64,000 nucleotides of DNA, taken from positions 868,001-932,000 of the forward strand of contig CP060501.1 of the NCBI GenBank assembly GCA_024760545.1, given 5' to 3'. The position numbers were made by a program, and so were the translations under genes. Of the stretch, positions 1 through 64,000 are shown piece after piece; position 1 is the stretch's first letter, and each line of letters starts with the position of its first letter. The DNA is from Nitrospira sp. (GTDB lineage: Bacteria; Nitrospirota; Nitrospiria; Nitrospirales; Nitrospiraceae). The notes under the pieces were generated by a model. It saw nothing but the letters and a program-made list of their open reading frames with translations, was not told the origin of the DNA and searched no databases.

Positions 1-362
1 GAAAACGGTTTCAAGAGGTACTCGCTGGCGCCCAGCTTCATCGCCTCGACCGCCGTTTCGATCGTGCCATACGCCGTCATGAGCACGATCGTGACCTGCG
101 GAGCGCGCGACTTGATCTCTTTGATCAAGTCCAGGCCGTTCAGGCGCGGCATCCTGAGGTCGGTCAGCACCATCCAAGGACGAAACCGGACGATCCGTTC
201 CATGGCATCGACGCCGTCGGACGCCCCTTGCACGGAATACCCAAGCCGCCTGACGGTTTCCATCAGCGCTGCTCGCATCGACGGGTCATCGTCCACAATC
301 AGAACGCGTTCGTTTTCCTCGGCACTCTCCGGAAGAGGGCTGTTTTTATCGCGATCACTCAT
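1..362 (-). CDS. Response regulator receiver protein (3' end outside window)
   Basis: A REC domain is readable on the minus strand. After a polar lead of about 18 residues comes RVLIVDDDPSMR with the acidic pocket, then the phospho-acceptor Asp in LTDLRMPRLNG, the Thr-type switch region TAYGT and the conserved Lys in LLKPF. The gene runs off the left edge, so the output domain is unseen; an NtrC-type AAA+ domain is likely from the style of the REC domain but is inference. The ATG at 362 follows GGAGGA with good spacing. It starts 16 bp after the stop of the PAS sensor kinase, so the two very probably form a two-component pair in one operon. Confidence 0.85.
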   Translation of the reverse strand, partial: MSDRDKNSPLPESAEENERVLIVDDDPSMRAALMETVRRLGYSVQGASDGVDAMERIVRFRPWMVLTDLRMPRLNGLDLIKEIKSRAPQVTIVLMTAYGTIETAVEAMKLGASEYLLKPF

Positions 363-378
363 GAGACCAATCCTCCAG

Positions 379-1656
379 TCACATCACATTGCTTTCCACA
401 GGGTCCGTTACATCGGATGCATTCCCGTTCCGCGCCATGACCGGACCCTCACTCTGATTCGAGGACGCCGATGGGTGCGGCAGAATGATCGAACAGGAGG
501 TGCCTTGCCCGACTGTGCTTTCGACATCGATCCGTCCTTGATGGGCTTCGATGATTGAATGGACGATAGCAAGGCCGAGGCCGGTTCCCTCGTCTTTCGT
601 CGTGAAGAAGGGATCAAATATGCGCGAGCGAAGAGCCGGGTCGATGCCGGTACCGGAATCGCGCACGGTCAGCCGAACGGCGGGCATGCCGAGTGTGTGC
701 GCCGGTTCTTGTTGAAGACCGACCACCAAGATGCCTCCGTTAGGCATCGCCTGCACGGCGTTCACGACCAGATTCAAGACGACCTGTTTCAACTGCCCCT
801 CATGGCACCAGATCGACGGGGTCTCTCGATCGATGTCGACTCGAATCTCCACCGGCGCTTTGGCGATCGTATGGGCGGCCAGCTTGATGGAATTACGGAT
901 CAACGGGTCAACCGGGTACCAGCCACGAGCCATGCGTACCGGTGTTGTGTACAGCAAGAGATTGGCCAACAAGCGGTCCATCGATTGGACAGCCTGCGAA
1001 ATCTGTTCGGCATAGCGTTTGGCAGACGGGTGCTCATCGAGATCGCGCTGGAGCATGGATGCAAAGAGCTCCACGCTGCCCAACGGATTTCTGATTTCAT
1101 GTGCGATCCGTCCGATGAGCTCCCCCATGGCCGCCAGTCGTTCCTTGCGCTGTAATTGCTCTTCAAGCTGATACACCCGAGTGATGTCCTGAATCAGGAC
1201 GAGGTGACCGGAGGCATCTCCGGAATCGTTGTGCAACGGTACCCGACTGATTGAGACCAACGCCTGCCCGATGCGTTGCGGCCGATCGCACACGCTGAGG
1301 CCCGCACGTGCCAAGACGTCGGATGCGCGACGATTCCGCAGTTCGGCATCCGTCGCCCCGAGCAACGTTCCGGCGGCTCGGTTGCTCCGGCTGATGATCT
1401 CGGAATCGTCCACCACCAAGACCCCGGTCGATAAGGACTCGAGGATGCCGTCCAGATGCACGCGCATGGCCTCGTTCTGACCGAGCTGCCGGCGCAGCGC
1501 CTCGTTGCTGTGAGCCAATTCCACATCCATCTGCTCCACACGCGCCGTGAGCGCGTGATACGATTGCTGCAGGGTATGGGCGGCTTCATCAAAACTTTTG
1601 AATGCCGCGCAAAGCAGTTCCCGTTCCTCAGGACGCCCTGTGGTCGCGCTGGTCAT
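379..1656 (-). CDS. PAS-domain sensor histidine kinase
   Basis: This is a soluble 425-aa kinase without transmembrane segments. An N-terminal coiled coil (about residues 20-65) precedes a PAS domain (about 68-165, beginning ILESLSTGVLVVDD). The HisKA dimerisation box has the phospho-accepting His186 in IAHEIRNPLG. The HATPase_c domain shows an N box (LNLVVNAVQAM), a G1 box (DSGTGI) and a G2 box (GTGLGLAI). It should autophosphorylate on His186 and pass phosphate to the response regulator directly downstream. Its start overlaps the stop of the TPR gene by 4 bp (ATGA), a sign of translational coupling. The cytosolic PAS-HK plus adjacent regulator recalls FlrB/FlrC flagellar pairs, but no flagellar gene is visible here. 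Confidence 0.88.
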   Translation of the reverse strand: MTSATTGRPEERELLCAAFKSFDEAAHTLQQSYHALTARVEQMDVELAHSNEALRRQLGQNEAMRVHLDGILESLSTGVLVVDDSEIISRSNRAAGTLLGATDAELRNRRASDVLARAGLSVCDRPQRIGQALVSISRVPLHNDSGDASGHLVLIQDITRVYQLEEQLQRKERLAAMGELIGRIAHEIRNPLGSVELFASMLQRDLDEHPSAKRYAEQISQAVQSMDRLLANLLLYTTPVRMARGWYPVDPLIRNSIKLAAHTIAKAPVEIRVDIDRETPSIWCHEGQLKQVVLNLVVNAVQAMPNGGILVVGLQQEPAHTLGMPAVRLTVRDSGTGIDPALRSRIFDPFFTTKDEGTGLGLAIVHSIIEAHQGRIDVESTVGQGTSCSIILPHPSASSNQSEGPVMARNGNASDVTDPVESNVM

Positions 1657-3833
1657 AATCCCTCCGCATTCGCCGAACGACGGACGACTTGCAAGCTGGC
1701 TTTCAGCGATGCCGCCAACCGGTTGACCGTCTGATCACCGGCCACATCGAGCTCCGCCAGCGCGACGGTGGCGCGATCGTACTGCTTCAACGCCGTCCAA
1801 TGCTGGGCGGTTTGGAGATGCGCCCATTCGGCTTGGCTCGCCTTCGGTTTCTTTTCCAACACCGCCAGATAAGCCGTGATGGCTCGTTCATGCCGATTCA
1901 ATCGAGACAAGGTATCCGCGTAAGCCAGGAGTGTATCGGGCGATTTCCCCGCGCCGGCTTTGAACGCTTCTTCGTACGCCAGCGCGGACTCGTCGAGCTT
2001 CTCCAGTTCTCCCAAGGTCTTGGCCAACTGCAGATACATCGCCGGCCGTTCAGGATGAACCGGATGGCGTATGAGCCATGTGCGACAGAGATGGAGAAGG
2101 CCTTGCAGATCCCGCTGCTGCCGCATGGCGGCGATGAGCAGATGCAGCACTTCCCCTTCGTATTGTCCGATAGGAAACTGAAACCGGTATCGCTCAAGGA
2201 CTTTTCGGGCGGCCTCAGGATCCCGTTGATCGAGATAGATCTTTCCAAGGCTGATTAAGGCCGGTTCGATCAAGGCCGGCTCCCGATGCGCCTTCATCAC
2301 CTGTTGGTGAAGCCGCAGGGCCTCCCGTGCGAACCCGATGCGTCGATGGGCCTCGGCGATTTCGAGCAGCAAAGGAGAACGCGCATAGCGTTGTTCTCCG
2401 GTTGCGCCGTAGCGATGAAAGAGACTCACCACCGTGAGATCGTCATGCGAGGACACCGCCGCTTCGATCCAAGGCGTCAAGAGGGCCGACAGACGCTCCG
2501 AAGCCTTCATCGCCCACGGAGCGCTTCCAGGCTCGGTTCGAATGGTGACGTCCCTGTATGCACCAAGCGCCCGATTCATGTCATTCGCATCTTCATACCC
2601 CTTCCCCAGGTAAAACAGTGCCTCGCCACCGATGGGAGTATCCGTCTCTTGCGTCGCGATCGCCTCCAGCAGCGCTCGGTAGGATGTGTCGGTCTGATCC
2701 GGGACCGGTACGTCGTGCATCATGGCGCGTACCGTGAGCCCGACCCAATTTCCTCCGGCAGGAAGCATGCTTTCCCCGCGAAGCGTGGCGATCCGCAGCC
2801 TGGCCGTCGCCGCCAACGGGCTTTGAGGGTACAGCGAGGGAATCAACGCATAGACAAACTCCGCGAGCGGCTGTTTGGCCCCCGCCCGGAAGCTCTCGGC
2901 CGCCTGCAGCAACGCTGCAGGCGCGTACTCGTGATGCGGGTACAGATTGTAGAACAGCATCATGAGCTCTCGGACAGGTGCCTCATGATGCAATTCAACC
3001 TGTGTAACGGCATACCACTGAAGAGTCAGAGGGTCACCTCTGAAGAGGGTCGGCCATCGCCGATAACTCAAGTCGTAGAAGATATGCGCCTCCGCAAATC
3101 GTCTCTGCCGGAACAGGGCATGGGCCAATCCCAGCGTGGCCCCTTGAAGCAGCCGGTCATCCTCGCTTCGCTTTCTCACATTGGCATAGGCGTGCTCGGC
3201 GTCCTTCCATTTGCTCATCGCCATGAACGTATGTCCCAGCCCGAGTAGAGCCCGATTCGCGTCGAACGGAAGGTGGGCGGAATGGGCCATGGCTTGTTCA
3301 TAGAACGCCTGTGCTTCCTGAAACCACCCTTGATCGATGTATAAATCCGCGATCCGCCATTCCGCTCTTCTGGCGTTCGCAGACTGTGGATGATCATGAA
3401 GAAGCTTTTTGTATTCCTGAATCGCATCCAACCGGTGTGGCGTGGAGAGCTCGTCACGAAGCGACAGCTCAACCAAAAACGCCTTCGCCGACGGAACGAG
3501 TACGCTTGCCGGATGTTCTTTGACGATCATCTCGAAAAATCGTCGCGCTTCCACCCAGGATTTCTTTCTATAGGCAGACTGGCCTTCTTCCCACGCCAGA
3601 CCTTCAATTCCTTGAGAGAGGCCTTCCAGACGGGGCCCGTCGTCGGGCAAGAGCTGCAGGAGCCGGTCGACCGGCTCCGGATTGCGCACCGAGGGGGCCC
3701 GCTCGGTGACGGCGGCCGACAAGATGGGAGGAGATGAGCGGCCGGAAGACTCCCCAATGGCTGAGGGAGGGATCGCCATCCAGACGGCGGTCCAGAGAAT
3801 CAACGGAGCATATAAAGGGCGGTATCGATGCAC
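1653..3833 (-). CDS. Secreted tetratricopeptide repeat protein
   Basis: A 726-aa protein that begins with a signal-peptide-like stretch (hydrophobic YAPLILWTAVWMAIPPSAIG, cleavage expected near residue 27). The rest is a long series of helical TPR or TolA/YbgF-like repeats, for example ARRFFEMIVKEHPAS, AIQEYKKLLHDHPQSANA and AITAYLAVLEKKPKA. Such repeats are protein-interaction scaffolds, usually periplasmic when exported. No catalytic motif is seen. It lies between a sigma-54 activator and a sensor kinase, and its stop overlaps the kinase start, so it probably belongs to the same signalling operon, perhaps as a periplasmic sensor or accessory part. The ATG start has no strong ribosome binding site. 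Confidence 0.75.
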   Translation of the reverse strand: MHRYRPLYAPLILWTAVWMAIPPSAIGESSGRSSPPILSAAVTERAPSVRNPEPVDRLLQLLPDDGPRLEGLSQGIEGLAWEEGQSAYRKKSWVEARRFFEMIVKEHPASVLVPSAKAFLVELSLRDELSTPHRLDAIQEYKKLLHDHPQSANARRAEWRIADLYIDQGWFQEAQAFYEQAMAHSAHLPFDANRALLGLGHTFMAMSKWKDAEHAYANVRKRSEDDRLLQGATLGLAHALFRQRRFAEAHIFYDLSYRRWPTLFRGDPLTLQWYAVTQVELHHEAPVRELMMLFYNLYPHHEYAPAALLQAAESFRAGAKQPLAEFVYALIPSLYPQSPLAATARLRIATLRGESMLPAGGNWVGLTVRAMMHDVPVPDQTDTSYRALLEAIATQETDTPIGGEALFYLGKGYEDANDMNRALGAYRDVTIRTEPGSAPWAMKASERLSALLTPWIEAAVSSHDDLTVVSLFHRYGATGEQRYARSPLLLEIAEAHRRIGFAREALRLHQQVMKAHREPALIEPALISLGKIYLDQRDPEAARKVLERYRFQFPIGQYEGEVLHLLIAAMRQQRDLQGLLHLCRTWLIRHPVHPERPAMYLQLAKTLGELEKLDESALAYEEAFKAGAGKSPDTLLAYADTLSRLNRHERAITAYLAVLEKKPKASQAEWAHLQTAQHWTALKQYDRATVALAELDVAGDQTVNRLAASLKASLQVVRRSANAEGL

Positions 3834-3951
3834 GGCGATAGGGCATCAGCAAGGCTCATGCCCTGTGCATCCGCAGAAAACTCGAAGGAAATCATGACAC
3901 TTATCGTGAGCGGTCGTGAACCGCGGCTGGCGGCGTCAGGATTGGCGTCGG

Positions 3952-5403
3952 CTAGGTCGCGATATCGTCAATCTTTTGACTGGATGGCCCGGGCCACAAT
4001 GGGAGCGTTTCCAGGTGGGATCGCGGATCAACGCCTTTGCGTTTGAGTTTTTCGACCAACGTCGTTCGATTGAGATGGAGAAGTTGAGCGGCGCGAGACG
4101 TGACGCCGTTTGCCTTGCGTAACGCCTCCATGATGAGGTGCTTTTCGTACTGCTCGACCTCTCTGGAGAGATTGATGCCGTCCTCACTGAATCTGAAGAA
4201 CTGTTCCTTGAATTCAGGGGCGGCCGGTTTCGGACCGATCTTCTGCGGAAGATCCTCTGCCGACAGAATGCCGTGCTTCTTCAGGACGACCAACCGTTCG
4301 ACCATATTCTCCAGCTCGCGAATGTTCCCAGGCCAGTCGTACTCGGTCAACTGATGCAGAGCCTCGGGGGTAAAACCCGACACCTCGGTGTGCTTGCTCT
4401 GATTGAAGCGGGTCAAAAAGTGATCGATGAGGAGCGGAATGTCGCTGCGGCGGTCTCGGAGGGGCGGGATGACGATCGGAATCACGTTGAGCCGATAGAA
4501 CAGATCCTTGCGGAATCGCCTTTCCTCCACGAGCGTTTCCAAATCCTGATTCGTCGCGGCGATGATGCGCACGTCCACATGAATCGTCCGATTTCCCCCC
4601 ACCCGTTCGAATTCCCGTTCTTGCAGCACACGGAGCAGCTTCACTTGCAGCGGGAGGCTCATTTCCCCGATTTCATCGAGAAAGATGGTCCCGCCATGCG
4701 CCAACTCAAAACGGCCCATCCGCGGATGGGTGGCACCGGTAAACGCGCCCTTTTCGTGCCCGAAGAGTTCCGATTCCAGCAGATTTTCAGGAATGGCTCC
4801 GCAATTCACCGGGACCAACGGGCGATCTCTTCGGAGACTATTGAAGTGGAGCATGCGGGCCACCAGCTCCTTGCCCGTGCCGCTCTCCCCTTGAATCATC
4901 ACCGTACTGTCGCTGTCGGCGACTTTTTGCACGAAGTCCATCACCTGCTGCATGGGCTCGCTGATGCCCACCAATTGCTCCAGCCGGTATTGATCTCGCA
5001 CGGCCTTTCTCAAGAGGTGGTTTTCTTGACGCAGGCGATGAAACTCCGCCGCCTTCCGCACCACCACCGCAACCGTCTCGAGATCAAACGGCTTCGTAAT
5101 GAAATCGAACGCGCCGGACTTCATGGCACGGACAGCGGTTTCGATCGTGCCGAATCCGGTCATCATGATGGGAATGATTTTCGCGTCGAGCTTGGCAAGG
5201 CGATCGATAATGGCAAGTCCGTCGATGTCGGGCAGCTGAAAGTCCGTGATCACGATATGGACCACTGCCTCCCTGACCGCACGGATCGCCGCAGTCCCAT
5301 CCTCTGCAGTCGAGACACTGTATCCCTCCTGCACGAGCGTTTCCTGCAGAATGTCCCGAAGCGCGGGATCGTCGTCGACAACCAACACGTGGACTTGACT
5401 CAT
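3952..5403 (-). CDS. NtrC-family sigma-54-dependent response regulator
   Basis: The three classic domains are complete: a receiver with phospho-acceptor Asp54 (VITDFQLPD) and TKPF lysine; an AAA+ sigma-54 activation domain with Walker A GESGTGKE, the loop GAFTGA that touches sigma-54, and Walker [13 protein letters not shown]; and a Fis-type helix-turn-helix (RAAQLLHLNRTTLVEKL) near the C-terminus. It should activate sigma-54 promoters after phosphorylation. The ATG at 5403 places the REC domain at the very N-terminus; an in-frame TTG reading 21 codons longer is unlikely to be used. It is first in the minus-strand block with the TPR protein, kinase and second regulator, 118 bp upstream of the TPR gene. 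No target site is visible. Confidence 0.92.
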   Translation of the reverse strand: MSQVHVLVVDDDPALRDILQETLVQEGYSVSTAEDGTAAIRAVREAVVHIVITDFQLPDIDGLAIIDRLAKLDAKIIPIMMTGFGTIETAVRAMKSGAFDFITKPFDLETVAVVVRKAAEFHRLRQENHLLRKAVRDQYRLEQLVGISEPMQQVMDFVQKVADSDSTVMIQGESGTGKELVARMLHFNSLRRDRPLVPVNCGAIPENLLESELFGHEKGAFTGATHPRMGRFELAHGGTIFLDEIGEMSLPLQVKLLRVLQEREFERVGGNRTIHVDVRIIAATNQDLETLVEERRFRKDLFYRLNVIPIVIPPLRDRRSDIPLLIDHFLTRFNQSKHTEVSGFTPEALHQLTEYDWPGNIRELENMVERLVVLKKHGILSAEDLPQKIGPKPAAPEFKEQFFRFSEDGINLSREVEQYEKHLIMEALRKANGVTSRAAQLLHLNRTTLVEKLKRKGVDPRSHLETLPLWPGPSSQKIDDIAT

Positions 5404-5543
5404 GGTCGATACCATTGGGAATACGAAGTACGCGGCGGGGTTAGGATAATCACCAAGGGCATCCAATGCAAGTTATATCAGTTACCCAACAGCAACCTGA
5501 TCGGAGGGAGATTACTTGAGAGGTTCTAGTGAAAGGACACCAC

Positions 5544-5660
5544 ATGTCATTCGCCAAGCAACGTATCGAAGAACTCAAAAGAGAGCTGGCCCAAGCGGAA
5601 GAGGAACTCACACCGCACACTGTAGAGGTTAACCGACGACAAGGAGCAACGCGTAGTTAG
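5544..5660 (+). CDS. Possible 38-aa coiled-coil ORF
   Basis: A short ORF with ATG after GAAAGGACACC. The product starts MSFAKQRIEELKRELAQAEE and is a strongly charged heptad-like helix for about 25 residues. It lies in the gene-poor debris between the sigma-54 regulator and the tRNA. Nothing else supports it, and it may be the leftover start of a larger gene, since the frame ends abruptly after the helix. Confidence 0.25.
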   Translation: MSFAKQRIEELKRELAQAEEELTPHTVEVNRRQGATRS

Positions 5661-6095
5661 ACTCTATCCGAGCGAGACAATTCGCACTGATACCCGCGCA
5701 GGCGATCCAGAGGCAAACCAGCACATCCCCGATTTAGGAAACCAGGTGAAGACGTAGAGGGGCAATCTAGCCCGGCAGTGTTCTATGAGTTCGTGTCACG
5801 TGGCCGGAAGTGTCCGGGAGTGTAAGGAGAAGGACGAGCAATAGCTCTTAGAGTGTTAAAAAGAACCGCAGGAAGAAGCCAAAGGAAGTCGTCCAGGTGG
5901 GTGACTCTAGACGACTCCCTTTAGGCCAGCCAACAGCGGGTGATTGTCAGGGTAACTAATCCAGCTGTTGAACTCTCTTATACCGGTGACAAATCGGGAA
6001 TGCGGGCACAGTCCCAGAAGTATTTTGAGGAGCATGCCCTTATTGCCGATTCACAAAGCCTCCGTGTCGTTCACAGAATGGGTGTCGCACACAGG

Positions 6096-6176
6096 CTAAC
6101 GCCGCGCGAGTTGAAACACTTGGTACACCAACCCAACGATGGTGGCCAACAAGAATACTTCTATGAGGATTGTCAT
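6096..6176 (-). CDS. Single-pass membrane microprotein (26 aa)
   Basis: A very strong ribosome binding site (AGGAGGGAGGTG) lies upstream of an ATG that opens a 26-aa ORF. The product MTILIEVFLLATIVGLVYQV plus FQLARR is one hydrophobic helix followed by a positive tail, typical of a small inner-membrane protein with a cytoplasmic C-terminus. The site is far better than chance for this gap and is the main support. The function is unknown. A second microprotein of the same design lies about 180 bp upstream on the same strand, so both could share a transcript. Confidence 0.5.
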   Translation of the reverse strand: MTILIEVFLLATIVGLVYQVFQLARR

Positions 6177-6281
6177 AATGTGTTCACCTCCCTCCTCTTG
6201 TCTTTAGCCTATCCTGCGAACATGAATTCCCGATGACGATTTCGTGAACATTTCTTCATTGATCTGAAACACAACAATTAT

Positions 6282-6326
6282 GCCTATGGAACCGTCTCAG
6301 GCTGCACTCCGAAACGGCCCATAGGC
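6282..6326 (-). terminator. Hairpin downstream of the 31-aa membrane ORF
   Basis: GCCTATGG at 6282-6289 and CCATAGGC at 6319-6326 form a perfect 8-bp stem, extended inside by CCGT/ACGG pairing. It sits 29 bp past the stop at 6355 on the minus strand. There is no clear run of U, so intrinsic termination is uncertain; it may only stabilise the RNA. Confidence 0.3.
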
Positions 6327-6354
6327 GAATCGGGAAGGGCCTTCAGGTTAGTTC

Positions 6355-6450
6355 TCACTTTTGCCGCTGTTGACCCTTTTTGTAGACGACCACTCCCGCA
6401 ATTACTAACCCAAGAATCGTCCCACCGAATATCAGCCAATTGGTGTCCAT
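6355..6450 (-). CDS. Single-pass membrane microprotein (31 aa)
   Basis: The ORF starts with ATG after GAAAGGGGAACCT, a good ribosome binding site, and encodes MDTNWLIFGGTILGLVIAGV followed by VVYKKGQQRQK. One hydrophobic segment with a Gly-zipper-like GGTILG pattern and a basic tail is evident, as in many stress-related or toxin-like membrane microproteins. No homology can be claimed. It is upstream of the 26-aa membrane ORF on the same strand, in the debris zone next to the tRNA-Thr attachment site. Confidence 0.5.
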   Translation of the reverse strand: MDTNWLIFGGTILGLVIAGVVVYKKGQQRQK

Positions 6451-6569
6451 AGGTTCCCCTTTCGTTTAATCGATGTAGACAGCCTACCGCTGGGAGATGA
6501 AGACAGGGTGAAGGTCGCATGAAGAAGGTCTAATGAGAGCAGCGCACCGCCAAACCACGGAAGACACTC

Positions 6570-6716
6570 ATGGGACTAACCCAGCGGCCTGATAGTGGCT
6601 ATGTGAAGTTTCGCGTGATCGAGAGCGAAGACGGGAAATCGTTGGTCTTGGCGAGTGGGGTACACACTCCCCTCAACTGTGGAAGCGGTATAATTAGATT
6701 CGAGAGGAAGACTTAA
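6570..6716 (+). pseudogene. N-terminal stub of a tyrosine integrase
   Basis: This 48-codon frame starts MGLTQRPDSGYVKFRVIESE. That matches the N-terminus of the complete integrase on the other side of the tRNA (MGLTKRKDSYYVEFRVTDDG), sharing the M-G-L-T-x-R-x-D-S-x-Y-V-x-F-R-V pattern of the arm-binding domain. The frame loses similarity after about 30 residues and stops; the core-binding and catalytic domains are absent. It is a decayed integrase left by an older element, on the plus strand and on the far side of the tRNA. It is opposite in direction to the active integrases. Confidence 0.55.
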
Positions 6717-6824
6717 CTCAGGCGGCACACCGACTCGGAAAGTATCTCCAACAGCACACGCCCAGAACACTTGACGGAGCACCCCATAAAGGATAAAAGG
6801 ACAACTCCTCGAAATTCTTAGAGG

Positions 6825-6900
6825 GCTGGCGTAGCTCAATCGGCAGAGCAGCGGTTTTGTAAACCGCAGGTTGGAGGTTCGATTCCTCTCGCCAGCTCCA
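6825..6900 (+). tRNA. tRNA-Thr(TGT)
   Basis: A complete cloverleaf. The acceptor stem GCTGGCG pairs with CGCCAGC. The anticodon stem GCGGT/ACCGC encloses loop TTTGTAA with anticodon TGT at 6858-6860. The T-arm carries GGTTCGATTCC, and CCA is encoded at 6898-6900. The 3' portion from the anticodon loop onward is the attachment site used repeatedly in this window. Because the left copy is complete, the insertions kept the tRNA functional. Confidence 0.97.
6856..6900 (+). repeat. attL core: 3' part of tRNA-Thr
   Basis: A 45-bp segment from the anticodon loop to CCA recurs without mismatch at 21326-21370 and 26626-26670, and in decayed form further right. All copies share one orientation, which identifies it as the integration core. 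Confidence 0.95.
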
Positions 6901-6905
6901 ACCTT

Positions 6906-8021
6906 TCAAGCACTTACGACTGACCCTGATTCACGATCATCGGCAGGTGTTATTACAGTGTTAGAAAGGTAGGCATTCAGCTTATTCGCAGCCGTTAATA
7001 GATCACTCTCCGCCACACTGTTATAACGTTTCCACATGAGCGGCGACTTGTGACCAATGATCTGCATTGCCGTAGTGGTATCGACCCCTGCTCGCCTCAA
7101 GTTGGTCGCAGCACAGTGTCGCAAGTCATGAAAGCGTAAGTTTTCAATTCCAGCCTTCCGGCAAGCTGTCTTGAATGCCGTTTTGACCTCACTCACTGGA
7201 TTCCTCTGATAGACAAATACATGCTTGTGGGCAATATCTCGAACCTTGGCTAGTTGGCTCAAGGTTGCCTTCACTTGTGGTGTCATGGGTATTTGGCGAC
7301 GTTTGTTCGTTTTTGTGTCTATTGCTCTCAGAGTGATAATCCCCCGATGCAGATCAACCCGATCCCATGTCAGATTGAGAATCTCGCCTAATCGCTGTCC
7401 TAGGTGGTAGGCGGTCAGCAAAATAGGCTTGAGGTGTGGAGCAGCCGCCTCAAAGAGCCGTAGCCATTCTTCAGCCGTCAATACCTTATCCCGTTCGTTG
7501 TTAGCATAGGGAATCGGTACCAGGGTCGCAGGATTGACGGAAAGTAGCCCCTTACGTCGTGCTACGTTCAAACAATGCTTGAGGATGATATGGTCATTGT
7601 TAATGGTCTGCAATCGTGGAGCCTCTCCGTCATACTTTCTGCGTTGAGCACGATACGCCTCCACATCCTCCGGGGTGATGGCCGTCAGGAGTTTCTTTCC
7701 AAAATATGGAACCAACTGAAGGCTGACCACGTTTATCCGATCCTTGAGAGATCGTAGCCGCTGGACTTGCTCTGATTGTAGATAGTCATTTGCCCACTCT
7801 TCGAAGGTAATCAACCTTTCTCTATCGCTCTTGATCGCTCCTTTCATAAGGTCAGTTTTGATTAGGGCTTCCTGCTGCTTAGCAACCGTCCTATTACTAC
7901 TACCTACTTTCCACCGTCGAAGCTTTCCACCTTGGGCTTCTGATGACAGTTTAAGCGTTCTGCCATCATCAGTAACTCGAAACTCGACATAGTAACTGTC
8001 CTTCCGTTTGGTCAGTCCCAT
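6906..8021 (-). CDS. int: Tyrosine site-specific integrase, element 1
   Basis: A 371-aa tyrosine recombinase with an N-terminal arm-binding AP2-like domain (MGLTKRKDSYYVEFRV), a SAM-like core-binding domain (about 75-165) and a catalytic domain. Active-site residues are visible as Arg in HLGQRLGEILNLTWDRVD, His-x-x-Arg in LRFHDLRHCAATNLRRAG, the late His in IIGHKSP and the nucleophilic Tyr in WKRYNSV. It should integrate and excise the element at tRNA-Thr. The ATG at 8021 follows GGGGAGGAG and is preferred to a start six codons earlier. Its stop lies 5 bp from the tRNA end, the usual place for the integrase of a tRNA-targeting element. The 21-bp arm-like repeat at 6944 lies within its 3' end. 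Confidence 0.93.
   Translation of the reverse strand: MGLTKRKDSYYVEFRVTDDGRTLKLSSEAQGGKLRRWKVGSSNRTVAKQQEALIKTDLMKGAIKSDRERLITFEEWANDYLQSEQVQRLRSLKDRINVVSLQLVPYFGKKLLTAITPEDVEAYRAQRRKYDGEAPRLQTINNDHIILKHCLNVARRKGLLSVNPATLVPIPYANNERDKVLTAEEWLRLFEAAAPHLKPILLTAYHLGQRLGEILNLTWDRVDLHRGIITLRAIDTKTNKRRQIPMTPQVKATLSQLAKVRDIAHKHVFVYQRNPVSEVKTAFKTACRKAGIENLRFHDLRHCAATNLRRAGVDTTTAMQIIGHKSPLMWKRYNSVAESDLLTAANKLNAYLSNTVITPADDRESGSVVSA
6944..6964 (+). repeat. Element 1 end repeat, left copy (candidate integrase arm site)
   Basis: CAGGTGTTATTACAGTGTTA plus G is identical to 21174-21194 near the right end of the same element, in the same orientation. The left copy is 44 bp inside the attL core. Decayed versions are seen near 29290, 34038 and 39533. 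The pattern fits arm-type binding sites of the element 1 integrase. Confidence 0.6.
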
Positions 8022-8035
8022 ATAGCTCCTCCCCG

Positions 8036-8473
8036 TCATTCATGCATCCTTGTGTCCGGCCCCTTAAGGTTCGTTAGTAATGTTTTTACGTGCTTAGTTG
8101 CCGATCTAACCTGCTTATACTCATAGTTCCATGTATAACGCTCCCATAGACCCCTCTCCACATATTGACTAAGCCACTTTTCCAAGGCCTTGATCGCCTG
8201 GTCTACGGCGGCGTTTCGGCCTTTTGGATCATCTTGATTCTTCATCTCCTCCCTCCTTTGATTAGGTTGATGTTTAGAAAAACGCCCTGGGCCACCAAGT
8301 AATTCGGGCACCGCCACACCCAAAGTCGCTGCTATAGCGAGAAGGGTTGAAAGGCGGGGGTCGTATTCTCCCTGTTCCAGGCGTACAAGCGTAGCAAGAC
8401 CAACCCCCGAATCCTTGCTCAATTGTCGCAAGGTTTTTCGCGCCTCCTTTCTTATAGCTTTAAGTCTAAGCAT
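8036..8473 (-). CDS. Xre-family HTH regulator with C-terminal helical extension
   Basis: A 145-aa protein. Residues about 3-60 form a Cro/CI-type helix-turn-helix (LRQLSKDSGVGLATLVRLEQ, then PRLSTLLAIAATLGV). The last 70 residues (MKNQDDPKGRNAAVDQAIKA onward) form a charged helical domain. An in-frame internal ATG (about 8242) is preceded by AAAGGAGGGAGGAG, a better ribosome binding site than that of the full-length start, so the C-terminal part may also be made alone. The gene lies between excisionase and integrase. A perfect inverted repeat at 8482-8499 just upstream suggests autoregulation. It is probably the repressor that controls integration and excision. Confidence 0.8.
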   Translation of the reverse strand: MLRLKAIRKEARKTLRQLSKDSGVGLATLVRLEQGEYDPRLSTLLAIAATLGVAVPELLGGPGRFSKHQPNQRREEMKNQDDPKGRNAAVDQAIKALEKWLSQYVERGLWERYTWNYEYKQVRSATKHVKTLLTNLKGPDTRMHE

Positions 8474-8481
8474 GATCACAT

Positions 8482-8499
8482 GTACTCAGTTGTGAGTAC
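8482..8499. promoter_or_regulatory. Perfect inverted repeat, likely Xre operator
   Basis: GTACTCA-GTTG-TGAGTAC is a perfect 7-bp dyad with a 4-bp spacer, a few bases upstream of the Xre start and just after the excisionase stop. Dyads of this size at this place are typical operators for Cro/CI-like repressors. Confidence 0.55.
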
Positions 8500-8504
8500 A
8501 ACTG

Positions 8505-8705
8505 TCAATAGGTAATCTTGGACATAGGCATAACAGTGTTCTGCATGAGCCACTTATTCAGTAGTTCCACGTCAAACTTCACCAATCGTCCGACCTTGAG
8601 ATAAGGTATTCTCCTTTGGCTGACCATCGAGTAAATGGTATCGGTAGCCAAGCCGGTGTACAGGCTGACCTCCTTAACCGTTAGAAGCTTCTTAGAAACC
8701 ATCAT
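8505..8705 (-). CDS. Excisionase-like winged-helix DNA-binding protein
   Basis: A 66-aa protein of the MerR/Xis helix-turn-helix class: KKLLTVKEVSLYTGLATDTI begins the recognition helices, YSMVSQRRIPYLKVGRLVKF gives the wing, and LLNKWLMQN the last helix. Such proteins bind near attachment sites to direct excision, or act as small regulators. The ATG at 8705 has an excellent GGAAGGAGAAAGG in front, better than a longer in-frame reading. It sits upstream of the Xre gene and the integrase on the same strand, the standard layout of a recombination module. Confidence 0.82.
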   Translation of the reverse strand: MMVSKKLLTVKEVSLYTGLATDTIYSMVSQRRIPYLKVGRLVKFDVELLNKWLMQNTVMPMSKITY

Positions 8706-8802
8706 CCTTTCTCCTTCCACAATGGGGCCACAGCGCAAGCATAAGGAATCCATAAATCCTTGATATTGCTATTGTAAGACGATGTATGTGCATTTCTCTT
8801 TT

Positions 8803-8997
8803 TTATGCAGCAGACCTCATCTTGGCAGCCTGTATAGCTAACAGTTCCTTGTAAACTTCATCCGTTGGACGCCTACCCATTCGGTAAGGCCAAAGGGCAC
8901 AATTGGTCACTGGACACAGACGAACTTCTTTAAGCTGGTAACAGGAACAGTCAATACACTTCTCTCTGATAGCCTGGATTGCTGTTAGTCTCCTCAT
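8803..8997 (-). CDS. Small Cys-rich, probably zinc-binding, mobile-element protein
   Basis: A 64-aa protein with four or more closely spaced cysteines (KCIDCSCYQLKEVRLCPVTN then CALWPYRMGRRP), consistent with one zinc site. Small proteins with this CxxC...RLCPVxxCxLWPYRxGRRP signature are recurrent in prophages and integrative elements; their role is not established. AAAGGAC precedes the ATG. It stands between the excisionase and the RepA-like ATPase on the same strand and may be part of the replication or regulation module. Confidence 0.75.
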   Translation of the reverse strand: MRRLTAIQAIREKCIDCSCYQLKEVRLCPVTNCALWPYRMGRRPTDEVYKELLAIQAAKMRSAA

Positions 8998-9235
8998 AAA
9001 TGCTTGTCCTTTGTAAGAAACCAGGGGCTAGGTGACCTTTTTGGAAAAGATCCACCGCATCCCTATGGATGGCCCTACCCCTGGATTGATTGTTTCGAAA
9101 TGTGGCACCTAACTATGATCCTTTTTCACTATTAAACGATTGCCGGTACACCCATCGCAGACTGCAGAGCTGGTTACGGCGTAGTCCGCCGCCACCGCCT
9201 TTCCCTATAAGAGATGACGCATTGGCGCATATTGA

Positions 9236-10264
9236 CTACTGCTCTTCAGAGCTGGGTTCCGTCACAGCCCACACTCCCTTACTCTCTTTATAGATCTTGC
9301 CTCTCGATAGCAGCTGTATGCGGCTTAATGTTCTCTGGGCTGTTCTTTCGGTAATGCCAAAGCCTGATAAGTACGCTAGGATTTCCTCAGTTGCTGCATG
9401 CCTCTCAGTAGTTCTAGAAACGTAATCTTGTATCAACCTGTTGGCCTTCTCTACCTGGCTTTCTGGTCGCTGAGCATTTGACGTTTCGTTGAAACTTTCA
9501 AATTGCATGCTGATAGGCCTTTCATTCCCTTGACCTTCTTGAAAGGCTACAAGGAATGGTTTGACTTCCTCTGCTTCGCGCGATTTCACACACTGCACTT
9601 GCAACGCATTCCCCTTTCGCATAACCGCAAAGCCTGAATCAGCTCCAGCCAAAATATCGGTCGATCCGCTAGCTCTATGGCGGTTGTCATCCCAGCCGTT
9701 CGGGTTAGGCTTTCTCATGTGATGGGAGATGATAATAGTCTTCCCACTGACTCGAAGAGGTTGAAGATTACGCCAGAATGCGCCAACACTTTCCGCTTCA
9801 TTCTCACTGCCAACAATAACCCTTCGCAGCGTTTCAATGATGATGATGTCCGGGTCAAACTGCGATTGGTTAAGTGCCTCCAATAGCTGTCCTGCTCCGT
9901 CAGCATTAAACGTGATACCTACTTGGGACAGATGCGCAAACGGAATATCGCTCGCCCTGAAGTTCCTTTCGATCCCAAGCCGACGTATGCGTCGTTGCAA
10001 TGTCCTGCTATTCATTTCTTCATCGAGGTACAGAACTCTTGCTGGTGAAGGAACCTTGAACTGATTCAGCCAATGTTCCCCAGCTGCGATATGGAGTCCC
10101 ATATCAAGCAATAGCCATGATTTCATCGAGCCATATTCACCGTAAATGATCACCCGATCACCTTTCGCAATGACCGGCTCTATGACCCATTCAACTGGTG
10201 CCAGTTCCGATTCCATGATTTTCGCAAATAGGACAAGTGGGAGTGGTATTTGTAGTGCGGGCAT
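9236..10264 (-). CDS. RepA-like AAA ATPase (KaiC/DnaB-fold)
   Basis: A 342-aa protein whose first 210 residues form a RecA-fold ATPase like plasmid RepA hexameric helicases. The P-loop is an unusual GEYGSMKS, followed by VLYLDEEMN and the Walker B-like strand DIIIIETLRR; a sensor-like IIISHHMRK follows. The C-terminal third holds a predicted winged helix (EEILAYLSGFGITERTAQRT). In mobile elements such proteins load at origins and support autonomous replication of the excised circle. A good AAGAGGAGATAGCT precedes the ATG. With the gene upstream it probably forms the replication module of element 1. Confidence 0.75.
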   Translation of the reverse strand: MPALQIPLPLVLFAKIMESELAPVEWVIEPVIAKGDRVIIYGEYGSMKSWLLLDMGLHIAAGEHWLNQFKVPSPARVLYLDEEMNSRTLQRRIRRLGIERNFRASDIPFAHLSQVGITFNADGAGQLLEALNQSQFDPDIIIIETLRRVIVGSENEAESVGAFWRNLQPLRVSGKTIIISHHMRKPNPNGWDDNRHRASGSTDILAGADSGFAVMRKGNALQVQCVKSREAEEVKPFLVAFQEGQGNERPISMQFESFNETSNAQRPESQVEKANRLIQDYVSRTTERHAATEEILAYLSGFGITERTAQRTLSRIQLLSRGKIYKESKGVWAVTEPSSEEQ

Positions 10265-10418
10265 AGCTATCTCCTCTTCAGCAAATGTTTTCAGCGTTTG
10301 TCACTTCAAAAAGTCGCTGCAGCTTGCTGGGAGGATATCGTTGCAAGAAAAATGGAACCAGACTGGATAAATTGAAACTGAATTGTTCAGGGGGACAAAA
10401 TGGGAACGAATTTATCGG

Positions 10419-11120
10419 CTAGGCTGTTGGTGGGAGAAAGTCAGCGATCTCAGCTCTCAGTTCCTTTTCAACGTCAAGATTCTGGGGTGAAGTAGGAGGA
10501 AGGTGAAATAAGGCTCCTATATCAAGCGTTCCGTCAATCGCGGCTGTGCGCGTCAAATGCCAGCCTTTCATAAATTTCTGGCCTGGGGATAGTGATTTTG
10601 CTAGCCGCAAATAGTTACGAATTGCCTTCATAGTTTTTGATGCATGTTTGTCGAAATACTTGATATCTGCACGTGGTAATTCTAAGTCAGGGAACACCTT
10701 CCCAGTTCTTTTAAGGATAACCCACATTCTTACATACTTTCTTATGGCATCCTGTTTGATGACATCCTGTGGTGACCGCTCAGCTTCGACAGTGTTTTGC
10801 ACAAGCCGGATAAGCCCGCCTTGCGTAATGTGTCTAGCGACAGGACGTCTCAATTCATGGTTCCATAGAATTTTGAACACATCTGCTCTTTCGGAAGGTC
10901 TACCGCGCTGCCTCTTGGGATCATGCCGTCTGATCCATAATGCCCTCGCATTGGTCAAGAATGCTTTCAATGTCTTTGCATCTTCAATCAAAAGCATTTT
11001 TGAGGATACAACCGACTTCCATTCATCTGGTGCAACTTCGTAGTCCAAATCCATTTCTACTCCGTAATGTCTGACGAAGTCTGCAATGGTCCATCTGTTC
11101 AGAATCTTTTGGTTTGGCAT
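10419..11120 (-). CDS. Unrecognised element 1 protein, possible replication accessory
   Basis: A 233-aa, mostly helical and basic protein; no catalytic motif or known domain is recognisable. It begins MPNQKILNRWTIADFVRHYG, carries a basic stretch (RRHDPKRQRGRPSE, an AT-hook-like RGRP) and ends in an acidic tail. The AT-hook-like segment suggests DNA binding, by inference only. It is on the same strand and 155 bp upstream of the RepA-like ATPase. The next gene to its other side is the divergent hamA, so it forms the outer edge of the core module before the cargo. Confidence 0.6.
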   Translation of the reverse strand: MPNQKILNRWTIADFVRHYGVEMDLDYEVAPDEWKSVVSSKMLLIEDAKTLKAFLTNARALWIRRHDPKRQRGRPSERADVFKILWNHELRRPVARHITQGGLIRLVQNTVEAERSPQDVIKQDAIRKYVRMWVILKRTGKVFPDLELPRADIKYFDKHASKTMKAIRNYLRLAKSLSPGQKFMKGWHLTRTAAIDGTLDIGALFHLPPTSPQNLDVEKELRAEIADFLPPTA

Positions 11121-11334
11121 TCCACACACCCCGTTTCCTCATACAGCAACTCACACAAAATCCGATCTGCCATTGAGGAGATGTTTTAATAAATTGGATT
11201 ATCTCTAATAGAACGGCCCTAGGCCTCGCAACCGTCAGGACTTGCTAGTTATCTGATAACCACCTAAAATACCCACAATTATGACATAAGCCCAGACTGC
11301 ATGGTTAGCACTTAATCTGACTTCTAAAACCAAC

Positions 11335-12291
11335 TTGCATCCTGCATCACAACAAAAATCCGAGGTCGATCTTACCCCCCACCTAAATAAGCTATTACAG
11401 ATTCCACATGACACCTTAGACGCGTTTATACACTGCGTTGCCAGAACGACTGTCTTACCGAGCACCAAAGCGAATGTGCGATGCTACTGCCTCGCACTCG
11501 ATGGCTCTGGCAATCCACGGGTAAAGGATTTCATAGAAGAACTCGCAGTTCACTCGTTGACCTATGCAATACCGCGCAGTCGAATCGAAAAAGCAAAGGC
11601 TAGTGGAATTCCTGCCGAGTTGATTAGATTGGGGAATGAAGCCCGCAAACTATTTACTTACCTTCTAAATAGTGGAGAAGGAGGAGAGCTGCTGCTTTAT
11701 CTGCTCGCAGAGAAGCTCCTTAAACTTCCGCAGCTCCTTTGCAAAATGCCACTTAAGACCAGCGCTGCCATGCATGTTCACGGCAGTGATGGTATACACG
11801 TGGGCGTCACTGAAGATACGAAACAACTAGCTCTTTACTGGGGTGAGGCAAAGTTGCATAAAACTCCAGCTAGCGCCATAGCAAGCTGTATTAAAGATAT
11901 TGCTCCATATCTCCTTGACGCAGGTGGCAGTGAAGCAGCTCAAAATCGCGACCTCCAACTGCTTAGAGATCAACTAGACCTCAACAACCCTGATCTTGAA
12001 ACCGCCCTTAAGATTTTGCTGGATAAGAGCAATCCGCATTACAACAAAGTAGAATTTCGAGGGTTAGGCCTGATTGGATTTGACAATGAGCTATACCCAG
12101 TTGAGCCAAATAAAAAGACTATTGAGGGTCTTGCTGCTGAAATTAGTAGTGAGATGAGCTTGTGGAATAGTCTGATTGCAAGAAATATTAAGAATGAAAG
12201 TCTTACTTCATTTCGCCTAGAGTTGTTCTGTTTCCCCTTTCCTTCAGTAGAGGAATATCGCGAAAGATTTAAAAAGGAACTAGGTATATAA
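11335..12291 (+). CDS. hamA: Hachiman nuclease subunit HamA (DUF1837)
   Basis: A 318-aa protein of the DUF1837 family. The N-terminal half has the family segment CYCLALDGSGNPRVKDFIEE and YAIPRSRIEKA. The PD-(D/E)xK-type nuclease site is visible as Asp152 in HGSDGIHVG, and Glu171 and Lys173 in LYWGEAKLH. HamA is the DNA-cleaving effector of Hachiman; together with the helicase HamB it attacks DNA during phage infection (established for the family). The start is TTG at 11335; no ATG is available upstream and this start fits the family N-terminus. The gene for HamB follows at once, separated by one base, on the same strand. The codons are AT-richer than the flanking chromosome. Confidence 0.9.
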   Translation: MHPASQQKSEVDLTPHLNKLLQIPHDTLDAFIHCVARTTVLPSTKANVRCYCLALDGSGNPRVKDFIEELAVHSLTYAIPRSRIEKAKASGIPAELIRLGNEARKLFTYLLNSGEGGELLLYLLAEKLLKLPQLLCKMPLKTSAAMHVHGSDGIHVGVTEDTKQLALYWGEAKLHKTPASAIASCIKDIAPYLLDAGGSEAAQNRDLQLLRDQLDLNNPDLETALKILLDKSNPHYNKVEFRGLGLIGFDNELYPVEPNKKTIEGLAAEISSEMSLWNSLIARNIKNESLTSFRLELFCFPFPSVEEYRERFKKELGI

Positions 12292-12292
12292 A

Positions 12293-14896
12293 TTGGGAAA
12301 AGCAGAATTACAGGGCTGGCTAGCAGAACGGTCATTCTTTAAGAGAGATGTTAGGAATGTCGTCGCAACCTCTGTCCTTAAACAATTTAAACAAGTCGAA
12401 CCTGTTGAAGATTATAAGCGTATAGAGCACGACTGGAATCACCTACTGTTATGCGCCAGCCTATTGGCGCAATCCAACAACGAAGCTCATCAAGACACCT
12501 CGCTGCGAATTGCTCAGCATTGCTTAAATGATGGTTCAAGCAGAGGACAGCATAAGGATGCTGCCGCAGTAATTTTGGACTGTCTCGGCAATCGAATCGC
12601 TATCGAGTTAGCCGAAAGCCGCAACATAATACCCGCAGGAATTGATGAAAGATTGCCTCCTCCTCTCCGTATGGACTGGACCGCACGAGCAATGGAATAT
12701 TCGCTAGCGCTAAATACCGATAAGATCTTGCACTTGAATAAATTCCAACGTTCGTTTTGGGATGCCATTAATGAAAGCGATTGGCTTAGCCTCTCTGCCC
12801 CAACATCAGCGGGAAAGTCTTTCATTATGTCTAACTGGATTTCTCACTATGCAAGAGAACACTTGGAGTCAACTATCGTTTACCTGGTGCCAACTCGTGC
12901 ACTCGTTCAACAAGTAGAAGAAGATTTACGGCGTTGTTTTGAAGAAGCTAACCTTACCTTATCGATTCATGTTTCCTCAGTACCACTTCATTCTAGCATC
13001 AGGCCCGGTGTGGCTAATGTACTAGTCTTCACTCAGGAAAGATTGCATCTCCTACTTGCTTCTACCAATTACGAAATGCAAATCACCTCCTTGATTGTTG
13101 ACGAAGCACAAAAGTTGGGAGACGGTTATCGTGGGATATTGCTGCAGTCGGTCATAGAAACCTCTTTGGCAGCAAATCCAGGTATGAAACTTATATTTGC
13201 AGCACCAATGGCTGACAACATTGAATCGCTGATCGAGCAAGATCAGCTCCAGGATGAGCCTCAGAGAAAGACGCGGGCAATATCAAATGATGCCCCCATG
13301 GTTAACCAGAACCTCCTTTGGGTATCTCATGTCCCAGGTAGACCCAAGGAATGGAACATGGATCTTATCCTGGAGGGCGAGCCAACAGCCATTGGTAGGT
13401 TTGTAATGCGATTTGCTCCTACATCGACAAGTAAGCGACTCACTTTTGTGGCTTCTGCTCTTGGAGGTAACGAGGGGGGCAATCTTATTTATGTTAATGG
13501 AGCAGCGGAGGCGGAAAAGATAGCTAAGCAGCTTTATGGGATTCTCCCACCTCTGTCACCTCAACAACAGTTAGAAGTAGCAGGATTGATACAGTTATCT
13601 AGAACTGTAGTTCATCAAGAATACCTGCTAGGTACTGTCGCATCGAGGGGCATCGCGTTTCACTATGGAAACATGCCACTTCTTTTGAAATCAGAAATCG
13701 AAAGGCTTTTTCGCGCAAACATAATTAAATATCTGATTTGCACATCCACACTTCTAGAAGGTGTAAACCTGCCATGTAGAAACGTATTTGTTCGAGGACC
13801 AAGAAAGGGCAGAAATACACCGATGAAAGACGCCGACTTCTGGAATCTGGCTGGAAGAGCTGGACGGTGGGGTCAGGAGTTTCAAGGAAACATAGTCTGC
13901 ATAGATCCTCATGACTCTAAGGTATGGAGGTTGCCTGCACCTAGGATAAGACATAAATATACAATTCAGCGTACCTCCGATGAGGTCCTACGCCATCCCA
14001 CTGATCTAATCGAGTTCATTGAGAATGGAACCCCAAGGACGACGGCCATGCAACGGCCTGACTTAGAGTATTCATTCTCTTACTTGGTTTCGACGCAGTT
14101 AAGATTTGGCTCAATTTATAACACCCCCTGGACACATAAATTACCGAATGGGAACATTCAAGATCTGCAGACAATGATTGAGAACATTTGTTCGAACCTA
14201 AACCTACCTGCTAGCATAGCGACCCGCAATCCTGGGATCAGCCCACTCGCCATGGAAAATCTGTTGGCTTATTTTCGTGAAGAAGAATTGGACCCGCAAA
14301 AATTCGTACCAATTCCATCTGAGAGCGACCAGGCCGTTCTGCAATATACAATGTTACTGTCCAGGATTAATAAGACCCTTGGGCCTGTATTTGGTCATGC
14401 GGGGCGAACATATGTCTTAGGTCTGCTCATTACAAATTGGTTGGAGGGACATCCTCTCGCTAGATTAATTTCTGAGAGGATCAATTACTTAAGGAGAATG
14501 GATCGTCCCGCAAATATTGCAAAGGTAATAAGAGACACTATGGCAGACGTGGAACAAGTAGCCAGATTCGAAGCCCCTAAATATATTGGCTGTTATGTAG
14601 ACGTGTTGAGCTTCCATCTAAAATCAATACATAGGGAAGACTTAATTGAACCCATAAAAGATATAGCTCTTAGACTAGAGTACGGCATCAATAGCACTAC
14701 ACAGCTATCCTTGATTAGCCTAGGTCTATCCCGCACTACCGCTGTGGCACTGGCGGAGATCATACCAAACGATGAATTAACGGAATTCGAGTGCGTTTCG
14801 TGGTTAAGAGACAACCGACAGCTATATAACGATCTCTCACCGGTTATAAAGGCAGAAATTGAAACAAGCCTCCATCAGAACCCTGAATCATTTTGA
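12293..14896 (+). CDS. hamB: Hachiman helicase subunit HamB
   Basis: An 867-aa superfamily 2 helicase. Motif I is APTSAGKS (169-176). Motif II is DEAQ (270-273) rather than DEAH or DExH. Motif Ia lies in VPTRALVQQ, and the C-terminal RecA lobe has TSTLLEGVNLP and the motif VI region FWNLAGRAGRWG. A helical region precedes the helicase core and a long helical domain follows it. In Hachiman, HamB binds HamA and senses DNA, releasing the nuclease (family knowledge). The start is TTG, one base after the hamA stop, so the two are translationally coupled. The length and the HamA partner make the assignment firm. Confidence 0.9.
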   Translation: MGKAELQGWLAERSFFKRDVRNVVATSVLKQFKQVEPVEDYKRIEHDWNHLLLCASLLAQSNNEAHQDTSLRIAQHCLNDGSSRGQHKDAAAVILDCLGNRIAIELAESRNIIPAGIDERLPPPLRMDWTARAMEYSLALNTDKILHLNKFQRSFWDAINESDWLSLSAPTSAGKSFIMSNWISHYAREHLESTIVYLVPTRALVQQVEEDLRRCFEEANLTLSIHVSSVPLHSSIRPGVANVLVFTQERLHLLLASTNYEMQITSLIVDEAQKLGDGYRGILLQSVIETSLAANPGMKLIFAAPMADNIESLIEQDQLQDEPQRKTRAISNDAPMVNQNLLWVSHVPGRPKEWNMDLILEGEPTAIGRFVMRFAPTSTSKRLTFVASALGGNEGGNLIYVNGAAEAEKIAKQLYGILPPLSPQQQLEVAGLIQLSRTVVHQEYLLGTVASRGIAFHYGNMPLLLKSEIERLFRANIIKYLICTSTLLEGVNLPCRNVFVRGPRKGRNTPMKDADFWNLAGRAGRWGQEFQGNIVCIDPHDSKVWRLPAPRIRHKYTIQRTSDEVLRHPTDLIEFIENGTPRTTAMQRPDLEYSFSYLVSTQLRFGSIYNTPWTHKLPNGNIQDLQTMIENICSNLNLPASIATRNPGISPLAMENLLAYFREEELDPQKFVPIPSESDQAVLQYTMLLSRINKTLGPVFGHAGRTYVLGLLITNWLEGHPLARLISERINYLRRMDRPANIAKVIRDTMADVEQVARFEAPKYIGCYVDVLSFHLKSIHREDLIEPIKDIALRLEYGINSTTQLSLISLGLSRTTAVALAEIIPNDELTEFECVSWLRDNRQLYNDLSPVIKAEIETSLHQNPESF

Positions 14897-15177
14897 TACA
14901 TGACGAATCATTTATGATTCACCATATCCGCAAACAGTAGGTTTCGCGCCTCATCAAACTCGTGGCTATATTAGGCTTTAGTTCTTCGGATCAGGATGGC
15001 GTGATCCTTGCCTCAATCTGCAACTTTAGAAACTTGACAGAAGGTATTAATGCCCAAAGTCTATGCCTGGGGAAACGCTCAAACCAATCCTGTTAAATCA
15101 GGGAATCTATCGGCGTTTCAATACGTTATGAATCGCGACCATTTAAATGCCATCATATTTTATATAGGCTCTAGAAA
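14897..15177. other. Gap between Hachiman and the Hxs operon
   Basis: No convincing gene. A small hairpin GAATCAT-TT-ATGATTC lies just after the hamB stop (about 14905-14925) but has no U-run. A 46-codon frame from about 15051 has AGAAGG in front of its ATG, yet its composition gives no support. The right end carries the Hxs promoter. Confidence 0.4.
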
Positions 15178-15201
15178 TTCTTTTTCGTAGGGGCATATAA
15201 T
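15178..15201 (+). promoter_or_regulatory. Candidate sigma-70 promoter of the Hxs operon
   Basis: A perfect -10 box TATAAT lies at 15196-15201, with a weak -35-like TAGAAA about 18 bp upstream. This would leave a leader of roughly 40 nt before the ATG at 15246. It is the only good -10 box before the precursor gene. Confidence 0.45.
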
Positions 15202-15245
15202 TTCGCCCGCATACCTAGAGTGCTTGGACTTTGAAGGAGGACGCC

Positions 15246-15548
15246 ATGCCCTACAACAAATTCCTCGTCCCGGTTAGCGCTCTGCTGGCAGGGCTCATTC
15301 CTGCGAAGCTGCAAGCTACCCCTGCTGTTCCGGGTGATCTGATTCCTAGCGAATTGGTTCAGGAACGGGATCCTTCTACCCCCACTCCAAACGACACAGT
15401 GTTAATGAACCTTCAGTACATGCTTAAGACCGAATTGCACAGTCTCATTCTTCGTCAATCTCAAACAGGTACTCTTTATGCCGGACATGGTTCGCACATG
15501 TCGCACTCTTCTCATGCATCGCACTCTTCTCACCGATCTGGGTACTAA
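15246..15548 (+). CDS. hxsA: His-Xaa-Ser repeat precursor (HxsA-like), first copy
   Basis: A 100-aa protein with an N-terminal signal-like hydrophobic segment (FLVPVSALLAGLIPAKLQA), a linker, and a C-terminal tail of six His-Xaa-Ser units that ends HSSHRSGY. The His-Xaa-Ser tail is the defining feature of the Hxs system, in which HxsB, HxsC and HxsD are thought to modify the repeat protein; the chemical product is unknown. The ATG at 15246 follows AAGGAGG at ideal spacing; a TTG frame starting 5 codons earlier would bury that site. It is the first gene of the operon hxsA-(hxsA2)-hxsD-hxsB-hxsC. Confidence 0.85.
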   Translation: MPYNKFLVPVSALLAGLIPAKLQATPAVPGDLIPSELVQERDPSTPTPNDTVLMNLQYMLKTELHSLILRQSQTGTLYAGHGSHMSHSSHASHSSHRSGY

Positions 15549-15560
15549 ACAGATTTGGCG

Positions 15561-15653
15561 ATGAAAACCTTCGTGCTACCTATCAGCGCTGCAATTGCTG
15601 CTCTCCTCTCCCAAACCCTTCCTATGCAAGCCAACGTGATACCAATGGAATAA
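15561..15653 (+). CDS. 30-aa signal-peptide-like ORF before the second precursor
   Basis: MKTFVLPISAAIAALLSQTL followed by PMQANVIPME resembles the N-terminus of the first HxsA (FLVPVSALLAGLIP...LQA) and stops at 15653. The His-Xaa-Ser tail resumes in another frame 8 bp later. So either this is the 5' half of a precursor split by a frameshift, or a separate tiny ORF. Frame 2 is open throughout this stretch, which is compatible with one lost or gained base. Confidence 0.45.
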   Translation: MKTFVLPISAAIAALLSQTLPMQANVIPME

Positions 15654-15661
15654 GGACAGAC

Positions 15662-15823
15662 ATGGACTTCTCTCGATCTACATTTGCCATGTTGTCAATT
15701 CAGAACCATCTATCGTCGTTACAGTTGGCCTGCCAACAGTTTGGTATAAAGCTGGCCACACACAGTTCACATCGGTCCCATTCATCGCATCGATCGCATA
15801 GCTCTCATCGGTCTGGACTATAG
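15662..15823 (+). CDS. His-Xaa-Ser repeat precursor, second copy (53 aa, possibly frameshifted)
   Basis: A 53-aa ORF starting MDFSRSTFAMLSIQNHLSSL and ending in six perfect His-Xaa-Ser units with the same terminal HRSG motif as the first precursor. The middle part (LQYMLKTELHSLILRQ in copy one, LSIQNHLSSLQLACQQ here) is also comparable. As read, the ORF lacks the hydrophobic N-terminus, which lies just upstream in another frame (15561-15653). It is 37 bp upstream of hxsD on the same strand. It may be a cytosolic minimal substrate, or a pseudogene produced by a one-base shift. AAGGACAGAC before the ATG offers a usable ribosome binding site. Confidence 0.65.
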   Translation: MDFSRSTFAMLSIQNHLSSLQLACQQFGIKLATHSSHRSHSSHRSHSSHRSGL

Positions 15824-15860
15824 AAGCTGCATCCTGGTTCCATTTGGAGATCCTCTTTTA

Positions 15861-16160
15861 ATGAATTCCATATTTGTCGAATTTGACCTCAACGCATTTT
15901 CGTTGAATGTCGTGAAGTTGGCTGCATACCGATATCTCCATCTCTTTACAACAGATATCATGGTCAACGATCAGCGCATTCAGTGCGCACTGCAATTTGC
16001 ATCTACGCTAAGTCAAGACAAGACACAGCAGATCGTGAACGATTTTAAGAAGGAAGTCTTGGATCAGGACTTGAGAGAAAGACTAAAGGCCGAAACTGAG
16101 ACCGTAAGGAACCTCATTTTGGCCCATGCTTTTTCTAAAACTGGTTTGGCGGACCAATGA
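15861..16160 (+). CDS. hxsD: His-Xaa-Ser system protein HxsD
   Basis: A 99-aa protein that matches the small partner of the Hxs radical SAM pair. It starts FVEFDLNAFSLNVVKLAAYR and has near its C-terminal half NDFKKEVLDQDLRERL, close to the LLNDYxLRE signature by which the HxsD family is known. Its biochemical role is unestablished; position suggests a binding partner or chaperone for the precursor or the maturases. Its stop overlaps the hxsB start in ATGA, so translation is coupled. TTGGAGA precedes the ATG. Confidence 0.85.
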   Translation: MNSIFVEFDLNAFSLNVVKLAAYRYLHLFTTDIMVNDQRIQCALQFASTLSQDKTQQIVNDFKKEVLDQDLRERLKAETETVRNLILAHAFSKTGLADQ

Positions 16161-17614
16161 GCCATTTCCAAGGGATTGAAAGCTATCATCCCGCCATTGC
16201 GGAATATCATCTGCTGCCATTTCGCTTTAGCCATCTGCAACATGAACAATATGTCCTTTCCAACCTTGCAGGGGAATACCTCGTATTAGACCGCGACGCC
16301 TTATTGGATTTAGTCACACATCGGTTAGATCAGAACAATCCTATCTATACCGATCTACGAGCCCGACACTTTCTCATGGATTCTAGTACTTCGATTGCAC
16401 CCACACTAATAAGTCTAAAACTTAGGACGCGCTACCAGAGACTAGCGGAATTCACCACCCTTCACATTTTCGTAGTCACACTTCGATGTGAACATGCTTG
16501 TCCTTATTGCCAGGTTTCAAGACAGTCGGAGGATACCCTCAGTTTTGACATGAGCCAGGAAGCTGGTAGTGCAGCGATTGATCTCGCCTTAAAGTCACCT
16601 GCTCAACTTCTCAAATTTGAGTTTCAAGGTGGAGAGCCGCTACTGAACTTCCGATTGATCCAATCGATTGTCTTAGAGGCTAAGGGGAAAGCCGAACGAT
16701 TGGGGAAGCAGCTCACGTTCGTGATTGCCACCAATTTGGCTTTGATGACCAAAGAGATCCTAGATTTTTGTCGAGAGCACTCAATTTTGATCTCCACATC
16801 TCTTGATGGCCCACGCGAACTTCACAATACTAATAGACCGCGTCCTGGTGATGACAGTTATGAAAGGACTGTTCGGGCCATTGCCTTGGTGAGAGGAGCT
16901 TTGGGACCTGATCGTCTCTCAGCGTTAATGACGACTACCGAAGCAAGCCTCTCCCAGGCTAAGGAGATCATTGATGAATATATGTCACGAGGTTTTCCCG
17001 GCATTTTTCTGCGAGCACTCTCACCCTATGGCTTTGCGATAAAGACTAGGTCTTACCGTGCCTATAACACAGAGCGCTGGTTGCGCTTCTACAAGGAGGG
17101 CATCGAATACATTATTGAACAGAACAGACAGGGGCGCGATTTTGTTGAGTACTATGCGGCAACCATTCTCAAGAAGATGTTCACAAGTGAAGACCCTGGA
17201 TATGTCGATCTAACAAGTCCAGCAGGCATTGGAATTGGAGCGATTGTCTACAACTATGACGGGTCCATCTATGCTTCTGATGAGAGTCGGATGCTCGCTG
17301 AGATGGGCAACGACCATTTCAAGCTTGGTCATGTCCTGACACATTCCTATAAAGACATCTACACGTCGCCACGACTCCTGGAGGCGTTGGAAGAGTCATT
17401 TGCCTATAGTGCTCCGATGTGTCACGACTGTGCGTTTGAACCATTCTGTGGAGCTGATCCGGTGTTTCACTATGCGACCTCTGGAGACTATGTCGGCAGA
17501 AAGCCGGAATCGGAATACTGTAACCGCAACATGGAGATAATAAAGTTTCTAATTTGCAGGATGGAGGAGGATCGTTTTGTCCGACAGCTATTCACGAAAT
17601 GGGCGAATCGTTGA
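16157..17614 (+). CDS. hxsB: Radical SAM/SPASM maturase HxsB
   Basis: A 485-aa radical SAM enzyme. The [4Fe-4S]-SAM cysteines are Cys111, Cys115 and Cys118 in LRCEHACPYCQ, followed by the GGEPLL SAM-binding motif. A C-terminal SPASM-type cluster region contains MCHDCAFEPFCGADP and a late Cys in SEYCNR. An N-terminal domain of about 100 residues precedes the barrel, as in peptide-modifying maturases that carry a recognition domain. It should modify the His-Xaa-Ser tail by radical chemistry; the reaction is not known. The gene overlaps hxsD (ATGA) and hxsC (TGATG), forming a tightly coupled operon. Confidence 0.9.
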   Translation: MSHFQGIESYHPAIAEYHLLPFRFSHLQHEQYVLSNLAGEYLVLDRDALLDLVTHRLDQNNPIYTDLRARHFLMDSSTSIAPTLISLKLRTRYQRLAEFTTLHIFVVTLRCEHACPYCQVSRQSEDTLSFDMSQEAGSAAIDLALKSPAQLLKFEFQGGEPLLNFRLIQSIVLEAKGKAERLGKQLTFVIATNLALMTKEILDFCREHSILISTSLDGPRELHNTNRPRPGDDSYERTVRAIALVRGALGPDRLSALMTTTEASLSQAKEIIDEYMSRGFPGIFLRALSPYGFAIKTRSYRAYNTERWLRFYKEGIEYIIEQNRQGRDFVEYYAATILKKMFTSEDPGYVDLTSPAGIGIGAIVYNYDGSIYASDESRMLAEMGNDHFKLGHVLTHSYKDIYTSPRLLEALEESFAYSAPMCHDCAFEPFCGADPVFHYATSGDYVGRKPESEYCNRNMEIIKFLICRMEEDRFVRQLFTKWANR

Positions 17615-18771
17615 TGCTGAAGCTTAACGGACATTTACCGATGCTACAGACCGCAACACGAGATGCCTATCTTGTTACGGTCACCACGAATGACACCCTT
17701 CCTTCAGACTTAAGAAGTGGTCGAGCATTAATGATGGGGCCGGGCTTGGATCCTGAAGGCTTCAAGGCAGTACTCGTGAAGGAACGAGTGGATGCCGTAT
17801 CGACTACTGATTCAAAGCGCGATGTCTTCCTACTGTCCAATGACTATGACTATTTGGATGAAGGGGACATCTTGCGGCTTGATCCGAACACGGGGGCAAT
17901 GCGCTGCTTGCATCGCAGAAACTCTCATCACAATACGATCCTCTTAACCGAGCGTTGTGACCATTATTGTTTGATGTGCTCGCAACCGCCAAAAGAAATT
18001 GACGATGCATGGTTATTGGATGAAGCTAAGAATCTCATCTCGCTGATTCCTCGCGAAACCCAGCACCTAGGATTCTCCGGTGGTGAGCCGACCATGTATG
18101 GAGAACGCTTTATTGAATTGCTTCAGCACACAAAACACTGTCTTCCTACTACTGCAATCGATGTCCTTTCAAATGGGCGAGCCTTTAAAGATATTGATTT
18201 CACAAGGAGCTATGCGGAGGTAAATCACCCCAACCTCATGATGGCAATCCCAATCTATTCCGATGATCCGGTCAGGCATGACTATGTTGTACAAAGCAAA
18301 GGCGCATTTGATGAAACGGTTCTCGGTATCCTGAACCTAAAATCTCTGAATCAACGGGTAGAGATACGAATTGTCATTCACAAGCAAACCGTGGATCGCC
18401 TTGTTAATACCTGCCAGTTCATTGCTCGCAATCTCCTATTCGTGGATCATGTTGCCCTTATGGGATTGGAGATAACTGGTTTCACACGCACTAATCTGGA
18501 AACGCTTTGGATTGACCCGTACGAGTACAAAGACATTTTGAGCGAGGCCATCACAACATTGAATTCCTATGGCATTCCAGCCTCAGTATATAACCATCAA
18601 CTCTGCACCATTAATTCTGATGCTATGAATAACTACCGCAAGTCTATCAGCGATTGGAAAAATGAATATCTTGAGGAGTGCGGCGCATGTACGAAGAGAG
18701 ACATATGCGGAGGCTTATTCAGTTCATCAAAGAAGTACAAACACAGTGCTTACATTAAGGCATTTCTGTGA
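17614..18771 (+). CDS. hxsC: Radical SAM enzyme HxsC
   Basis: A 385-aa radical SAM protein with the CxxxCxxC motif at Cys115, Cys119 and Cys122 (TERCDHYCLMCSQ) and a downstream GGEPTMY SAM-binding segment. A late cysteine cluster (CGACTKRDICGG) suggests an extra iron-sulfur or zinc site. It is the second enzyme of the Hxs pair, expected to act with HxsB on the His-Xaa-Ser precursor. The ATG at 17614 overlaps the hxsB stop as TGATG. Longer in-frame readings into hxsB are rejected because this overlap is the natural junction. Confidence 0.88.
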   Translation: MLKLNGHLPMLQTATRDAYLVTVTTNDTLPSDLRSGRALMMGPGLDPEGFKAVLVKERVDAVSTTDSKRDVFLLSNDYDYLDEGDILRLDPNTGAMRCLHRRNSHHNTILLTERCDHYCLMCSQPPKEIDDAWLLDEAKNLISLIPRETQHLGFSGGEPTMYGERFIELLQHTKHCLPTTAIDVLSNGRAFKDIDFTRSYAEVNHPNLMMAIPIYSDDPVRHDYVVQSKGAFDETVLGILNLKSLNQRVEIRIVIHKQTVDRLVNTCQFIARNLLFVDHVALMGLEITGFTRTNLETLWIDPYEYKDILSEAITTLNSYGIPASVYNHQLCTINSDAMNNYRKSISDWKNEYLEECGACTKRDICGGLFSSSKKYKHSAYIKAFL

Positions 18772-18801
18772 ACACCGCTTAAGCGATTGCCTGAAAGGGA
18801 C

Positions 18802-19380
18802 ATGATGAAGTATTTCCCTCTCATACTCACGTTAACTGGCATGTTGTTGAGCTTATGGGCACTTCCCTCCATAGCTGTGGAAGTAAATCCATCTGCAGAG
18901 ATGATTGATGGCGCAATTAAGGACGGAGATACCAACCGAGAGAGTCAAGGAATTGAGGGAACAACAAACCGCTTTGGTAAGTATGATTCTATCTGCGGTG
19001 GATGGGGATTTCTTCAGACAAAACTATGGAATGTGCGAGAGACGAGCAAGGGCAATGCAAGGAAAATGAAAGCTACGCAGGCCATAGACATTGAACAGTA
19101 TCTATCAGCTAAAACGATGCTCGTCACGTATGCCTTCTGTAGCATATCGTTCAAACCAACTGACCACCATGTAGTTTTGAAACAAGGAAACAGGGTAGTC
19201 CAACCTGTCAAAGTCTCCGTCTCTCGCCCTGAGTATGTAAGCTCCAACACTTACATGCATACCGTCCAAGCGCACTTCAGCTATGACAGCTTTGATCCCA
19301 TAGCAGAAACCATCCTGATTGTAATTCCCAGCGTTGAGGAGAAAAGAGAGTACGGCTTAAATCTTGCTGAGTATCGATAA
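18802..19380 (+). CDS. Secreted protein of unknown function, Hxs operon neighbour
   Basis: A 192-aa protein with a clear signal peptide (MMKYFPLILTLTGMLLSLWA then LPSIAVE). The mature part has two or three cysteines (SICGGWG, TYAFCSISF) and looks beta-rich, but no family is recognised. The ATG at 18802 follows GAAAGGGA. It starts 30 bp after hxsC on the same strand, so it may be co-transcribed; an exported protein next to a precursor with its own signal-like segment could be a partner, which is inference. It ends 2 bp before the broken thermonuclease gene. Confidence 0.6.
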   Translation: MMKYFPLILTLTGMLLSLWALPSIAVEVNPSAEMIDGAIKDGDTNRESQGIEGTTNRFGKYDSICGGWGFLQTKLWNVRETSKGNARKMKATQAIDIEQYLSAKTMLVTYAFCSISFKPTDHHVVLKQGNRVVQPVKVSVSRPEYVSSNTYMHTVQAHFSYDSFDPIAETILIVIPSVEEKREYGLNLAEYR

Positions 19381-19382
19381 CG

Positions 19383-19845
19383 ATGCCTTCCTTGAAAACA
19401 GCTCTCATCCTTGCTTTCCTCCATTGCACCGCCATAGCGGCATTCTCGTTTACTGGCCAAGTGGTAGCAATCGTTGATGGTGACACAATTGAGGTACTCC
19501 ACAATCTAAAAGCGGAACGTATCAGACTCAATGGCATTGACTGCCCTGAGAAGAGCCAAGCCTACGGTAAGAGTGCCAGGCAAGCTGCCTCCACCTTAGT
19601 CTTTGACAAGGAAGTCACCCTTCAAATTTACGGCAAGGATTGATATGGGCGCTTCCCTCGCCGAGGTACTGCGTTCAGAAGGAACGAACATCAATCACGA
19701 ACTGGTCAAAGATGGGTGGTGCTGGTGGTGTCGGCAATATGCTCCAGCTGATATGGTTCTAGAAGGTTTGGAGAGTGGAGCACGAGCGGCAAGGAAGGGC
19801 TTATGGAACGATCCTAACCCAATACCGCCGTGGGAATGGCGATAG
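19383..19845 (+). pseudogene. Broken thermonuclease (SNase-like) gene
   Basis: An SNase fold is clear on both sides of the lesion: a signal peptide, then VVAIVDGDTIEVLHNLKAER and RLNGIDCPE, later SLAEVLRSEGTNINHELVKDG and RKGLWNDPNPIPPWEW. Between them the expected GKDxYGR segment is hit twice: the codon after GKD is TGA at about 19641, and one extra base then shifts YGR into another frame. Two independent lesions make recoding unlikely. The intact relative lies at 37336-38043 and a third fragment at about 30913. It follows the secreted-protein gene directly. Confidence 0.85.
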
Positions 19846-20149
19846 AGGGCAAGTTTAAACTATGGGTAATGGGTAATCAAACTGCCCTTTCCACCTTGGC
19901 TAGTAATCTAGATGCAGGAATGGACAAACCTCGTGAAAGTCTCAAAATCACACTAAGCGTAGATGGTTTCAAACCTCGCTCAAGCTGGCTTATGTAGGTT
20001 CCGTGGACTTCCAGGTAAAACCGTTAGTTCGGTGCTTCAACAGCGGTGAGCGCATATTGAGTCAAGATAGATTCTTAAGGGGTGGCCACTTGAAGACCTA
20101 AAATAATCCGCATTACAATTGCCGCTCTTGAAAAAGTGGAGGAGATATT
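19846..20149. other. Gap without recognisable gene
   Basis: About 300 bp between the broken nuclease and the next gene. I see no ORF with a start signal and no strong hairpin. AGTGGAGGAGATATT in front of 20150 is the ribosome binding site of the next gene. Confidence 0.4.
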
Positions 20150-20920
20150 ATGGCATCGATACTACAAAAGAACATATTCGGTATTGGAAAGTTTAATAAT
20201 TATCTGGTCGCTGGAAATATCTGTAATGCATTCGCTCTCGGCGAACTGGGTTCGACAGAAGACTTCTTCCTTGTCGGTGCTGAGCCGCCAGATGAATCGA
20301 GCTTTCCTTTACTGACGGGGAACTTATTAGATTCGGATGGTAAGGTCTTATTTCGTTTGGTGAGGAACATACTAATGATCAACCCTGGTCATTGCTCAAA
20401 AGTTATCGGGGATCACATAGGATATGAAATACACGATAGCAATGGCGTTCAAATTCTAAAAGTCGCGACCCGCTTTGAAAAGTTACCCGGTAATCTGCCC
20501 GAGTGTTATGTTACTACGATGTCGGTCAATTGTTTTGATAAGTCTGGAAAGCTCGTATTTAAAGGTCAGTCTGGAGAGGAGGATGAGCATATTGAATCGA
20601 GTGTTAAATCGTTATTTGGACTCGATCAAACTTTTGGTGCTGTTCAAGGGTTCACAGATGAAGAGCTGGAAATGGCAAGGGCAATGCTTTTGTCAGGCGG
20701 TCGCATTCATAAAGTTTTATCGGGCTCCATTCAGGGCCAAGACATTTGTCTAGATGGTGTCGCGTTGAATAACGCACATATAGACAACTGCAACATTAGT
20801 GTTTCGTCAACTGACTTTATGTTTATTGGGAAAAGCAGCAGTTTTTCTAATTCTAGATTTCAGTTTATTGGAGGAGCTAGCCTGATCAAAGACTTAGTGC
20901 TAAGGATGAGCGCGTCATAG
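20150..20920 (+). CDS. Unrecognised 256-aa element 1 cargo protein
   Basis: The ATG follows GTGGAGGAGATATT, a good site. The product starts MASILQKNIFGIGKFNNYLV and has a beta-rich N-terminal half (LTGNLLDSDGKVLFRLVRNI, then alternating strands). The C-terminal half has a repetitive look (IQGQDICLDGVALNNAHIDN), reminiscent of beta-solenoid or pentapeptide-like folds, but the repeats are weak. There is no signal peptide or membrane segment. It is the last gene before the right end of element 1, a position where defence or fitness cargo is often found. No function can be assigned. Confidence 0.6.
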   Translation: MASILQKNIFGIGKFNNYLVAGNICNAFALGELGSTEDFFLVGAEPPDESSFPLLTGNLLDSDGKVLFRLVRNILMINPGHCSKVIGDHIGYEIHDSNGVQILKVATRFEKLPGNLPECYVTTMSVNCFDKSGKLVFKGQSGEEDEHIESSVKSLFGLDQTFGAVQGFTDEELEMARAMLLSGGRIHKVLSGSIQGQDICLDGVALNNAHIDNCNISVSSTDFMFIGKSSSFSNSRFQFIGGASLIKDLVLRMSAS

Positions 20921-21173
20921 TCTCCGGGAGTAGACGGAACAGTTCGCCCCAAATTTTATCTGACGTGAACAGGGCTGTCTGTCGCTCGACATCTTTTTAG
21001 ATTATCACTATACCTATAGAATCCTTTATATCCGCCGTGTATCGCCTTTTACCTGAATGGCCCCAGGCCCACAGCTAAGTACCTAGCACAAGGGTGGCAC
21101 CCCACCTCATAACCTCCAAGTTCCAGCGCATTGCTTGCCGTCAGCTCGGCTATACGGATTTAGACACTCAGTA

Positions 21174-21194
21174 CAGGTGTTATTACAGTGTTAG
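21174..21194 (+). repeat. Element 1 end repeat, right copy
   Basis: Identical 21-bp copy of 6944-6964, 131 bp before the attR core and in the same orientation. It supports an arm-type integrase site at both ends of element 1. Confidence 0.6.
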
Positions 21195-21233
21195 GAATTG
21201 GTACAAACAGGAAGGATTGGCGAAGAGAAACGC

Positions 21234-22586
21234 CTAAACGATGGGATAATGCAAAGTGCGAATCGCCACAATAGGCGGGAGGATTGCCCAGGTCTTCAAT
21301 GACTTGAGCAATCCCCTTTCACTGATTTGTAAACCGCAGGTTGGAGGTTCGATTCCTCTCGCCAGCTCCATACCTTTCATTGATATTTCAGGTAATTGCA
21401 ATTTCGATCCAGTCCGTGTGTTCTTTGCAGAGGCTCCGCTTGCTACCACTTTGCTACCACTAACTAACGCAGCGGCGGAAATTACCTGAAGAGAATCCAA
21501 CCGATCCAACGCGCCAGGAGCTTTCTTCTTCAGCCAACGGCCATAGGTTGAAACGGTCAGTTCAATAGTGGCGTGACCTAACTGCTCTTGCACATAAACG
21601 GGGCTGATACCGTCCGCAAGTAATATCGAGGCGTAGGTATGCCGGAGAGAGTGCGGTGTGAAATGCGTCGGTAGCTTTGCCTTTTTCAAAATAGATTGCA
21701 TCGCTTTTCTAACATTAGCTGCATCTAAAGGCGTTCCAGCTTTCGTTACAAAGAGCCAGGGCGGAAGCTCAGCCCAACCATACTTAAGCTTATCCTCTTT
21801 GCGCGTCGTATCCTGCGTGGCCAGGGCTTGCGTCAACGTTTGAGAGATATCAACTGTCCGGCCATGGCCACACTTCGGCGTCCCAAGTTCGCCATCTTCG
21901 CAAAAGGCACGGCCAATTCGGATTGTTTTTGAGGGGATGTCCACATCCTCTGCTTGTAGCGCCAAAGCTTCTCCAAGTCTCATACCCGTCCCAGCCAAGA
22001 CAAAGAAGAACGGATAGTAGCGAGGCGCTTCGCGCATTGCCGTCGCCAAGAAGATTTGGCGTTGCTCTATGGTCAAGGCTTTGATTTCTTCCTGAGTAGC
22101 GGATTTCGAAAAGGTCAACTTGAGCGTTCGTCCTAGCTTCGATGCAGGGTTAGAAATGATCAGTCCGTCGTCAATCGCCGCGTTCAGCATTGCCCGTAGA
22201 ACCGCCTGAATGTTACGGACGGTCCGCTTTTCAAGTCCCTCGTTCAACTTCTCCGCCAACAACAGTTTGATACGTCCACGATCTAGCTTTTGAACCGTAA
22301 CTTTCTCAAACCGAGGCAGAATATGGAGCGTGAGAATTTCCGAGTAACGGTTGAGAGTACGTGACTTTACCGTCTTTCCGATCAACTTCTTCCAGTGATC
22401 GCTATAATCCTTTATATTAATATTGGCCGGAACAGTCGGATTAAGTCGCTGGCGGGATTCCGGTCCAACCTTATCGCGATGTGCATCTGCATCGGTCTTT
22501 TTGTGAAAAGTCTTCCAGTGGCGTACTCCGGATCCATCGCGCCAATCAACTACATATTTACCTCGTCGCTTCCTTACACAGGCCAT
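21234..22586 (-). CDS. int: Tyrosine integrase, element 2; 3' end runs across the att core
   Basis: A 450-aa tyrosine recombinase: an N-terminal arm domain (MACVRKRRGKYVVDWRDGSG), a core-binding domain (about 60-165), then catalytic residues Arg in GTGMRLGEALAL, His-x-x-Arg in PHSLRHTYASILL, the late His in QLGHATIE and Tyr in TVSTYGRWLKK. It should act on the same tRNA-Thr site as element 1. The ATG at 22586 follows AAGGGAGA. The recombinase fold ends near LDRLDSLQ; the remaining tail of about 80 residues is encoded over the arm repeats and straight through the att core (ELARGIEPPTCGLQ is antisense tRNA). Its stop therefore lies in the neighbouring element, and the tail must change with each integration context. 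Confidence 0.9.
   Translation of the reverse strand: MACVRKRRGKYVVDWRDGSGVRHWKTFHKKTDADAHRDKVGPESRQRLNPTVPANINIKDYSDHWKKLIGKTVKSRTLNRYSEILTLHILPRFEKVTVQKLDRGRIKLLLAEKLNEGLEKRTVRNIQAVLRAMLNAAIDDGLIISNPASKLGRTLKLTFSKSATQEEIKALTIEQRQIFLATAMREAPRYYPFFFVLAGTGMRLGEALALQAEDVDIPSKTIRIGRAFCEDGELGTPKCGHGRTVDISQTLTQALATQDTTRKEDKLKYGWAELPPWLFVTKAGTPLDAANVRKAMQSILKKAKLPTHFTPHSLRHTYASILLADGISPVYVQEQLGHATIELTVSTYGRWLKKKAPGALDRLDSLQVISAAALVSGSKVVASGASAKNTRTGSKLQLPEISMKGMELARGIEPPTCGLQISERGLLKSLKTWAILPPIVAIRTLHYPIV
21282..21313 (+). repeat. Conserved hairpin beside attR of element 1
   Basis: GATTGCCCAGGTC and GACTTGAGCAATC form a 13-bp stem (one mismatch, one wobble) around a 6-nt loop, ending 12 bp before the att core. 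Related hairpins sit at 29408-29439 beside the decayed att and at 42501-42532. A structural role in recombination, or a terminator guarding the end, is possible. Confidence 0.55.
21326..21370 (+). repeat. att core between elements 1 and 2
   Basis: A 45-bp copy of the tRNA-Thr 3' part without mismatch. It is attR of element 1 and attL of element 2. Confidence 0.95.
21440..21459 (+). repeat. Element 2 arm-type repeat, left
   Basis: TTGCTACCACTTTGCTACCA contains two TTGCTACCA units in tandem and matches 26509-26528 at 19 of 20 positions, same orientation. It lies 70 bp inside the left core and within the integrase 3' end. It is a likely integrase arm site. Confidence 0.6.
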
Positions 22587-22613
22587 ACTCACTCTCCCTT
22601 GTGAGCTGCTTGT

Positions 22614-22985
22614 TTAGATCGTTCCTTTGGTCCTTTGGCCTTTCTTGTGTGGCCGTCCCAGTAGGTAGAGTGCGAACTCCCTCGCACCGCGCATCCGTTG
22701 CTCGAATGCCCCCTTAATGTTTTCGTCTGCCAGGTGCAGCGCGAAACCTTTTAGACTTTCTTCAACGAACCGATCAAAAGGAGCCATAATTCCGCCCTTC
22801 CCTCTGTTAGCTAGGATTGTAATAAGTCGGGCAGCAGGTTCGTAAATGTCAATCTCGTTACGTTCCCATCGTGCGACTGTATTCGCTGTGACACCTATCT
22901 CATCCGCCATGCGATCCTGTGTCCAACCAAACTCTTCACGAATTGTTCTTAGCTCGCTTCCAGTCATGAGACCCATTCTATACAT
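22614..22985 (-). CDS. HTH regulator of element 2 (Xre/MqsA-type)
   Basis: A helix-turn-helix occupies about residues 8-60 (GSELRTIREEFGWTQDRMAD, then VTANTVARWERNEIDIYEPA), very like the DNA-binding half of MqsA-type antitoxins and related Xre regulators. The 60-residue C-terminal part is basic and helical. It lies 27 bp upstream of the integrase on the same strand. An imperfect dyad TATAC-ATAAC-GTATA overlaps the upstream start region. Three possible starts exist: 22985, 22976 and 22967. The last, ATG before ACTGGAAGC, keeps the whole HTH and leaves the dyad outside the gene. It probably controls its own transcription and that of the integrase. Confidence 0.75.
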   Translation of the reverse strand: MYRMGLMTGSELRTIREEFGWTQDRMADEIGVTANTVARWERNEIDIYEPAARLITILANRGKGGIMAPFDRFVEESLKGFALHLADENIKGAFEQRMRGAREFALYLLGRPHKKGQRTKGTI

Positions 22986-22993
22986 AACGTATA
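22979..22993. promoter_or_regulatory. Candidate operator upstream of the element 2 regulator
   Basis: TATACATAACGTATA is a 5-bp dyad with a 5-bp spacer, overlapping the longest possible start of the regulator gene and a TATA-rich -10-like region. It is consistent with self-repression. Confidence 0.35.
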
Positions 22994-23150
22994 TACATCG
23001 TCAACCTATCTGTGCCGCCATTCCGATCAGCTTGTAGGCGTGAAGTAACTTGAAGGGGCCTCAACAGTCGGGAGCAGATTAATCTAGCTAAAGCGCAGTC
23101 ATCAGTAACTTGCTATGCGATAAGCTGAAGGTCACGTACTAGCAGAAGAG

Positions 23151-24767
23151 TCACTGTTCAATTGTGTCCCATTGGTTCGTCAATGTGGCATATCCAAGGT
23201 CTACATAGGCGTGAAATTGCTCTGCGGAAAAGTTCTGTTTCGTTGTGGGAAAGTGCGGGAAATCTGGATCGCATTCTTTGCTAACTGCCTTTCGTTTTTC
23301 ATACCAGCTTTGAACAGTAGAAGAATACTTTTTCCCAAGAGCGCTTTTAGCAGCGCTGTCTCGGGATGCGAGGTCGAACTCCTTATTGTCCACCGCCATT
23401 TTTATGTAAACAACGCGCAGTGTGTTATTCCCATCCCCGAGAGGAAAAGGACCGACTCTTCCGATCATTACAGGGCGATGCTTGTTAAACGAAAGTTGTA
23501 GCGGACAAATCTGATCACTGCTGGGGTGAGGCTTCGGATTGACGCAGAGCGTCCTTGGAACGATGGAATCTATATCCTCAATTTTCAGGTCTACATCCAT
23601 TTCTTTGCTTAAGGCGTCTCGCAGGCCACGATAATCACAAAATTCATATTGCGGATCATATCCGGCGTCAACGACGATGATCTCTTCACATAACCGGCGA
23701 ATGGCAGTATATGCGCCTAGGTTGTCAATAAAACCTCCATCGGCAAGATATACACCGGATTCTTTTTCAAGCGGCATATACCCGCCGAGGCTTGCCTCTG
23801 TGAGTTGAACCGCGATTTGCGAATAATGGCTGTCTTCGTGGGTTGCGTCTACGGCAGCGCCGGATAAACGTGCAACTCGGTCGATCCTAGTCCAACCAGT
23901 CTCTGAATTTTCGGGGTTCCAGGGATAAAATCCCACCGCATCGGAACCCATATACGATGGGGTGATTTCGAAGATTCGTGGCCCCCACTTTGTATAAGTC
24001 CTGTCAGGAACGACAAGCGCCGAATTGAAAACGACGGTAGGCAGGTGATGCGAACTTACGATTTCCTTAATATCGGGCATCGCCGTCACATAAATCTTTC
24101 CAGAAGGGGCGGTTAGAAACGCTCTTCTGATGGCCGTCTCATATTGAATCTGAAACCATGTTGCATCTACATACATTATCCTGCCATCCATGATCTGCGC
24201 GAGAGCGAACATTGTACCACTTAGATATCTAAGGGATGCACTAAGCATAGACCGAATGGAAGGCCACTGTACGAACTTTGCACGGTCCGCAACGTAATTA
24301 ATGTGTGTATCATCAAACAATGAACTTAGAGAACCCTCTGGGCTTGCATGCCTTTGAGTATAAAGCCACGCTGCCGCGTATGAACCGCCAGAAACGCTCG
24401 AAATAAGATCGAGGTTTTGTAGGCGCCCTTTTTCTTCTAGTGCTTTCATTACACCAATATTAAAAGCAGCTGATCGAATGCCACCACCTGAAAACGTAAT
24501 GCAGTACCGTGGGGTTCCTTGTCCAGCATTTTTATAATATTGCGCTTCAACTTGGCGATAGTGTGACAGTGCTTTCTCATTGTGTTCTGCTATCCGTAAG
24601 ACCTCTAGATTGGAGATGGATTCAACACGAACGCCCCGAACAACATTTGAATCCTCCCGAGGCGTAATGTTCGGTACGTTAGTGATGAATTGCCCGCAGC
24701 AGACAAGTGTGGAAAGCGTTAGGCAAAGAAGAGTCGCATTTGCTTTCCGGATGGAAGGATACTCCAT
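23151..24767 (-). CDS. Patatin-like phospholipase, probable lipoprotein
   Basis: A 538-aa protein with a lipoprotein-type start (ATLLCLTLSTLVCCGQ, Cys as lipid anchor). The patatin domain shows the oxyanion loop SGGGIRSAAFNIG, the nucleophile in SSVSGGSYAAAW (Ser of a GxSxG-like SVSGG) and the catalytic Asp in DGGFIDNLG. It should be a serine lipase with a Ser-Asp dyad, probably held on a membrane facing the periplasm. Patatins are frequent effectors in bacterial immunity (for example CBASS CapV), but those are cytosolic, so a different role such as envelope lipid attack or interbacterial antagonism is possible. It is the main cargo of element 2, upstream of no related partner except the 367-aa gene. 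Confidence 0.85.
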   Translation of the reverse strand: MEYPSIRKANATLLCLTLSTLVCCGQFITNVPNITPREDSNVVRGVRVESISNLEVLRIAEHNEKALSHYRQVEAQYYKNAGQGTPRYCITFSGGGIRSAAFNIGVMKALEEKGRLQNLDLISSVSGGSYAAAWLYTQRHASPEGSLSSLFDDTHINYVADRAKFVQWPSIRSMLSASLRYLSGTMFALAQIMDGRIMYVDATWFQIQYETAIRRAFLTAPSGKIYVTAMPDIKEIVSSHHLPTVVFNSALVVPDRTYTKWGPRIFEITPSYMGSDAVGFYPWNPENSETGWTRIDRVARLSGAAVDATHEDSHYSQIAVQLTEASLGGYMPLEKESGVYLADGGFIDNLGAYTAIRRLCEEIIVVDAGYDPQYEFCDYRGLRDALSKEMDVDLKIEDIDSIVPRTLCVNPKPHPSSDQICPLQLSFNKHRPVMIGRVGPFPLGDGNNTLRVVYIKMAVDNKEFDLASRDSAAKSALGKKYSSTVQSWYEKRKAVSKECDPDFPHFPTTKQNFSAEQFHAYVDLGYATLTNQWDTIEQ

Positions 24768-24989
24768 TGCACTTTACCCATCGAGTCCGACTTGCAACCA
24801 ATTGTTAGGCCACCACTTGAGTTTACTCATACAGAGGTTGATCCGCTCAGCGATGAAAAGGAACTGGAATCCGGTTTCTGTTATTAGGCTATTGCCATGT
24901 CAATTTTTCTATTTGCGCCTCTTAGAGCGACTGTTTCAAGACTAATTTATTTCAAACGATGCGTTTTGAGCCATTATCTTTTTCAGCTA

Positions 24990-26093
24990 TTAATTCGAAG
25001 GATCTCCTCTACCCTGCCCATTCCCTGATACCCCAGGATTATCCAAAGCATATCGCGCCATAAAAGCAATCTCGTCCTCGATCATTTCTGCAATAACCGG
25101 CTCCAGTGCCGCGTTTGTGAAGTCGATACGATGGTCTATGCGAACATCAGCCGGATCGAGGACCAACCTAGAAATCTCATCTAATTCCCCATGGGCAATT
25201 GCTAAGCGAAACTCTGATCGAACATGATCCAGAAAGGCTCCGACTCTTTTCCCAACGTAAGTAGGGAAGTATTGTCTGGTCAGATTGTTGTCCATCAAGA
25301 GTCTGTTAGGTCGGTCTGGTCTGATCGTATTTGCCAAAACTTTCTTATCATTCTCCTGGCGAACTTTCGTGATGATTTCCCGAACCCTATAGAGACAGAG
25401 GAGTCGATAAGGAGGCCTTGCTGAGCTCGTGCCTTCACGGAACAAGCGTAACGCAGGTTTGATGCTAGCCGGGATTGTCGCTGCTTGATCAATGTTCTCA
25501 GGTATCAGTTCGCGCGGGGAATAGGCGTACGTCCTGTACTGTCTGCAGAATTTCCCTTCATTGGCGTGAACATCTATACTCCGAACTGATAGCGGAAGGC
25601 GTTTAAGAAATGAAATTGCATCAAGAATATCGGCCACGAGTTGACCCGTATGCCGGATCGCCTTTTCAAAATTAGATTCCGGTGTCTCGATGATTAACTT
25701 CTGCAAGACCTGATTGGCTGTTCCAAAGCGGAGAGTCGCCTCTTTCTGGCCTTCGGGATATGTTGTGTCAACGTATTTGAGGGAGATATCAAAGCGATCG
25801 AATTCCTGACTAGTCTTGAGGTACGAATACCCCTCTTCGAGCCGAAAAGAAGGTAGTTCGCTTTCATACAGTACAAACTCTGTCCCCAGGGTATATTCGA
25901 TTCGAAATGGTCCTGTAGGAATTTCCTCTGACGAATTCACACTCATATCGAGAGCAAAAGTGTGCCCTTGCATCCACGGCTCAAGTCGGTAGCGAACGAC
26001 CTTCTTCCCCTGATTCTCTTCAACTTTTAAAGACTTCTGACTGCTTACTAACAGATCAGTCTTCGCAACAGAGTCGAAGGGCTCATTGGGCAT
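24990..26093 (-). CDS. Unrecognised 367-aa cargo protein (weakly MauJ-like)
   Basis: A soluble protein: a beta-rich N-terminal half (residues 1-170, RYRLEPWMQGHTFALDMSVN) and a helical C-terminal half. The latter contains LRLFREGTSSARPPYRLLCL and DHVRSEFRLAIAHGELDEIS, a pattern of His-containing helices seen in proteins loosely annotated as MauJ; this match is tentative. It is upstream of the patatin gene on the same strand with a 220-bp gap, so the two may be co-transcribed. The only other genes of element 2 are recombination and control functions, making this pair the functional cargo. Confidence 0.65.
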   Translation of the reverse strand: MPNEPFDSVAKTDLLVSSQKSLKVEENQGKKVVRYRLEPWMQGHTFALDMSVNSSEEIPTGPFRIEYTLGTEFVLYESELPSFRLEEGYSYLKTSQEFDRFDISLKYVDTTYPEGQKEATLRFGTANQVLQKLIIETPESNFEKAIRHTGQLVADILDAISFLKRLPLSVRSIDVHANEGKFCRQYRTYAYSPRELIPENIDQAATIPASIKPALRLFREGTSSARPPYRLLCLYRVREIITKVRQENDKKVLANTIRPDRPNRLLMDNNLTRQYFPTYVGKRVGAFLDHVRSEFRLAIAHGELDEISRLVLDPADVRIDHRIDFTNAALEPVIAEMIEDEIAFMARYALDNPGVSGNGQGRGDPSN

Positions 26094-26348
26094 ATAGCCA
26101 ACCTCTTAACTGATGGACGACCATTCTAGGATCGAAAGAGATGGCCTTCGATCGCTCTTGTGGCAAAGGGCGCGAGAGCAATATCGGACACGACATGTGT
26201 CTACGAAGAACATTTCTTTTTAGATCCGTAAAGGATGGTCGATTACCATAAATTAATCAAGCCGTAGGATCACAAGCTGTCCGTCAAGCTGGCTTTATTT
26301 GCAATTGGAGTCAGTTGAACCCCAGCTCGCCTGCCGCTACTTTTTATC

Positions 26349-26406
26349 TTGGTACTACAAACCCGAAAAGAGAGCCTATATTAGGCCGGTGGGAGGGGGT
26401 ACTCCG
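26349..26406 (+). repeat. Island repeat R1
   Basis: First copy of a degenerate family with a CT-rich lead (CAGCTCGCCTGCCGCTAC just upstream), then GGTACTACAAACCCGAAAAG and AGGCCGGTGGGAGG. Closest relative is R2 at 27624, including the lead. Confidence 0.5.
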
Positions 26407-26508
26407 GATAAAGAATGAAATAGAGATTCGCAAGGAATGAGGAGTGATAGCTTGCAGCAGATGCCATCTTTAGAATCACTCCCTACGCAGTCTCATTGTC
26501 ACTCGTAT

Positions 26509-26528
26509 TTGCTACCACCTTGCTACCA
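26509..26528 (+). repeat. Element 2 arm-type repeat, right
   Basis: TTGCTACCACCTTGCTACCA, 19/20 identical to 21440-21459 and in the same orientation, 97 bp before the right core. Confidence 0.6.
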
Positions 26529-26624
26529 GGACAGGACAAACAGGCCCCATCTGGCCCCATGTCTGATGAGTCCTGGTTTGTGGTTTCTTGTGGGCTTAGG
26601 TTGTCTGAGGAAGGATCTAAGAGA

Positions 26625-26670
26625 TTTTGTAAACCGCAGGTTGGAGGTTCGATTCCTCTCGCCAGCTCCA
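26625..26670 (+). repeat. att core, right end of element 2
   Basis: 46 bp identical to the tRNA-Thr 3' part (one T more than the 21326 copy). It is attR of element 2 and the left border of the decayed array. Confidence 0.95.
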
Positions 26671-26806
26671 CACCTCGCTCGTGCGTGCCAGCGGCTCTTC
26701 AGGCGAAGCCTCTCCCTATTTCCGCCGACAGATAAACACCACTTAGGCCGGTTCAGGCGCGGTAGACCTACCGAAATCGACACTTACGGAAGCTCATTGG
26801 ATAATT

Positions 26807-27010
26807 CTATCCAACTTGGGTGACCCAATCTGGCACCGGATAACTGGTCACGTTGGCCTCCCCTCCACAATGATCACATATTCTCTGACGAGTAACCGAC
26901 CCATGCCTTCGGAGTTTGGCCCAGTAAAATTTGATTTCGTCTTCATTCCAAGGTGCGGTGAATGACAACCGATCACAACATTTCGGACAGTATTTAACCG
27001 TCATCGTCAT
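26807..27010 (-). CDS. Small four-cysteine zinc protein
   Basis: A 67-aa product with two CxxC knuckles, KYCPKCCDRLSF and RICDHCGGEA, separated by an aromatic-rich linker (FYWAKLRRHGS). It is probably a single zinc ribbon. The ATG at 27010 has GAGGCGAGGG in front and is preferred over a longer frame. The start codon overlaps the first in-frame ATG of the divergent methyltransferase fragment in the sequence CATG, so the two reading frames begin back to back. Role unknown. Confidence 0.6.
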   Translation of the reverse strand: MTMTVKYCPKCCDRLSFTAPWNEDEIKFYWAKLRRHGSVTRQRICDHCGGEANVTSYPVPDWVTQVG

Positions 27011-27593
27011 GATTGCGCCCTCGCCTCGACGAATAGTGGAGATCGGCTCTGGCTTTTCGTCTGCGGCAATGCTCGACACTGATGAGAAATTTTTTGGGGG
27101 ACAGGTACAATTTACATTTATTGAGCCTTATCCAGACCGGCTTCTAAGCCTACTTCGGAACAAAGATGTCGAACGCTGTGAAATCATAAAACAACCGGTT
27201 CAGATGGTGAGCGTAGACCATTTTGACAACCTCTGTGAGAATGATTTCCTTTTTATCGATTCCTCACATGTTGGAAAGATTTGCAGCGATGTTCTTCATA
27301 ATCTTTTCACACTCCTCCCGTCTTTAAAGAAAGGCGTCATCGTACATTTTCACGACATCTTGTGGCCATTCGAGTATCCTCAGAGATGGATTGATTTTGG
27401 CAGAGCGTGGAATGAAGGCTACTTCATGAGGGCTTTTCTGCAATATAATAAATCGTTTGAGATCTTGTATTTTAATTCATACATGGAATTCCACCATTCA
27501 AGCTTCTTGAAGGACAATCTGCGACTGACCTTGAAACCCCCATCAAATGACCTCACGCCAGGGAACACAAGCCTGTGGCTTAGAGTCTGTTGA
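27009..27593 (+). pseudogene. Truncated class I SAM methyltransferase
   Basis: The frame contains PRRIVEIGSGFSSAAMLD (motif I, the SAM-binding Gly-rich loop), FTFIEPYPDRL (acidic residue after strand 2), NDFLFIDSSHVGK and GVIVHFHDILWPFEYP, typical of Methyltransf_24-like enzymes. Such proteins normally have about 80 residues before motif I; here the frame joins unrelated sequence just upstream, and the first usable ATG leaves only four residues. The C-terminus appears complete. It is best read as a gene that lost its 5' end at a recombination break, although a translated remnant is possible. Confidence 0.65.
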
Positions 27594-27623
27594 GACTTCA
27601 GCTCGCCTACCCCTTATTTCGTC

Positions 27624-27690
27624 CTGGTGTTGTAAACCTTAAAAGAGTCACAAGCCCATGAGGCGTGGCAGGGTGTGCCGATCCTGCGGG
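27624..27690 (+). repeat. Island repeat R2
   Basis: CTGGTGTTGTAAACC, then AAAAGAGTCACAAGCCCATG and GTGGCAGGGTGTGCCGATCC. The lead CAGCTCGCCTACCCC matches R1. It lies just after the methyltransferase stop. Confidence 0.5.
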
Positions 27691-27719
27691 AAGTCGTGAG
27701 CTCATGAAGGCCGTCAAGC

Positions 27720-28094
27720 TCACACGTACATCGGCCGACGGTCGCCAAGAGTGACCCAGCCTCGAATGATGCGATATACGAACCACAGTCCGACCAGAGT
27801 GATCGGTAGCCACACGAAGAGGAGGCCGATCCCAAAGGTTGCCATAATAAAAGCCACGCATAGGGAGATCCAAAGCAGTCCAAACCAGAACGTTCGAATC
27901 TGCCAGCGAAAGTGCGATTCAAGCCAGGTCCCGCGCGCCTCGCTCCGCTTGATGTAATTCAGAATGACCGCGATGATCGAAGGCCAGCCGGTGAGGAATG
28001 CGCCGACCACCGTGGCGGTGCCAATGATGCCGGTCAGCAGGCTGAACGCATGCAGGGCGTACACGACCTTTGTCCAGGTGACCAGTGAATCCAC
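27720..28094 (-). CDS. Small membrane protein, DUF4870-like
   Basis: A 124-aa protein with three hydrophobic segments: LHAFSLLTGIIGTATVVGAF, FWFGLLWISLCVAFIMATFG, and LFVWLPITLVGLWFVYRIIR. The segment GTWLESHFRWQIRTFW between the first two is the hallmark of DUF4870-like membrane proteins found in many proteobacteria and Nitrospirota; function unknown. The start is probably GTG at 28094 after GGAGCGAAC. It is convergent with the methyltransferase fragment and separated from it by R2. It appears intact. Confidence 0.7.
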   Translation of the reverse strand: MDSLVTWTKVVYALHAFSLLTGIIGTATVVGAFLTGWPSIIAVILNYIKRSEARGTWLESHFRWQIRTFWFGLLWISLCVAFIMATFGIGLLFVWLPITLVGLWFVYRIIRGWVTLGDRRPMYV

Positions 28095-28271
28095 GCGTTC
28101 GCTCCATTCTCACTTTCAGTGGTGAGTACTGGTAAATCAAGACCGTATGTTCAGCATATTCACCATCTTCGGTCTAACGCAATAGCATGAGTTACCTAGC
28201 GCGCATGCTCCAGCTCGTGTTGGGTACAGCCAGGTAGTTGGAGGCAGGTGGTGTAACGGTCACTTTTGAAG

Positions 28272-28365
28272 AGGTGCTGCAAAGCGGAAATGGTGCCTGA
28301 GCCAATGACGGTGGCGGGGTGTGCCGATCATGGAGGGGTAGCCGGTGTTAACCCAGTGTTGCTGG
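28272..28365 (+). repeat. Island repeat R3
   Basis: GGTGCTGCAAAGCGGAAATG, then CAATGACGGTGGCGGGGTGT and GCCGATCATGG. It ends in CCGGTGTTAACCCAGTGTTG, a decayed form of the element 1 end repeat. Confidence 0.5.
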
Positions 28366-28514
28366 AACAGACAGGCTGGTCTGAATCGATGTGAACGAGG
28401 GCCACGTGGGACTGGAAGACAGTCGCATATTGAAGCAAGGCGCTACCACCAGGTCCAATTCTGGTTGCATATCACCCGCTTGAACCTCTGCGTTAACACC
28501 TCAGTCGTTGGCTC

Positions 28515-29048
28515 TCATGATCCAGCCATGACTTTCCCAAACAGTTGCGTGATCGCCCAAAGTAGAAAGAGGCTGTACACCAGCCCAAAGAACCATGGAA
28601 AGCTGATGGCGCGGTGCGCCCACCATCGCCGATGTTGACGAAATGCCCATGTAGGCTCAAACCGAGGCGGTTGATTTCTTGCATCTTCGATGGGCTGCTG
28701 CGTTTCATGCAGGAGGTAGGCATTCGTAAGCAGCTTGCTTTCGACCCACGCGGGGTCTTGCTCAATCCCTCTCAATTGCCACTCCCACAGAGCGTTTTGC
28801 CCAGAAAAACGGCCAAGAACAATCGCCATTTGCAAGCAGAGCAACACCCCAAAGATGGAGAGCACCAGAATCAGGACGGTAAAGAGCAGCGCGAGAGATT
28901 CCCGAGACACCATGAGGCCGATCACTGCCACAAATATGGAATTGGCGGTCAAGTAATCGGATAGCAGACTGTGATAATCCCGGACACCGGATGTCCAAAG
29001 GGTCAGGAGATGCTCGTAGGTTTCATGGAGACCAGGCTCTGGTTTCAT
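28515..29048 (-). CDS. Membrane protein of unknown function (177 aa)
   Basis: The protein has hydrophobic segments near residues 32-50 (LTANSIFVAVIGLMVS), 53-78 (ALLFTVLILVLSIFGVLLCL) and at the C-terminus (FPWFFGLVYSLFLLWAITQL). A soluble helical loop of about 65 residues lies between, with WEWQLRGIEQDPAWVESKLL. Helix-loop-helix membrane proteins of this shape occur next to many mobile genes but I recognise no named family. It lies between repeats R3 and R4 in the decayed third element, transcribed opposite to the repeats' orientation. No partner gene is evident. Confidence 0.6.
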   Translation of the reverse strand: MKPEPGLHETYEHLLTLWTSGVRDYHSLLSDYLTANSIFVAVIGLMVSRESLALLFTVLILVLSIFGVLLCLQMAIVLGRFSGQNALWEWQLRGIEQDPAWVESKLLTNAYLLHETQQPIEDARNQPPRFEPTWAFRQHRRWWAHRAISFPWFFGLVYSLFLLWAITQLFGKVMAGS

Positions 29049-29222
29049 AGTGAGGGCTCACTGCTACTATGAAGGACTAGGTGAATCATATCAAATGCAT
29101 CACCCTCTGCATGTGGATAAACATTCATCAAATTGTGATCTCATGACATGTGCCATTTGGATACACATTGGCTAGAACACGCGCGCACTTTCTCCCACAG
29201 AAACCATAGCTTTCCTTTGTCG

Positions 29223-29315
29223 TGATGCTACAAACCGCATATGGGTCTCCTGCTTATGCCGGTGGAAGATCCGCCGGTTCGAGGATGGCAGGTGCGTGTT
29301 ATTAGCGTGTCTAGG
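29223..29315 (+). repeat. Island repeat R4, joined to an element end
   Basis: GATGCTACAAACCGCATATG, CTTATGCCGGTGGAAGATCC with a CCGGTGGA-AGA-TCCGCCGG hairpin, then GGCAGGTGCGTGTTATTAGC, clearly related to the 21-bp end repeat of element 1. The decayed att core follows 137 bp later, tying the R family to element right ends. Confidence 0.6.
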
Positions 29316-29407
29316 CAGCTATAGATCAGTAGATCAGTGCGAAACAGGATGATCGGGACTGAAGAGAAGCGAAACACCTCTCGTGCTCCCGTGTTGGAAT
29401 GAGAACG

Positions 29408-29439
29408 GATTGCCCAAATCGTCAATGCCTTGAGCAATC
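29408..29439 (+). repeat. Hairpin beside the decayed att core
   Basis: GATTGCCCA...TGAGCAATC corresponds to the hairpin at 21282-21313 and keeps the same distance (about 12 bp) to the att core. Confidence 0.5.
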
Positions 29440-29451
29440 CCCTTTCAGTGA

Positions 29452-29496
29452 TTTGTAAAGCGCAGGTTGGAAGTTCGATTCCTCTCGCCGGTTCCG
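29452..29496 (+). repeat. Decayed att core (40/45)
   Basis: TTTGTAAAGCGCAGGTTGGA and following bases match the tRNA-Thr 3' part with five substitutions, three of which would break tRNA stems or CCA. It is an old attR no longer under selection. Confidence 0.85.
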
Positions 29497-29909
29497 CACC
29501 CTCCTTTGGTAACTCCGGCAAGTTATATTGCGTGTGGATCTTCATCAAGGGAACCCCATCTCAGGGACTGGTCTCAACTCCTTGCGCCTAGAACATTCGC
29601 TCTCTTACAATACGCCCCCACACACACCATAAAGGTCTTCAACCGTGGCCTACATTCTACGGCCCTATCGTCGTTTCTCCATCATGAGCCCTCGGAAAGT
29701 ACGACTCCGTGATGGGATCGGAACCCTCCCCCATCTCTCTTCCTGTAGCTCGAGAATCCATGGCAATCTTCCGCGGAACCTGAGCAATGTGTGCTCAGTG
29801 AAAGTCAAACTGACGTTTGAGAAGCGAGCGATACATGACAAAGAATGTGGGATAGAAGCGATTCAGATTAGAGCCATTAGGTTCTCATTTTAAAGGGAGG
29901 CACCGGCAC
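29497..29909. other. Gap without convincing gene
   Basis: About 410 bp between the decayed att and the protease gene. Open frames exist (for example 29645-29893) but have no ribosome binding site and no protein-like composition. AAAGGGAGG at the right end serves the protease. Confidence 0.4.
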
Positions 29910-30845
29910 TTGAGCACCAAAGAAGGAGAGGAAGGGTGGCGCTATTGGTTAATGGCACTTCGGCAAAGATCTCCTGCATTAACCTCGGTACTGGTCCTTC
30001 TCCTGCTAGGCATACCCGTGTCGGAACCTTTGCTTCATGCCGAGGATGAAAGTGTACGACCAATCGATGATCTCAACACGATCCTGATGGAGAATACCTT
30101 CCGACTCGAAGGGAAGGGCAAGGGTGGGATTGTTACTGGCACAGTTTTCCTCATTGGCAATCAAAGGGGGGACAAGCCTGACCTCCGCATCGTGCTTGTG
30201 ACCGCCGCGCATGTGTTGGCCGATATTGTGGAGGATTTCGCCACACTTCATCTCCGCCAGAAAGCGGAAGGAAATGAGTGGACACGTGTCCCATTTGCAC
30301 TTCCGATAAAAAACAAGGGCGAGCCACTTTGGACTAAACATCCGAAGGCGGATATCGCTGTCATGTATGTTCGTTTACCATCTGCCGCGGTATCCGCAAT
30401 ATCTAGGCACTTAGATACGTCGCTGTTGGCGGATGATGACATGCTGCGTCGCTATGAAATCCATCCAGGCGATACCCTGTATTCCCTCGGTTATCCATTA
30501 GGTTTTGAGTCAAATGGCGAGGGCTTTCCTATATTGCGTAGTGGTAAAATCGCGTCCTATCCTTTGATCCCAACAAACAAAACAAAGACATTTATGATGG
30601 ATTTCGAAGTCTTCGGCGGTAATAGTGGAGGACCGGTCTATTTTGTAGATCATAACCGTACGTATAACCAAGCCACTCATCTCGGTCAGACCAACCGATT
30701 CATCGTAGGTGTGCTGATCCAGCAGGTTCAAACCAGCCAAATTGTCAGAGAGCTCTTTCCCGAGCGAACCCAGCAATACCCCGTGAAGCTCGCTGTGGTC
30801 GTTCATGCCAGCCTACTCAAGGAGACCATTTCACTCCTTCCATGA
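29910..30845 (+). CDS. Exported trypsin-like serine protease
   Basis: A 311-aa protein with an N-terminal signal-like segment (SPALTSVLVLLLLGIPVSEP). The chymotrypsin-fold triad is visible: His in LVTAAHVLAD, Asp in HPKADIAVMYV and Ser in GGNSGGPVYF. No PDZ domain follows, so it is a single-domain protease acting outside the cytoplasm. The TTG start at 29910 is preferred because AAAGGGAGG lies 9 bp upstream; an ATG at 29952 would also keep the signal peptide. It follows the decayed att, so it is either cargo of an old element or displaced chromosome. No substrate can be inferred. Confidence 0.8.
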   Translation: MSTKEGEEGWRYWLMALRQRSPALTSVLVLLLLGIPVSEPLLHAEDESVRPIDDLNTILMENTFRLEGKGKGGIVTGTVFLIGNQRGDKPDLRIVLVTAAHVLADIVEDFATLHLRQKAEGNEWTRVPFALPIKNKGEPLWTKHPKADIAVMYVRLPSAAVSAISRHLDTSLLADDDMLRRYEIHPGDTLYSLGYPLGFESNGEGFPILRSGKIASYPLIPTNKTKTFMMDFEVFGGNSGGPVYFVDHNRTYNQATHLGQTNRFIVGVLIQQVQTSQIVRELFPERTQQYPVKLAVVVHASLLKETISLLP

Positions 30846-30912
30846 CAACACCAGAATGCTTTGTTGGCAGTCATCGGGGTATCGTCATCTTTGAAATAGT
30901 CGAAGCCTGAAG

Positions 30913-30948
30913 CATGAACTAGTCAAAGACGATTGGTGCCCATGTTGG
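30913..30948 (+). pseudogene. Relic of a third thermonuclease gene
   Basis: Twelve codons read HELVKDDWCPCW, matching HELVKDGWCWWC in the broken nuclease at 19383-19845, with the DNA itself alike (CATGAACTAGTCAAAGACG versus CACGAACTGGTCAAAGATG). Stops and no further similarity surround it, so only this scrap remains. Confidence 0.5.
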
Positions 30949-31011
30949 TGATGTAAGCACCGTGCCATCATTTTTGCTTTCTCTCGTTCAGAATATTCAC
31001 TGAGCCATCGC

Positions 31012-32220
31012 CTACTCGACCACACTGAATTCGTAATCAGAGCCCTGCAGGGCAGCCAAGAGTTCCGCCGCATGATCGCGTCCACGAGTTTCCATCGTAA
31101 TATCGATCGCCGCTTCGTTCAAACTGACTCCATAGTGAGCACGGTTATACGACGTCTCCACGATATTGGCCCCCGTCTTGGCGATCATCGAGGCCAGGCC
31201 TTCTAACGCACCAGGATAGTCTGGAAGAAGGACCCGAAGACGCAAGCGTCGTCCGTCCCGAACCATGCCTTGCTCAATGATTCTCGCCAATAGGTTCACA
31301 TCAACATTGCCGCCGGACACCAGCACCGCGATGTTTTTCCCACGATGGCCCATTTTGCCTTGTAGGACCGCGGCGAGGGCAATGGCACCAGCACCCTCCG
31401 CTACGGTTTTCTCACCTTCCAATAAGAGCAGGATTGCCGCCGCAATGTCGTCTTCGTCGACCGTCACAATGCCATCGACATATTTTTTCACGAGCGGCAA
31501 CGTGCGTGTGCCCGCTCTGCGCACCGCAATTCCATCGGCGAGAGTCGATTGCGCGGGAACGCCAACGGGCTCTTCGCCTTCAAGGGCAGCTCTCATCGAA
31601 GGCAAGCGTGCTGTCTGGACACCGATGATCTCAATCTGAGCGCTTCGGCTCTTGACCGCGCAGGCCACGCCGCCGATCAACCCACCGCCTCCGACCGGCA
31701 CGACAATCACATCCAGCGCCGGATTCTGCGCCAGCAGCTCTATGCCAATCGTTCCTTGTCCGGCAATGACTGCCACGTCATCGAAGGGATGAATGAACGT
31801 CGCCTTCCTTTCGATACTTGCTTCCACGGCTGCCTCACAAGCTTCGTCATAACTATTGCCGTGAAGAACGACCTCTGCCCCGTACGAACGAGTCGCGGAG
31901 AGCTTGATGAGGGGCGTTGATCGCGGCATCCAAATTTGGGCGGGGATGTGGTGCTGCGTCGCGTGATAGGCCACGCCTTGGCCATGATTCCCGGCTGAGG
32001 CCGCAATGACACCCACTCGCCGTTCGTCCTCGGTCATTGTCAGGATGCGATTCAGTGCACCGCGCTCCTTGAAAGACCCGGTCATCTGCAGATTTTCCAG
32101 CTTGAGGTAAATGGAATTGCCGGTCAGTCGGGACAGCGTTTTCGAGTGGACCAGCGGAGATTCATAGATCGAGTGTCGAATGCGACAGGCGGCGGCTTCA
32201 ATCGACTGCAGAGTGACCAT
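31012..32220 (-). CDS. ilvA: Threonine ammonia-lyase with C-terminal ACT domain
   Basis: A 402-aa fold-type II PLP enzyme that converts threonine to 2-oxobutanoate and ammonia, the first step to isoleucine. The PLP lysine is in GSFKERGALNR, the phosphate-binding Gly-rich loop in VPVGGGGLIGG, and an Asn-containing SAGNHGQG holds the ring. A single ACT domain (about 330-402, RLRVLLPDYPGALEGLASMI) should bind isoleucine or valine. Its length fits the single-ACT class rather than the 510-aa E. coli type. The ATG at 32220 follows GGGAGAAAGGAAC. A sigma-70 promoter, a short leader ORF and an intrinsic terminator lie upstream, consistent with attenuation. It is odd to find it inside tRNA-island debris. 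Confidence 0.92.
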   Translation of the reverse strand: MVTLQSIEAAACRIRHSIYESPLVHSKTLSRLTGNSIYLKLENLQMTGSFKERGALNRILTMTEDERRVGVIAASAGNHGQGVAYHATQHHIPAQIWMPRSTPLIKLSATRSYGAEVVLHGNSYDEACEAAVEASIERKATFIHPFDDVAVIAGQGTIGIELLAQNPALDVIVVPVGGGGLIGGVACAVKSRSAQIEIIGVQTARLPSMRAALEGEEPVGVPAQSTLADGIAVRRAGTRTLPLVKKYVDGIVTVDEDDIAAAILLLLEGEKTVAEGAGAIALAAVLQGKMGHRGKNIAVLVSGGNVDVNLLARIIEQGMVRDGRRLRLRVLLPDYPGALEGLASMIAKTGANIVETSYNRAHYGVSLNEAAIDITMETRGRDHAAELLAALQGSDYEFSVVE

Positions 32221-32265
32221 GTTCCTTTCTCCCTTTCTGTCACGTGCTTCTTGTTCGTACACAAT

Positions 32266-32299
32266 AAAAAACCCCTGACGGAGATCAATCCGCCAGGGG
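32266..32299 (-). terminator. Intrinsic terminator in the ilvA leader (attenuator)
   Basis: On the minus strand CCCCTGGCGG and CCGTCAGGGG form a 10-bp stem (one G-U pair) with an 8-nt loop, directly followed by six T. It lies 46 bp before the ilvA ATG and after the leader ORF. There is no full-length gene upstream that it could terminate, so conditional termination of the ilvA transcript is the natural reading. Confidence 0.8.
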
Positions 32300-32332
32300 C
32301 CTCACGTCGATGACGTGATAGTGCAGGCCGGC

Positions 32333-32401
32333 TTAGGCGGAATTGGCGATCATCATCGCCACCGCCATGCTAATCCCGAAACTCCGAAGAATGGTTGTCA
32401 T
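32333..32401 (-). CDS. Candidate ilvA leader peptide (22 aa)
   Basis: An ATG opens a 22-codon ORF, product beginning MTTILRSFGISMAVAMMIA. It contains Thr-Thr-Ile-Leu, then Ile, Val and Ile, residues linked to the pathway, though not the dense runs of E. coli ilv leaders. It lies between a strong promoter and an intrinsic terminator upstream of ilvA, the standard order for ribosome-mediated attenuation. Confidence 0.55.
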   Translation of the reverse strand: MTTILRSFGISMAVAMMIANSA

Positions 32402-32441
32402 TGGTGGACTCTCTGGCACGACCGATCTATTACGGGTGTGA

Positions 32442-32470
32442 CTTATATCATCGGAGAATCATCATATCAA
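32442..32470 (-). promoter_or_regulatory. ilvA: Sigma-70 promoter of the ilvA leader
   Basis: On the minus strand TTGATA (-35, 32465-32470) and TATAAG (-10, 32442-32447) are separated by exactly 17 bp. Transcription would start near 32435, giving a leader of about 215 nt before the ilvA ATG. Confidence 0.7.
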
Positions 32471-32827
32471 GGCAGACTCATGGTCCGTCCGTCTGTAGCA
32501 CATCCGCGCGAGTGTGGATCGTTAGCGGCGCATTTTCCTCTGCCCGACTATTGACGATTACGCACGTCCATCTGTACTCCGCAACCACCTTTTCCTAAGG
32601 CTACCGTTTCCTGCCGCATCTCCGGTAGTTCACCCACGATTTTCCCCGCCGCTCGACCATAATCGCACCTCTGCGAACGCAGATTGACTCACCCTAAGGG
32701 ACCTGGTGGATTTCCTAGGCCACACCCTACCTCGTACTGCCGTACTATGAAAAACGTCGACCGAGGACAACCCACAGCCATGAATCTTACGCGGGGGTGG
32801 AGACTTCCGCATTCAGGGAGGTGCACC

Positions 32828-33175
32828 ATGTTATCGATTCACGCGGACATCTATCTTGATTTGCATTCCAAGGGCAGCCGAGCTTCTCACGACCATGCCG
32901 ACCGAGGAAGCGATTGGGCGGAATCCGAATATCACGGACGGTCGATCAAATTGTGGTCTGCCCAGGCAGATGATGGGACATGGGTCTGTGAATACACCAT
33001 CGTAGAATTCTGGCCAACACGGTCGTTCAGCGAATCGGGATACCCTGTAGGCGACTATCGTACTCGCGACGAGGCGGAAGCGGCAGCACTGGAAGTTGCG
33101 CGCAGTGTCATTGATTCACGCGATCCTGTCAGCGATCCCCTTCAGCTCAAACGGCTCTCTCTCAGCCACAGATGA
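32828..33175 (+). CDS. WxC-family small protein, copy 1
   Basis: A 115-aa protein with a variable N-terminus and the family core of about 70 residues: YHGRSIKLWSAQADDGTWVC, EYTIVEFWPTR, and a closing helix TRDEAEAAALEVARSVIDSR. Six copies of this core occur between 32.8 and 41.7 kb. The conserved plan is Y-x-x-R-x-I, Q-A-D-x-G-T-W-x-C, E/F-x-F, G-x-F/Y-x-T/S-x-x-E-A-x-x-A-A-L, and I-D. Predicted fold is three strands and a C-terminal helix. I recognise no named family. The ATG follows AGGGAGGTGCACC. There is no signal peptide. Confidence 0.7.
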   Translation: MLSIHADIYLDLHSKGSRASHDHADRGSDWAESEYHGRSIKLWSAQADDGTWVCEYTIVEFWPTRSFSESGYPVGDYRTRDEAEAAALEVARSVIDSRDPVSDPLQLKRLSLSHR

Positions 33176-33289
33176 GCCATATACTATCTATCAGGTTAAC
33201 AATTTCAATTTCTTCGAGAGAGCGGCAACGCATCTCCCATTCACATTCGCTCACTCTATACATATGCGAGGCGCCAGGTCATTCCTGAG

Positions 33290-33862
33290 TTAGTACGCAT
33301 TCGCATTGTTCTCACCACGTACACACCAGACGTTGTGACTGTCCGTGACTTTTATGTCGTGCACCATCCCCATGACGAATCCCACATTCCACGCGTGGGT
33401 CGGTTTACCGGCAAACGACGTCGCTGACCAATAGTGGGCAGCCTGCACGTTTACGAAGGGATGGCCCGCCTGTAGAGTGGGGCCCGGTGAGACGGAAGGA
33501 TCTACCAGGCTTGCCAACTCGTGCACCGATGGAAGTCTCCAACCCATACGCCCGCCAATCTTGCGGCTCGTACACTGAAACCGTGCGGTTGTCCAATTCA
33601 CGGTCTTCGTCTCCGGGGATTGTTCCCAGACCAACCCTGTTTCGTTATCCCGCACCGCTGTTCCACCAAAATCTGCCAAGACGGTAAACCGCGCGGTGCC
33701 AGGTAACTTCTTATCCCAGCTTTGTGAGAGACTCGGTTGATCTGTCGGCGAGCGTTGTTCCCCCTCAAGCGCATTGGCAGAATGCCACTCTGCGACAACC
33801 AAACTTCCGAGTATCACCCCTAGGACACCGATACCTCTTATCCATCTGTTGTCGACGTGCAT
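33290..33862 (-). CDS. Exported DUF1566 (Lcl C-terminal-like) protein
   Basis: A 190-aa protein with a signal peptide (IRGIGVLGVILGSLVVAEWH) and a DUF1566 domain: FTVLADFGGTAVRDNETGLV, then WEQSPETKTVNW, WRLPSVHELASLVDPS, HYWSATSF and a C-terminal VWCVRG. These hallmarks (WRLPxxxEL, YWSST-like, VxCVRG) are typical. Members are exported or cell-surface proteins of unclear binding function. It is convergent with the WxC copy 1 gene, 114 bp apart, and divergent from the region holding R5. It appears intact. Confidence 0.75.
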   Translation of the reverse strand: MHVDNRWIRGIGVLGVILGSLVVAEWHSANALEGEQRSPTDQPSLSQSWDKKLPGTARFTVLADFGGTAVRDNETGLVWEQSPETKTVNWTTARFQCTSRKIGGRMGWRLPSVHELASLVDPSVSPGPTLQAGHPFVNVQAAHYWSATSFAGKPTHAWNVGFVMGMVHDIKVTDSHNVWCVRGENNANAY

Positions 33863-33970
33863 GATACTTCCTCCCTCTATCTGGATGGCACAATGGCTTG
33901 GTGATCATGTACCGACCGCGACACCCATCGCCAGCGGACTACTCTATTCCAGGCAGGCGCCATTTGACTA

Positions 33971-34062
33971 GATGCTGCACATCGAATATGGGAACGCAAG
34001 CTTATGCCGGTAGCAGGATACGCCGGTTCAAGAAAATGGCGGGTGTTACTACGGATTTGAGG
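33971..34062 (+). repeat. Island repeat R5
   Basis: GATGCTGCACATCGAATATG, CTTATGCCGGTAGCAGGATA, CGCCGGTTCAAGAAAATGGC, then GGGTGTTACTACGG. It is the closest relative of R4, with the end-repeat-like tail retained. Confidence 0.6.
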
Positions 34063-34244
34063 GGAACGACAAAATGGAGTGAATAATCAGGTCTGCGTGC
34101 TTCAACTTTCAGTAGTTTTACTGTCAAAAATACAGTCTGTCCCTCATGGTTGGAGATAGTCGTCTCTTGTAGAGTTAACCAACCCAGTTAGCCGATCAAC
34201 GGTAGCGAGATACGGCACTTGGCCTGCGAACAAGGGAGATGACC

Positions 34245-34499
34245 ATGGAATACTATAAGCAGCGAAGGATCGACGTGGCCCCCGTACGACAAGCGAATGG
34301 GACCTGGCATTGCCCGTATATGATTATTGAATCCAGACAAACCTGTTGGGGATGCCAGACAGGATGCCTCGATGGCAACTTCTCCTCCCGCAAGGAGGCC
34401 ACAACGGCAGCCCTGAAAGAGGCAAAACGTAGGGTCGATGCACTCGAACGATTTGCACCACCGCCTAAGGGTTCTCGCAGACTGAACGTGATCCACTGA
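34245..34499 (+). CDS. WxC-family small protein, copy 2
   Basis: An 84-aa protein: YYKQRRIDVAPVRQANGTWH, CPYMIIESRQTCWGCQTG, then FSSRKEATTAALKEAKRRVD. An extra CWGC pair, shared with copy 5, could bind metal together with the WxC cysteine. It is nearly identical to copy 5 at 39734-39991, which lies in the opposite orientation, so one is a recent duplicate. ATG at 34245 follows AAGGGAGA; an ATG two codons earlier is possible. It lies alone between repeats R5 and R6, as a one-gene unit. Confidence 0.7.
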   Translation: MEYYKQRRIDVAPVRQANGTWHCPYMIIESRQTCWGCQTGCLDGNFSSRKEATTAALKEAKRRVDALERFAPPPKGSRRLNVIH

Positions 34500-34651
34500 T
34501 GCGAGGTCAAGACGAGACCTCGGCCGAGGAGCGATGCACGAGGCAACGGGCATGAGCCGGCTCCTCAACCTGTGCCAGGAGGGCCGTCTCCCTACGTCTC
34601 ATAAGCCCAGACAGTGAAACAGTTTCATAACTTCCTCCCCACCCTTCTGGC

Positions 34652-34735
34652 CTGGTGTTGCATCCCTTAATAGAGTCCTCAGCTTATGACGTCGGCAGAG
34701 TGCGCCCATCATGCCAGGTGGGCTGATTGTTGCTA
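34652..34735 (+). repeat. Island repeat R6
   Basis: CCTGGTGTTGCATCCCTTAA, TAGAGTCCTCAGCTTATGAC, GTCGGCAGAGTGCGCCCATC. A CT-rich lead (CTTCCTCCCCACCCTTCTGG) precedes it, as in R1 and R2. Confidence 0.5.
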
Positions 34736-34894
34736 CTCAAGCAACAGTCCATGGGCAATTGCTGATGGATAAGCAACAGCGAGCCTTCTGCTTCTTATCG
34801 TACGCGTGAGTTTCTGAGACTTTCCGCATCCATGCTTCAATCAGCCACTGGCATGCTCTCTGCCCTTCTGGATCACGTACCTGAGGGGAGACCA

Positions 34895-35122
34895 ATGTCG
34901 GACTATACGAAACGCTGGATCGAGTTGAGACGCTGGGAACGGCAAGCGGATGGAACCTGGAACTGCCACTATGTCATTTTTGAGTTTGGAACCCGAGCAT
35001 GGACGTGCAAGAAAGGATGTCCTGACGGCACCTTCAAAACCCCGGAAGAGGCAGAAGTCGCCGCGCTGACACAGGCCCAACAGATCATCGATTCCCTTCA
35101 CACCTCTGTCGCAGGTCTATAG
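34895..35122 (+). CDS. WxC-family small protein, copy 3
   Basis: A 75-aa protein that is almost the bare family core: YTKRWIELRRWERQADGTWN, CHYVIFEFGTRAWTCKKG, then FKTPEEAEVAALTQAQQIID. The ATG at 34895 is preceded by GAGGGGAGACCA; longer in-frame readings lack a start signal. It has an additional Cys pair (WTCKKGC) in place of the CWGC of copies 2 and 5, so a second cysteine site is kept in three of the six copies. It follows repeat R6. Confidence 0.7.
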   Translation: MSDYTKRWIELRRWERQADGTWNCHYVIFEFGTRAWTCKKGCPDGTFKTPEEAEVAALTQAQQIIDSLHTSVAGL

Positions 35123-35553
35123 AAACGCCATGTCTCTTGGAAGTCTCCCAAAGGTGAGACAGATCCCAGATCGCCTCTGCACCTGGTGCAACATACTCAT
35201 GAAGAAACGGCTGATCGGCGGTGAGCACTACGTCCATTACACTTGCCCGAAATGCATCTTCCAGCACACGAGTCGACTGAGCGCCAAACCCTAGCCTACA
35301 CGCCGCGCATCATGAGACGAGCGGTTCTGTCCGCACGTCCATCTACGGATCGATGTCATACCTCGGCAGGTTCGCATGGCGATCGATGCAGAATGATGAG
35401 GGAACAGAAGCCATGGAATGTCTTAACTACATTGCTTGAATTGGACCATGCAGTTTCTTGATACACACGATCGCATCGTCATCTCTGCCATAGACCACCG
35501 GGTATTCTCTCATCGCGGGTAAAGGTCGGTCAGCGGTAGACAGGGGAGAGGTC
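35123..35553. other. Gap with one possible degraded frame
   Basis: About 430 bp. On the minus strand a frame ending at 35085 reads AQSTRVLEDAFRASVMDVVL and on to PFLHEYVAPGAEAIWDL, protein-like but without a start and cut by stops; it may be the tail of a lost gene. The right end carries GGGGAGAG, the site of the next gene. Confidence 0.3.
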
Positions 35554-35742
35554 ATGGAAAACATCGTCCAGGTGAATCAGGACCTCTATCTCAACATGGT
35601 GGAGGCGGTGAAGATCGAGGCCCACGGGAAGAGCTTCCGTATCTCAATCCGGAACGGCAATGGGTCCCTGACTGAGTATTACTGCCATCCCGAAGCGCCG
35701 GGCTATGAGAAACTAAAAACCCTCTTAGCAAATGCTAAATAA
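35554..35742 (+). CDS. Small hypothetical protein (62 aa)
   Basis: The ATG follows ACAGGGGAGAGGTC, a good site. The product MENIVQVNQDLYLNMVEAVK continues with alternating strand-like segments (SFRISIRNGNGSLTEYYCHP) and ends in a short helix. It looks like a compact beta protein of about three strands; there are no motifs. It is not related to the WxC proteins by eye. It lies between WxC copy 3 and repeat R7 on the plus strand. Confidence 0.55.
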   Translation: MENIVQVNQDLYLNMVEAVKIEAHGKSFRISIRNGNGSLTEYYCHPEAPGYEKLKTLLANAK

Positions 35743-35845
35743 CGGCGAGGCTCTTTATGTGACCAACTCAGGGAAGGTCGATGACAGTAGGTTCGCCACC
35801 CTCAGACACTGAAGCAACTTCACCACGTCCTACCCGCCTTTTCTC

Positions 35846-35905
35846 CTGATGCTGCAAAGCGGATACGGGTTCCTTGCCTAAATCTTTGGGGGCGCCGCTT
35901 CGATT
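35846..35905 (+). repeat. Island repeat R7
   Basis: TGATGCTGCAAAGCGGATAC with GGGTTCCTTGCCTA; the lead CGTCCTACCCGCCTTTTCTC matches those of R1 and R2. Its distal half is lost or overlaps the following lipoprotein gene. Confidence 0.5.
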
Positions 35906-35920
35906 GTTTAGGCCACACGC

Positions 35921-36319
35921 CTACTTGTTGCCGGCTCCAGGCATTCTACTCGATGAACCTGTGCTGTTCGAGTCTGATCCGAAGCTAAATGTGGATTCTC
36001 CCATCCTCACTGTAGATGTGGTATTAGTCGACCGCCTGGGTTTCGGAGTGCCCGTTTTGATATCGAGTACGTCTGGCAATCCACCGACAGTAGCGAGACC
36101 GTTGATCCTGCCTCCCTCGCCCACTATTTGAGGATGGGGCTCGATGGAGCCGTTCGCATCAATGTCTGTGTACACGCCTGTGAGACTGTTTGATTCACTG
36201 GCCAAGATGCTCTCGGAGGGAGTATCCCCTTTTGGTTGGTCTATCATTAAGGAGCAGCCCGCGTTGTAGAGAATTCCGCTCGCCATCACCATATAGGCGC
36301 ACATTTTTCTAATCGTCAT
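35921..36319 (-). CDS. Small lipoprotein of unknown function
   Basis: A 132-aa protein with a lipoprotein signal: MCAYMVMASGILYNAGCS, with Cys in the lipobox. The mature part is Ser/Thr/Gly-rich and low in hydrophobic residues (SLTGVYTDIDANGSIEPHPQ; SFSFGSD-like near the end), likely disordered or extended in the periplasm. No domain is recognised. On the minus strand CATAATCGTCTCCTTCC places GGAAGGAGACGATT before the ATG, a strong site. It is divergent from the next gene (36581). Confidence 0.65.
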   Translation of the reverse strand: MTIRKMCAYMVMASGILYNAGCSLMIDQPKGDTPSESILASESNSLTGVYTDIDANGSIEPHPQIVGEGGRINGLATVGGLPDVLDIKTGTPKPRRSTNTTSTVRMGESTFSFGSDSNSTGSSSRMPGAGNK

Positions 36320-36580
36320 AATCGTCTCCTTCCTGCTAGTTACATGTGACCAACCGACGCTCCATGTTGAACACCCTGATCATATCGTAGCTACGCGTGA
36401 GGAACTTCTATACTAGGGAAACACATAGGGAGTCCATGGCTATGGCTTGAAGTTCGACCTGGCGGGAGCAGCCTCAGGGTTCTGGATTTCTCTGTACGAA
36501 AACTAGGAAGCTGCCCAGCTCATGGTTACCTCTTGGAAAGGTACAGTAATCAACAACGACCAACATAACCAGGAGGTACC

Positions 36581-36991
36581 ATGATTTTCACTTCAGCCGG
36601 CCTTCCAACCAATACATTAATGTTTCTAGGACTCGCCACCATCTTACAGGTTGGTTGTGTAGGATCTCGAGAGGAGGGGAAAACGGTGGGAAGCCCATGC
36701 GACATATCACCTGGGAAAAATGCGATGCAAGCGGAACACAATGCGGTGCGTAAGAGCCATATGCTTTTTGGTGAAGTACTCCGCGTGGACGGTACAACCT
36801 ATGTCCTGAAAGATGAAGATGGCAAAGAAGTGAACGTACTGACCGATGAGACAACTGAGAAACCTCCTATTAACAAAGGAGACCGCATTACGGCAAATGT
36901 TGACAATCTGAATCATGCGCTGTGGATTCGAGCGAACAGAGGGACCGATCGCCGAACTGAACATGCCTCAGCTGACTGCAATCCAAATTAG
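36581..36991 (+). CDS. Small exported protein with beta-barrel-like domain
   Basis: A 136-aa protein. It begins with a hydrophobic segment ending in LQVGCVG, a plausible lipobox. The C-terminal part is a short beta domain: FGEVLRVDGTTYVLKDEDGK, EVNVLTDETTEKP, GDRITANVDNLNHALWI. This fits the small OB/SH3-like barrels of DUF5666-type periplasmic proteins, by inference. AGGAGGTACC precedes the ATG. It stands alone between the divergent lipoprotein gene and repeat R8. Confidence 0.6.
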   Translation: MIFTSAGLPTNTLMFLGLATILQVGCVGSREEGKTVGSPCDISPGKNAMQAEHNAVRKSHMLFGEVLRVDGTTYVLKDEDGKEVNVLTDETTEKPPINKGDRITANVDNLNHALWIRANRGTDRRTEHASADCNPN

Positions 36992-37009
36992 AATACGTCT
37001 CCCTTTTCT

Positions 37010-37074
37010 CAGGATGCCGCAAATCGAATACGGGACCTAACCCCCATGCCGGTGCAGCGCCTGGACTACCCGGA
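37010..37074 (+). repeat. Island repeat R8
   Basis: AGGATGCCGCAAATCGAATA, CGGGACCTAACCCCCATGCC, GGTGCAGCGCCTGGACTACC. It is aligned with R5 and R7 and has the CT-rich lead CGTCTCCCTTTTCTC. Confidence 0.5.
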
Positions 37075-37335
37075 GGAAAACGCTGGACGCTTTCCCTGGG
37101 GCCATGGGTCTTTCGGTACCCCTATGCGCCAGAAAGGAGGCTTCGGTAAAATTTAACCCCTGTCCGACGTGACACCCGGCTTGCGATCTGGCATGATAAA
37201 CCCATGCCGAATCAAAGCCCAAACCCAAACCGAAGAAACTTCAAGGCAAGAGCCCATCCGACCCCATGAAGCTTGCCCGCCTAAAGCATTAACGCATATA
37301 CTGGACCCATTGAGTATCCTTATCACTGTCTGCGA

Positions 37336-38043
37336 ATGAAACCGTCGTGGTCTCTCCCAATCCTGCTCTTCATATTCTTTCCATCGTTCAGTGGAGCCTC
37401 GGACTTTACGGGTAAAGTGATCTCCGTCATCGATGGCGACACCTTCGATGTCGAACACGAGCAAGGCGTCGAACGAGTTCGTTTAAATGGGATCGATGCA
37501 CCTGAAAAGGGGCAACACTTCAGCCAACACGCTATGAAGTTTATCGAAGAAATTACTACGGGGCAGCACCTCACCATCGAAAACAGAGGCCAGGACAAAT
37601 ATGAGCAGACCATCGGCGATGTGTTTCTTGCCGATGGCCGACACTTGAACAAGGAACTCGTGAAGGTTGGTCTAGCCTGGTGGTTCTGCCGGTACTCCGC
37701 CGATACGGAACTGCAACAGCTGGAGGAGGACGCTCGCGAGGCGAAACGCGGGCTCTGGAAAGATCCAGCGCCAACCCCGCCATGGATCTTTCGCAAGCTA
37801 CAGCGAAACCAAGTGCCAGAGGCATCGGATTTCACCTGCCCGCCTTCAGCCTCTCAGCCCATGCCTCAGAACGCGGGCCCTTCGCCCGGAGCTTCCGATG
37901 TCATTGGGAACAGGCGTAGCCACATCTACCACCGCGTCGACTGTCCTGGCTATGATAAGGTCTCCGAGGTCAACCGGATCGCGTTTGTGAGCGTCGAAGC
38001 GGCGGAACAGGCGGGGTATCGGGTCGCCGGAAACTGTCCGTGA
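37336..38043 (+). CDS. Exported thermonuclease-like protein with C-terminal metal-binding module
   Basis: A 235-aa protein: signal peptide (WSLPILLFIFFPSFSGA), SNase domain (about 22-150) and a C-terminal module RSHIYHRVDCPGYDKV of the His/Cys type often fused to secreted nucleases. Active-site residues of the family are present as Asp in VIDGDTFDV, Arg in VRLNGIDAPE and its Asp and Glu. The second catalytic Arg, normally in DKYGRT, is replaced: the sequence reads DKYEQTIGDVF, with Gln in its place. Activity may therefore be low or altered. RKxxGLW-like AKRGLWKDPAPTPPW closes the fold. It is the only unbroken copy of three in the island. Confidence 0.8.
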   Translation: MKPSWSLPILLFIFFPSFSGASDFTGKVISVIDGDTFDVEHEQGVERVRLNGIDAPEKGQHFSQHAMKFIEEITTGQHLTIENRGQDKYEQTIGDVFLADGRHLNKELVKVGLAWWFCRYSADTELQQLEEDAREAKRGLWKDPAPTPPWIFRKLQRNQVPEASDFTCPPSASQPMPQNAGPSPGASDVIGNRRSHIYHRVDCPGYDKVSEVNRIAFVSVEAAEQAGYRVAGNCP

Positions 38044-38284
38044 CATACAATCAGAAACTCGCCGGCGATCATCGGGAGTACGTGAAGAGTCTTCCCTTCC
38101 TGTTCGCGTAAAGTCCGAGCACTGAACCATATTCGGCCCGTACCGTAGCGCCGAATGACACCGCCTTACACGTTTATCCCCGCACTGCATTCCGCAAATG
38201 AAGCGCATGCCTCCGAAGGTAGTGGGTGTGCCGATTGGAGGGAATTGAGAGGGCCACCATCCGTAAGTCTGACTCTTTCCCTGC

Positions 38285-38500
38285 CTACTTCTGTCGTTTC
38301 AAGTGATCGAACAGCTGGTTCACAATATCGCTCCTCAAAGCAATTGGATCTATAGATACGTTGAAAATCTTCTGGCAGAAAGGGCAGACAAGGGCTGCGC
38401 CGTGCCACTTCTTGTCATCATTCTGATGAATAGGTAGACGCTCGATACTTACGTTAATGAGCAATTTATTGCAGTGAGGGCATTTACCTGTATTGATCAT
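38285..38500 (-). CDS. Two-CxxC zinc-ribbon protein
   Basis: A 71-aa protein with CPHCNKLL near the N-terminus and CPFCQKIF after a 30-residue beta hairpin containing WHGAALV, then a C-terminal helix (DIVNQLFDHL). The four cysteines form one zinc ribbon; SIDPIALRSDIV resembles a recurrent mobile-element protein of unknown role. The ATG at 38500 has AAAGGGGACACCGG upstream and is preferred to a longer frame. It stands alone on the minus strand. Confidence 0.7.
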   Translation of the reverse strand: MINTGKCPHCNKLLINVSIERLPIHQNDDKKWHGAALVCPFCQKIFNVSIDPIALRSDIVNQLFDHLKRQK

Positions 38501-38727
38501 TCCGGTGTCCCCTTTGTGTAGGAGGTTCAGGAGAGCACACCAACGACACATTGTTGGAAGGGTTGAATATTACCTAGACGAAATGTAGACTCAGCTCCCC
38601 TCACCTCTCCGGGTAGAAATCCAGTAAATTCAGGAATTTCCTGATTGCGGATGCGCACTGACGATGTTTAGAGTCCAGCAATCCTGTACAGTGTGATCGC
38701 CATCATTGGGCAGAAAGGCTTTCACTC

Positions 38728-39090
38728 ATGGAATCGATGCGAGAGGAGATCCGGCAATTTGTGGTCGCGTCGGAACATTTACTGCGTATTGGGGTGACCG
38801 CTGGCGAATTGAGCAGAAGGGCTCATTGGACAGGAGTGTCCATGGAATGTACGGCTATCGATCCTTCATCAAGGCACGAGTATAAGGGACGCACCATCTC
38901 GCTGTTCGTTAGCCAAGCCGATAATGGAACATGGCGTTGTCGAAATGTGTTTATTCAATTTTCTCCAATAAAATCGGCTTGCGTATCGTCCTATCCTGCA
39001 GGCTCCTTCGCGACACAACAAGAGGCGAAAGCAGCCGCCCTACAAAAGGCCAAACGTCTCATCGATGCCGAGGACCCGTTATCAAGTTGA
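38728..39090 (+). CDS. WxC-family small protein, copy 4, fused to a helical N-terminal domain
   Basis: A 120-aa frame in two parts. Residues 1-35 (MESMREEIRQFVVASEHLLR) are helical and resemble the stand-alone 55-aa protein at 42192 (FRQEIVDFISVSEQIQRVV). From about residue 50 the WxC core follows: YKGRTISLFVSQADNGTWRC, then FATQQEAKAAALQKAKRLID. Either the two are a natural fusion, or translation of the WxC part starts independently at ATG 38841, which has GGACAGGAGTGTCC in front. The first start has a weak site. The core lacks the second cysteine pair. Confidence 0.65.
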   Translation: MESMREEIRQFVVASEHLLRIGVTAGELSRRAHWTGVSMECTAIDPSSRHEYKGRTISLFVSQADNGTWRCRNVFIQFSPIKSACVSSYPAGSFATQQEAKAAALQKAKRLIDAEDPLSS

Positions 39091-39275
39091 GCGGTAACTT
39101 TTCTCTGATAAGCGTGGTCAATCCGGTGCGCCCGTAAGCGCCCTACCCCTGCCAATCTCTGCCCATCCAATGCAACGCCATGTAACATGCCCAATCAGCT
39201 GTATAGCAGGCTGATCTCTACTTTCCGCTGTTTTGGATAAGTTACACTACTCTGAGATTTACTTTGGGTTGCTCT

Positions 39276-39311
39276 GTGTGAACCGCAGGTTGGATCATCT
39301 TGCCAGCTCCA
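39276..39311 (+). repeat. Scar of a tRNA-Thr att core
   Basis: GTGAACCGCAGGTTGGA followed after a short divergent block by TTGCCAGCTCCACACC. It matches both ends of the att core with an internal deletion of about 10 bp and keeps the flanking CACC found after the 26670 copy. It is the rightmost recognisable core. Confidence 0.6.
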
Positions 39312-39461
39312 CACCAACCTTCGGTTAGGCCAGCGGTATATGCCATTGGGCTGTGCCGTATCGATGATGTGAGTGTGCTTGAGAGCGGCTATTTCGCTCA
39401 AGTACGCGGCAATATCACGCTCCACATGTAACAGGAACGATCACCTCACCACTTCTTGCTT

Positions 39462-39550
39462 CAGGAGGTGCATTCCTTAAAAGACTCTCACGCCCATGAT
39501 GTGGAGAGGGCATACCGATTCGCTGGGTAACACGTGCTAATACGGTGTTA
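39462..39550 (+). repeat. Island repeat R9
   Basis: CAGGAGGTGCATTCCTTAAA, AGACTCTCACGCCCATGATG, TGGAGAGGGCATACCGATTC, then CACGTGCTAATACGGTGTTA, a recognisable form of the element 1 end repeat. It lies 150 bp right of the att scar. Confidence 0.55.
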
Positions 39551-39733
39551 GCTGGAGCGACAAGACCGACTGAATTGAGGCCCTAGACAACAGGACAACC
39601 GAACGTATCCGCCTCACTGCCATCGCGCTACGGGCGACAGCCCGCCAACCAGCAGCCGAGGATACACATCCCGGGGTCACGTTCTGGAACTTTCCTCCAG
39701 AAGTGTTCACACCTCCCCAAAGGCGGCGACTCA

Positions 39734-39991
39734 TCAGTGCACTGACCTACTGGATCTGCTGTAACGCTTAGGCGGCAGCGTAAACTGTTCGAGTGCATCG
39801 GCCATATGTTTCGCCTCCTTCAGAGCTGCCATTGTGGCCTCTTTGCGGGACGAGAAACTGCCGTCAGGGCTCCCTGTCTGGCACCCCCAGCAGGTTTGTC
39901 TGAATTCAAAAATGATATACGAACAATGCCACGTTCCATCAGCCTGCCGTACGGGAGCTACGTCGATCCTGCGTTGCTTATATTTCAGCAT
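39734..39991 (-). CDS. WxC-family small protein, copy 5 (inverted)
   Basis: An 85-aa protein: KYKQRRIDVAPVRQADGTWH, CSYIIFEFRQTCWGCQTG, FSSRKEATMAALKEAKHMAD. It differs from copy 2 at only about ten positions in the core and shares its CWGC pair. It is the only copy on the minus strand. The ATG at 39991 has GGAGAGCGACA upstream. The high similarity and opposite orientation point to a recent inverted duplication within the island. Confidence 0.7.
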   Translation of the reverse strand: MLKYKQRRIDVAPVRQADGTWHCSYIIFEFRQTCWGCQTGSPDGSFSSRKEATMAALKEAKHMADALEQFTLPPKRYSRSSRSVH

Positions 39992-40027
39992 TGTCGCTCT
40001 CCATTCACTCACCATTACCTCAGACAT

Positions 40028-40596
40028 CTGAACCTACAAGAAGCCAGAGATGCGCAACAACTAGGCACTGGCTCTGTTTGTGACACTAATTCTGCTGGGC
40101 GCTGAGGCAAATATCTGAATGTCGTCTTTGGTCGTCAGGCTTATCAAGCGCTAACGCGAAAGATTGACCCATTGCGATACTTGTGAAGTGATGACCGCAG
40201 CACATTCTTCTCATCGAGAAATAGACGTATTGGGATCGGGATAGGTCCTCTTTGATTGGCGATTGGTTGGGTGGCTGGGCCTCCTTGTCCGCCGGCTTTA
40301 CTTCCGACGGCGTTCGCCTTGCGAAGATCCGGGAACCCATTGTGGTGGCAACAACGCGCTGGATTGATGGCTAGTCGTCGAAACAAAGTACAACGGGCAG
40401 GTGAGAGCTCTGCTCTTGGTGAATCGGGCGAATGAGGCCATTTCGGTAGGCTGCGTACCACAGTGTACGCCGAGCGTCAGTCTATGTTCAATTGTGGATG
40501 CTGGAACTTTCCAAACCGCTGAAAGTATTGCTGCATCTTAAGGATCAAAATTTGCTCCCCTCCTCGGAGCGTTCATTTTATATCGGAGGAGGGGTT
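40028..40596. other. Gap without recognisable gene
   Basis: About 570 bp. Open frames on the minus strand (40086-40461) are composed of rare-looking, low-complexity basic stretches and have no start signals. ATCGGAGGAGGGGTT at the right end belongs to the next gene. Confidence 0.35.
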
Positions 40597-40854
40597 ATGG
40601 AATGTCCAAAATGTAATGGTATGTTGAGGCTAGAGCGGCTTTCAGACTTCTTTTTTGCATTCTACACTTGGAACTGCATAAATTGTGGTGCCATCATCGA
40701 TCGGACCATCTCCCACAACCGACGCAAAAGTCGGGCGGCAAAGTCTGCCAAGGTTGCCCCCAAGTCATTCGAGACGCTAGCTGTGTGGAAGTCTTTGCAA
40801 ACTTCAGAACGGATTGCGATCCGTTCCACTACTCAGGTCTTTACCACTAAATAA
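40597..40854 (+). CDS. Zinc-ribbon protein (85 aa)
   Basis: CPKCNGMLRLERLSDFFFAF then WNCINCGAIIDRTISHNR gives a four-cysteine zinc ribbon in the first 40 residues, followed by a basic, Ala/Ser-rich tail. Short proteins with MECPKCxGxL and CINCGxIID are common in Nitrospirota and deltaproteobacterial genomes; their role is unknown. The site GGAGGAGGGG precedes the ATG. It is isolated, with gaps of several hundred bases on both sides. Confidence 0.7.
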   Translation: MECPKCNGMLRLERLSDFFFAFYTWNCINCGAIIDRTISHNRRKSRAAKSAKVAPKSFETLAVWKSLQTSERIAIRSTTQVFTTK

Positions 40855-41462
40855 CAAGTCTAGGCACTTTGCAACCATAAGACCCTGACAAGGAGTTATC
40901 GCGGTTTCAAACGGCCTGCACTCATACATCTTCCGTTTGTGTCAGTCACGGTCGAGCCATAGGCTGCTCACTCTTTTTACACTCACTTGATCCCATGGGC
41001 GAAGGACAATCATCATCATAGCGGACTATTTCCCGCTATTGGGAATCGAATCGCCGGTAAGAAGAATTTCAACATCACGCTTCTTCGCTTCCATTCGATA
41101 TAAGCCATCTGAGACTACAGGCTTGCTTCTTTGGCCCTAGTCTCCTTCCCAGGTGGCGAGTACTCATTCTGGAATGTATCGTATTCTAATCAACCCTGGC
41201 GACTTAGCGTGGCGCGGGAGGGGCAGCACTCTTTAGGAACTATAAGAAGACAATGCCGAAGGACAATCGAAGGCCAGTATTCCACCGATCCGCGGGTTCC
41301 TTTTTGTCAGCCTGTGTGCCGATCGAGAAGCCTCTGCCGGAAAAGAACGCACTCACGGAATCGGAAGCGCATTTTATGTATACGGCTATTCTTGGGATTA
41401 CAACGACGGTCGATGTGCGCAGGGAGGCACTGACTAGCGTCCATCAGCCGGAGGAAACGACA
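40855..41462. other. Gap without recognisable gene
   Basis: About 600 bp with no supported ORF. The frame 41253-41462 in front of WxC copy 6 has no start signal and no similarity to the N-termini of the other copies. Confidence 0.35.
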
Positions 41463-41696
41463 ATGACGGGATCAAGCTATGAAGGGCGGTCGATCCAATT
41501 GAGGTCCTGTCAGCAGGACAAGGGAGCATGGATCTGTGAGTACACAATACTTGAACTCGGGCCAACAGGATTGTCGAGGTCGACCGGGCAAGCCACCGGC
41601 AGCTTCTCTACTCGTGAGCAGGCGGAAGCAGCAGCGCTGGAGGTAGCGCGAGGTGAGATCGATGCACGCGGTCCCATCCGAGGACCTCTCAACTGA
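41463..41696 (+). CDS. WxC-family small protein, copy 6
   Basis: A 77-aa protein: YEGRSIQLRSCQQDKGAWIC, EYTILELGPTG, then FSTREQAEAAALEVARGEID. It is closest to copy 1 (YHGRSIKL...EYTIVEF...AAALEVARSVID). Here the T of GTW is replaced by A, and no second cysteine pair is present. The ATG at 41463 follows GGAGGAAACGACA, a strong site. It is the last copy before the right boundary of the island. Confidence 0.7.
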   Translation: MTGSSYEGRSIQLRSCQQDKGAWICEYTILELGPTGLSRSTGQATGSFSTREQAEAAALEVARGEIDARGPIRGPLN

Positions 41697-42191
41697 TCTC
41701 TCGAAGCAGACTTTTCTCTCTTGCTCAACCAAAAACCCAAGCGTCCAGGGAAGTTGACCTTGACAGGAAGTCCTGGCACTTGCCGGAGCTTGTGGTGTTT
41801 AGGAGTATTCCTAGCCTGAAATGATATATCTCGAGTGTAGCATAGCGCATGTCCAAGGATGATTGCGTGGCCTGCGTCCTGATAGAAAAGTCCGCAGCCG
41901 CACTCGAACAAAGAGATGCGGGAGCATGGTTCTTTTGCGGTATGCGAGCTGCTGCATCATCAGGCAGACATGACAGAATGCGTGTGGTCGAGTTGATCTT
42001 TGTAAACCGCGAATCTCACAGCATCATACCCGCCTTCTGCAACTCGGCAATTCTCGCGCGACGAGTAGTGTAGTCCCCTTAAATTCGAGCCGAAGATCTT
42101 GGGGGCCTTGACTGGGCCGGCTGAGAGATTATCTTGAATATCTGAACGCACCACACGCTCAACCCCTCACAACGCATGGAGGTTTGCTCGC
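41697..42191. other. Gap without recognisable gene
   Basis: About 495 bp. It includes TTTGTAAACCGC at 41999-42010, identical to the first 12 bp of the att core but without the rest, so possibly chance. No ORF is supported. Confidence 0.35.
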
Positions 42192-42359
42192 ATGGAAACT
42201 TACATGAACGGCTTCAGACAGGAGATCGTGGACTTTATTTCAGTGAGCGAACAGATACAACGTGTTGTGGCGCGAGGGGAACATCTCACCAAAGACGAGG
42301 CCGGAGTCGTGCGGCTCTGCGCGACTGAATTGCTCAAAAACCTGGCTGAACCACTTTAG
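42192..42359 (+). CDS. Small helical protein (55 aa)
   Basis: The product starts METYMNGFRQEIVDFISVSE and is helical and amphipathic throughout. Its first half matches the N-terminal domain of the frame at 38728 (REEIRQFVVASEHLLR), so a small helical family exists both free and joined to a WxC core. The ATG lies after a weak site. It lies 140 bp left of the hairpin that marks the island end. Confidence 0.5.
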   Translation: METYMNGFRQEIVDFISVSEQIQRVVARGEHLTKDEAGVVRLCATELLKNLAEPL

Positions 42360-42500
42360 GCCGCTATCTTGCTGACCGTCCTGTAAAACAGAATTCTGAC
42401 CAGCCTCCTGCGTGGCAAGATACGCCGACTATTTCGACTTCTCCTTGCACGGACGCGCCCAATCATCGTTCTTGGCCTCATAGCAGCTCGAGGGGAAAGA

Positions 42501-42532
42501 GATTGCTCAGGCCTTCGAGAGCTTGAGCAATC
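42501..42532 (+). repeat. Isolated copy of the att-adjacent hairpin; likely island right edge
   Basis: GATTGCTCAGGCCTTCGAGA GCTTGAGCAATC pairs GATTGCTCA with TGAGCAATC perfectly and is followed by CCCC as in the copy at 21282 (29 of 35 bases alike). No att core follows; chromosomal genes resume 30 bp later. Confidence 0.5.
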
Positions 42533-42562
42533 CCCGACCGGATAAGGGATACCGATATCCGG

Positions 42563-43150
42563 TTACCGTGAAGGGTAACTGTCGATGGGAACCATTAAAT
42601 GGGCATAGGGGGTGCCGGCCCACATGATCCAGGGTCCTCCGTTTTTCGAATCGGTCGGCACATTTTTCAGCAAACCTGCATCCGGGAGCAGAATCATGAG
42701 ATGCGCGCCAACTCCTTCCACCCACTCGTCGCCAGGCTTGGGTTCTGTGGCATAGGGATCGGTGTTGCTCACAGGCCTGTCACCCTGGAGCATATACGCG
42801 ATTCCCACTTGAGTGACGGCGGGCTTCTTCTTATCTTTCAAAGCCTCCCAAAAATTACGCCACGGTTCGTTCATACATATTGAGTCCGTACCGGATGTAT
42901 TGGGATCGTCGGGTACACACGTCCATCCATTGCTGCCTTTGCGAACCACTTGTCCATCCCGACTCATGATCGTTGCATGTTGGGACAGCGACGACGGCGC
43001 GGCGCGTTCCGCCCCCGCCGATTCGGCCGCATGACGTACCACATCACGGCGAGCCCCTCCTTCACCGAGAACCGGCGGCGCCAGTGTGACGGTAGAGGCC
43101 ATGATCAACGTCCCTGCGAGGACAATCATGGATTTCCCATATCGCATCAT
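42563..43150 (-). CDS. Exported protein of unknown function (195 aa)
   Basis: Signal peptide MMRYGKSMIVLAGTLIMAST with cleavage near VLG-EG. The mature part carries ATIMSRDGQVVRKGSNGWTC, CMNEPWRNFWEALKDKKK, VGIAYMLQGDRPVSNTDPYA and HLMILLPDAGLLK. This pattern is typical of exported proteins in Nitrospira and other bacteria that are of unknown function; no catalytic residues are evident. AAGGAGAACTACGT precedes the ATG at 43150. A longer frame upstream is not supported. It lies just outside the island and on the same strand as the GlrR operon, separated from it by a terminator. Confidence 0.7.
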   Translation of the reverse strand: MMRYGKSMIVLAGTLIMASTVTLAPPVLGEGGARRDVVRHAAESAGAERAAPSSLSQHATIMSRDGQVVRKGSNGWTCVPDDPNTSGTDSICMNEPWRNFWEALKDKKKPAVTQVGIAYMLQGDRPVSNTDPYATEPKPGDEWVEGVGAHLMILLPDAGLLKNVPTDSKNGGPWIMWAGTPYAHLMVPIDSYPSR

Positions 43151-43306
43151 ACGTAGTTCTCCTTTCTCAATATGGCAGCAATCAGCCAAGAATATCCTAA
43201 GCGCCGAGTACTTTGACTGCAATGGGAAAGGTCGAGACATAACGAAGCGGCCAGGGACTACAAGATGAAGAACCCGGTCAATGGAGCACACGTGTTCAAA
43301 CACAAA

Positions 43307-43330
43307 GGCCGCGTCAATTGAGACGCGGCC
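43307..43330 (-). terminator. Intrinsic terminator after the glrR-like gene
   Basis: GGCCGCGTC and GACGCGGCC make a perfect 9-bp stem around AATTGA, followed on the minus strand by TTTGTGTTTG. It lies 41 bp after the stop of the glrR-like gene. Confidence 0.75.
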
Positions 43331-43370
43331 TCTCCAAGTCCGCCGATGCATGACGATCGAAGATCGAGAT

Positions 43371-44789
43371 CTATCGCTCCGCCTCGGTCAAATTTGCTTC
43401 GGTTTCCAGCTCTTCCAGTTCAGAGTCCGATTTTCCCTTCGTCGTGGAGGGGTGAAGGCCGTACTTTCTCAGCATCTTATAAAAATCGGCCCTGTACCTG
43501 CCGGCAAATTGAGCAGCGCGCGAGATATTCCCGCCCGTCAACTGGAGCACATTTTTCAGATAGGTCCGTTCGAATTCTTCTTTGGCTTCCGTGAGCGGTT
43601 TGAGCGGAGACTCGGCCGACACACTGACCGCCGGCAACAAATCCGGCGTCAACATGTCTTGCCGTGACATGACCACGGCCTTTTCAACCACGTTTTCCAG
43701 TTCCCGTACGTTGCCGGGCCAGGGATTGATCATGAGTCGATGGAGTGCGGCGGGCGTGAATCCTTTCACGTCCTTATTGGCTCGTTTCATGCTGAGCTTG
43801 AGGAAATGTTGCGCCAAAAGCGGAATATCGTCGCGGCGATCCCGCAACGGCGGAACGAACAAGGGGACCACGGAAATGCGATAGTACAGATCGTTCCGGA
43901 ACGTCCCGTTCTTCACGGCCTCCCCGAGGTCTTTATTGGTCGCGGCAATGATGCGAACATCGACTTTGACCGAGTTCTCGGATCCCACCTCTCGAATCTC
44001 CCGCTCCTGCACGGCACGCAATAATTTCACCTGCATGGACAGCGGCATCTCGCCGATCTCATCGAGGAACAGCGTGCCGCCGTTGGCCATTTGGAACAAC
44101 CCTCGCTTCGCCCCATGGGCGCTCGTAAAGGCGCCCTTGACATGTCCGAACAGCTCGCTCTCGAACAGCGTTTCGGGTATAGCGGCGCAGTTGAGCGCCA
44201 CGAAGGGACCTTTATTGCGTCGACTATTTGTATGGATGACACGAGCCATCACTTCTTTGCCGGTGCCGGTTTCTCCAAACAGCAAGATGGTGGCGTCTGA
44301 ATCGGCGACCTGCGCGATTTGCTGGAAGAGCCGTTGCATTGCCGGACTTCGCGCCACGACATTCTCGAGTCCGTACAGTTCCTTGACCAACGATTTGAGA
44401 CGCTGAATCTCGCGGCTCATCCGCTGCTGAGCAAGTGCTTTTTCAATGGTGGCCTTGAGTTCCTTGTCATCAAACGGTTTCGTCAGATAGCCGAACGCCC
44501 CTCGTTGCATCGCCTCCACCGCGTTGGGAATACTCCCATGGGCCGTGAGAATAATGACCGGAAGTCCGGGATGACTTCTCAGCAGCTCTTCGGTCACGTC
44601 GAGTCCGTCCTCTCCGCGAAGACGGAGATCGGTAATAGCCAAATTGAACATGGTTTTCTTGGCCTCACCGACCGCATCCTGCCCTGTCGTACAAGGCGTG
44701 ACTGTAAATCCCATGGCGGATAACCGCATCTTCAGCAGATGCAGCAACCCTTCATCGTCGTCGACTACGAGAATATTCTCTTGTTCCAT
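43371..44789 (-). CDS. glrR: GlrR/QseF-like sigma-54-dependent response regulator
   Basis: A 472-aa protein with REC domain (Asp54 in [11 protein letters not shown]), AAA+ domain (Walker A GETGTGKE, Walker [13 protein letters not shown]) and Fis-type HTH. The C-terminal part [20 protein letters not shown] followed by [20 protein letters not shown] is characteristic of GlrR. The sigma-54-contact loop reads GAFTSA instead of GAFTGA. Genes upstream encode a QseG-like lipoprotein and a GlrK-like kinase in the same order as in enterobacteria (glrK, qseG, glrR), which supports the assignment. The ATG at 44789 follows AAGGAACATTGAAT. It should activate sigma-54 genes, in enterobacteria glmY and rpoE, here unknown. 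Confidence 0.88.
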
Positions 44790-44813
44790 ATTCAATGTTC
44801 CTTGTCGTATTTG

Positions 44814-45590
44814 CTAGGGTGTCATATCAGGACCTGGCACCGGAACGGTCACCGGCGGGCGGATTGGGCGCACCTTTTCCCGCATTTCCTGATCGATACG
44901 TTTCAAAGCCTCCAGCTGCGTCGAAAGTTCCTCCACCTTTCTGTCCCGCTCGGCGAGCTGCTTTTGCAGATTTTGAATCATTGACGGGTCGGCTGATGTC
45001 TTCACTGACTCTTTCTTCGACTGCAGTGACTCAATCTTGTGGTCTCGATCCACTAGTTCGCGCTGCAAGGCCTCAACCGCTTCAGAATCGTCTTCCCTGG
45101 AGGAGCGAAGCTGGTGGATAACCATTTCTCTGTCTAGCAAATCCCGCACCAGACGATCGGCAGTCAGCGCCAATGATGTATTGGTCTCCGCAATGGCAGG
45201 GGCAGTCAACACAGCTTCGGACCAAGATTTCCGTCCTGGAACCACAGGCTCCTTCAAGAGCTGGAGCCAGGCTTTACTCGACTCTGCCAGTTGGCTTATA
45301 GGAGCCACCGCCAAGACCTTGCCGAAATATTTCTCTGCAACTTCGCGACTTTCATAGAGACCCAGTAGTCCGAGTGTAAAATATACATGGTCACAGGAGC
45401 TCGACTGACTGCACTTCGGAACCAAACCCTCTTGTTTCCTCGTAAGCATTTGAAACATTTTGACTTCTTGAGGTTCGGCCTTGAAATAAGGACGGGACGA
45501 GGGGGCTGGTGTCGTCCAGGAAGCACATCCGACTAACAAGAGAGAAATCACGATGTGGCCAGCTGTGATAGACCGAGTCGTTCTGCTCAC
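44814..45590 (-). CDS. qseG: QseG/YfhG-like lipoprotein of the GlrK-GlrR operon
   Basis: A 258-aa protein with a lipoprotein signal (IVISLLLVGCAS, lipobox Cys about 22). A TPR-like segment (YFTLGLLGLYESREVAEKYF) is followed by a long coiled coil (VEALQRELVDRDHKIESLQS and LQKQLAERDRKVEELSTQLE) and a Pro-rich tail (RPIRPPVTVPVPGPD). QseG in enterobacteria is an outer-membrane lipoprotein that influences the sensor kinase. The start is GTG, overlapping the kinase stop (GTGA), so translation is coupled. The order kinase-lipoprotein-regulator is the main evidence. Confidence 0.75.
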   Translation of the reverse strand: MSRTTRSITAGHIVISLLLVGCASWTTPAPSSRPYFKAEPQEVKMFQMLTRKQEGLVPKCSQSSSCDHVYFTLGLLGLYESREVAEKYFGKVLAVAPISQLAESSKAWLQLLKEPVVPGRKSWSEAVLTAPAIAETNTSLALTADRLVRDLLDREMVIHQLRSSREDDSEAVEALQRELVDRDHKIESLQSKKESVKTSADPSMIQNLQKQLAERDRKVEELSTQLEALKRIDQEMREKVRPIRPPVTVPVPGPDMTP

Positions 45591-47062
45591 GATTGCCCTG
45601 CCTTTTCCGGTTTCGTCAACCGTAGGATAAACCGTACAGTCGCCCCCTTGCCTTTCTCACTTTCAATCCAGATTCTTCCACCATGGGCTTCGACCACCTT
45701 CTTGGCTAATGCCAGACCCAATCCACTCCCCGCCGTCTGCTTTACTTTTGTGCGACCTTGATAGAATCGTTCAAAAATATGTGGGAGATCTTCCGGGGCG
45801 ATTCCGGGTCCCGTATCAGAAACGGAAACTTCGAGAACTCCGGCTTGTAGATCGGGATTCATATGAACCTTCACCACGCCTCCCTCAGGGCTGAATTTCA
45901 GAGCGTTCGACAAGAGATTGTCCAACACCTGTTCAAGACGAGAGGCATCTGCCTTGACCCAAGCCCGTTCACCGACACTTTCTAACACCAGCTGAACATG
46001 CTTGGAGTCGGCAAGAAGGCGAACCTTGTTGATGGAGATTTCAGCGATTCGGTGGAGGTCCACCGGGACGATGCGGTATTCCATCATGCCGGCTTCCATT
46101 TTCGACAGATCCAGAATCGTGTTGATCAGGTGGATCAAGCGCCGGCTGCTGTCGGCCATGATCCGGAGCGTTGTTCGCTGCTCCTGCACCAGCGGCCCGG
46201 GAATTTCGTCAAGGAGCAGATGCGTCCCCTCTTGAATCGAGGCCATCGGCGTACGCAACTCGTGGGACACGTGCGCCAAGAATTCCGTTTTCATATCATC
46301 GATCTCTTGCAACTTTCTGCCCATCCAATTCACGGTATCCACCAGATCTCGCAGTTCGGCCGGAGCCTTGATCTGGAGGGACGTGCCGAAATTCCCTTGT
46401 CCGATCTGTTTGATGTGCCCTTGCAGCTGTCGGAGCGGGCGCAAAATCGTATAGCTGGCGATGCCGGCCAGTCCCAACCCAAACACCAAGGCAACCAGCA
46501 CAAGTTGTTCCGTGACAGCCTCCGCTTGAGCTGCACTCGAACGTGATTCGCTGACCCCGACGCTTACCCGCACCTCATGCAGGTCGATGTAGCTCTGAAT
46601 CGAGGCAGACATCTGATCCATGAGGGCATCACGTTTTGTTTCGTACTCCAGAATGGCCTGACGGGATCTCCCTTTCGCCTTCTGGAATTCATCCCGAAAA
46701 AGCCTCAACCGTTCTTGCAGCAAATCGCCTGTCTCTCGCAGCAGTTTCAACCCCTGAGTAGAGTTTTCCTGATTCTGTAACAGCTGAAGATTACGCTGGA
46801 ACTCGTCAACCTCCTCAGTCAAATTCGTCAGGAAGGTCTGATCTTTTGTTGCGAGGAACTTTTTTTCACTGTTCAATTGAGCGTAGACCGAACCCAAGAG
46901 CCGCTTCGCGGATTCGACGGCCGGATAATGGTAGGATGCCATCTGAGTGCTCATGGCCGTCAATTGTCGAAGCTGAAAGAGCGCGTAAAGATTGACGCCT
47001 CCCATCACTGTAATAATGACCAGGGAGGTCATGACCAGGCGCCAAAATATTGAAAGCCGCAT
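45587..47062 (-). CDS. glrK: GlrK/QseE-like membrane sensor histidine kinase
   Basis: A 491-aa kinase. Two membrane segments (about 5-27, WRLVMTSLVIITVMGGVNLY; and about 188-207, LVLVALVFGLGLAGIASYTI) flank a periplasmic helical sensor of roughly 160 residues. A HAMP domain follows (RPLRQLQGHIKQIGQGNF), then HisKA with His267 in HVSHELRTPMAS and HATPase_c with N box DNLLSNALKF, DTGPGIAPEDL and GSGLGLAL. It phosphorylates the GlrR-like regulator encoded two genes downstream. The ATG at 47062 is preferred (GGTGAGG upstream) to a GTG five codons earlier. Confidence 0.87.
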   Translation of the reverse strand: MRLSIFWRLVMTSLVIITVMGGVNLYALFQLRQLTAMSTQMASYHYPAVESAKRLLGSVYAQLNSEKKFLATKDQTFLTNLTEEVDEFQRNLQLLQNQENSTQGLKLLRETGDLLQERLRLFRDEFQKAKGRSRQAILEYETKRDALMDQMSASIQSYIDLHEVRVSVGVSESRSSAAQAEAVTEQLVLVALVFGLGLAGIASYTILRPLRQLQGHIKQIGQGNFGTSLQIKAPAELRDLVDTVNWMGRKLQEIDDMKTEFLAHVSHELRTPMASIQEGTHLLLDEIPGPLVQEQRTTLRIMADSSRRLIHLINTILDLSKMEAGMMEYRIVPVDLHRIAEISINKVRLLADSKHVQLVLESVGERAWVKADASRLEQVLDNLLSNALKFSPEGGVVKVHMNPDLQAGVLEVSVSDTGPGIAPEDLPHIFERFYQGRTKVKQTAGSGLGLALAKKVVEAHGGRIWIESEKGKGATVRFILRLTKPEKAGQS

Positions 47063-47243
47063 GAGTTCGTGCCTCACCTGGACAGCATCATGAAGGGGCC
47101 GAACTCAGGTGTAGGATAACCCATACACTATTTCAGCTCCAAATCACAAGCTCATTAGACAGCAAGGGCACTGAGAACTGACTGGAGTTGCTCCAAGTGT
47201 AACGAAAAGAACTGAGACAACAGCGTGTTGCGAACGAAGTTCC

Positions 47244-48113
47244 CTACTGTCTGGCGTCAAGCTGGTGAGAGAACAGACGTTGCCGTCTGGAAGACCCACG
47301 GAGCAATGCAAAAAGATGGCCGCGGAATAGCAAGATTGCCATAGTCATAGGCGGGGTTAGCAGCAGAAGCAGAATCCCCTGCGCGTCGGAATCGATCCCC
47401 ACGTAGGACAGCCATCCCCCTATGGCGGTGAACGGCAACATGAGAATTTGCAAGAAGTCGAGGCCGGCCCCCCGGCCGACACTGCCGGAAAGCGAAAAAA
47501 ACTCCTGCAGGCCGCTTGGAGAAAGCACCAGAGGTAGGATGAGCACCACAAACGGCAAGAACCACTCGATCCAATGTTCCAACACGAATTCATAGGCGGT
47601 CTTGAAGACGTCGAGGGTTGAATCGTGCCGGACTTGATAGATCACTTCCGGCGCCGGGTTCAACAGAATGAAGACCATGAGCAGAAACGCCGACAATAGG
47701 AACTGGCCATACGGATTGGCCTGCATTCCCATATCCAGCAACAACGTAGGCAGCCACAACACGAATCCGACACCGATCACGTCCCAGAAGTAATGCCCGA
47801 AGCTTTCGGTCACATCAGCCAGTTGGATGCTTCGCGACCCGCTGAGAGACTGTTCGATCAACCGCAGCGTCGCACCCACCAACAAGGCATTCGCGATACC
47901 GAGCAGAAATCCTCCGGCCATACCCAAAGGGGCGGCGATCCTCGCGACCCCCAGGAACAGGACGGCAAATGCGATGAGCGCCACCATGGTCACCCAGCTT
48001 CGAGCGAGCGAGCGTCCCGTCGCGTAGAAGACTTGCCGATATAGCTGGAGTGTGGCCGAAACGAGGTTCACCATATCGATCCGTACCCTAGTCGGGATTT
48101 CCGAAGAGGTCAA
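47244..48113 (-). CDS. Polytopic membrane protein of unknown function
   Basis: A 289-aa protein with about six hydrophobic segments (WVTMVALIAFAVLFLGVARI; GGFLLGIANALLVGATLRLI; VIGVGFVLWLPTLLLDMGMQ; FLLSAFLLMVFILLNPAPEV; FLPFVVLILPLVLSPSGLQE; ILLLLLTPPMTMAILLFRGH) and a basic C-terminal tail. I see no transporter or enzyme motif. It is divergent from clpB and follows a 180-bp gap after the glrK start on the same strand. Similar proteins sit beside unrelated genes in many genomes, so context says little. Confidence 0.7.
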   Translation of the reverse strand: MTSSEIPTRVRIDMVNLVSATLQLYRQVFYATGRSLARSWVTMVALIAFAVLFLGVARIAAPLGMAGGFLLGIANALLVGATLRLIEQSLSGSRSIQLADVTESFGHYFWDVIGVGFVLWLPTLLLDMGMQANPYGQFLLSAFLLMVFILLNPAPEVIYQVRHDSTLDVFKTAYEFVLEHWIEWFLPFVVLILPLVLSPSGLQEFFSLSGSVGRGAGLDFLQILMLPFTAIGGWLSYVGIDSDAQGILLLLLTPPMTMAILLFRGHLFALLRGSSRRQRLFSHQLDARQ

Positions 48114-48215
48114 GATCTAGTCGCGTCGCCGGCAGAATATAGATTCTCGGTTGACTTGCTCCTCCTAATGATTATCAGATGGTTCATCGACATACATTTA
48201 TACGGGTGAATAACC

Positions 48216-50828
48216 ATGGACATGAATCGAATGACGATCAAACTGCAGGAGGCCTTGCAGGCCGCCTCTGCTCACGCGCAACGTCGAAGCCATCAAGGCA
48301 TCGATGTTGAGCACATCCTGCTGGCACTGCTCGATCAGGAGGGTGGAACGACTCCGGCCTTGCTCGAAGGGGCGGGGCTCGCGTTGCCAGCTGTTCGGCA
48401 AGCAGTCGAACAAGCCCTTGCCAAGCTGCCGCAAGTGCAAGGCGGCGGCGCTTCCCCCGGCCAAATGCATGTGGCTGCCCGACTCAGTCAGGTCTTGAGC
48501 CGAGCGGAGGACGAGCAAAAATCGCTGAAGGATGATTTTCTCAGCGTCGAGCACGTGCTGCTGGCAATGGTCCAGGAAGGAGGCGTCTTCAAGAAACTCG
48601 GCCTCACCAGGGACCGTTTCTTGTCCGGATTGCAGCAGGTGCGTGGAAATCAACGTGTCACCAGTCAAGACCCTGAAAGCACCTACCAGTCGTTGGTGAA
48701 ATACGGCCGCGATCTGACCCAATTAGCCGGACAAGGCAAGCTCGATCCCGTCATCGGGCGCGATGATGAGATCCGGCGCGTGATTCAGATCTTGTCCCGC
48801 CGGACGAAGAACAACCCGGTTCTCATCGGCGAACCAGGGGTCGGGAAAACCGCAATTGTGGAGGGGCTGGCCATCCGCATCGTCAAAGGTGACGTGCCTG
48901 AGAGCCTCAAGCACAAGAAGCTCTTCGCCTTGGATATGGGATCGCTCGTGGCGGGCGCCAAGTTCCGCGGCGAGTTTGAAGAGCGGCTCAAGGCCGTCTT
49001 AAAAGAAATCCAATCCTCTCAGGGTCAAATTCTACTATTCATCGATGAATTGCATACGGTCGTCGGGGCCGGAGCCGCCGAAGGCGCGATGGATGCGGCC
49101 AACCTGTTGAAGCCGATGCTTGCGCGGGGCGAGTTGCACCTCATCGGCGCCACAACACTCGACGAGTACCGCAAACACATCGAAAAAGACGCCGCGTTGG
49201 AACGCCGTTTTCAGACGGTCCTGGTCGACCAACCATCCGTGGAAAACACCATTTCCATCCTGCGCGGCCTCAAGGAGCGTTATGAGGTGCACCATGGTGT
49301 AAGGATCAAGGACAGCGCGCTGGTCGCCGCGGCCAAGCTCTCGCATCGATATATTTCAGACCGGTTCCTCCCCGATAAAGCCATCGATTTGGTCGACGAA
49401 GCCGCGGCGCGCCTCAGAACGGAAATCGACAGCCTTCCGGCCGAATTGGACGAGGTCTCGCGCAAGGTGCTGCAGCTGGAAATTGAACGCGAGGCGTTGA
49501 AAAAGGAGAAGGATGCCGCAAGCGCGGCCCGTTTGAGCACTCTCGAAGCCGAGCTGAACGAGAAGCAGCGTGACTTACAAGCCCTCAAAACCAGGTGGGA
49601 ATCGGAAAAAGCCTCCGTCTCCCGGCTTCGAAAAACACGCGAGGCGATCGAGGACATCAAGCTGAAGATCGATCAGGCAGAGCGAGCCTATGACCTCAAT
49701 CGAGTGGCCGAACTCCGGTACGGCGAACTGCCTCGGTTGGAACGAGAGCTGTCTCTGGAACAGCAGCACTTAGGAAAGAAGCAGGATGAGACCAAGCTCC
49801 TGAAAGAAGAGGTCGATGAAGATGAAATTGCCGCCGTGGTCAGCCGATGGACCGGCATTCCGGTCTCTCGTTTACTCGAGGGAGAAACCGACAAGCTGCT
49901 GAAACTCGAAGAGCTGCTCCATCAACGTGTGGTGGGACAGGATGAAGGTGTTCGAGCCGTTGCGGATGCCGTGCTGCGCGCCCGTTCGGGCATCAAGGAT
50001 CCGAATCGTCCGATCGGCTCGTTTCTCTTCCTGGGGCCCACGGGAGTCGGCAAAACCGAACTGGCACGGGCCTTGGCCGCGATTCTCTTCGACAACGAAG
50101 GAAATCTGATCAGAATCGATATGTCCGAATACATGGAAAAGCACACCGTCGCCCGCTTGATCGGCGCGCCTCCCGGCTATATCGGCTACGACGAAGGGGG
50201 TCAACTGACTGAAGCCGTTCGCCGGCGTCCTTTCTCGGTGATCCTGTTCGATGAAATCGAAAAAGCGCATCACGACGTCTTTAACGTCCTGCTGCAGGTC
50301 CTTGATGACGGCCGGCTGACCGATTCACAAGGCCGCACGGTCGACTTCAAGAACACGGTGCTGATCATGACCTCCAATATCGGCAGCCCGCACATTTTGG
50401 AGGCGCAGCAACGCGGCGCCACCTACGAACAGGTCAGAACGGTGGTCATGAGCGAACTGCGGCAACATTTTCGACCTGAATTTCTGAACCGCGTCGATGA
50501 GATGGTCGTCTTCCATCCGCTCGGCACCCAACAGCTGATCAAGATCGTGGAAATTCAGCTGGAACGCCTCCGCAGCAGATTGGAGGAACGCCGGATTACA
50601 CTGGCCGTCACTCCCGCGGCGCTCACGCATGTGGGAGAACGCGGCTATGACCCGGTCTACGGAGCGAGACCGCTCAAGCGCCTCATTCAGCAGGAGCTGG
50701 AAACGCCGATTGCGCGCTTGCTGGTGAAGGGAGAGTTGCGGGACGGGGATACCGCATCGGTCGATATCAAGAACGGGAATCTTGTTGTGATCCCGACGGT
50801 GACGGAGCCTCGGGCGTCTACCCGATAG
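48216..50828 (+). CDS. clpB: ATP-dependent disaggregase ClpB
   Basis: An 870-aa Hsp100 protein of normal length. An N-terminal Clp repeat domain (about 1-145), AAA+ domain 1 with Walker A GEPGVGKT (205-212) and [11 protein letters not shown], a long coiled-coil middle domain (about 405-530, [20 protein letters not shown]), AAA+ domain 2 with [10 protein letters not shown] and [20 protein letters not shown], and a C-terminal D2 small domain. It disaggregates proteins together with DnaK. ATG at 48216 follows GGGTGAATAACC; TTGACT about 65 bp upstream could be a -35 box. The gene is divergent from the membrane protein and its last 11 bp overlap the convergent next gene. Confidence 0.97.
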
Positions 50829-51243
50829 AAACAGCGCCTCCTTGTGTATCGTGCGTCAGCCCGCTCTTGTGCTGCTTCTCGAGCTTCCATCCAGTCGGTG
50901 AGACTTGGAAGAGGTGGCCTTTCATCGTGTGAAACTCTCCGCGTGAAAAGGAAACCGCATCAGGGGCTTTCGCCTCGAGCTGGAGCAGAATCTTCCCGGA
51001 AGCGGTATCCTTCATGGCCATACCCTTGTCTGTCTTCGTCAATTCATAGGCGCGCCGCTCGTTGAACATCATGGTGCTGTCCACCACTTTGGCGAGCATT
51101 CGGCCGTTCGAGTCAAACAGGGCAAAATTGACCAGGAGCACACCGGTCGTGGGATGCCGGGCTACCTGAATTTGCGGCACACCCTCGATCTCAATGGTTC
51201 CGTTCGAATTGCGGTAGGTATTGGAGCCGACTTCGATATCCAT
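50818..51243 (-). CDS. Hypothetical protein (141 aa)
   Basis: A soluble beta-rich protein beginning [20 protein letters not shown]. The segments [40 protein letters not shown] and [20 protein letters not shown] look like strands of one compact domain. No signal peptide, no recognised motif. Its 3' end overlaps the clpB stop by 11 bp, convergently. I cannot name a function. Confidence 0.65.
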
Positions 51244-51471
51244 ATTTCTTGGACCTCAGTTAGTCTGTCTCGGCCTTCTCTGTTATTCATGAAACTGGTT
51301 CTTTCTCAATCCTCGCCGATAGCAGCACAAACGGTCTATCGAAATTACAGGGCTGACCGGGTTCAGCTGGTTGGCCAGTGTGAAGATGAAAGGACAACCA
51401 AAGTGGGCAGCATGGTCGGCGCAACAAACGCTTGGCGAATAGTCACATCTAGAAAGGACTCAAACCTGCCG

Positions 51472-51684
51472 TTAAGATTTCTTGATCCGATCCAAAATCA
51501 GCGCGATACACCCTCCCAACAGCCCTCCACCCATGATCGTGGTCAGCAGCTCGACGAGTTTCAGCTCCCACACCGATCCTTGCGCCTGCATCACTTCCCT
51601 GATGCCGCCTTGCACCAGGATGACGGCCAACGCCATCGTCGCTCCCACGACAAACCACCAGAGAAACACTCTTGCTGAAGCCAC
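51472..51684 (-). CDS. Small two-helix membrane protein
   Basis: A 70-aa protein read from GTG at 51684 (GAGGAATCG upstream). Two hydrophobic segments, FLWWFVVGATMALAVILVQG and LLTTIMGGGLLGGCIALILD, are joined by a polar loop (IREVMQAQGSVWELK) and a basic end (RIKKS). The longer frame to 51885 is a shadow of comM. It begins 8 bp after the comM stop, so it is probably the last gene of a comM transcript. Function unknown. Confidence 0.55.
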   Translation of the reverse strand: MASARVFLWWFVVGATMALAVILVQGGIREVMQAQGSVWELKLVELLTTIMGGGLLGGCIALILDRIKKS

Positions 51685-51691
51685 CGATTCC

Positions 51692-53221
51692 TCACACGTC
51701 GGGATTGCGGTCAAACGAGCGGTATTGAATAGCCTCCGCGATATGCACCGTATCAATCCTATCAGAGTCGGCCAAGTCAGCGATGGTGCGCGCGACGCGT
51801 AGAATACGTCCGTGCGCCCGCGCCGACAATCGAAGCCTCGCCATTGCGTGCTCGAGCAACTCCTGAGCAGGCTGGTCGAGCCCACAATACCGCTTTACCA
51901 TTCGCGGCTTCAACTGTGCATTCGTATAGATGCCGTCGCTCCGATACCGTCGCCGTTGGCGCTCACGAGCCGCAACGACACGTGTTCTGATCATGGCTGA
52001 TCCTTCTGGGGCAGGGAGTTCGGTGCGGAGCTCTCGAACCGGAACAGGAGGGACGTCGAGATGAATATCCAGCCGATCCAACAACGGCCCGGAGAGTTTC
52101 GCTCGGTATCGTCGAATCTGCGTGCCTGTGCAAATACAGGGCCGCGTCCGGTCTCCATAATATCCGCAAGGACAGGGATTCATCGCGGCAATCAGCATGA
52201 ATCGGGCCGGATACTTCAAGGTTCCGCTCGCTCTCGTCAAGATGACATGCCCGTCTTCCAACGGCTGCCGCAACCCTTCCAGGACGCCCCGTTTAAATTC
52301 TGGCGATTCGTCCAGAAACAAGACGCCGTTATGCGCCAGCGAGACTTCTCCAGGTTTGGGAACGGTCCCTCCTCCGACAAGTCCGGCGTCTGAGATGCTG
52401 TGATGTGGGGCTCGAAACGGCCGGACGGTCAACAACGGCCGTTCCGGAGCGAGTTGGCCGGCCACACTATGGACTCGAGTCGTTTCAATCGCCTCCTCCA
52501 GTTCCAGCAACGGAAGGATCGAGGGGATTCGGCGCGCCAGCATCGTTTTTCCTGAACCAGGGGGACCGACCATCAGCACATTGTGTCCGCCGGAGGCGGC
52601 AATCTCGAGCGCCCGTTTGGCATGGTCCTGTCCACGAACGTCGGTATAGTCTTCTTCCTCCATCGATCTGGTGGATTCCAGCGCGTCGCGGCTGGACCGG
52701 CTCAAGGCAATGATCTGGCTTCCTTTGAGAAACTCCACGGCTTCTGGAAGGCTACGGAGCGGATAGACACGTACCCCTTCCACTAGGGCCGCTTCCGTAC
52801 CATTGTCGGCGGGCAGCAACAAGTCATATCCCACGCGACAAGCGAGCGCAAAGGAGAGGGCTCCTGTGATGGGCTTCACTCGGCCATCCAACGAGAGCTC
52901 CCCGACCAACACACATGTCTCCAGCATGGCCTGCGGGATAACCTCCTCCGCGACCAGAATCCCGATGGCGATCGCAAGGTCGAGTCCTGATCCCTCCTTT
53001 TTCACACCGGCGGGGGCCAAATTGACGGTAATTCTCTTGGCGGGAAAGTGAAACCCGGTGTTCTTCAGCGCGGAACGTACTCGGTCGCGGCTTTCCTTGA
53101 CCGTGGCGTCGGGCAACCCAACGACGGAGAACTGGGGTAGTCCACCGGAAATATCGACCTCGACATCGACCAGATGCGCATCAAGACCGATAAGCGCCGC
53201 GCTTCGAACCTTGGCGAGCAT
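51692..53221 (-). CDS. comM: ComM/YifB-family Mg-chelatase-like AAA+ ATPase
   Basis: A 509-aa protein in the family's normal size. N-terminal Lon-protease-like ribosomal S5 fold (LIGLDAHLVDVEVDISGGLP; VGLPDATVKESRDRVRSAL), then an AAA+ Mg-chelatase domain with Walker A GPPGSGKTMLARR, Walker B NGVLFLDESPEF, and a C-terminal domain containing a four-Cys cluster (NPCPCGYYGDRTRPCICT). ComM promotes branch migration during natural transformation (shown in Vibrio and Haemophilus). The ATG start has the expected family sequence MLAKVRSAALIGLDA. It is divergent from the 53348 gene. Confidence 0.93.
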   Translation of the reverse strand: MLAKVRSAALIGLDAHLVDVEVDISGGLPQFSVVGLPDATVKESRDRVRSALKNTGFHFPAKRITVNLAPAGVKKEGSGLDLAIAIGILVAEEVIPQAMLETCVLVGELSLDGRVKPITGALSFALACRVGYDLLLPADNGTEAALVEGVRVYPLRSLPEAVEFLKGSQIIALSRSSRDALESTRSMEEEDYTDVRGQDHAKRALEIAASGGHNVLMVGPPGSGKTMLARRIPSILPLLELEEAIETTRVHSVAGQLAPERPLLTVRPFRAPHHSISDAGLVGGGTVPKPGEVSLAHNGVLFLDESPEFKRGVLEGLRQPLEDGHVILTRASGTLKYPARFMLIAAMNPCPCGYYGDRTRPCICTGTQIRRYRAKLSGPLLDRLDIHLDVPPVPVRELRTELPAPEGSAMIRTRVVAARERQRRRYRSDGIYTNAQLKPRMVKRYCGLDQPAQELLEHAMARLRLSARAHGRILRVARTIADLADSDRIDTVHIAEAIQYRSFDRNPDV

Positions 53222-53347
53222 GCAACCATTGCCTTTCTCTTCCTGACCGCGTCCAAACCCCGGCGATTATAGTAATACTCCATAAGGGTTTCAATACAGC
53301 TCCAGGCTGAGCTGGCGTCACTTGGGCTGACTCTGTATAATCCGCCC

Positions 53348-53992
53348 ATGCGCCTCTGGTATCGCCCAGAGGGAACGGTCCCCACGAGTCGGTCAGGATG
53401 CAACAGGCAGACTTGTGCAATTTGGGCCCTCAGTCTCTCGCTCATGCTCTCCTTCCTCCCGGTGGATTGTTTCTCGACATTCGCCGCGAACGGCCTTCCT
53501 CCGACTCCCACACAACGGGCCAAAAGCGCATCTCCATACGTCGGATCGGCGATGGCCGTTCTCGCGACCCTTCAACAGGCCCAGGTACTTCCACCCGAAG
53601 GCACGCGAGATGCGGATCGGATCATTCAGTCCGTCATCCAGCTCCAATCCACCTTTGCCAAAAGCACGGATCGCTCGGTGCAGGATTTCGCGAACCGTGC
53701 TGTCGCCGACAAGCACCGCGAGAACGCAACGACGGTCCTCGAACGATTTCGCTCAACCGGATGGACCGCTGAAATGTTGGAGGCGCTCGCGGACGCGGAT
53801 GTTCACGTGCCGGCTGAAGAGCTCCAGCGGCTGGCAACCGGCCTCGGGCAATTCAACGTCTCAGTGGAAGATTTCAGGCGATTCATGCAACTGGTGAGAG
53901 ATAGCCGGTCTGCGCTCGCGGCACAGGGACAACACTTTGAGGAGGTATATGCGCTCCATCGGAACGCGATGCCTGGATCGGCTGGACAATGA
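53348..53992 (+). CDS. Exported helical protein of unknown function
   Basis: A 214-aa protein with a hydrophobic segment (IWALSLSLMLSFLPVDCFST) that could be a signal peptide after a 25-residue lead; the true start may lie internally. The mature part is helical and polar (FANRAVADKHRENATTVLER; RFMQLVRDSRSALAAQGQHF). No domain is recognised. Divergent from comM with 126 bp between starts. No good ribosome binding site precedes the ATG at 53348, so the 5' end is uncertain. Confidence 0.6.
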   Translation: MRLWYRPEGTVPTSRSGCNRQTCAIWALSLSLMLSFLPVDCFSTFAANGLPPTPTQRAKSASPYVGSAMAVLATLQQAQVLPPEGTRDADRIIQSVIQLQSTFAKSTDRSVQDFANRAVADKHRENATTVLERFRSTGWTAEMLEALADADVHVPAEELQRLATGLGQFNVSVEDFRRFMQLVRDSRSALAAQGQHFEEVYALHRNAMPGSAGQ

Positions 53993-53998
53993 GTCATG

Positions 53999-54086
53999 TA
54001 TCTCGTGAAGCGTATCTCGTATCTCGCGACAACGGCAAAGAATAGTAATGTGTTACATCTTACGCTTCACGCTTCACGAACGACGA
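53999..54086. repeat. REP-like palindromic unit A
   Basis: GTATCTCGTGAAGCGTATCT at the left and TACGCTTCACGCTTCACGAA CGACG at the right pair over about 14 bp (TCGTGAAGCGTA with TACGCTTCACGA). Unit B at 54363 has the same arms, in the same orientation, on the other side of the Lrp-domain gene. Confidence 0.65.
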
Positions 54087-54105
54087 AACCTACAAGGAGG
54101 GACCC

Positions 54106-54342
54106 ATGGCAACCCGAGCCTACATTCTCATCAAGGTGAAAGCAGGAAAGACCAAAGACGTCGTCGGCACACTCAAACGGATATCCGGTGTCGAGCAAGC
54201 CCACTCCTGCTTTGGCCGTCCGGATATCTTCGTCTTCATCAGCGTCCAGGATGAGCGGGCACTTTCCGACGTCGTGATCACCAAAATACACGCCATCGAT
54301 GGAGTCGAGGAAACGGATACCCACATCGTCGCGGAACCGTAG
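54106..54342 (+). CDS. Stand-alone Lrp/AsnC ligand-binding domain protein
   Basis: A 78-aa alpha/beta protein: ATRAYILIKVKAGKTKDVVG, TLKRISGVEQAHSCFGRPDI, FVFISVQDERALSDVVITKI, and GVEETDTHIVAEP. This is the RAM effector domain of Lrp/AsnC regulators without the DNA-binding HTH. Such single-domain proteins oligomerise and bind amino acids; they may modulate full-length Lrp proteins. AAGGAGGGACCC precedes the ATG. It is flanked on both sides by REP-like palindromes and stands alone. Confidence 0.9.
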   Translation: MATRAYILIKVKAGKTKDVVGTLKRISGVEQAHSCFGRPDIFVFISVQDERALSDVVITKIHAIDGVEETDTHIVAEP

Positions 54343-54362
54343 CCCACGTCACGATGCAAGAG

Positions 54363-54441
54363 TATCTCGTGAAGCGTGAAACGCAGGATGGAGCACGTAC
54401 GTCCTATCTTTATTTGCGAGGTACGCTTCACGAACGACGAT
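54363..54441. repeat. REP-like palindromic unit B
   Basis: TATCTCGTGAAGCGTGAAAC and GTACGCTTCACGAACGACG repeat the arms of unit A. Its right end overlaps the last 14 bp of the oxidoreductase gene and encodes that protein's final residues. Confidence 0.65.
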
Positions 54442-55411
54442 TGAGGAGGACAGGAGCGCCTCCAGCCTGTGCCGACGTGTAGCAGGCCTCGGCGATTTCC
54501 ACCGCACGACACCCATCTTCTCCGGTGACGGGCATCGGGGAGTTATCAGTCACGGCCTGCAAGAATGCGGTCAGGGTGGCGAGAACCGTCTGTGACGGGG
54601 GAAGTTCAAAGTTCTCTGTGTCAGTCCCGTCGCTGAGCCGAACCTGGCGCTGCACCCAATCAACGTCCAGCCGACCCTGCGATCCCCACCATGTTGCTCG
54701 CCCGACGCGGTCTGCCGGCACCCGTGCGATTTCAATCTGGCATCTCGTTCCACTGGAAGTGGTGAGGCGAACGGATGCCGCGGTTTCCGGTCCGGCATCC
54801 GGCCGCACGTCCATCGTGCAACGCGCCTCGCATACTTCTTCCCCGGTTATGAATCGAACCAGGTCAAGCATGTGCACTCCGATTTCCAGTAAGGCCCCTC
54901 GCCTACCATAGCCGTCGGCATGATCAAGGGCCGTCTTTCTTGTCTCGATTCGGCTGACCAAATCCAGTCGATCGGACCGCCCGATATCGTGCTGGAGCTT
55001 CTTCATGTGTTGAACAGTGTTATCGAATCGGAGGGTTTGCGCCGTCATCAACGGTACCCCTGCTTTACGAACCGAATCGGCTATCGCATGGGCATCGGCT
55101 GCAGTGATCCCCAGCGGTTTCTCAATCAGCATGGGTTTGCGCGCTTGCACCGCCAACCGGCAGATCTCCGGGTAACATATGGGAGGAGTCACAACAATGA
55201 CCACATCGACCGTGGAATCGGCGATCAGCGATGCAGCCTTTCCATAGACATTGACCGGTGGCCCTCCGGGAACATCGAACCCTTGTTCAGGATGTTGGCG
55301 GCACACTGCGCTGAGGTAGGCAGTCGGAAGGTCGCGCACGATATGCTGCGCATACCGAAGCCCATGCCTCCCGACTCCGATCAACCCTATACCGATGCGC
55401 TCTTTGTTCAT
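54428..55411 (-). CDS. Gfo/Idh/MocA family oxidoreductase
   Basis: A 327-aa NAD(P)-dependent oxidoreductase. The N-terminal Rossmann fold has IGLIGVGRHGLRYAQH; the conserved EKP signature is seen as LIEKPLGITAADA. The C-terminal domain includes GYGRRGALLEIGVHMLDLVR, with the family His. Substrates are usually sugars or inositol derivatives; this one cannot be specified. The ATG follows GAGAGGGACTC. The C-terminus (LLNRRS) is encoded within REP-like unit B. It is divergent from the hydrolase at 55545. Confidence 0.88.
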   Translation of the reverse strand: MNKERIGIGLIGVGRHGLRYAQHIVRDLPTAYLSAVCRQHPEQGFDVPGGPPVNVYGKAASLIADSTVDVVIVVTPPICYPEICRLAVQARKPMLIEKPLGITAADAHAIADSVRKAGVPLMTAQTLRFDNTVQHMKKLQHDIGRSDRLDLVSRIETRKTALDHADGYGRRGALLEIGVHMLDLVRFITGEEVCEARCTMDVRPDAGPETAASVRLTTSSGTRCQIEIARVPADRVGRATWWGSQGRLDVDWVQRQVRLSDGTDTENFELPPSQTVLATLTAFLQAVTDNSPMPVTGEDGCRAVEIAEACYTSAQAGGAPVLLNRRS

Positions 55412-55544
55412 GAGTCCCTCTCGACTGATTTAGAGTAAAACGGAGGTGTCGATCAGTCAATGGCGCTCATTTGACATTCCCGCAAGTGGCTTCATATAGT
55501 AAGCTTATGCCGAGTGCAAAGCCGCTCCGATAACGCGATTGACC

Positions 55545-56345
55545 ATGCCTACGACACAAACAGCCCCCTTCACATTGGAACAGATCGGAACAGGAACGGC
55601 GCGCTTTCCAAGCGGAGTGCCGATCCCCACGCATACCGATCAGATGGTCGATCCCTACTTCAAGAGCAAAATGCCGAAGGAACACCAAATCGATAGCCTC
55701 TTGTTTTGGCCGCAACTACCAGGAACCTATCCAGGCCTTGTGTTGCTGCATGATTGGTGGGGCCTGACCGGGCAGATGAAGGATCTGGGCGCGAGGCTGG
55801 CCTGTGAGGGGTACACCGTGATCATTCCAAATCTCTACGGCCGGCTGGGAGGGATGGTGACCGCCAATGACGATGTGGCAGCCGTCCTACTGGAACGGCA
55901 AAACGACGCGCATGTCATCACGGATATCAATTCCTGTTGTGAATACCTTAATACTCGCACCTTCACGAAACGGAATATTCATGGCGCCGTCGGCTACGGA
56001 ATGGGCGGATCCTACGCGCTGCGGTTCGCCTGTCATCGAAAGCGGTTGCGCGCTGCCGTTTCATATTACGGCAAGATGGTCACGCCCAAAGAACTGATGA
56101 AAGATCTCTATTCACCTGTGCTGTATCATCAGGCAGGAAAGGACACCTGGGCCACACAGGATGACGTCGAACAGATACGCACTGCCGCTGGCGAGTATGC
56201 CAAACGAGTCGAGACTTATCTCTATCCCGAAGCATCCCACGCCTTTTGTAACGAGATGAAGCCGGGCATCTATGATCCCGACAGTTCGGTCCTCGCCTGG
56301 GAACGAACCGCGAGTTTCTTGAAGTCTTGCTTCCAAGGAACATGA
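55545..56345 (+). CDS. Dienelactone hydrolase-like alpha/beta protein lacking the nucleophile
   Basis: A 266-aa alpha/beta-hydrolase of the DLH family: YPGLVLLHDWWGLTGQMKDL and ARLACEGYTVIIPNLYGRLG are typical, and the C-terminal His in ASHAFCNEM is kept. The nucleophile elbow, normally G-x-C-x-G-G, reads GAVGYGMGGSYAL, so Gly replaces Cys or Ser. As read it should be unable to act by the usual mechanism. The ATG at 55545 is preferred to a TTG two codons earlier. The stop overlaps the start of the next gene (ATGA), so the two are coupled. Confidence 0.82.
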   Translation: MPTTQTAPFTLEQIGTGTARFPSGVPIPTHTDQMVDPYFKSKMPKEHQIDSLLFWPQLPGTYPGLVLLHDWWGLTGQMKDLGARLACEGYTVIIPNLYGRLGGMVTANDDVAAVLLERQNDAHVITDINSCCEYLNTRTFTKRNIHGAVGYGMGGSYALRFACHRKRLRAAVSYYGKMVTPKELMKDLYSPVLYHQAGKDTWATQDDVEQIRTAAGEYAKRVETYLYPEASHAFCNEMKPGIYDPDSSVLAWERTASFLKSCFQGT

Positions 56346-57337
56346 CCCGCAGCAGACAGCCACGCTCCTATCGGATTCGCACACTGACCGATGGTGCGAG
56401 GATCCTTCGCCACGGACGAGATCGCAACCTGCGTCGTCCTACCCTGATTGGTTTCCTCTTGATCGTGTGTTTCTCCATTTTTACGATGACTTCTGCATTT
56501 GCAGAAGAACGGGTGTCACCGACACTTCTGGCCGAAACGGTTGGTCAGCGTGCCGACCAGTTCGCTCCGATCGATTCAGACGAGAGCGCCATGACACTGT
56601 TCACCACCAGCGTCGGCCCTGCGCTCGGCCTGAAAGATGCTGCAGGAGCGCTCAGAACCAAACGACTCCCGAGTAAGATGGTCAAGGAGCTGGGATTGAC
56701 CGAATTATCCCAGACGGTCTATGAATTGATGGGAGCACTGGCTGCGTGGCAGTTGGCCGATTCACTCAGCCGCGACGCGATCTCATCCTCAACAGCGGTC
56801 TCCCTTTCCCCTGCCCGACAAGAATGGTTGCGTGGTCGCAGCCGAAGCGCACCGCTTGCCGACTTGCTCCGCCTCACCCAGGAAGACCAGACCCTTCGGA
56901 CGTCTCAAACAACGTCCAAGCAACAGAACACAGAACTTCTGTTGGCTGCCGAACGCACGGTATTTGAAGCGAGTCAGCGGGCAACCGCCGCCTGGTGGGA
57001 CATCTACGGTTGGAAGGAGCGTATCAGACAGGCGAAAGGCCAGGCGCGGTTGTGCGGAACCTGGCAATGGATTGTTCACAATCACCAGAACCACGGAGAG
57101 CAGAAGGCCACCATTACTTTTCCCCCGGCCGGACAAGTACCGGCCAACTCCGTCACACCGACGGAATCCATTATCGTGGGAGATGCCATCTACTTGCGAT
57201 GGGAGCAAAACGGCCGCATCCAGGAAGACAGCCTGCTGTTCATCAAGGACGATGCGAAGATCGAAGGGTCGTTCATGAACAACACGGGAGGATGGGGACC
57301 GATTAGCGGGAAGCGGTTGACCGGCTGCCAGCCCTAG
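56342..57337 (+). CDS. Exported protein of unknown function (331 aa)
   Basis: After a basic lead of about 35 residues a signal-like segment follows (TLIGFLLIVCFSIFTMTSAF, then AEE). The middle part is helical and polar. The C-terminal 90 residues look like a small beta domain: LCGTWQWIVHNHQNHGEQKA, SIIVGDAIYLRWEQNGRIQE, EGSFMNNTGGWGPISGKRL, resembling lipocalin-like or beta-sandwich folds that describe a substance weight or activity; this is tentative. It overlaps the stop of the hydrolase-like gene by 4 bp (ATGA) and AAGGAAC precedes its ATG. Function unknown. Confidence 0.65.
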   Translation: MTRSRQPRSYRIRTLTDGARILRHGRDRNLRRPTLIGFLLIVCFSIFTMTSAFAEERVSPTLLAETVGQRADQFAPIDSDESAMTLFTTSVGPALGLKDAAGALRTKRLPSKMVKELGLTELSQTVYELMGALAAWQLADSLSRDAISSSTAVSLSPARQEWLRGRSRSAPLADLLRLTQEDQTLRTSQTTSKQQNTELLLAAERTVFEASQRATAAWWDIYGWKERIRQAKGQARLCGTWQWIVHNHQNHGEQKATITFPPAGQVPANSVTPTESIIVGDAIYLRWEQNGRIQEDSLLFIKDDAKIEGSFMNNTGGWGPISGKRLTGCQP

Positions 57338-57404
57338 TAGGATTTTTTTGTGTTGAGGTCTTAAGCAACACCTGCGGGTAATAGAGTGATGTAGCGGATA
57401 CCCC

Positions 57405-57528
57405 GCAAGATGTTCAAAAAGTCCATCCAGCGAGGCCGCAGCAAGCGAGATGCCGAGGCGTACTTCTCAGTACGTTGAGGCGTTGAGCGATGCGAGAACA
57501 AAGCTGGGGGACTTTTTCAACATCTTGC
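57405..57528. repeat. 124-bp inverted-repeat element
   Basis: GCAAGATGTTCAAAAAGTC at 57405-57423 and GACTTTTTCAACATCTTGC at 57510-57528 are inverted copies (18/19). The inside holds a further GCGAGATGCCGAGGCG...CGTTGAGGCGTTGAGCGATGC region. It has the size and form of a small non-autonomous mobile or REP-type element and overlaps the 3' end of the DUF423 gene. Confidence 0.75.
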
Positions 57529-57909
57529 CCAACGCCATGCGCGCCAGGCCAGCAACCCCCAACCAATAATAAACAGTGCTCCCCCGACCGGTGTGACAGC
57601 TCCAAGCCAGCGGATTCCCAGCAACGAAACTCCATAGAGGCTCCCGGAGAACAAGACCGTCCCCGCCAGAAACAGCCAACCGGCTTTGGCTGCTTCAACA
57701 TCACGCCCGATACGAACAACCAAGCCACTCAAGATCATCCCGAAGGCATGATACATCTGATAACGAGTGGCCGTGTCGTAGACGGCCAACATCGGCTGAT
57801 CCAATACACCTTTCAGCATATGAGCCCCAAACGCACCGGCTGCTACGCCAAGTCCGGCACTGATACAGCCGACAAACACCAACCACCGAGATGACGCATC
57901 GACATCCAT
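57517..57909 (-). CDS. DUF423 family membrane protein
   Basis: A 130-aa protein with four membrane segments: FVGCISAGLGVAAGAFGAHM, YQMYHAFGMILSGLVVRIGR, GWLFLAGTVLFSGSLYGVSL and VTPVGGALFIIGWGLLAWRA. The motifs GAFGAH, TAxRYQMYHA and AGxxLFSGSLY are the signature of DUF423 (YgdD-like). Its role is not known. The last four codons lie in the right arm of the 124-bp inverted repeat, which may have replaced the original end. It reads from an ATG at 57909. Confidence 0.88.
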   Translation of the reverse strand: MDVDASSRWLVFVGCISAGLGVAAGAFGAHMLKGVLDQPMLAVYDTATRYQMYHAFGMILSGLVVRIGRDVEAAKAGWLFLAGTVLFSGSLYGVSLLGIRWLGAVTPVGGALFIIGWGLLAWRAWRWARC

Positions 57910-58029
57910 CGCACTTAGCTCCCAGATATGGCCCGTCGCAGACCGGCGCGATCATACGCGATCCCAACCGAATACTCCATCCACTGGACCGGGTCTGAAA
58001 AGCCTTCCCACTTATGATAGAGTTTCACC

Positions 58030-58290
58030 ATGGATCGACGATGCTCTCTTTGGGTGCTGACATTCCTTCTTGTCACCGCTGGCGTAGCCTCTGCCGCTGA
58101 CTCGCAACAAGCCGAACGCAACAAGGGGCTTACAGTCGATGATCTCACGCGCGGCTTACGGAGCGCCGCACAGAACGTTGAGAAAGAAATTCCGAAGATC
58201 GGACCGGCCGTTGGAAAGGCCGTCAAATCCATCGGCGCACAGGGTTCGGACAAGGCACGCACTCCGGAACCAGCCTCGGGCAAGAAATAA
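58030..58290 (+). CDS. Small exported protein (86 aa)
   Basis: Signal peptide MDRRCSLWVLTFLLVTAGVA with likely cleavage after ASA. The remaining 63 residues are polar and helical (GLTVDDLTRGLRSAAQNVEK, EIPKIGPAVGKAVKSIGAQG), probably an amphipathic surface or periplasmic peptide-like protein. No motif. It is divergent from DUF423 with 120 bp between the starts, and followed by a bactofilin gene. Function unknown. Confidence 0.6.
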   Translation: MDRRCSLWVLTFLLVTAGVASAADSQQAERNKGLTVDDLTRGLRSAAQNVEKEIPKIGPAVGKAVKSIGAQGSDKARTPEPASGKK

Positions 58291-58436
58291 GTCTCCCTCC
58301 GCTACAAACCAAATTGCTGAAAATCACCCTTTGATTCTTTCTCCCGACTCCTGTATGTTGACACGGACTTTTGACTGACTTTGTACACAAAAGGTGTTGA
58401 GTACGCTCATCTCAAGCTTAAAAGAGGGTCACCATC

Positions 58437-58895
58437 ATGTGGGACAAAAAACGAGAACTTGAGGGCGGCGATAATGGGAATTTCACCGTTCTCGGGAAAG
58501 ATGTCACATTCAAAGGCATCGTCCACTTTCACAGCACCGTTCAACTGGACAGCTCGATCGAAGGAGAGATTCACGCGAAGGGTATGCTGGTGATCGGCGA
58601 GAACGCGATCATCCGAGGCACCATTATCGCCGAGACGATCGTGACCAGGGGAAAGATTCACGGGAATATCACCGCCAGCGGGAAAATCCAGCTGCTCAAG
58701 CCCGGCGTCTTGCTCGGCGACATCTCCACCCCTTCTTTTTCGATGGAAGAGGGCTCATTTTTTAAAGGATCGATCGACATGGGTTCCCACCCGGTCGTCG
58801 ATGAGCTCGAACAAAGCCCTATGGTCTACTCTGAGATGGCCCCGAGACTGAACGTCTCCCGCCCCGTACTGATCGAGAGCGACCGAGGGAACTGA
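58437..58895 (+). CDS. Bactofilin-family cytoskeletal protein
   Basis: A 152-aa protein whose central part is a right-handed beta-helix of short repeats: VTFKGIVHFHSTVQLDSSIE, GEIHAKGMLVIGENAIIRGT, IIAETIVTRGKIHGNITASG, KIQLLKPGVLLGDIS. This periodic G-x-I pattern is the bactofilin (DUF583) fold, which polymerises into filaments at membranes or cell poles. A short disordered lead and tail flank the core, as usual. AAAAGAGGGTCACCATC precedes the ATG. Partner peptidases such as M23 are not next to it. Confidence 0.88.
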   Translation: MWDKKRELEGGDNGNFTVLGKDVTFKGIVHFHSTVQLDSSIEGEIHAKGMLVIGENAIIRGTIIAETIVTRGKIHGNITASGKIQLLKPGVLLGDISTPSFSMEEGSFFKGSIDMGSHPVVDELEQSPMVYSEMAPRLNVSRPVLIESDRGN

Positions 58896-59116
58896 CGTTC
58901 CCTCGCATCGTGTAAGGCCGAGCCGCTGGCTATCGCGCGCTAGATGCCTCGGCCACCTCTAGATAGATACAAAAACGCCTCCCGACCACCCCGTTCAACT
59001 CATTCGGCTAATCTGACCGCCAACTTGTCATCTCGCTGTTTTGCCGCCGTAGCCGCTCTGCTTCATTTTTCACGAAGATAGAAATCCAATCTTCTTCCAT
59101 TTTCGTAGATCAGGGT

Positions 59117-59899
59117 ATGAGCAGAAATGGAATGAGGCATTCTGTGATCGTACCCCACGTAGAGCTGCTCGCCAGACCGCCACTCAGCCTTGCAACACCG
59201 CAGACGCCTTTACGGGAGCTCAGCGATTCTCTGGTGTTCAGGCGTTTACTTCTCATCATTGCCACCATTGCCATCAACGTTCTTGCTGTTGCCGTGCTGA
59301 CATGGGCGCCTTGGTCTGATTGGAAAACCGGCCTCGCACTTAATTTGGTCGATAACGCCATGTTGCTCTGGTTCATTGCGAGACATGGGGACAGCCTCCT
59401 TGCGCGGTTCATGATCTTCGGGTTGGCTGTGGGCTTTACGGAACTAGCGGCGGATGCCTGGCTGGTGGACTATACAAAGACGCTCGACTATTCCATCGGC
59501 GGCGGACCCATGCTCTGGCGCTCGCCTCTCTGGATGCCGTTCGCCTGGGAAGTCGTCGCCGTGCAATTTGGATATGTCGGACTCTGGCTCTGGAATCGAT
59601 TCGGCGTCTGGGGATTACTGGGGGTCGGCCTGCTGGGCGCGATCAATATCCCCTACTATGAAGAAATGGCTCGTCGTATCAACTGGTGGCAGTATGACAA
59701 CTGCCGCATGTTTTCCTACACACCGTACTACATCATCCTGGGAGAGTTCGGCATTGCGATTCTGCTGGCCATCCTCGCCAAACACGTCACTCGCGGCACC
59801 TGGATGACATCGATCATAGCCGGCACTGTCGGCGGCCTCGGCATTTTCGTTTGTTACGCCGTTGCCTATGGCATCACCGACAGGATCACCCTCCCCTGA
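59117..59899 (+). CDS. Polytopic membrane protein (260 aa)
   Basis: At least six hydrophobic segments, for example LLLIIATIAINVLAVAVLTW, FMIFGLAVGFTELAADAWLV, VQFGYVGLWLWNRFGVWGLL and MTSIIAGTVGGLGIFVCYAV. A polar loop contains NIPYYEEMARRINWWQYDNC, rich in aromatic and charged residues and possibly functional. I recognise no family by name; the DxxxxD-type residues in the loops are not diagnostic. It is single, on the plus strand, with long non-coding gaps on both sides. Confidence 0.7.
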   Translation: MSRNGMRHSVIVPHVELLARPPLSLATPQTPLRELSDSLVFRRLLLIIATIAINVLAVAVLTWAPWSDWKTGLALNLVDNAMLLWFIARHGDSLLARFMIFGLAVGFTELAADAWLVDYTKTLDYSIGGGPMLWRSPLWMPFAWEVVAVQFGYVGLWLWNRFGVWGLLGVGLLGAINIPYYEEMARRINWWQYDNCRMFSYTPYYIILGEFGIAILLAILAKHVTRGTWMTSIIAGTVGGLGIFVCYAVAYGITDRITLP

Positions 59900-60486
59900 A
59901 CCATTTTTGAAATTCGAGGTTGTTACGATCCGCGGCCTGGAATGACCTCTTCAACGCTGAAGTCCCTCAAGAGCCACTCCCGTCAACCTGCCGATCGGCC
60001 TAAGCCATAAATAGAGCCTGGCGCTACAGTCCTACAGAACCCAACTTCCCCAAACCAATAAGTCGTATCTTCATCCTTTTGTTCGACACTCCTACCTCTT
60101 AGCTCTCGAACACAGACTTCCTCTAAGAACCTACAGGTAGTGTTCTATGTGGGGAGCATTATCAGATGATGGTCTCGAAGAAGAACTATGAATCACTTCG
60201 GATTCATGATGAATCGAAACAGATTCAGCCGTCAGACCTCATCGCTCAGATGCAATAGCATAATGCTGAAGATTTCACGTCATTCGCGAGGATTGATGAT
60301 TGGTCCGTTCTTTGCTGAGTGAGCAAACAGTGAACTTGTTTGGAGCTAAGGCACCAACAAGGATAAAGCACATGACACGTACCGGCATTAGAACGGGTTC
60401 ATCGCGAGTGAGACTCCAATGACTCACACCCGGTAATCATCGGGCTTCTGATATGCGAGGGAGTTGACTATTTGGTGAGGAGTTCG
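59900..60486. other. Gap without recognisable gene
   Basis: About 590 bp. ATGAATCACTTCGGATTCAT at about 60189-60208 is a small hairpin. No ORF with a start signal is seen; TTGGTGAGGAG at the right end is the site of the next gene. Confidence 0.35.
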
Positions 60487-60915
60487 ATGTTCGGCAATGC
60501 CATCCTACAAAGCCCCCTCGTCTTGGGAATGACGAATGTTACAGTCCTTGTGGTTATAGGGTTTCTCCTGTCGAGCTGTGCCATCTACTATCGCGACCGT
60601 GATACCGGAGCCGAACACATTGTTGGCTTCGGCCACCTTTCTGTCAAAGCGGTACCTCCCAATGAAGGAAAACAGGCTCTTATTCAGCGAATGACACTTA
60701 CCGGAATAGCGGTCGGGCTGGACAATGGTTCGTTGGGGGTAAGCGCTGGATGGGACCGTCGGGAACACATTCTTATTACTAATGAGAATGCGGCGATTAC
60801 CATTGCTCGCCCTCCCAGCAATGATTTTTTCTATTTCAAAGTAGGAACGTATCCACCTGATTTGGGAATCGTTCCGCCGATCAAGGATTCAGACAGCATA
60901 GAGGAGCCTCAATAA
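60487..60915 (+). CDS. Small lipoprotein (142 aa)
   Basis: The N-terminus has a hydrophobic segment VTVLVVIGFLLSSCAIYYRD with a lipobox-like LSSC. The mature part has beta-like segments (HIVGFGHLSVKAVPPNEGKQ; AVGLDNGSLGVSAGWDRREH). No family is recognised. ATG at 60487 follows GGTGAGGAG. Its stop overlaps the next start in TAATG, so it forms a coupled pair with the larger lipoprotein gene. Confidence 0.6.
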   Translation: MFGNAILQSPLVLGMTNVTVLVVIGFLLSSCAIYYRDRDTGAEHIVGFGHLSVKAVPPNEGKQALIQRMTLTGIAVGLDNGSLGVSAGWDRREHILITNENAAITIARPPSNDFFYFKVGTYPPDLGIVPPIKDSDSIEEPQ

Positions 60916-62183
60916 TGAGCCTCAAATGGAAATGTAGCACCGCCCTCTTTATTACAGCCTTCTCCTTAGCAGGATGCGAGACCAATGACAGATTGTTTTT
61001 TGCCACAAAGACCAACTATGGGCTGGACATCGACTCCAAACCGCCGACCGCTGAAGTGACCATCGCGAGGAGGGAGTTGGCCATTGCCCCGACATTCCGA
61101 GATGCCGACCACGACAACACCCTGCCGTTGCTCGCTTCGTTTGGCTTATCGGGAACGTTTATTGACCCTGAAATAACCTCGCGCTTTGCCGGAGGAGAGG
61201 CGGCCGTCTTTCTCGCAGAGGGTCCTGAGGTAACCCACGTGTCGAGTACTTCCTCCCTGTGCTTAAGCCAGGAGCCGAACCTTCTTCCCTTCTGGAAAAA
61301 GATCTGGCTTGGCCTCACCAACCAAGAGGTGGAGAATACTCGCGACTTCTATTTTGCAACAGACACGTCATTCGGCCTGAAGGCAGCCTGGGATGGGTCC
61401 ACCGGGCCGTACCCGAGCACCGTGAAACTTGGTTACAACCGGAAAGAGCTCGCCTTCCCGCCGATATTCGCCCAGAAGGTTCCCAAAAAAGAATGCCCCG
61501 ATAAACAACACCCAACCGGGGACAATGAATGGAAGGTCACTATCCCATCTTTTATCGCGTCGCTGAATAATTCCAGCGCAATCAGCAGCAAGGAGAGCGG
61601 TGGAGTCACCCACGTTCAATTTTTTGCCACCGGTAAAGCCGCCAGTGAATTCGTCAAACGCACAGCAGTGAATTCGGCATTGAATAAAGCCATGTACCCT
61701 CACAATGACCTCACAATTACTCCAGAAACCACGGCTACTACGGTTGGAGGCACACAAACTTTCAAAACTGCCGGTGGGAAAGGCCTGGTTCGATTCACGC
61801 TCATGCATGACGCGGCCACAGCCGGCACGATTAATCCTTCTACTGGAGAATATACAGCCGGAACAACTTCAGGAAAGTTCGCGGTGGGAGCGGCCGACAC
61901 GGCAGGCAATACGGCTTTTGCGGTTGTCATAGTTCATCCACAGCTTACCCTTGCACCGACATCACCACGCGTTGCACACGGGCAAACTCTGCAATTTTCT
62001 GCAACTGGTGGTGTGCCTCCTCTCAACTTCACTCTTTCTGATAACCAGTCAGGTGGAGCGAGTATTGACGCAAAGACGGGGCTCTATAAAGCCGGAAGCA
62101 CCGCAGGCAACACAGATAAGGTGATGGTAAGTGATTCATCCTCACCTCCAAAATCAGTTGACACAACAGTGACTGTCCAGTGA
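60915..62183 (+). CDS. Lipoprotein with C-terminal immunoglobulin-like repeats
   Basis: A 422-aa protein with lipobox SLAGCETN. The N-terminal 260 residues are unrecognised and contain two related halves (FFATKTNYGLDIDSKPPTAE and FATDTSFGLKAAWDGSTGPY, each followed by a ...RRELA/RKELAF-PxF segment), so an internal duplication is present. The C-terminus has two beta-sandwich repeats (about 270-345 and 345-422) sharing a N-P-S-T-G-x-Y / D-A-K-T-G-L-Y pattern, like bacterial Ig-type domains. It is probably surface- or periplasm-exposed. It is coupled to the 60487 gene. Confidence 0.7.
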   Translation: MSLKWKCSTALFITAFSLAGCETNDRLFFATKTNYGLDIDSKPPTAEVTIARRELAIAPTFRDADHDNTLPLLASFGLSGTFIDPEITSRFAGGEAAVFLAEGPEVTHVSSTSSLCLSQEPNLLPFWKKIWLGLTNQEVENTRDFYFATDTSFGLKAAWDGSTGPYPSTVKLGYNRKELAFPPIFAQKVPKKECPDKQHPTGDNEWKVTIPSFIASLNNSSAISSKESGGVTHVQFFATGKAASEFVKRTAVNSALNKAMYPHNDLTITPETTATTVGGTQTFKTAGGKGLVRFTLMHDAATAGTINPSTGEYTAGTTSGKFAVGAADTAGNTAFAVVIVHPQLTLAPTSPRVAHGQTLQFSATGGVPPLNFTLSDNQSGGASIDAKTGLYKAGSTAGNTDKVMVSDSSSPPKSVDTTVTVQ

Positions 62184-62230
62184 GCAAGCCAGGCCTCGTG
62201 GCGAATACAAGCATCGTAGGAGAATGAAAG

Positions 62231-63199
62231 ATGAGTTTGACTGCATGGATAGATGTCGCGATTGGCCTGACCCTCATCTATCTTGGGGCCAGTCTTTTCG
62301 TAACTGTGATCAATGAGTACATCGCGCAAGCCCTCAATCTTCGGGGCAAGCAACTGTGCCAATCGTTGAAGACACTGATCGATGAGGGTGCAGTGAGGAA
62401 CATTCTAGTGAAGAGTCCGGCATTCAAGCCTTTTTTTGACAATGATCTCGGAAAGGCTCCATCATACGTTGACCCCAATGTGCTTGCCCGTATGTTAATC
62501 GGCGGCCTTACCGTCACTTCTGTTGCTGGTGATGCCGCAAAGCAGGCTTCCGAAGCTATCGACAAATTGCCGGCCTCTAATCTGAAAACACAACTCCAAG
62601 CCATCGTGCGAACAGCAGGAAATACGAGCGATACGCTTGTGGCAGCAGTAAGTGACTGGGTCAACCGTTCTCTCTCGATGCTCGGCGAGGGCTACAAGCG
62701 CAACCTGCAAAAGATCAGTCTAGGAATCGGACTTGCCATGGCCATCGGCTTCAATCTTGACACAATAGCGTTAACAGAACACCTGTACCGCGACAAGGAT
62801 GCTCGAGAAGCCGCAGTAGCGCTCGGCGTGCAGATTGCCGAAAAGACCAGTGCGGAGACTTTCAAGAAGTGCATGGAGCTGACGCCTCAAAATCGTAAGA
62901 ATGAGGTGTCTTGTATGCCACTCATGGGACTTGTTGATGCTGTCCAGGGGCGAAATTCATCACTCGGTAAATTGCCCATAGGCTGGCCGATTCCCGATAT
63001 CCAAATACAGGGGCTCGCTACGTCTAGTTTGTTCGCCTCTTGGCCCTTTACTTGGATAATTCGCACTGTGGGATGGGTTCTCACTGCTCTCGCGTTGTCC
63101 CTTGGCGCACCATTTTGGTTTGACCTCCTCAATAAGCTTGTGAACGTGCGCTATGGTATGCGTAAGCCAGATGTAAAAAGTAAGACTCAGAGTAGATGA
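62231..63199 (+). CDS. Membrane protein with two terminal helices and a soluble middle
   Basis: A 322-aa protein. One membrane segment lies at the N-terminus (IDVAIGLTLIYLGASLFVTV), one in the middle (ISLGIGLAMAIGFNLDTIAL) and one or two near the C-terminus (FTWIIRTVGWVLTALALSLG). The ISLGIGLAMAIGFNLDTIAL segment and the following LYRDKDAREA resemble a family of bacterial membrane proteins of unknown role. GGAGAATGAAAG precedes the ATG. It lies between the lipoprotein pair and the SIR2-like gene on one strand, so these four could form an operon-like set. Confidence 0.65.
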   Translation: MSLTAWIDVAIGLTLIYLGASLFVTVINEYIAQALNLRGKQLCQSLKTLIDEGAVRNILVKSPAFKPFFDNDLGKAPSYVDPNVLARMLIGGLTVTSVAGDAAKQASEAIDKLPASNLKTQLQAIVRTAGNTSDTLVAAVSDWVNRSLSMLGEGYKRNLQKISLGIGLAMAIGFNLDTIALTEHLYRDKDAREAAVALGVQIAEKTSAETFKKCMELTPQNRKNEVSCMPLMGLVDAVQGRNSSLGKLPIGWPIPDIQIQGLATSSLFASWPFTWIIRTVGWVLTALALSLGAPFWFDLLNKLVNVRYGMRKPDVKSKTQSR

Positions 63200-63331
63200 G
63201 TTGCACTTAGAAGATCCTAATGAGTATGGGCCCTTCACTGCGCTAGGCGTTCGATAGGGGGATTGGTTCGTTGCTGTGTTGTATGTCCATGACATCCCAC
63301 ACCTAATGTGCATGCTGCAGGAGGCCTGACA

Positions 63332-64000
63332 ATGCGCACAGTGCTGTTCACTGGCGCCGGTGCCTCCCGCGCCATCGGATACCCCCTTACGAGGGAGCTT
63401 CTACCGCGCATTCGTGCCGAATTGAAGAACGGCGAACTGTTTTCTGGTATCAACGGGGAGAAGGAGGACGAACAAGACTGCAAAGATCTGCAACGATATC
63501 TGCTCAGACTATTACCAGGCCTTAGTGATGCCAAGGATCGCCAACTTCCCCTTATTACCGATGTCTTCTCTCTCGTAGAGCATGCACTCATATCCGGTGA
63601 GGCCCTGCCCATCGGCGGCGCCAACGCCGTTCGCCACTGTCGCGACTTACTTAAACGGGCTATCACTGCCATCCTACTCGGCGATTTCTTCGCTGAATGG
63701 GACGACACGGATTCACACCAGAAGCGCGAGCGGGACGTGCTAGATCGGTTCGCGCGCTGGGTATACCGCCAAGGTGCCAAGGTTGGGCTGGTGACGACCA
63801 ACTACGACATCGGCCTTGAGTACGAGGTCTATAAGCGGATGGGGCGCAAGTTGCAAAGCACAACACTGGATCTTGGGTTCGATTGGCGTGGAGTCGAAAC
63901 CGGAAGAGAGCAAACTAGGCCCGCAAAACCCGAGCTGCGTGTGTATAAGTTGCATGGCTCCCTGGACCAATTACGGTGCCCACTGTGTGGCTATGTCTAC
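63332..64000 (+). CDS. SIR2-like domain protein (3' end outside window)
   Basis: The visible 223 residues show an NAD-binding SIR2-like fold: FTGAGASRAIGYPLTREL at the N-terminus, the asparagine motif LVTTNYDIGLEY, the catalytic His in VYKLHGSLDQL and a first zinc knuckle CPLCGYVY. SIR2-family domains are frequent NAD-depleting effectors in phage defence (DSR, Thoeris-related, SIR2-pAgo) but also occur as sirtuin deacylases; the zinc knuckle and full motif set leave both open. AGGAGGCCTGACA precedes the ATG. What follows the SIR2 domain is not visible. Upstream genes encode lipoproteins and a membrane protein of unknown role. Confidence 0.8.
   Translation, partial: MRTVLFTGAGASRAIGYPLTRELLPRIRAELKNGELFSGINGEKEDEQDCKDLQRYLLRLLPGLSDAKDRQLPLITDVFSLVEHALISGEALPIGGANAVRHCRDLLKRAITAILLGDFFAEWDDTDSHQKRERDVLDRFARWVYRQGAKVGLVTTNYDIGLEYEVYKRMGRKLQSTTLDLGFDWRGVETGREQTRPAKPELRVYKLHGSLDQLRCPLCGYVY

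Follow-up and report, generated by a model that had tools for sequence, protein, structure and literature searches.

The Hxs system reportedly goes back to Haft and Basu in 2011, and NCBIfam describes it by four components, HxsA or HxsA2, HxsB, HxsC and HxsD. Haft and Basu 2011 is the reference given for Hxs in PMC9062424, and in the literature searched we found no account of Hxs chemistry, purpose or an experimental product. Among peptides modified by related enzymes, triceptides are three-residue cyclophanes formed by radical SAM/SPASM enzymes, for example His-to-Ala by HaaB and His-to-Arg by YhhB (PMC11002830). His-Xaa-Ser shares the aromatic-x-x spacing of the known His motifs of triceptides, yet the HxsB studied here scored far below the family cut-offs of triceptide maturases (YhhB, 71.3 against 445 bits; GrrM, 52.5 against 310; AmcB, 55.2 against 425; FxsB, 49.4 against 370). 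The Hxs locus analysed in this work, located in a stretch of 64,000 nucleotides from Nitrospira sp. (the window), is one more member of the widespread Hxs system: it has the same four components, a tandem His-Xaa-Ser core and the A-D-B-C order of A2-type loci, and differs from the NCBIfam description in its disrupted second precursor and in a broken thermonuclease gene that lies downstream in the same direction. Three handles on Hxs came from the analysis, namely its movement on islands, plasmids and phage-like elements, its apparently envelope-like precursors, and the recurrence of secreted nucleases and defence genes as neighbours. Our preferred reading, to which we assign a probability of roughly 45%, is that this is a mobile A2-type Hxs operon whose Sec-exported, radically modified His-Ser peptides would act in the envelope against incoming DNA or phage.

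The window carries an A2-type Hxs operon

Component identity was judged by the curated NCBIfam cut-offs, and in a profile search all four genes, each on the plus strand, exceeded them: hxsA2, coding for precursor 1 (15246..15548; NF038296, 77.6 bits, cut-off 48, frame from 15231), hxsD, coding for a small accessory protein (15861..16160; TIGR03976, 57.8 bits, cut-off 50), the radical SAM maturase gene hxsB (16157..17614; TIGR03978, 596.6 bits, cut-off 370), and hxsC, coding for a second radical SAM maturase (17614..18771; TIGR03977, 389.8 bits, cut-off 267.9). Precursor 1, HxsD and the two radical SAM enzymes lie where the initial annotation had placed them, and the HxsD profile matched in none of 14 control genomes. 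The Hxs operon of the window is genuine and of A2 type, with its four genes uninterrupted and its cluster cysteines and overlapping junctions intact. The head-to-tail overlap that had been claimed for all genes holds for hxsD/hxsB (4 bp) and hxsB/hxsC (1 bp, within TGATG, at which the hxsC start was placed) but not for the precursors, around which there are gaps of 113 and 37 bp. Neither promoter nor terminator signals rose above those of shuffled sequences, and the Rfam search returned no RNA besides the tRNA. The operon context runs on past hxsC into two genes that were absent from the initial annotation: a putative secreted protein of unassigned family (18787..19380, plus strand), which starts 15 bp after hxsC, has by eye a signal-like N-terminal stretch and gave zero matches in the curated-family search, and a thermonuclease (SNase) pseudogene (19383..19845, plus strand), which has PF00565 in both of its pieces, a signal-like N-terminus, an internal TGA and a frameshift.

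Precursor 1 starts with the ATG at 15246 (RBS ggagg) and combines a Sec-like N-terminus with six C-terminal His-Xaa-Ser units (GHGSHMSHSSHASHSSHRSGY). Two precursors had been proposed, of which only this one stands as an intact HxsA2. In the second (15561..15823, plus strand), a leader-like frame (15561-15653) stops at a TAA, and a frameshift separates it from the His-Xaa-Ser core (15662-15823, other frame), which alone reached 33.9 bits and thus fails the HxsA2 cut-off. Because the leader frame is cut off, while the relative RBC100 (L053) has two intact tandem precursors (second-copy homologue at L053 4657-4923) and copy 2 is reduced to a remnant in the relative L070, the second window precursor is most likely a decayed copy. 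The tripeptide register was strict, since in 38 precursor candidates the His of the next unit directly followed 185 of 233 His-Xaa-Ser units. HxsA homologues of the other architecture carry a PG_binding_1 domain (for example, at locus L133), and Hxs precursors look like envelope proteins, Sec export being called here by eye from the sequence.

Radical SAM maturases together with a leader-bearing precursor are typical components of a RiPP cluster. The presence of two such maturases and of a leader-bearing precursor in the window would fit an exported antimicrobial or signalling RiPP, a released peptide that inhibits or signals to nearby bacteria, as would the fact that bacteriocins are commonly mobile cargo. 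We nevertheless consider this explanation unlikely: a dedicated ABC transporter, a protease and an immunity gene are all absent from the window operon, and the Sec-like leaders and the peptidoglycan-binding domain of the long precursor type argue for retention in the envelope.

Integrative island and mobility of Hxs

The Hxs operon came as cargo of a 14.47-kb integrative island (island A) at a tRNA-Thr gene (6825-6900). The island is delimited by 44-bp direct repeats that reproduce the tRNA-Thr 3' end exactly, with att repeat 1 at its left end (6857..6900, plus strand) and att repeat 2 at its right end (21327..21370, plus strand), the latter being also the left end of island B; such a repeat was given by none of 100 shuffles. 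The gene for the tyrosine integrase of island A abuts the tRNA (6906..8039, minus strand; Pfam PF00589, 104 bits), the G+C content of the island is 0.46 against 0.54-0.57 in the surroundings, and the same-species genome G091 has different cargo at that tRNA-Thr site. All of this bears out the earlier placement of Hxs on an integrative element. Some features would also suit a decaying island in which Hxs hitch-hikes as cargo that is now functionless in this strain: the SNase and precursor copy 2 are both disrupted, an earlier loss has left a 48-residue hxsB relic at another place in the genome, and the G+C content of the island is still unlike that of its surroundings. We regard such a passenger role as distinctly unlikely, given that the four hxs genes are unbroken and have kept their cluster cysteines and overlaps.

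Hxs was patchily distributed (2 of 79 Nitrospira genomes), its loci were also found on plasmids and phage-like contigs, and phyla were intermixed in the HxsB tree. Mobility genes were present at most 9 kb from 9 of the 23 chromosomal Hxs loci and in none of 18 control regions; as the remaining 14 of 23 had no mobility marker, the link is common without being universal. Mobile DNA is thus a frequent vehicle of Hxs, in agreement with the mobile-cargo reading of the initial annotation, and the comparison of neighbourhoods across genomes did not give the opposite picture that had been named beforehand, of Hxs being consistently chromosomal with no links to mobile elements. Scanning viral contigs with a single HxsB query gave zero matches, whereas an HxsB alignment gave 13 loci, including L127, a weak match at 23%. 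Two other matches were rejected: the own-genome HxsB match at C1:2335144 is the 48-residue relic and not a second locus, and an HxsB-like match in genome G018 (323 bits) is surrounded by other radical SAM genes, without HxsC or HxsD beside it.

Maturase models and proposed mechanism

HxsB contains CxxxCxxC at residues 111-118 and a SPASM-like C-terminus, and HxsC contains CxxxCxxC and a C-terminal Cys cluster. The HxsB model (pLDDT 87) resembles anSME (Z 34.5, aligned from residue 98) and CteB, an RRE- and SPASM-containing sactisynthase (Z 33.7, aligned from model residue 20), matching both (PDB 4k36-4k39, 5wgg, 5why) over the radical SAM core and the C-terminus, and CteB over the N-terminal region too. 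Residues 23-92 are modelled as three strands followed by helices and fall within the range covered by the CteB alignment, of which the range alone is given; the N-terminal domain of HxsB is a candidate RRE. The second auxiliary set (C422, C425, C431 and C455) is invariant. In contrast to anSME and CteB, HxsB has no Cys ligands for a first auxiliary cluster in the region aligned to anSME and SPASM enzymes, where a conserved YNYDG..YASDE-type region takes their place. In the alignment to anSME, the invariant Asp375 corresponds to Asp277, which follows the final Cys of the first auxiliary-cluster motif of anSME. Because HxsB lacks the first-cluster ligands, the transfer of chemistry from anSME/SPASM enzymes to HxsB is uncertain. 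The HxsD model (pLDDT 93) shows a ferredoxin-like strand-helix-strand-strand-helix order with weak structural matches to ferredoxin or Pcc1-like folds; its strand order differs from that of a stand-alone RRE with a PqqD-like winged-helix fold, and no PqqD-like match was among the matches listed. PADLOC assigned HxsB, HxsC and HxsD to no defence system of their own, its pVip matches being to the generic radical SAM core.

In the mechanism that we propose, HxsB would bind the HxsA leader in the cytoplasm through its N-terminal RRE-like domain, and HxsB and HxsC, helped by HxsD, would abstract hydrogen from residues of the repeated His-x-Ser units; the resulting modification would most likely sit on the Ser beta-carbon and be either an anSME-like oxidation or a short His-to-Ser cross-link. 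The small modified repeats would then be exported by Sec to act in the envelope, while in the other precursor type the peptidoglycan-binding domain would tether them. A role in conflict with phage or incoming DNA, in some cases alongside a secreted nuclease, would be likelier than one in core metabolism.

Neighbouring genes and the possible role of Hxs

A role of the modified peptide in conflict or in metal handling had been suggested. In the latter case, modified His-rich repeats would serve as chelators of Cu, Zn or Ni, either on the cell surface or in the periplasm, and the operon would spread via metal tolerance. The Hxs core is indeed rich in His, and noursin, a His-to-butyrine cross-linked lanthipeptide, is a selective copper binder (PMC11002830, PMC10206099). 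One plasmid Hxs locus has a superoxide dismutase gene and chrA nearby, and a TonB siderophore receptor is found near one Hxs locus. However, the metal-related neighbours vary between loci and the 210 proteins neighbouring Hxs contain no recurrent family of metal transporters or regulators, which speaks against this part of the earlier suggestion and makes metal handling improbable. The conflict role gained indirect support from neighbouring thermonuclease and defence genes. The latter accompanied 6 of 23 Hxs loci and none of 12 controls (one-sided p about 0.06) and at loci other than that of the window included Thoeris, RT-Toprim, SoFic, GmrSD or SIR2. As islands gather defence genes and nucleases whatever their function, such a neighbourhood is weak evidence.

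SNase genes occurred near Hxs in three separate HxsB clades with spacing down to 15-24 nt, and were within about 3 kb of Hxs in the window, at L069-L072 and on plasmids L059 and L131, the case for a link resting on L069, L072 and L059, where the SNase lies close to Hxs on the same strand. This proximity across three clades is a new observation here. Five of the seven Nitrospirota Hxs loci had an SNase nearby (P about 2e-9 under a uniform-placement null, which is too lenient because Nitrospira islands also carry SNases as cargo), and this genome and a same-species relative have several SNases close to tRNA-Thr att sites at which Hxs is absent. The majority of Hxs loci have no SNase, and since both the SNase and the second precursor of the window are broken, neither is required here. 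Under a more specific proposal, the modified peptides (peptidoglycan-tethered in the HxsA type) and a secreted or periplasmic thermonuclease-type enzyme would together form a DNA barrier in the envelope, and the pair would be spread by mobile elements as a means of keeping out phages or competing elements; we consider this very doubtful. SNIPE, a membrane nuclease that cuts phage DNA at injection (PMC13190303), is comparable as an envelope nuclease meeting incoming DNA, an analogy of concept only; the nucleases linked to Hxs belong to the SNase family and have signal-like N-termini. The nuclease neighbourhood is a testable hint on the purpose of Hxs: a functional link would point to a new means of blocking incoming DNA, used by cells or by mobile elements, and a link without function would leave Hxs as a mobile trait with a directly testable value as cargo.

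The nearest upstream neighbours of Hxs in the window are the Hachiman genes hamA, coding for the nuclease (11335..12291, plus strand; PF08878, 186.8 bits; PADLOC HamA, 351.9 bits), and hamB, coding for the helicase (12293..14896, plus strand; PADLOC HamB, 1004.7 bits). The pair is complete and ends 350 bp upstream of Hxs, directly after which the operon had rightly been placed. A joint Hachiman-Hxs system was rejected, as HamA was found at none of the other Hxs loci examined; the adjacency is incidental, and Hachiman (HamAB; PMC12278908) shares the island with Hxs as co-cargo, yet is a separate defence system.

The Hxs operon and its tRNA-Thr island

The window spans positions 868001–932000 of the Nitrospira chromosome G000:C1. 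Its His-Xaa-Ser (Hxs) operon belongs to an already described type of system and is carried by an equally familiar type of element. The precursor HxsA2, the small protein HxsD and the radical SAM maturases HxsB and HxsC all scored above the curated NCBIfam cut-offs, and the CxxxCxxC radical SAM motif is uninterrupted in both HxsB and HxsC. The hxsA2 gene starts at 15246, preceded by ggagg, and its product ends in GHGSHMSHSSHASHSSHRSGY; the last 4 bp of hxsD are shared with hxsB. Since hxsB and hxsC share one base of a TGATG junction, the start of HxsC was placed at 17614 and the mechanically assigned start at 17554 was dropped. The last 44 bases of the tRNA-Thr gene (att) were found as exact copies at 6857, 21327 and 26627, where none was expected. 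In island A (about 6901–21370, 14.47 kb; G+C 0.46 vs 0.54–0.57 in the flanks), an integrase gene directly adjoins the tRNA. The island further encodes regulators, an AAA protein, the Hachiman proteins HamAB, the Hxs system and a putative secreted protein, and contains a broken thermonuclease (SNase) gene. Two of its genes (18787–19380 and 20150–20920) showed no match to any curated family; the product of the former, encoded between hxsC and the broken SNase, has a signal-like start. The smaller island B (21371–26670) lies in tandem with A at the same tRNA-Thr and codes for an integrase (21234–22592), whose C-terminal residues are encoded by the tRNA-derived att repeat, an HTH regulator, a patatin-like phospholipase (23151–24767) and a MauJ-domain protein (24990–26093). 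In G091, a genome of the same species, HxsD was not found, and the same tRNA is followed by another 14.46-kb element between att copies and then by an integrase that shares 80% identity with the island A integrase; because this element is different, the cargo at the site is exchangeable.

Precursors and proposed maturation

A fresh point of this study is the disrupted second precursor. The frame at 15662–15823 contains the core alone, and directly upstream, in a different frame ending at TAA, a leader-like peptide (MKTFVLPISAAIAALLSQTLPMQANVIPME) is encoded. A sequencing error is a possible cause of the break, but no homopolymer is present there. The relative RBC100 has two intact tandem precursors (103 and 88 residues), only a scrap of the second copy is left in G232, and the series formed with the window reads as a spare precursor copy in decay. 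Among 38 precursor candidates, 185 of 233 His-Xaa-Ser units directly precede another His, giving a strict register, and Xaa is mostly Ser, Arg, Ala or Gly. Two architectures were found: a short HxsA2, encoded before hxsD, with C-terminal repeats, and a long HxsA, mostly encoded past hxsC, with repeats in mid-protein and a peptidoglycan-binding end. In our own reading, both start with basic and then hydrophobic residues and appear Sec-signal-like. The predicted HxsB model has strands and helices of probable RRE type at residues 23–92, followed by the radical SAM core and a SPASM-like end, and was closest to the SPASM peptide enzymes anSME (Z 34.5, 355 aligned residues) and CteB, for which the alignment starts at residue 20 and covers 393 residues (Z 33.7). 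The invariant Asp375 of HxsB aligns with anSME Asp277, the proposed base, which follows the first-cluster Cys in anSME, although the Cys residues of this cluster are absent from HxsB. Given the likeness to anSME and CteB and the alignment of Asp375, radical chemistry at Ser would be expected, yielding either Ser oxidation or a link between His and Ser, the latter resembling the known His-to-Ala and His-to-Arg links of triceptides (PMC11002830). HxsD is, as modelled, a small ferredoxin-like protein.

Distribution and neighbourhoods of Hxs

HxsD was present in 2/79 Nitrospira genomes and 7/296 genomes of the phylum, in 4/370 genomes of the class of Herbaspirillum and in 11/397 of the phylum of Noviherbaspirillum. 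A tblastn search with HxsB matched 507 plasmid records (325 from Klebsiella; 348 with at least 80% of the query covered) and one Leptospira phage record, and IMG/VR held 12 clear loci with HxsB. In the HxsB tree, the window clusters with the Nitrospirota genomes G232, RBC100 and G309, adjoining Acidobacteria and Herbaspirillum, and the Nitrospirota genomes G274, G322 and G244 fall in a distant clade together with viral contigs. Hxs has thus spread by repeated horizontal transfer, in agreement with the listing of hxsABCD among genomic-island genes of P. aeruginosa (PMC8446631) and with Hxs in V. parahaemolyticus, where it forms a variable insert (PMC6537148). The window's own genome also contains a 48-residue hxsB relic (G000:C1:2335144–2335284; 10151–10300 of locus L055), 66% identical and with an in-frame stop, which suggests an earlier Hxs gain followed by loss.

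As indications, not rates, because the sample was partly gathered by similarity to the window, a site-specific recombinase, transposase, relaxase or T4SS coupling protein lay within 9 kb of 9/23 chromosomal Hxs loci vs 0/18 control stretches, mostly from the same genomes (one-sided Fisher p = 0.002), and a strong defence-system match lay within 7 kb of 6/23 Hxs loci, vs no match of comparable strength in 12 control stretches (p = 0.06). These matches were Hachiman (window), RT-Toprim (L023), SoFic (L071), type IV restriction (L089), a SIR2 protein (PDC-S65) directly adjoining hxsA (L091), and Thoeris ThsA/ThsB with an AriA-like ATPase (L094); additionally, a Methylobacter plasmid locus has an OLD/Gabija-like nuclease and helicase pair and a Hymenobacter plasmid locus an AbiE pair. 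The view of Hxs as mobile cargo, put forward in the initial annotation, is upheld; the link to Hachiman proved incidental, the suggested role in conflict is plausible only, and the neighbourhoods lend no support to metal handling. In two enterobacterial-type loci, hxsA is separated by about 20 nt from a downstream gene for a DUF6119 protein (L089, 12984–14594; L090, 13055–14656).

Thermonuclease genes next to Hxs

The recurrent pairing of a nuclease with Hxs is a further fresh point. SNase genes were found near Hxs in five of seven Nitrospirota loci (window, L069, L070, L071 and L072) and on Methylobacter (L059) and Nostoc (L131) plasmids. The SNase ends 24 nt upstream of hxsD in L069, starts 22 nt past hxsA in L072, where it is fused with a non-specific endonuclease domain, and starts 15 nt past hxsC in L059; in the window it is broken by one TGA and a frameshift. 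The mutual identity of these SNases is only about 23–65%, their positions relative to Hxs differ and their hosts represent three HxsB clades, which suggests repeated pairing and not one inherited linkage. Caution is warranted, as G000 and G091 each have 12–13 SNases, several of them without Hxs and within about 10 kb of tRNA-Thr att copies, so that SNase looks like common island cargo in Nitrospira regardless. In L069 (G274:C39, 5778–12114), a SNase-hxsDBC-hxsA block with reversed hxsA and a G+C of 0.35 vs 0.43 splits the DNA-uptake channel gene comEC. In front of the block lie DUF4131 and the first part of the Competence domain, which is partly lost, and behind it the metallo-beta-lactamase part. 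Its position inside the broken comEC identifies this block as a transferable unit that has no integrase of its own.

Follow-up and report, generated by a model that had tools for sequence, protein, structure and literature searches.

Small WxC proteins multiplied in a Nitrospira genome very probably form a divergent branch of the CV_2116 domain family

Introduction

The CV_2116 domain (NF046097; PDB 2KON; PF21617, CV_2116-like) is represented, in the part of the literature available to our search, by one NMR structure and no function, the structure being a four-stranded sheet with a 21-residue C-terminal helix, and the gene itself is described there as sitting in a prophage among tail genes (PMC3397530).

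A comparable size and arrangement is found in the HicB antitoxin (PF15919), a small beta-beta-beta-alpha protein. The double-stranded RNA-binding domain (dsRBD) has an alpha-beta-beta-beta-alpha fold and contacts RNA through the lysines of a KKxAK motif at the start of its C-terminal helix. Here we compare with these systems a family of small proteins, called WxC, from Nitrospira.

Results

The window analyzed is a stretch of 64,000 nucleotides of Nitrospira sp. (GCA_024760545.1, contig CP060501.1, positions 868,001 to 932,000). A preliminary description had reported six paralogues of an unrecognised small protein within 9 kb of it (32,828-41,696), and all six are present as described, except that the fourth starts at 38842 and not at 38841. 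Their window coordinates, with those of a companion gene, are as follows (SD, Shine-Dalgarno):

32828..33175, + strand: WxC copy c03, subfamily C, YxGRxIxL type, 115 aa, SD-like site at the ATG
34245..34499, + strand: WxC copy c04, subfamily A, SD-like site upstream of the start
34895..35122, + strand: WxC copy c05, subfamily B, 75 aa, SD-like site upstream of the start
35554..35742, + strand: companion gene of another small expanded family, 62 aa, downstream of c05
38842..39090, + strand: WxC copy c06, subfamily E, SD-like site upstream of the start
39734..39991, - strand: WxC copy c07, subfamily A, inverted, SD-like site upstream of the start
41463..41696, + strand: WxC copy c08, subfamily C, SD-like site upstream of the start

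The similarity of the six copies is far beyond chance: a profile built from them recovers even the weakest at an E-value of 4.7e-32, and 13 positions of the core are invariant among them (Y, R, I, G, W, C, G, A, A, A, L, A, D). The core motifs given in the preliminary description hold, and the second Cys pair that it noted in some copies is found in c04, c05 and c07. The closest relative of c04 is c07 (79% identity across 71 codons). An SD-like sequence lies just 5' of all six starts; of 34 copies tested more widely, 26 have one ahead of at least one in-frame start (background 13%).

The count of six nevertheless proved too small for the genome, where a search with the same six-row profile gives 48 places at E<=1 and the family occupies 41 places round the chromosome, six of them in the window and four broken. 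Because the six window copies belong to four old subfamilies (A, B, C and E), the window is a hot spot of different lineages and not a single local amplification. Several subfamilies of WxC are older than the species within Nitrospira. Among 78 other Nitrospira genomes, 39 matches were found in a genome of the same species and 0-10 in each of the others. The proteins are stand-alone and single-domain, of about 70-115 residues, and probably cytosolic; no enzyme-like motif was found in them.

Profile-profile comparison with canonical CV_2116-type cousins (hhalign 97.3%, E 2.2e-11, 67 columns) indicates homology to the CV_2116 family (NF046097) over the whole domain, and CV_2116_dom is the top NCBIfam match for 24 of 34 WxC cores. 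Shared ancestry with the canonical domain is thus well supported, and WxC is very probably a divergent branch of this family rather than an unrecognised protein. The two are alike in length, strand order and C-terminal helix, as well as in a Y-x-G-x-x-I start, a second-strand Trp and an E-A plus I-I-D helix signature. They differ in the W-x-C and its near-invariant Cys, at which the canonical branch carries other residues, in the helix (Ala-rich AAAL in WxC, xxCIxYG in canonical members) and in copy number, the source genome having 41 WxC places and eight canonical members. Against the NF046097 cut-off of 58 bits, the best window core scores 26.0 bits, another 25.6, and the best of the 41 places 29.4; being below curated cut-offs, WxC is not filed as a CV_2116 member.

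Structure prediction agrees with this kinship. AlphaFold models of c05 and c08 (pLDDT 87.2 and 86.4) lack an N-terminal helix, in contrast to the dsRBD fold, and that of c08 has strands at 2-7, 10-18, 24-33 and 38-44 and a helix at 52-70, in agreement with the published strand positions of 2KON (PMC3397530). The c08 model matches 2KON over its whole length, with 70 residues aligned at rmsd 3.7 (Z 7.0), and thereby reproduces the CV_2116 fold, although this score ties with those of dsRBD entries and stays below Z 8, where a match may reflect only a common arrangement; 2KON is absent from the 50 structural matches listed for c05. The nearest solved folds are mostly dsRBDs, alike in their beta-sheet and C-terminal helix (Z 5-7.3), with some protein Y/HPF-type domains. 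The models thus give good support to a predicted sheet of 3-4 antiparallel strands on which a single C-terminal helix packs, a fold that is dsRBD-like but has CV_2116 topology.

Residues W22, C24, Y26, I28, A53, A57, A61 and I65 are conserved in an alternating pattern that fits a buried core, whereas the surface and one loop vary, as do residues 32-40. Across 21 paralogue pairs, dN/dS is 0.10 for core sites and 0.37 for surface sites, and c05 compared with the relatives that group with it in four other Nitrospira genomes gives 0.12-0.19. Selection keeps the copies intact: about nine tenths are so, even though dS approaches or exceeds 0.5 in many pairs. The selected diversification suggested at the outset is backed only in part: the surface is less constrained than the core, but dN/dS is below 1 throughout, values that do not demand diversifying selection. 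Neither neutral decay nor a match to a housekeeping family, the outcomes named beforehand as refuting, occurred, and the data support a real accessory family of small proteins that is under selection, has been gained repeatedly and combines a fixed core with variable surfaces.

Four of the eight canonical CV_2116 genes lie within 1.5 kb of a WxC gene, two of them at 58 bp on the same strand. The 62-aa companion family, which has no Pfam match, counts eight intact copies, two of them immediately 5' of a WxC gene in the same orientation, and further small families neighboring WxC are also multi-copy (14 and 4 matches). As small genes crowd in the same plastic regions, which a random-placement test of WxC neighbors ignores, the resulting odds overstate a functional link. 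Neighbor listings are moreover incomplete, since the gene caller missed many WxC copies (37 called genes match the profile). Comparison of flanks by blastn showed that duplicated blocks vary in extent, c02/c23 sharing 818 bp and c19/c27 487 bp, so that this comparison revealed no constant unit and does not support a cassette or mobile element whose ends are fixed.

In many Nitrospira, a conserved PilZ protein has canonical CV_2116 as its N-terminal half; this fusion was found in 10 other genomes, and all 10 proteins scanned match PilZ and carry RxxxR and DxSxxG. No WxC domain was seen fused to PilZ, and a PilZ neighbor was rejected, none of 32 PilZ genes lying within 1.5 kb of a WxC gene.

Discussion

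We propose that WxC proteins are divergent CV_2116-type stand-alone binding modules with diversified surfaces, acting as adaptors in signaling, an explanation to which, taken whole, we give roughly even credence. Its multiplication to about 41 places in one Nitrospira species is attributed to dispersed duplication, with copies entering plastic regions. Trp22 and Cys24 most likely have no part in catalysis or metal binding but lie buried, where they would tie the sheet to the helix. The outer sheet face and the beta2-beta3 loop, which differ among copies, may bind partner proteins. That these are non-enzymatic modules working by binding we infer with somewhat better than even confidence. The likeliest context would be c-di-GMP or related signaling and stress proteins, which WxC proteins would join as small subunits that adapt or modulate them, proposed because canonical CV_2116 is half of a PilZ protein; the link of WxC to c-di-GMP signaling comes through this cousin and is held with low confidence.

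The expansion could instead be a by-product of location, the proteins having a minor cellular role and being multiplied by sitting in plastic regions that often duplicate or insert segments along with other small families. The variable extent of duplicated blocks, the multi-copy neighbors, the four broken copies and the relaxed youngest pair (c02/c23, dN/dS 0.69) fit such hitchhiking, but the intactness of most copies at high dS, the strong core constraint and the retention of c05-type proteins in four other genomes speak against it, and we consider it unlikely. The structural neighbors would also suit RNA- or ribosome-binding stress proteins acting like dsRBD or hibernation-factor domains. 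This is improbable, as the KKxAK lysines are not kept (position 50 is R in 19/34, 51 is E/D in 17/34 and 54 is E in 16/34, with R or S prevailing at the first of these, E or D at the second and E at the third), isoelectric points from 4.1 to 9.9 imply no shared basic surface, and Z-scores below 8 may again reflect a common arrangement.

Small, multi-copy, surface-variable beta-beta-beta-alpha proteins, two of them encoded immediately 3' of a 62-aa gene and two next to a canonical cousin, likewise recall orphan antitoxins or immunity proteins (HicB-like or against polymorphic toxins), multiplied as protection against many toxins. The faint HicB-type likeness noted in the preliminary description does not extend to kinship, which was rejected for lack of profile similarity (hhalign 0.3%), and the Pfam matches that the 34 cores gave at E<=1 include no HicB family. 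The one HicB-like match in the source genome lies away from every WxC copy, and no HicA toxin gene was noticed beside WxC in neighbor listings, whose genes were not scanned singly. With no PADLOC match for the 34 cores, no partner that recurs constantly in the neighbor listings for 20 loci of other genomes, and most copies solitary, an antitoxin or immunity role also seems improbable. That they belong to phage tail-like particles, a role suggested for CV_2116, which lies in a prophage (PMC3397530), is extremely improbable: PHROG gave no usable match, no relative was found in phage, plasmid and viral collections, and no tail gene was noticed by eye in neighbor listings, a minority of whose genes were scanned against Pfam.

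As small adaptors, WxC proteins might even make up a genome-wide repertoire of some forty diversified CV_2116-scaffold binders, each with the same buried core but a surface and loop of its own, interchangeable among c-di-GMP (PilZ) and other signaling proteins. This we regard as unlikely; if true, it would amount to a lineage-specific "binder library", for which the literature searched offers no precedent with this domain. The CV_2116 domain appears here as the starting point of a large expansion, maintained by selection, in a nitrifier genus of environmental importance; its fusion to a c-di-GMP receptor domain in relatives offers a functional lead, and the WxC genes provide a simple testable set.

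Weaker family matches

Searching the PDB by sequence gave no meaningful match. Weak Pfam matches were to AP2 (3/34 cores, best E 0.038) and Arm-DNA-binding (2/34, best E 0.35), folds absent among the structural matches listed, an absence that excludes nothing. DUF6566 (PF20204) has the same overall pattern and weak full-length matches in 14/34 cores, with none of 16 genome matches above its gathering score of 26.7. HlyU (PF10115), a short family, was matched weakly by two of the 34 cores (best E 0.023), and a canonical CV_2116 cousin scores 26.0 against its cut-off of 27, one bit short.

WxC proteins, distant kin of the CV_2116 domain

The preliminary description reported six paralogues of an unrecognised small protein in the window. 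All six are present as open frames where it placed them; five of its starts are exact, and the fourth copy (c06) begins at 38842, not 38841. Their alignment contains 13 invariant columns across ~70 residues, and a Shine-Dalgarno-like sequence lies ahead of every start (6/6). One copy is inverted:

39734-39991, minus strand, inverted WxC copy (c07)

Database models place the protein near a described family. In Pfam, matches of the 34 WxC cores are weak, DUF6566 being hit by 14 (best E 0.00019, none above the cut-off), and in NCBIfam the best match is the CV_2116 domain (24/34 cores, best E 2.9e-7, below the cut-off), of which a model search of the window's genome identifies eight canonical members above the cut-off. 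Profile-profile comparison of canonical cousins (13 sequences, six from the window's genome) with the 34 cores gives 97.3% over 67 columns, as opposed to 0.3% for HicB, and the faint HicB-type resemblance suggested previously was therefore rejected. Two AlphaFold models of the core, a prediction proposed in the preliminary description, both show a sheet with a helix at the C-terminus (pLDDT 87.2 and 86.4). The c08 model aligns with the CV_2116 structure 2KON over 70 residues (Z 7.0, rmsd 3.7), a score tied with dsRBD entries; 2KON is absent from the 50 structural matches listed for the c05 model, and Foldseek returned no match to the WxC models at E<=0.001. The source on 2KON (PMC3397530) presents it as the NMR structure of CV_2116, a monomer with a novel alpha+beta fold, and reports no function; the 2012 structure paper was the only publication on the family found in the literature searched. 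Taken together, sequence and predicted fold make WxC a distant branch of the CV_2116 family rather than an unrecognised protein, and what is new here is this branch of a scaffold with known fold, together with its species-specific expansion.

Distribution and age of the subfamilies

The profile search across genomes that had also been proposed was made with the six copies; in the 4.81-Mb genome to which the window belongs it identified 48 places at E<=1. Removing five weak matches (E 0.138 or worse) and c28, a member of the canonical cousin family, and merging one frame-shifted pair reduced these to 41. Among them, c11, c18, c31 and c35/36 are broken; three long frames carry two-domain tandems (c00/c01, c38/c39 and c15/c16), and a fourth tandem (c31/c32) is interrupted by a stop. 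With the 34 cores (E<=0.001), at least one match is found in 38 of 79 genus genomes, some being cross-matches to the canonical cousin: 44 in the window's genome, 39 in the same-species genome G091, and 0 to 10 in the remainder. With scoring restricted to the top 20 candidates of each genome, matches across the phylum occurred in 40/295 genomes and 7/135 genera, 39 of the 40 genomes belonging to the same family as the window's. Named matches are Nitrospira metagenome-assembled genomes, including Nitrospira sp. BO4, which shares 99.7% DNA identity with the window over the parts compared and whose WxC contig positions coincide with those of G091. No relatives were found in phage, plasmid and viral collections.

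The phylogeny (77 rows)—although many forks are weak because of its 69 columns—recovers the canonical cousins as one group (support 100/99) and interleaves copies from the window's genome with copies found elsewhere in the genus (12 label changes, five or more of them forced by well supported forks). Several WxC subfamilies are thus old, some having later multiplied in the window's genome. The window copies fall in four subfamilies (the sister pair c04 and c07; c05, grouping with proteins from four other genomes; c06; c03 with c08), and the region is therefore a hot spot. The spot beside the 42563-43150 gene (window 41463-43150; loci L098 and L107) carries WxC genes of differing subfamilies in three Nitrospira genomes. 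In G016 and G024, two genomes other than the window's, the WxC gene belongs to a different subfamily from those in the window and lies near relatives of that gene, the G016 gene also lying near a relative of the window's 43371-44789 gene. Subfamily A (L007, L044, L047, L048, L049 and relatives) bears a ~40-residue C-terminal tail, perhaps an amphipathic helix, with a Y..R...L.F pattern recognisable across species.

Selection on WxC copies

For most copies, neutral decay is ruled out. Finite dN/dS values, the comparison among copies suggested at the outset, range from 0.08 to 0.69 for pairs of at least 55% identity, the highest belonging to the recent pair c02/c23, and c05 against its relatives in four genomes gives 0.12 to 0.19 (Nei-Gojobori); as a scale, dS between the window's genome and G016 is 0.85-1.26 for three genes beside the cluster. 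Over 21 of 561 paralogue pairs (at least 60% identity, dS <1.2), dN/dS is 0.10 at core versus 0.37 at surface positions, a contrast partly built in because the core set was picked from the conservation profile. A Shine-Dalgarno-like tetramer accompanies an in-frame start in 26/34 unbroken copies, compared with 13% of background start-like triplets, rates not strictly comparable since copies have several candidate starts.

Genomic neighbours and proposed function

Conserved residues alternate on the strands (W22, C24, Y26, I28) and line one side of the helix (A53, A57, A61, I65), the beta2-beta3 loop (residues 32-40) being most variable. This pattern fits a packed core, and the alternation leads us to infer a structural role for the signature Trp and Cys. 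Isoelectric points spread from 4.1 to 9.9, evidence against a nucleic-acid role common to all copies, and the lysines of the dsRBD motif are replaced in WxC, in part by acidic residues.

No constant partner gene was seen across 20 loci of other genomes. In the window's genome, 4/8 canonical genes and 3/8 copies of a 62-aa protein family have a WxC gene no more than 1.5 kb away (against a mean of 0.17 for each under random placement), proximity that may reflect sharing of islands for other reasons. This second family has eight intact copies (76-100% identity), several near WxC or canonical CV_2116 genes, and is represented in the window by:

35554-35742, 62-aa protein gene, no Pfam match

In ten other Nitrospira genomes the canonical domain makes up the N-terminal half of a PilZ protein, at eight further loci besides:

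L122 1658-2221, minus strand, CV_2116-PilZ fusion
L126 1988-2551, CV_2116-PilZ fusion

Nine share 62-81% identity with the first, and all ten match PilZ with both c-di-GMP motifs intact. We therefore prefer a role in which WxC proteins would act by binding or as adaptors, possibly in the context of c-di-GMP signalling.

Other features of the window

BO4, a genome of the same species, lacks at its locus L074 a ~430-bp stretch of the window (38167-38598) that holds a zinc-ribbon-like frame, and the junction is marked by a short shared string. Elsewhere a lipoprotein-like gene represents another expanded small family (14 genome matches, three close and the others distant):

38285-38551, minus strand, zinc-ribbon-like ORF
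36581-36991, small lipoprotein-like gene
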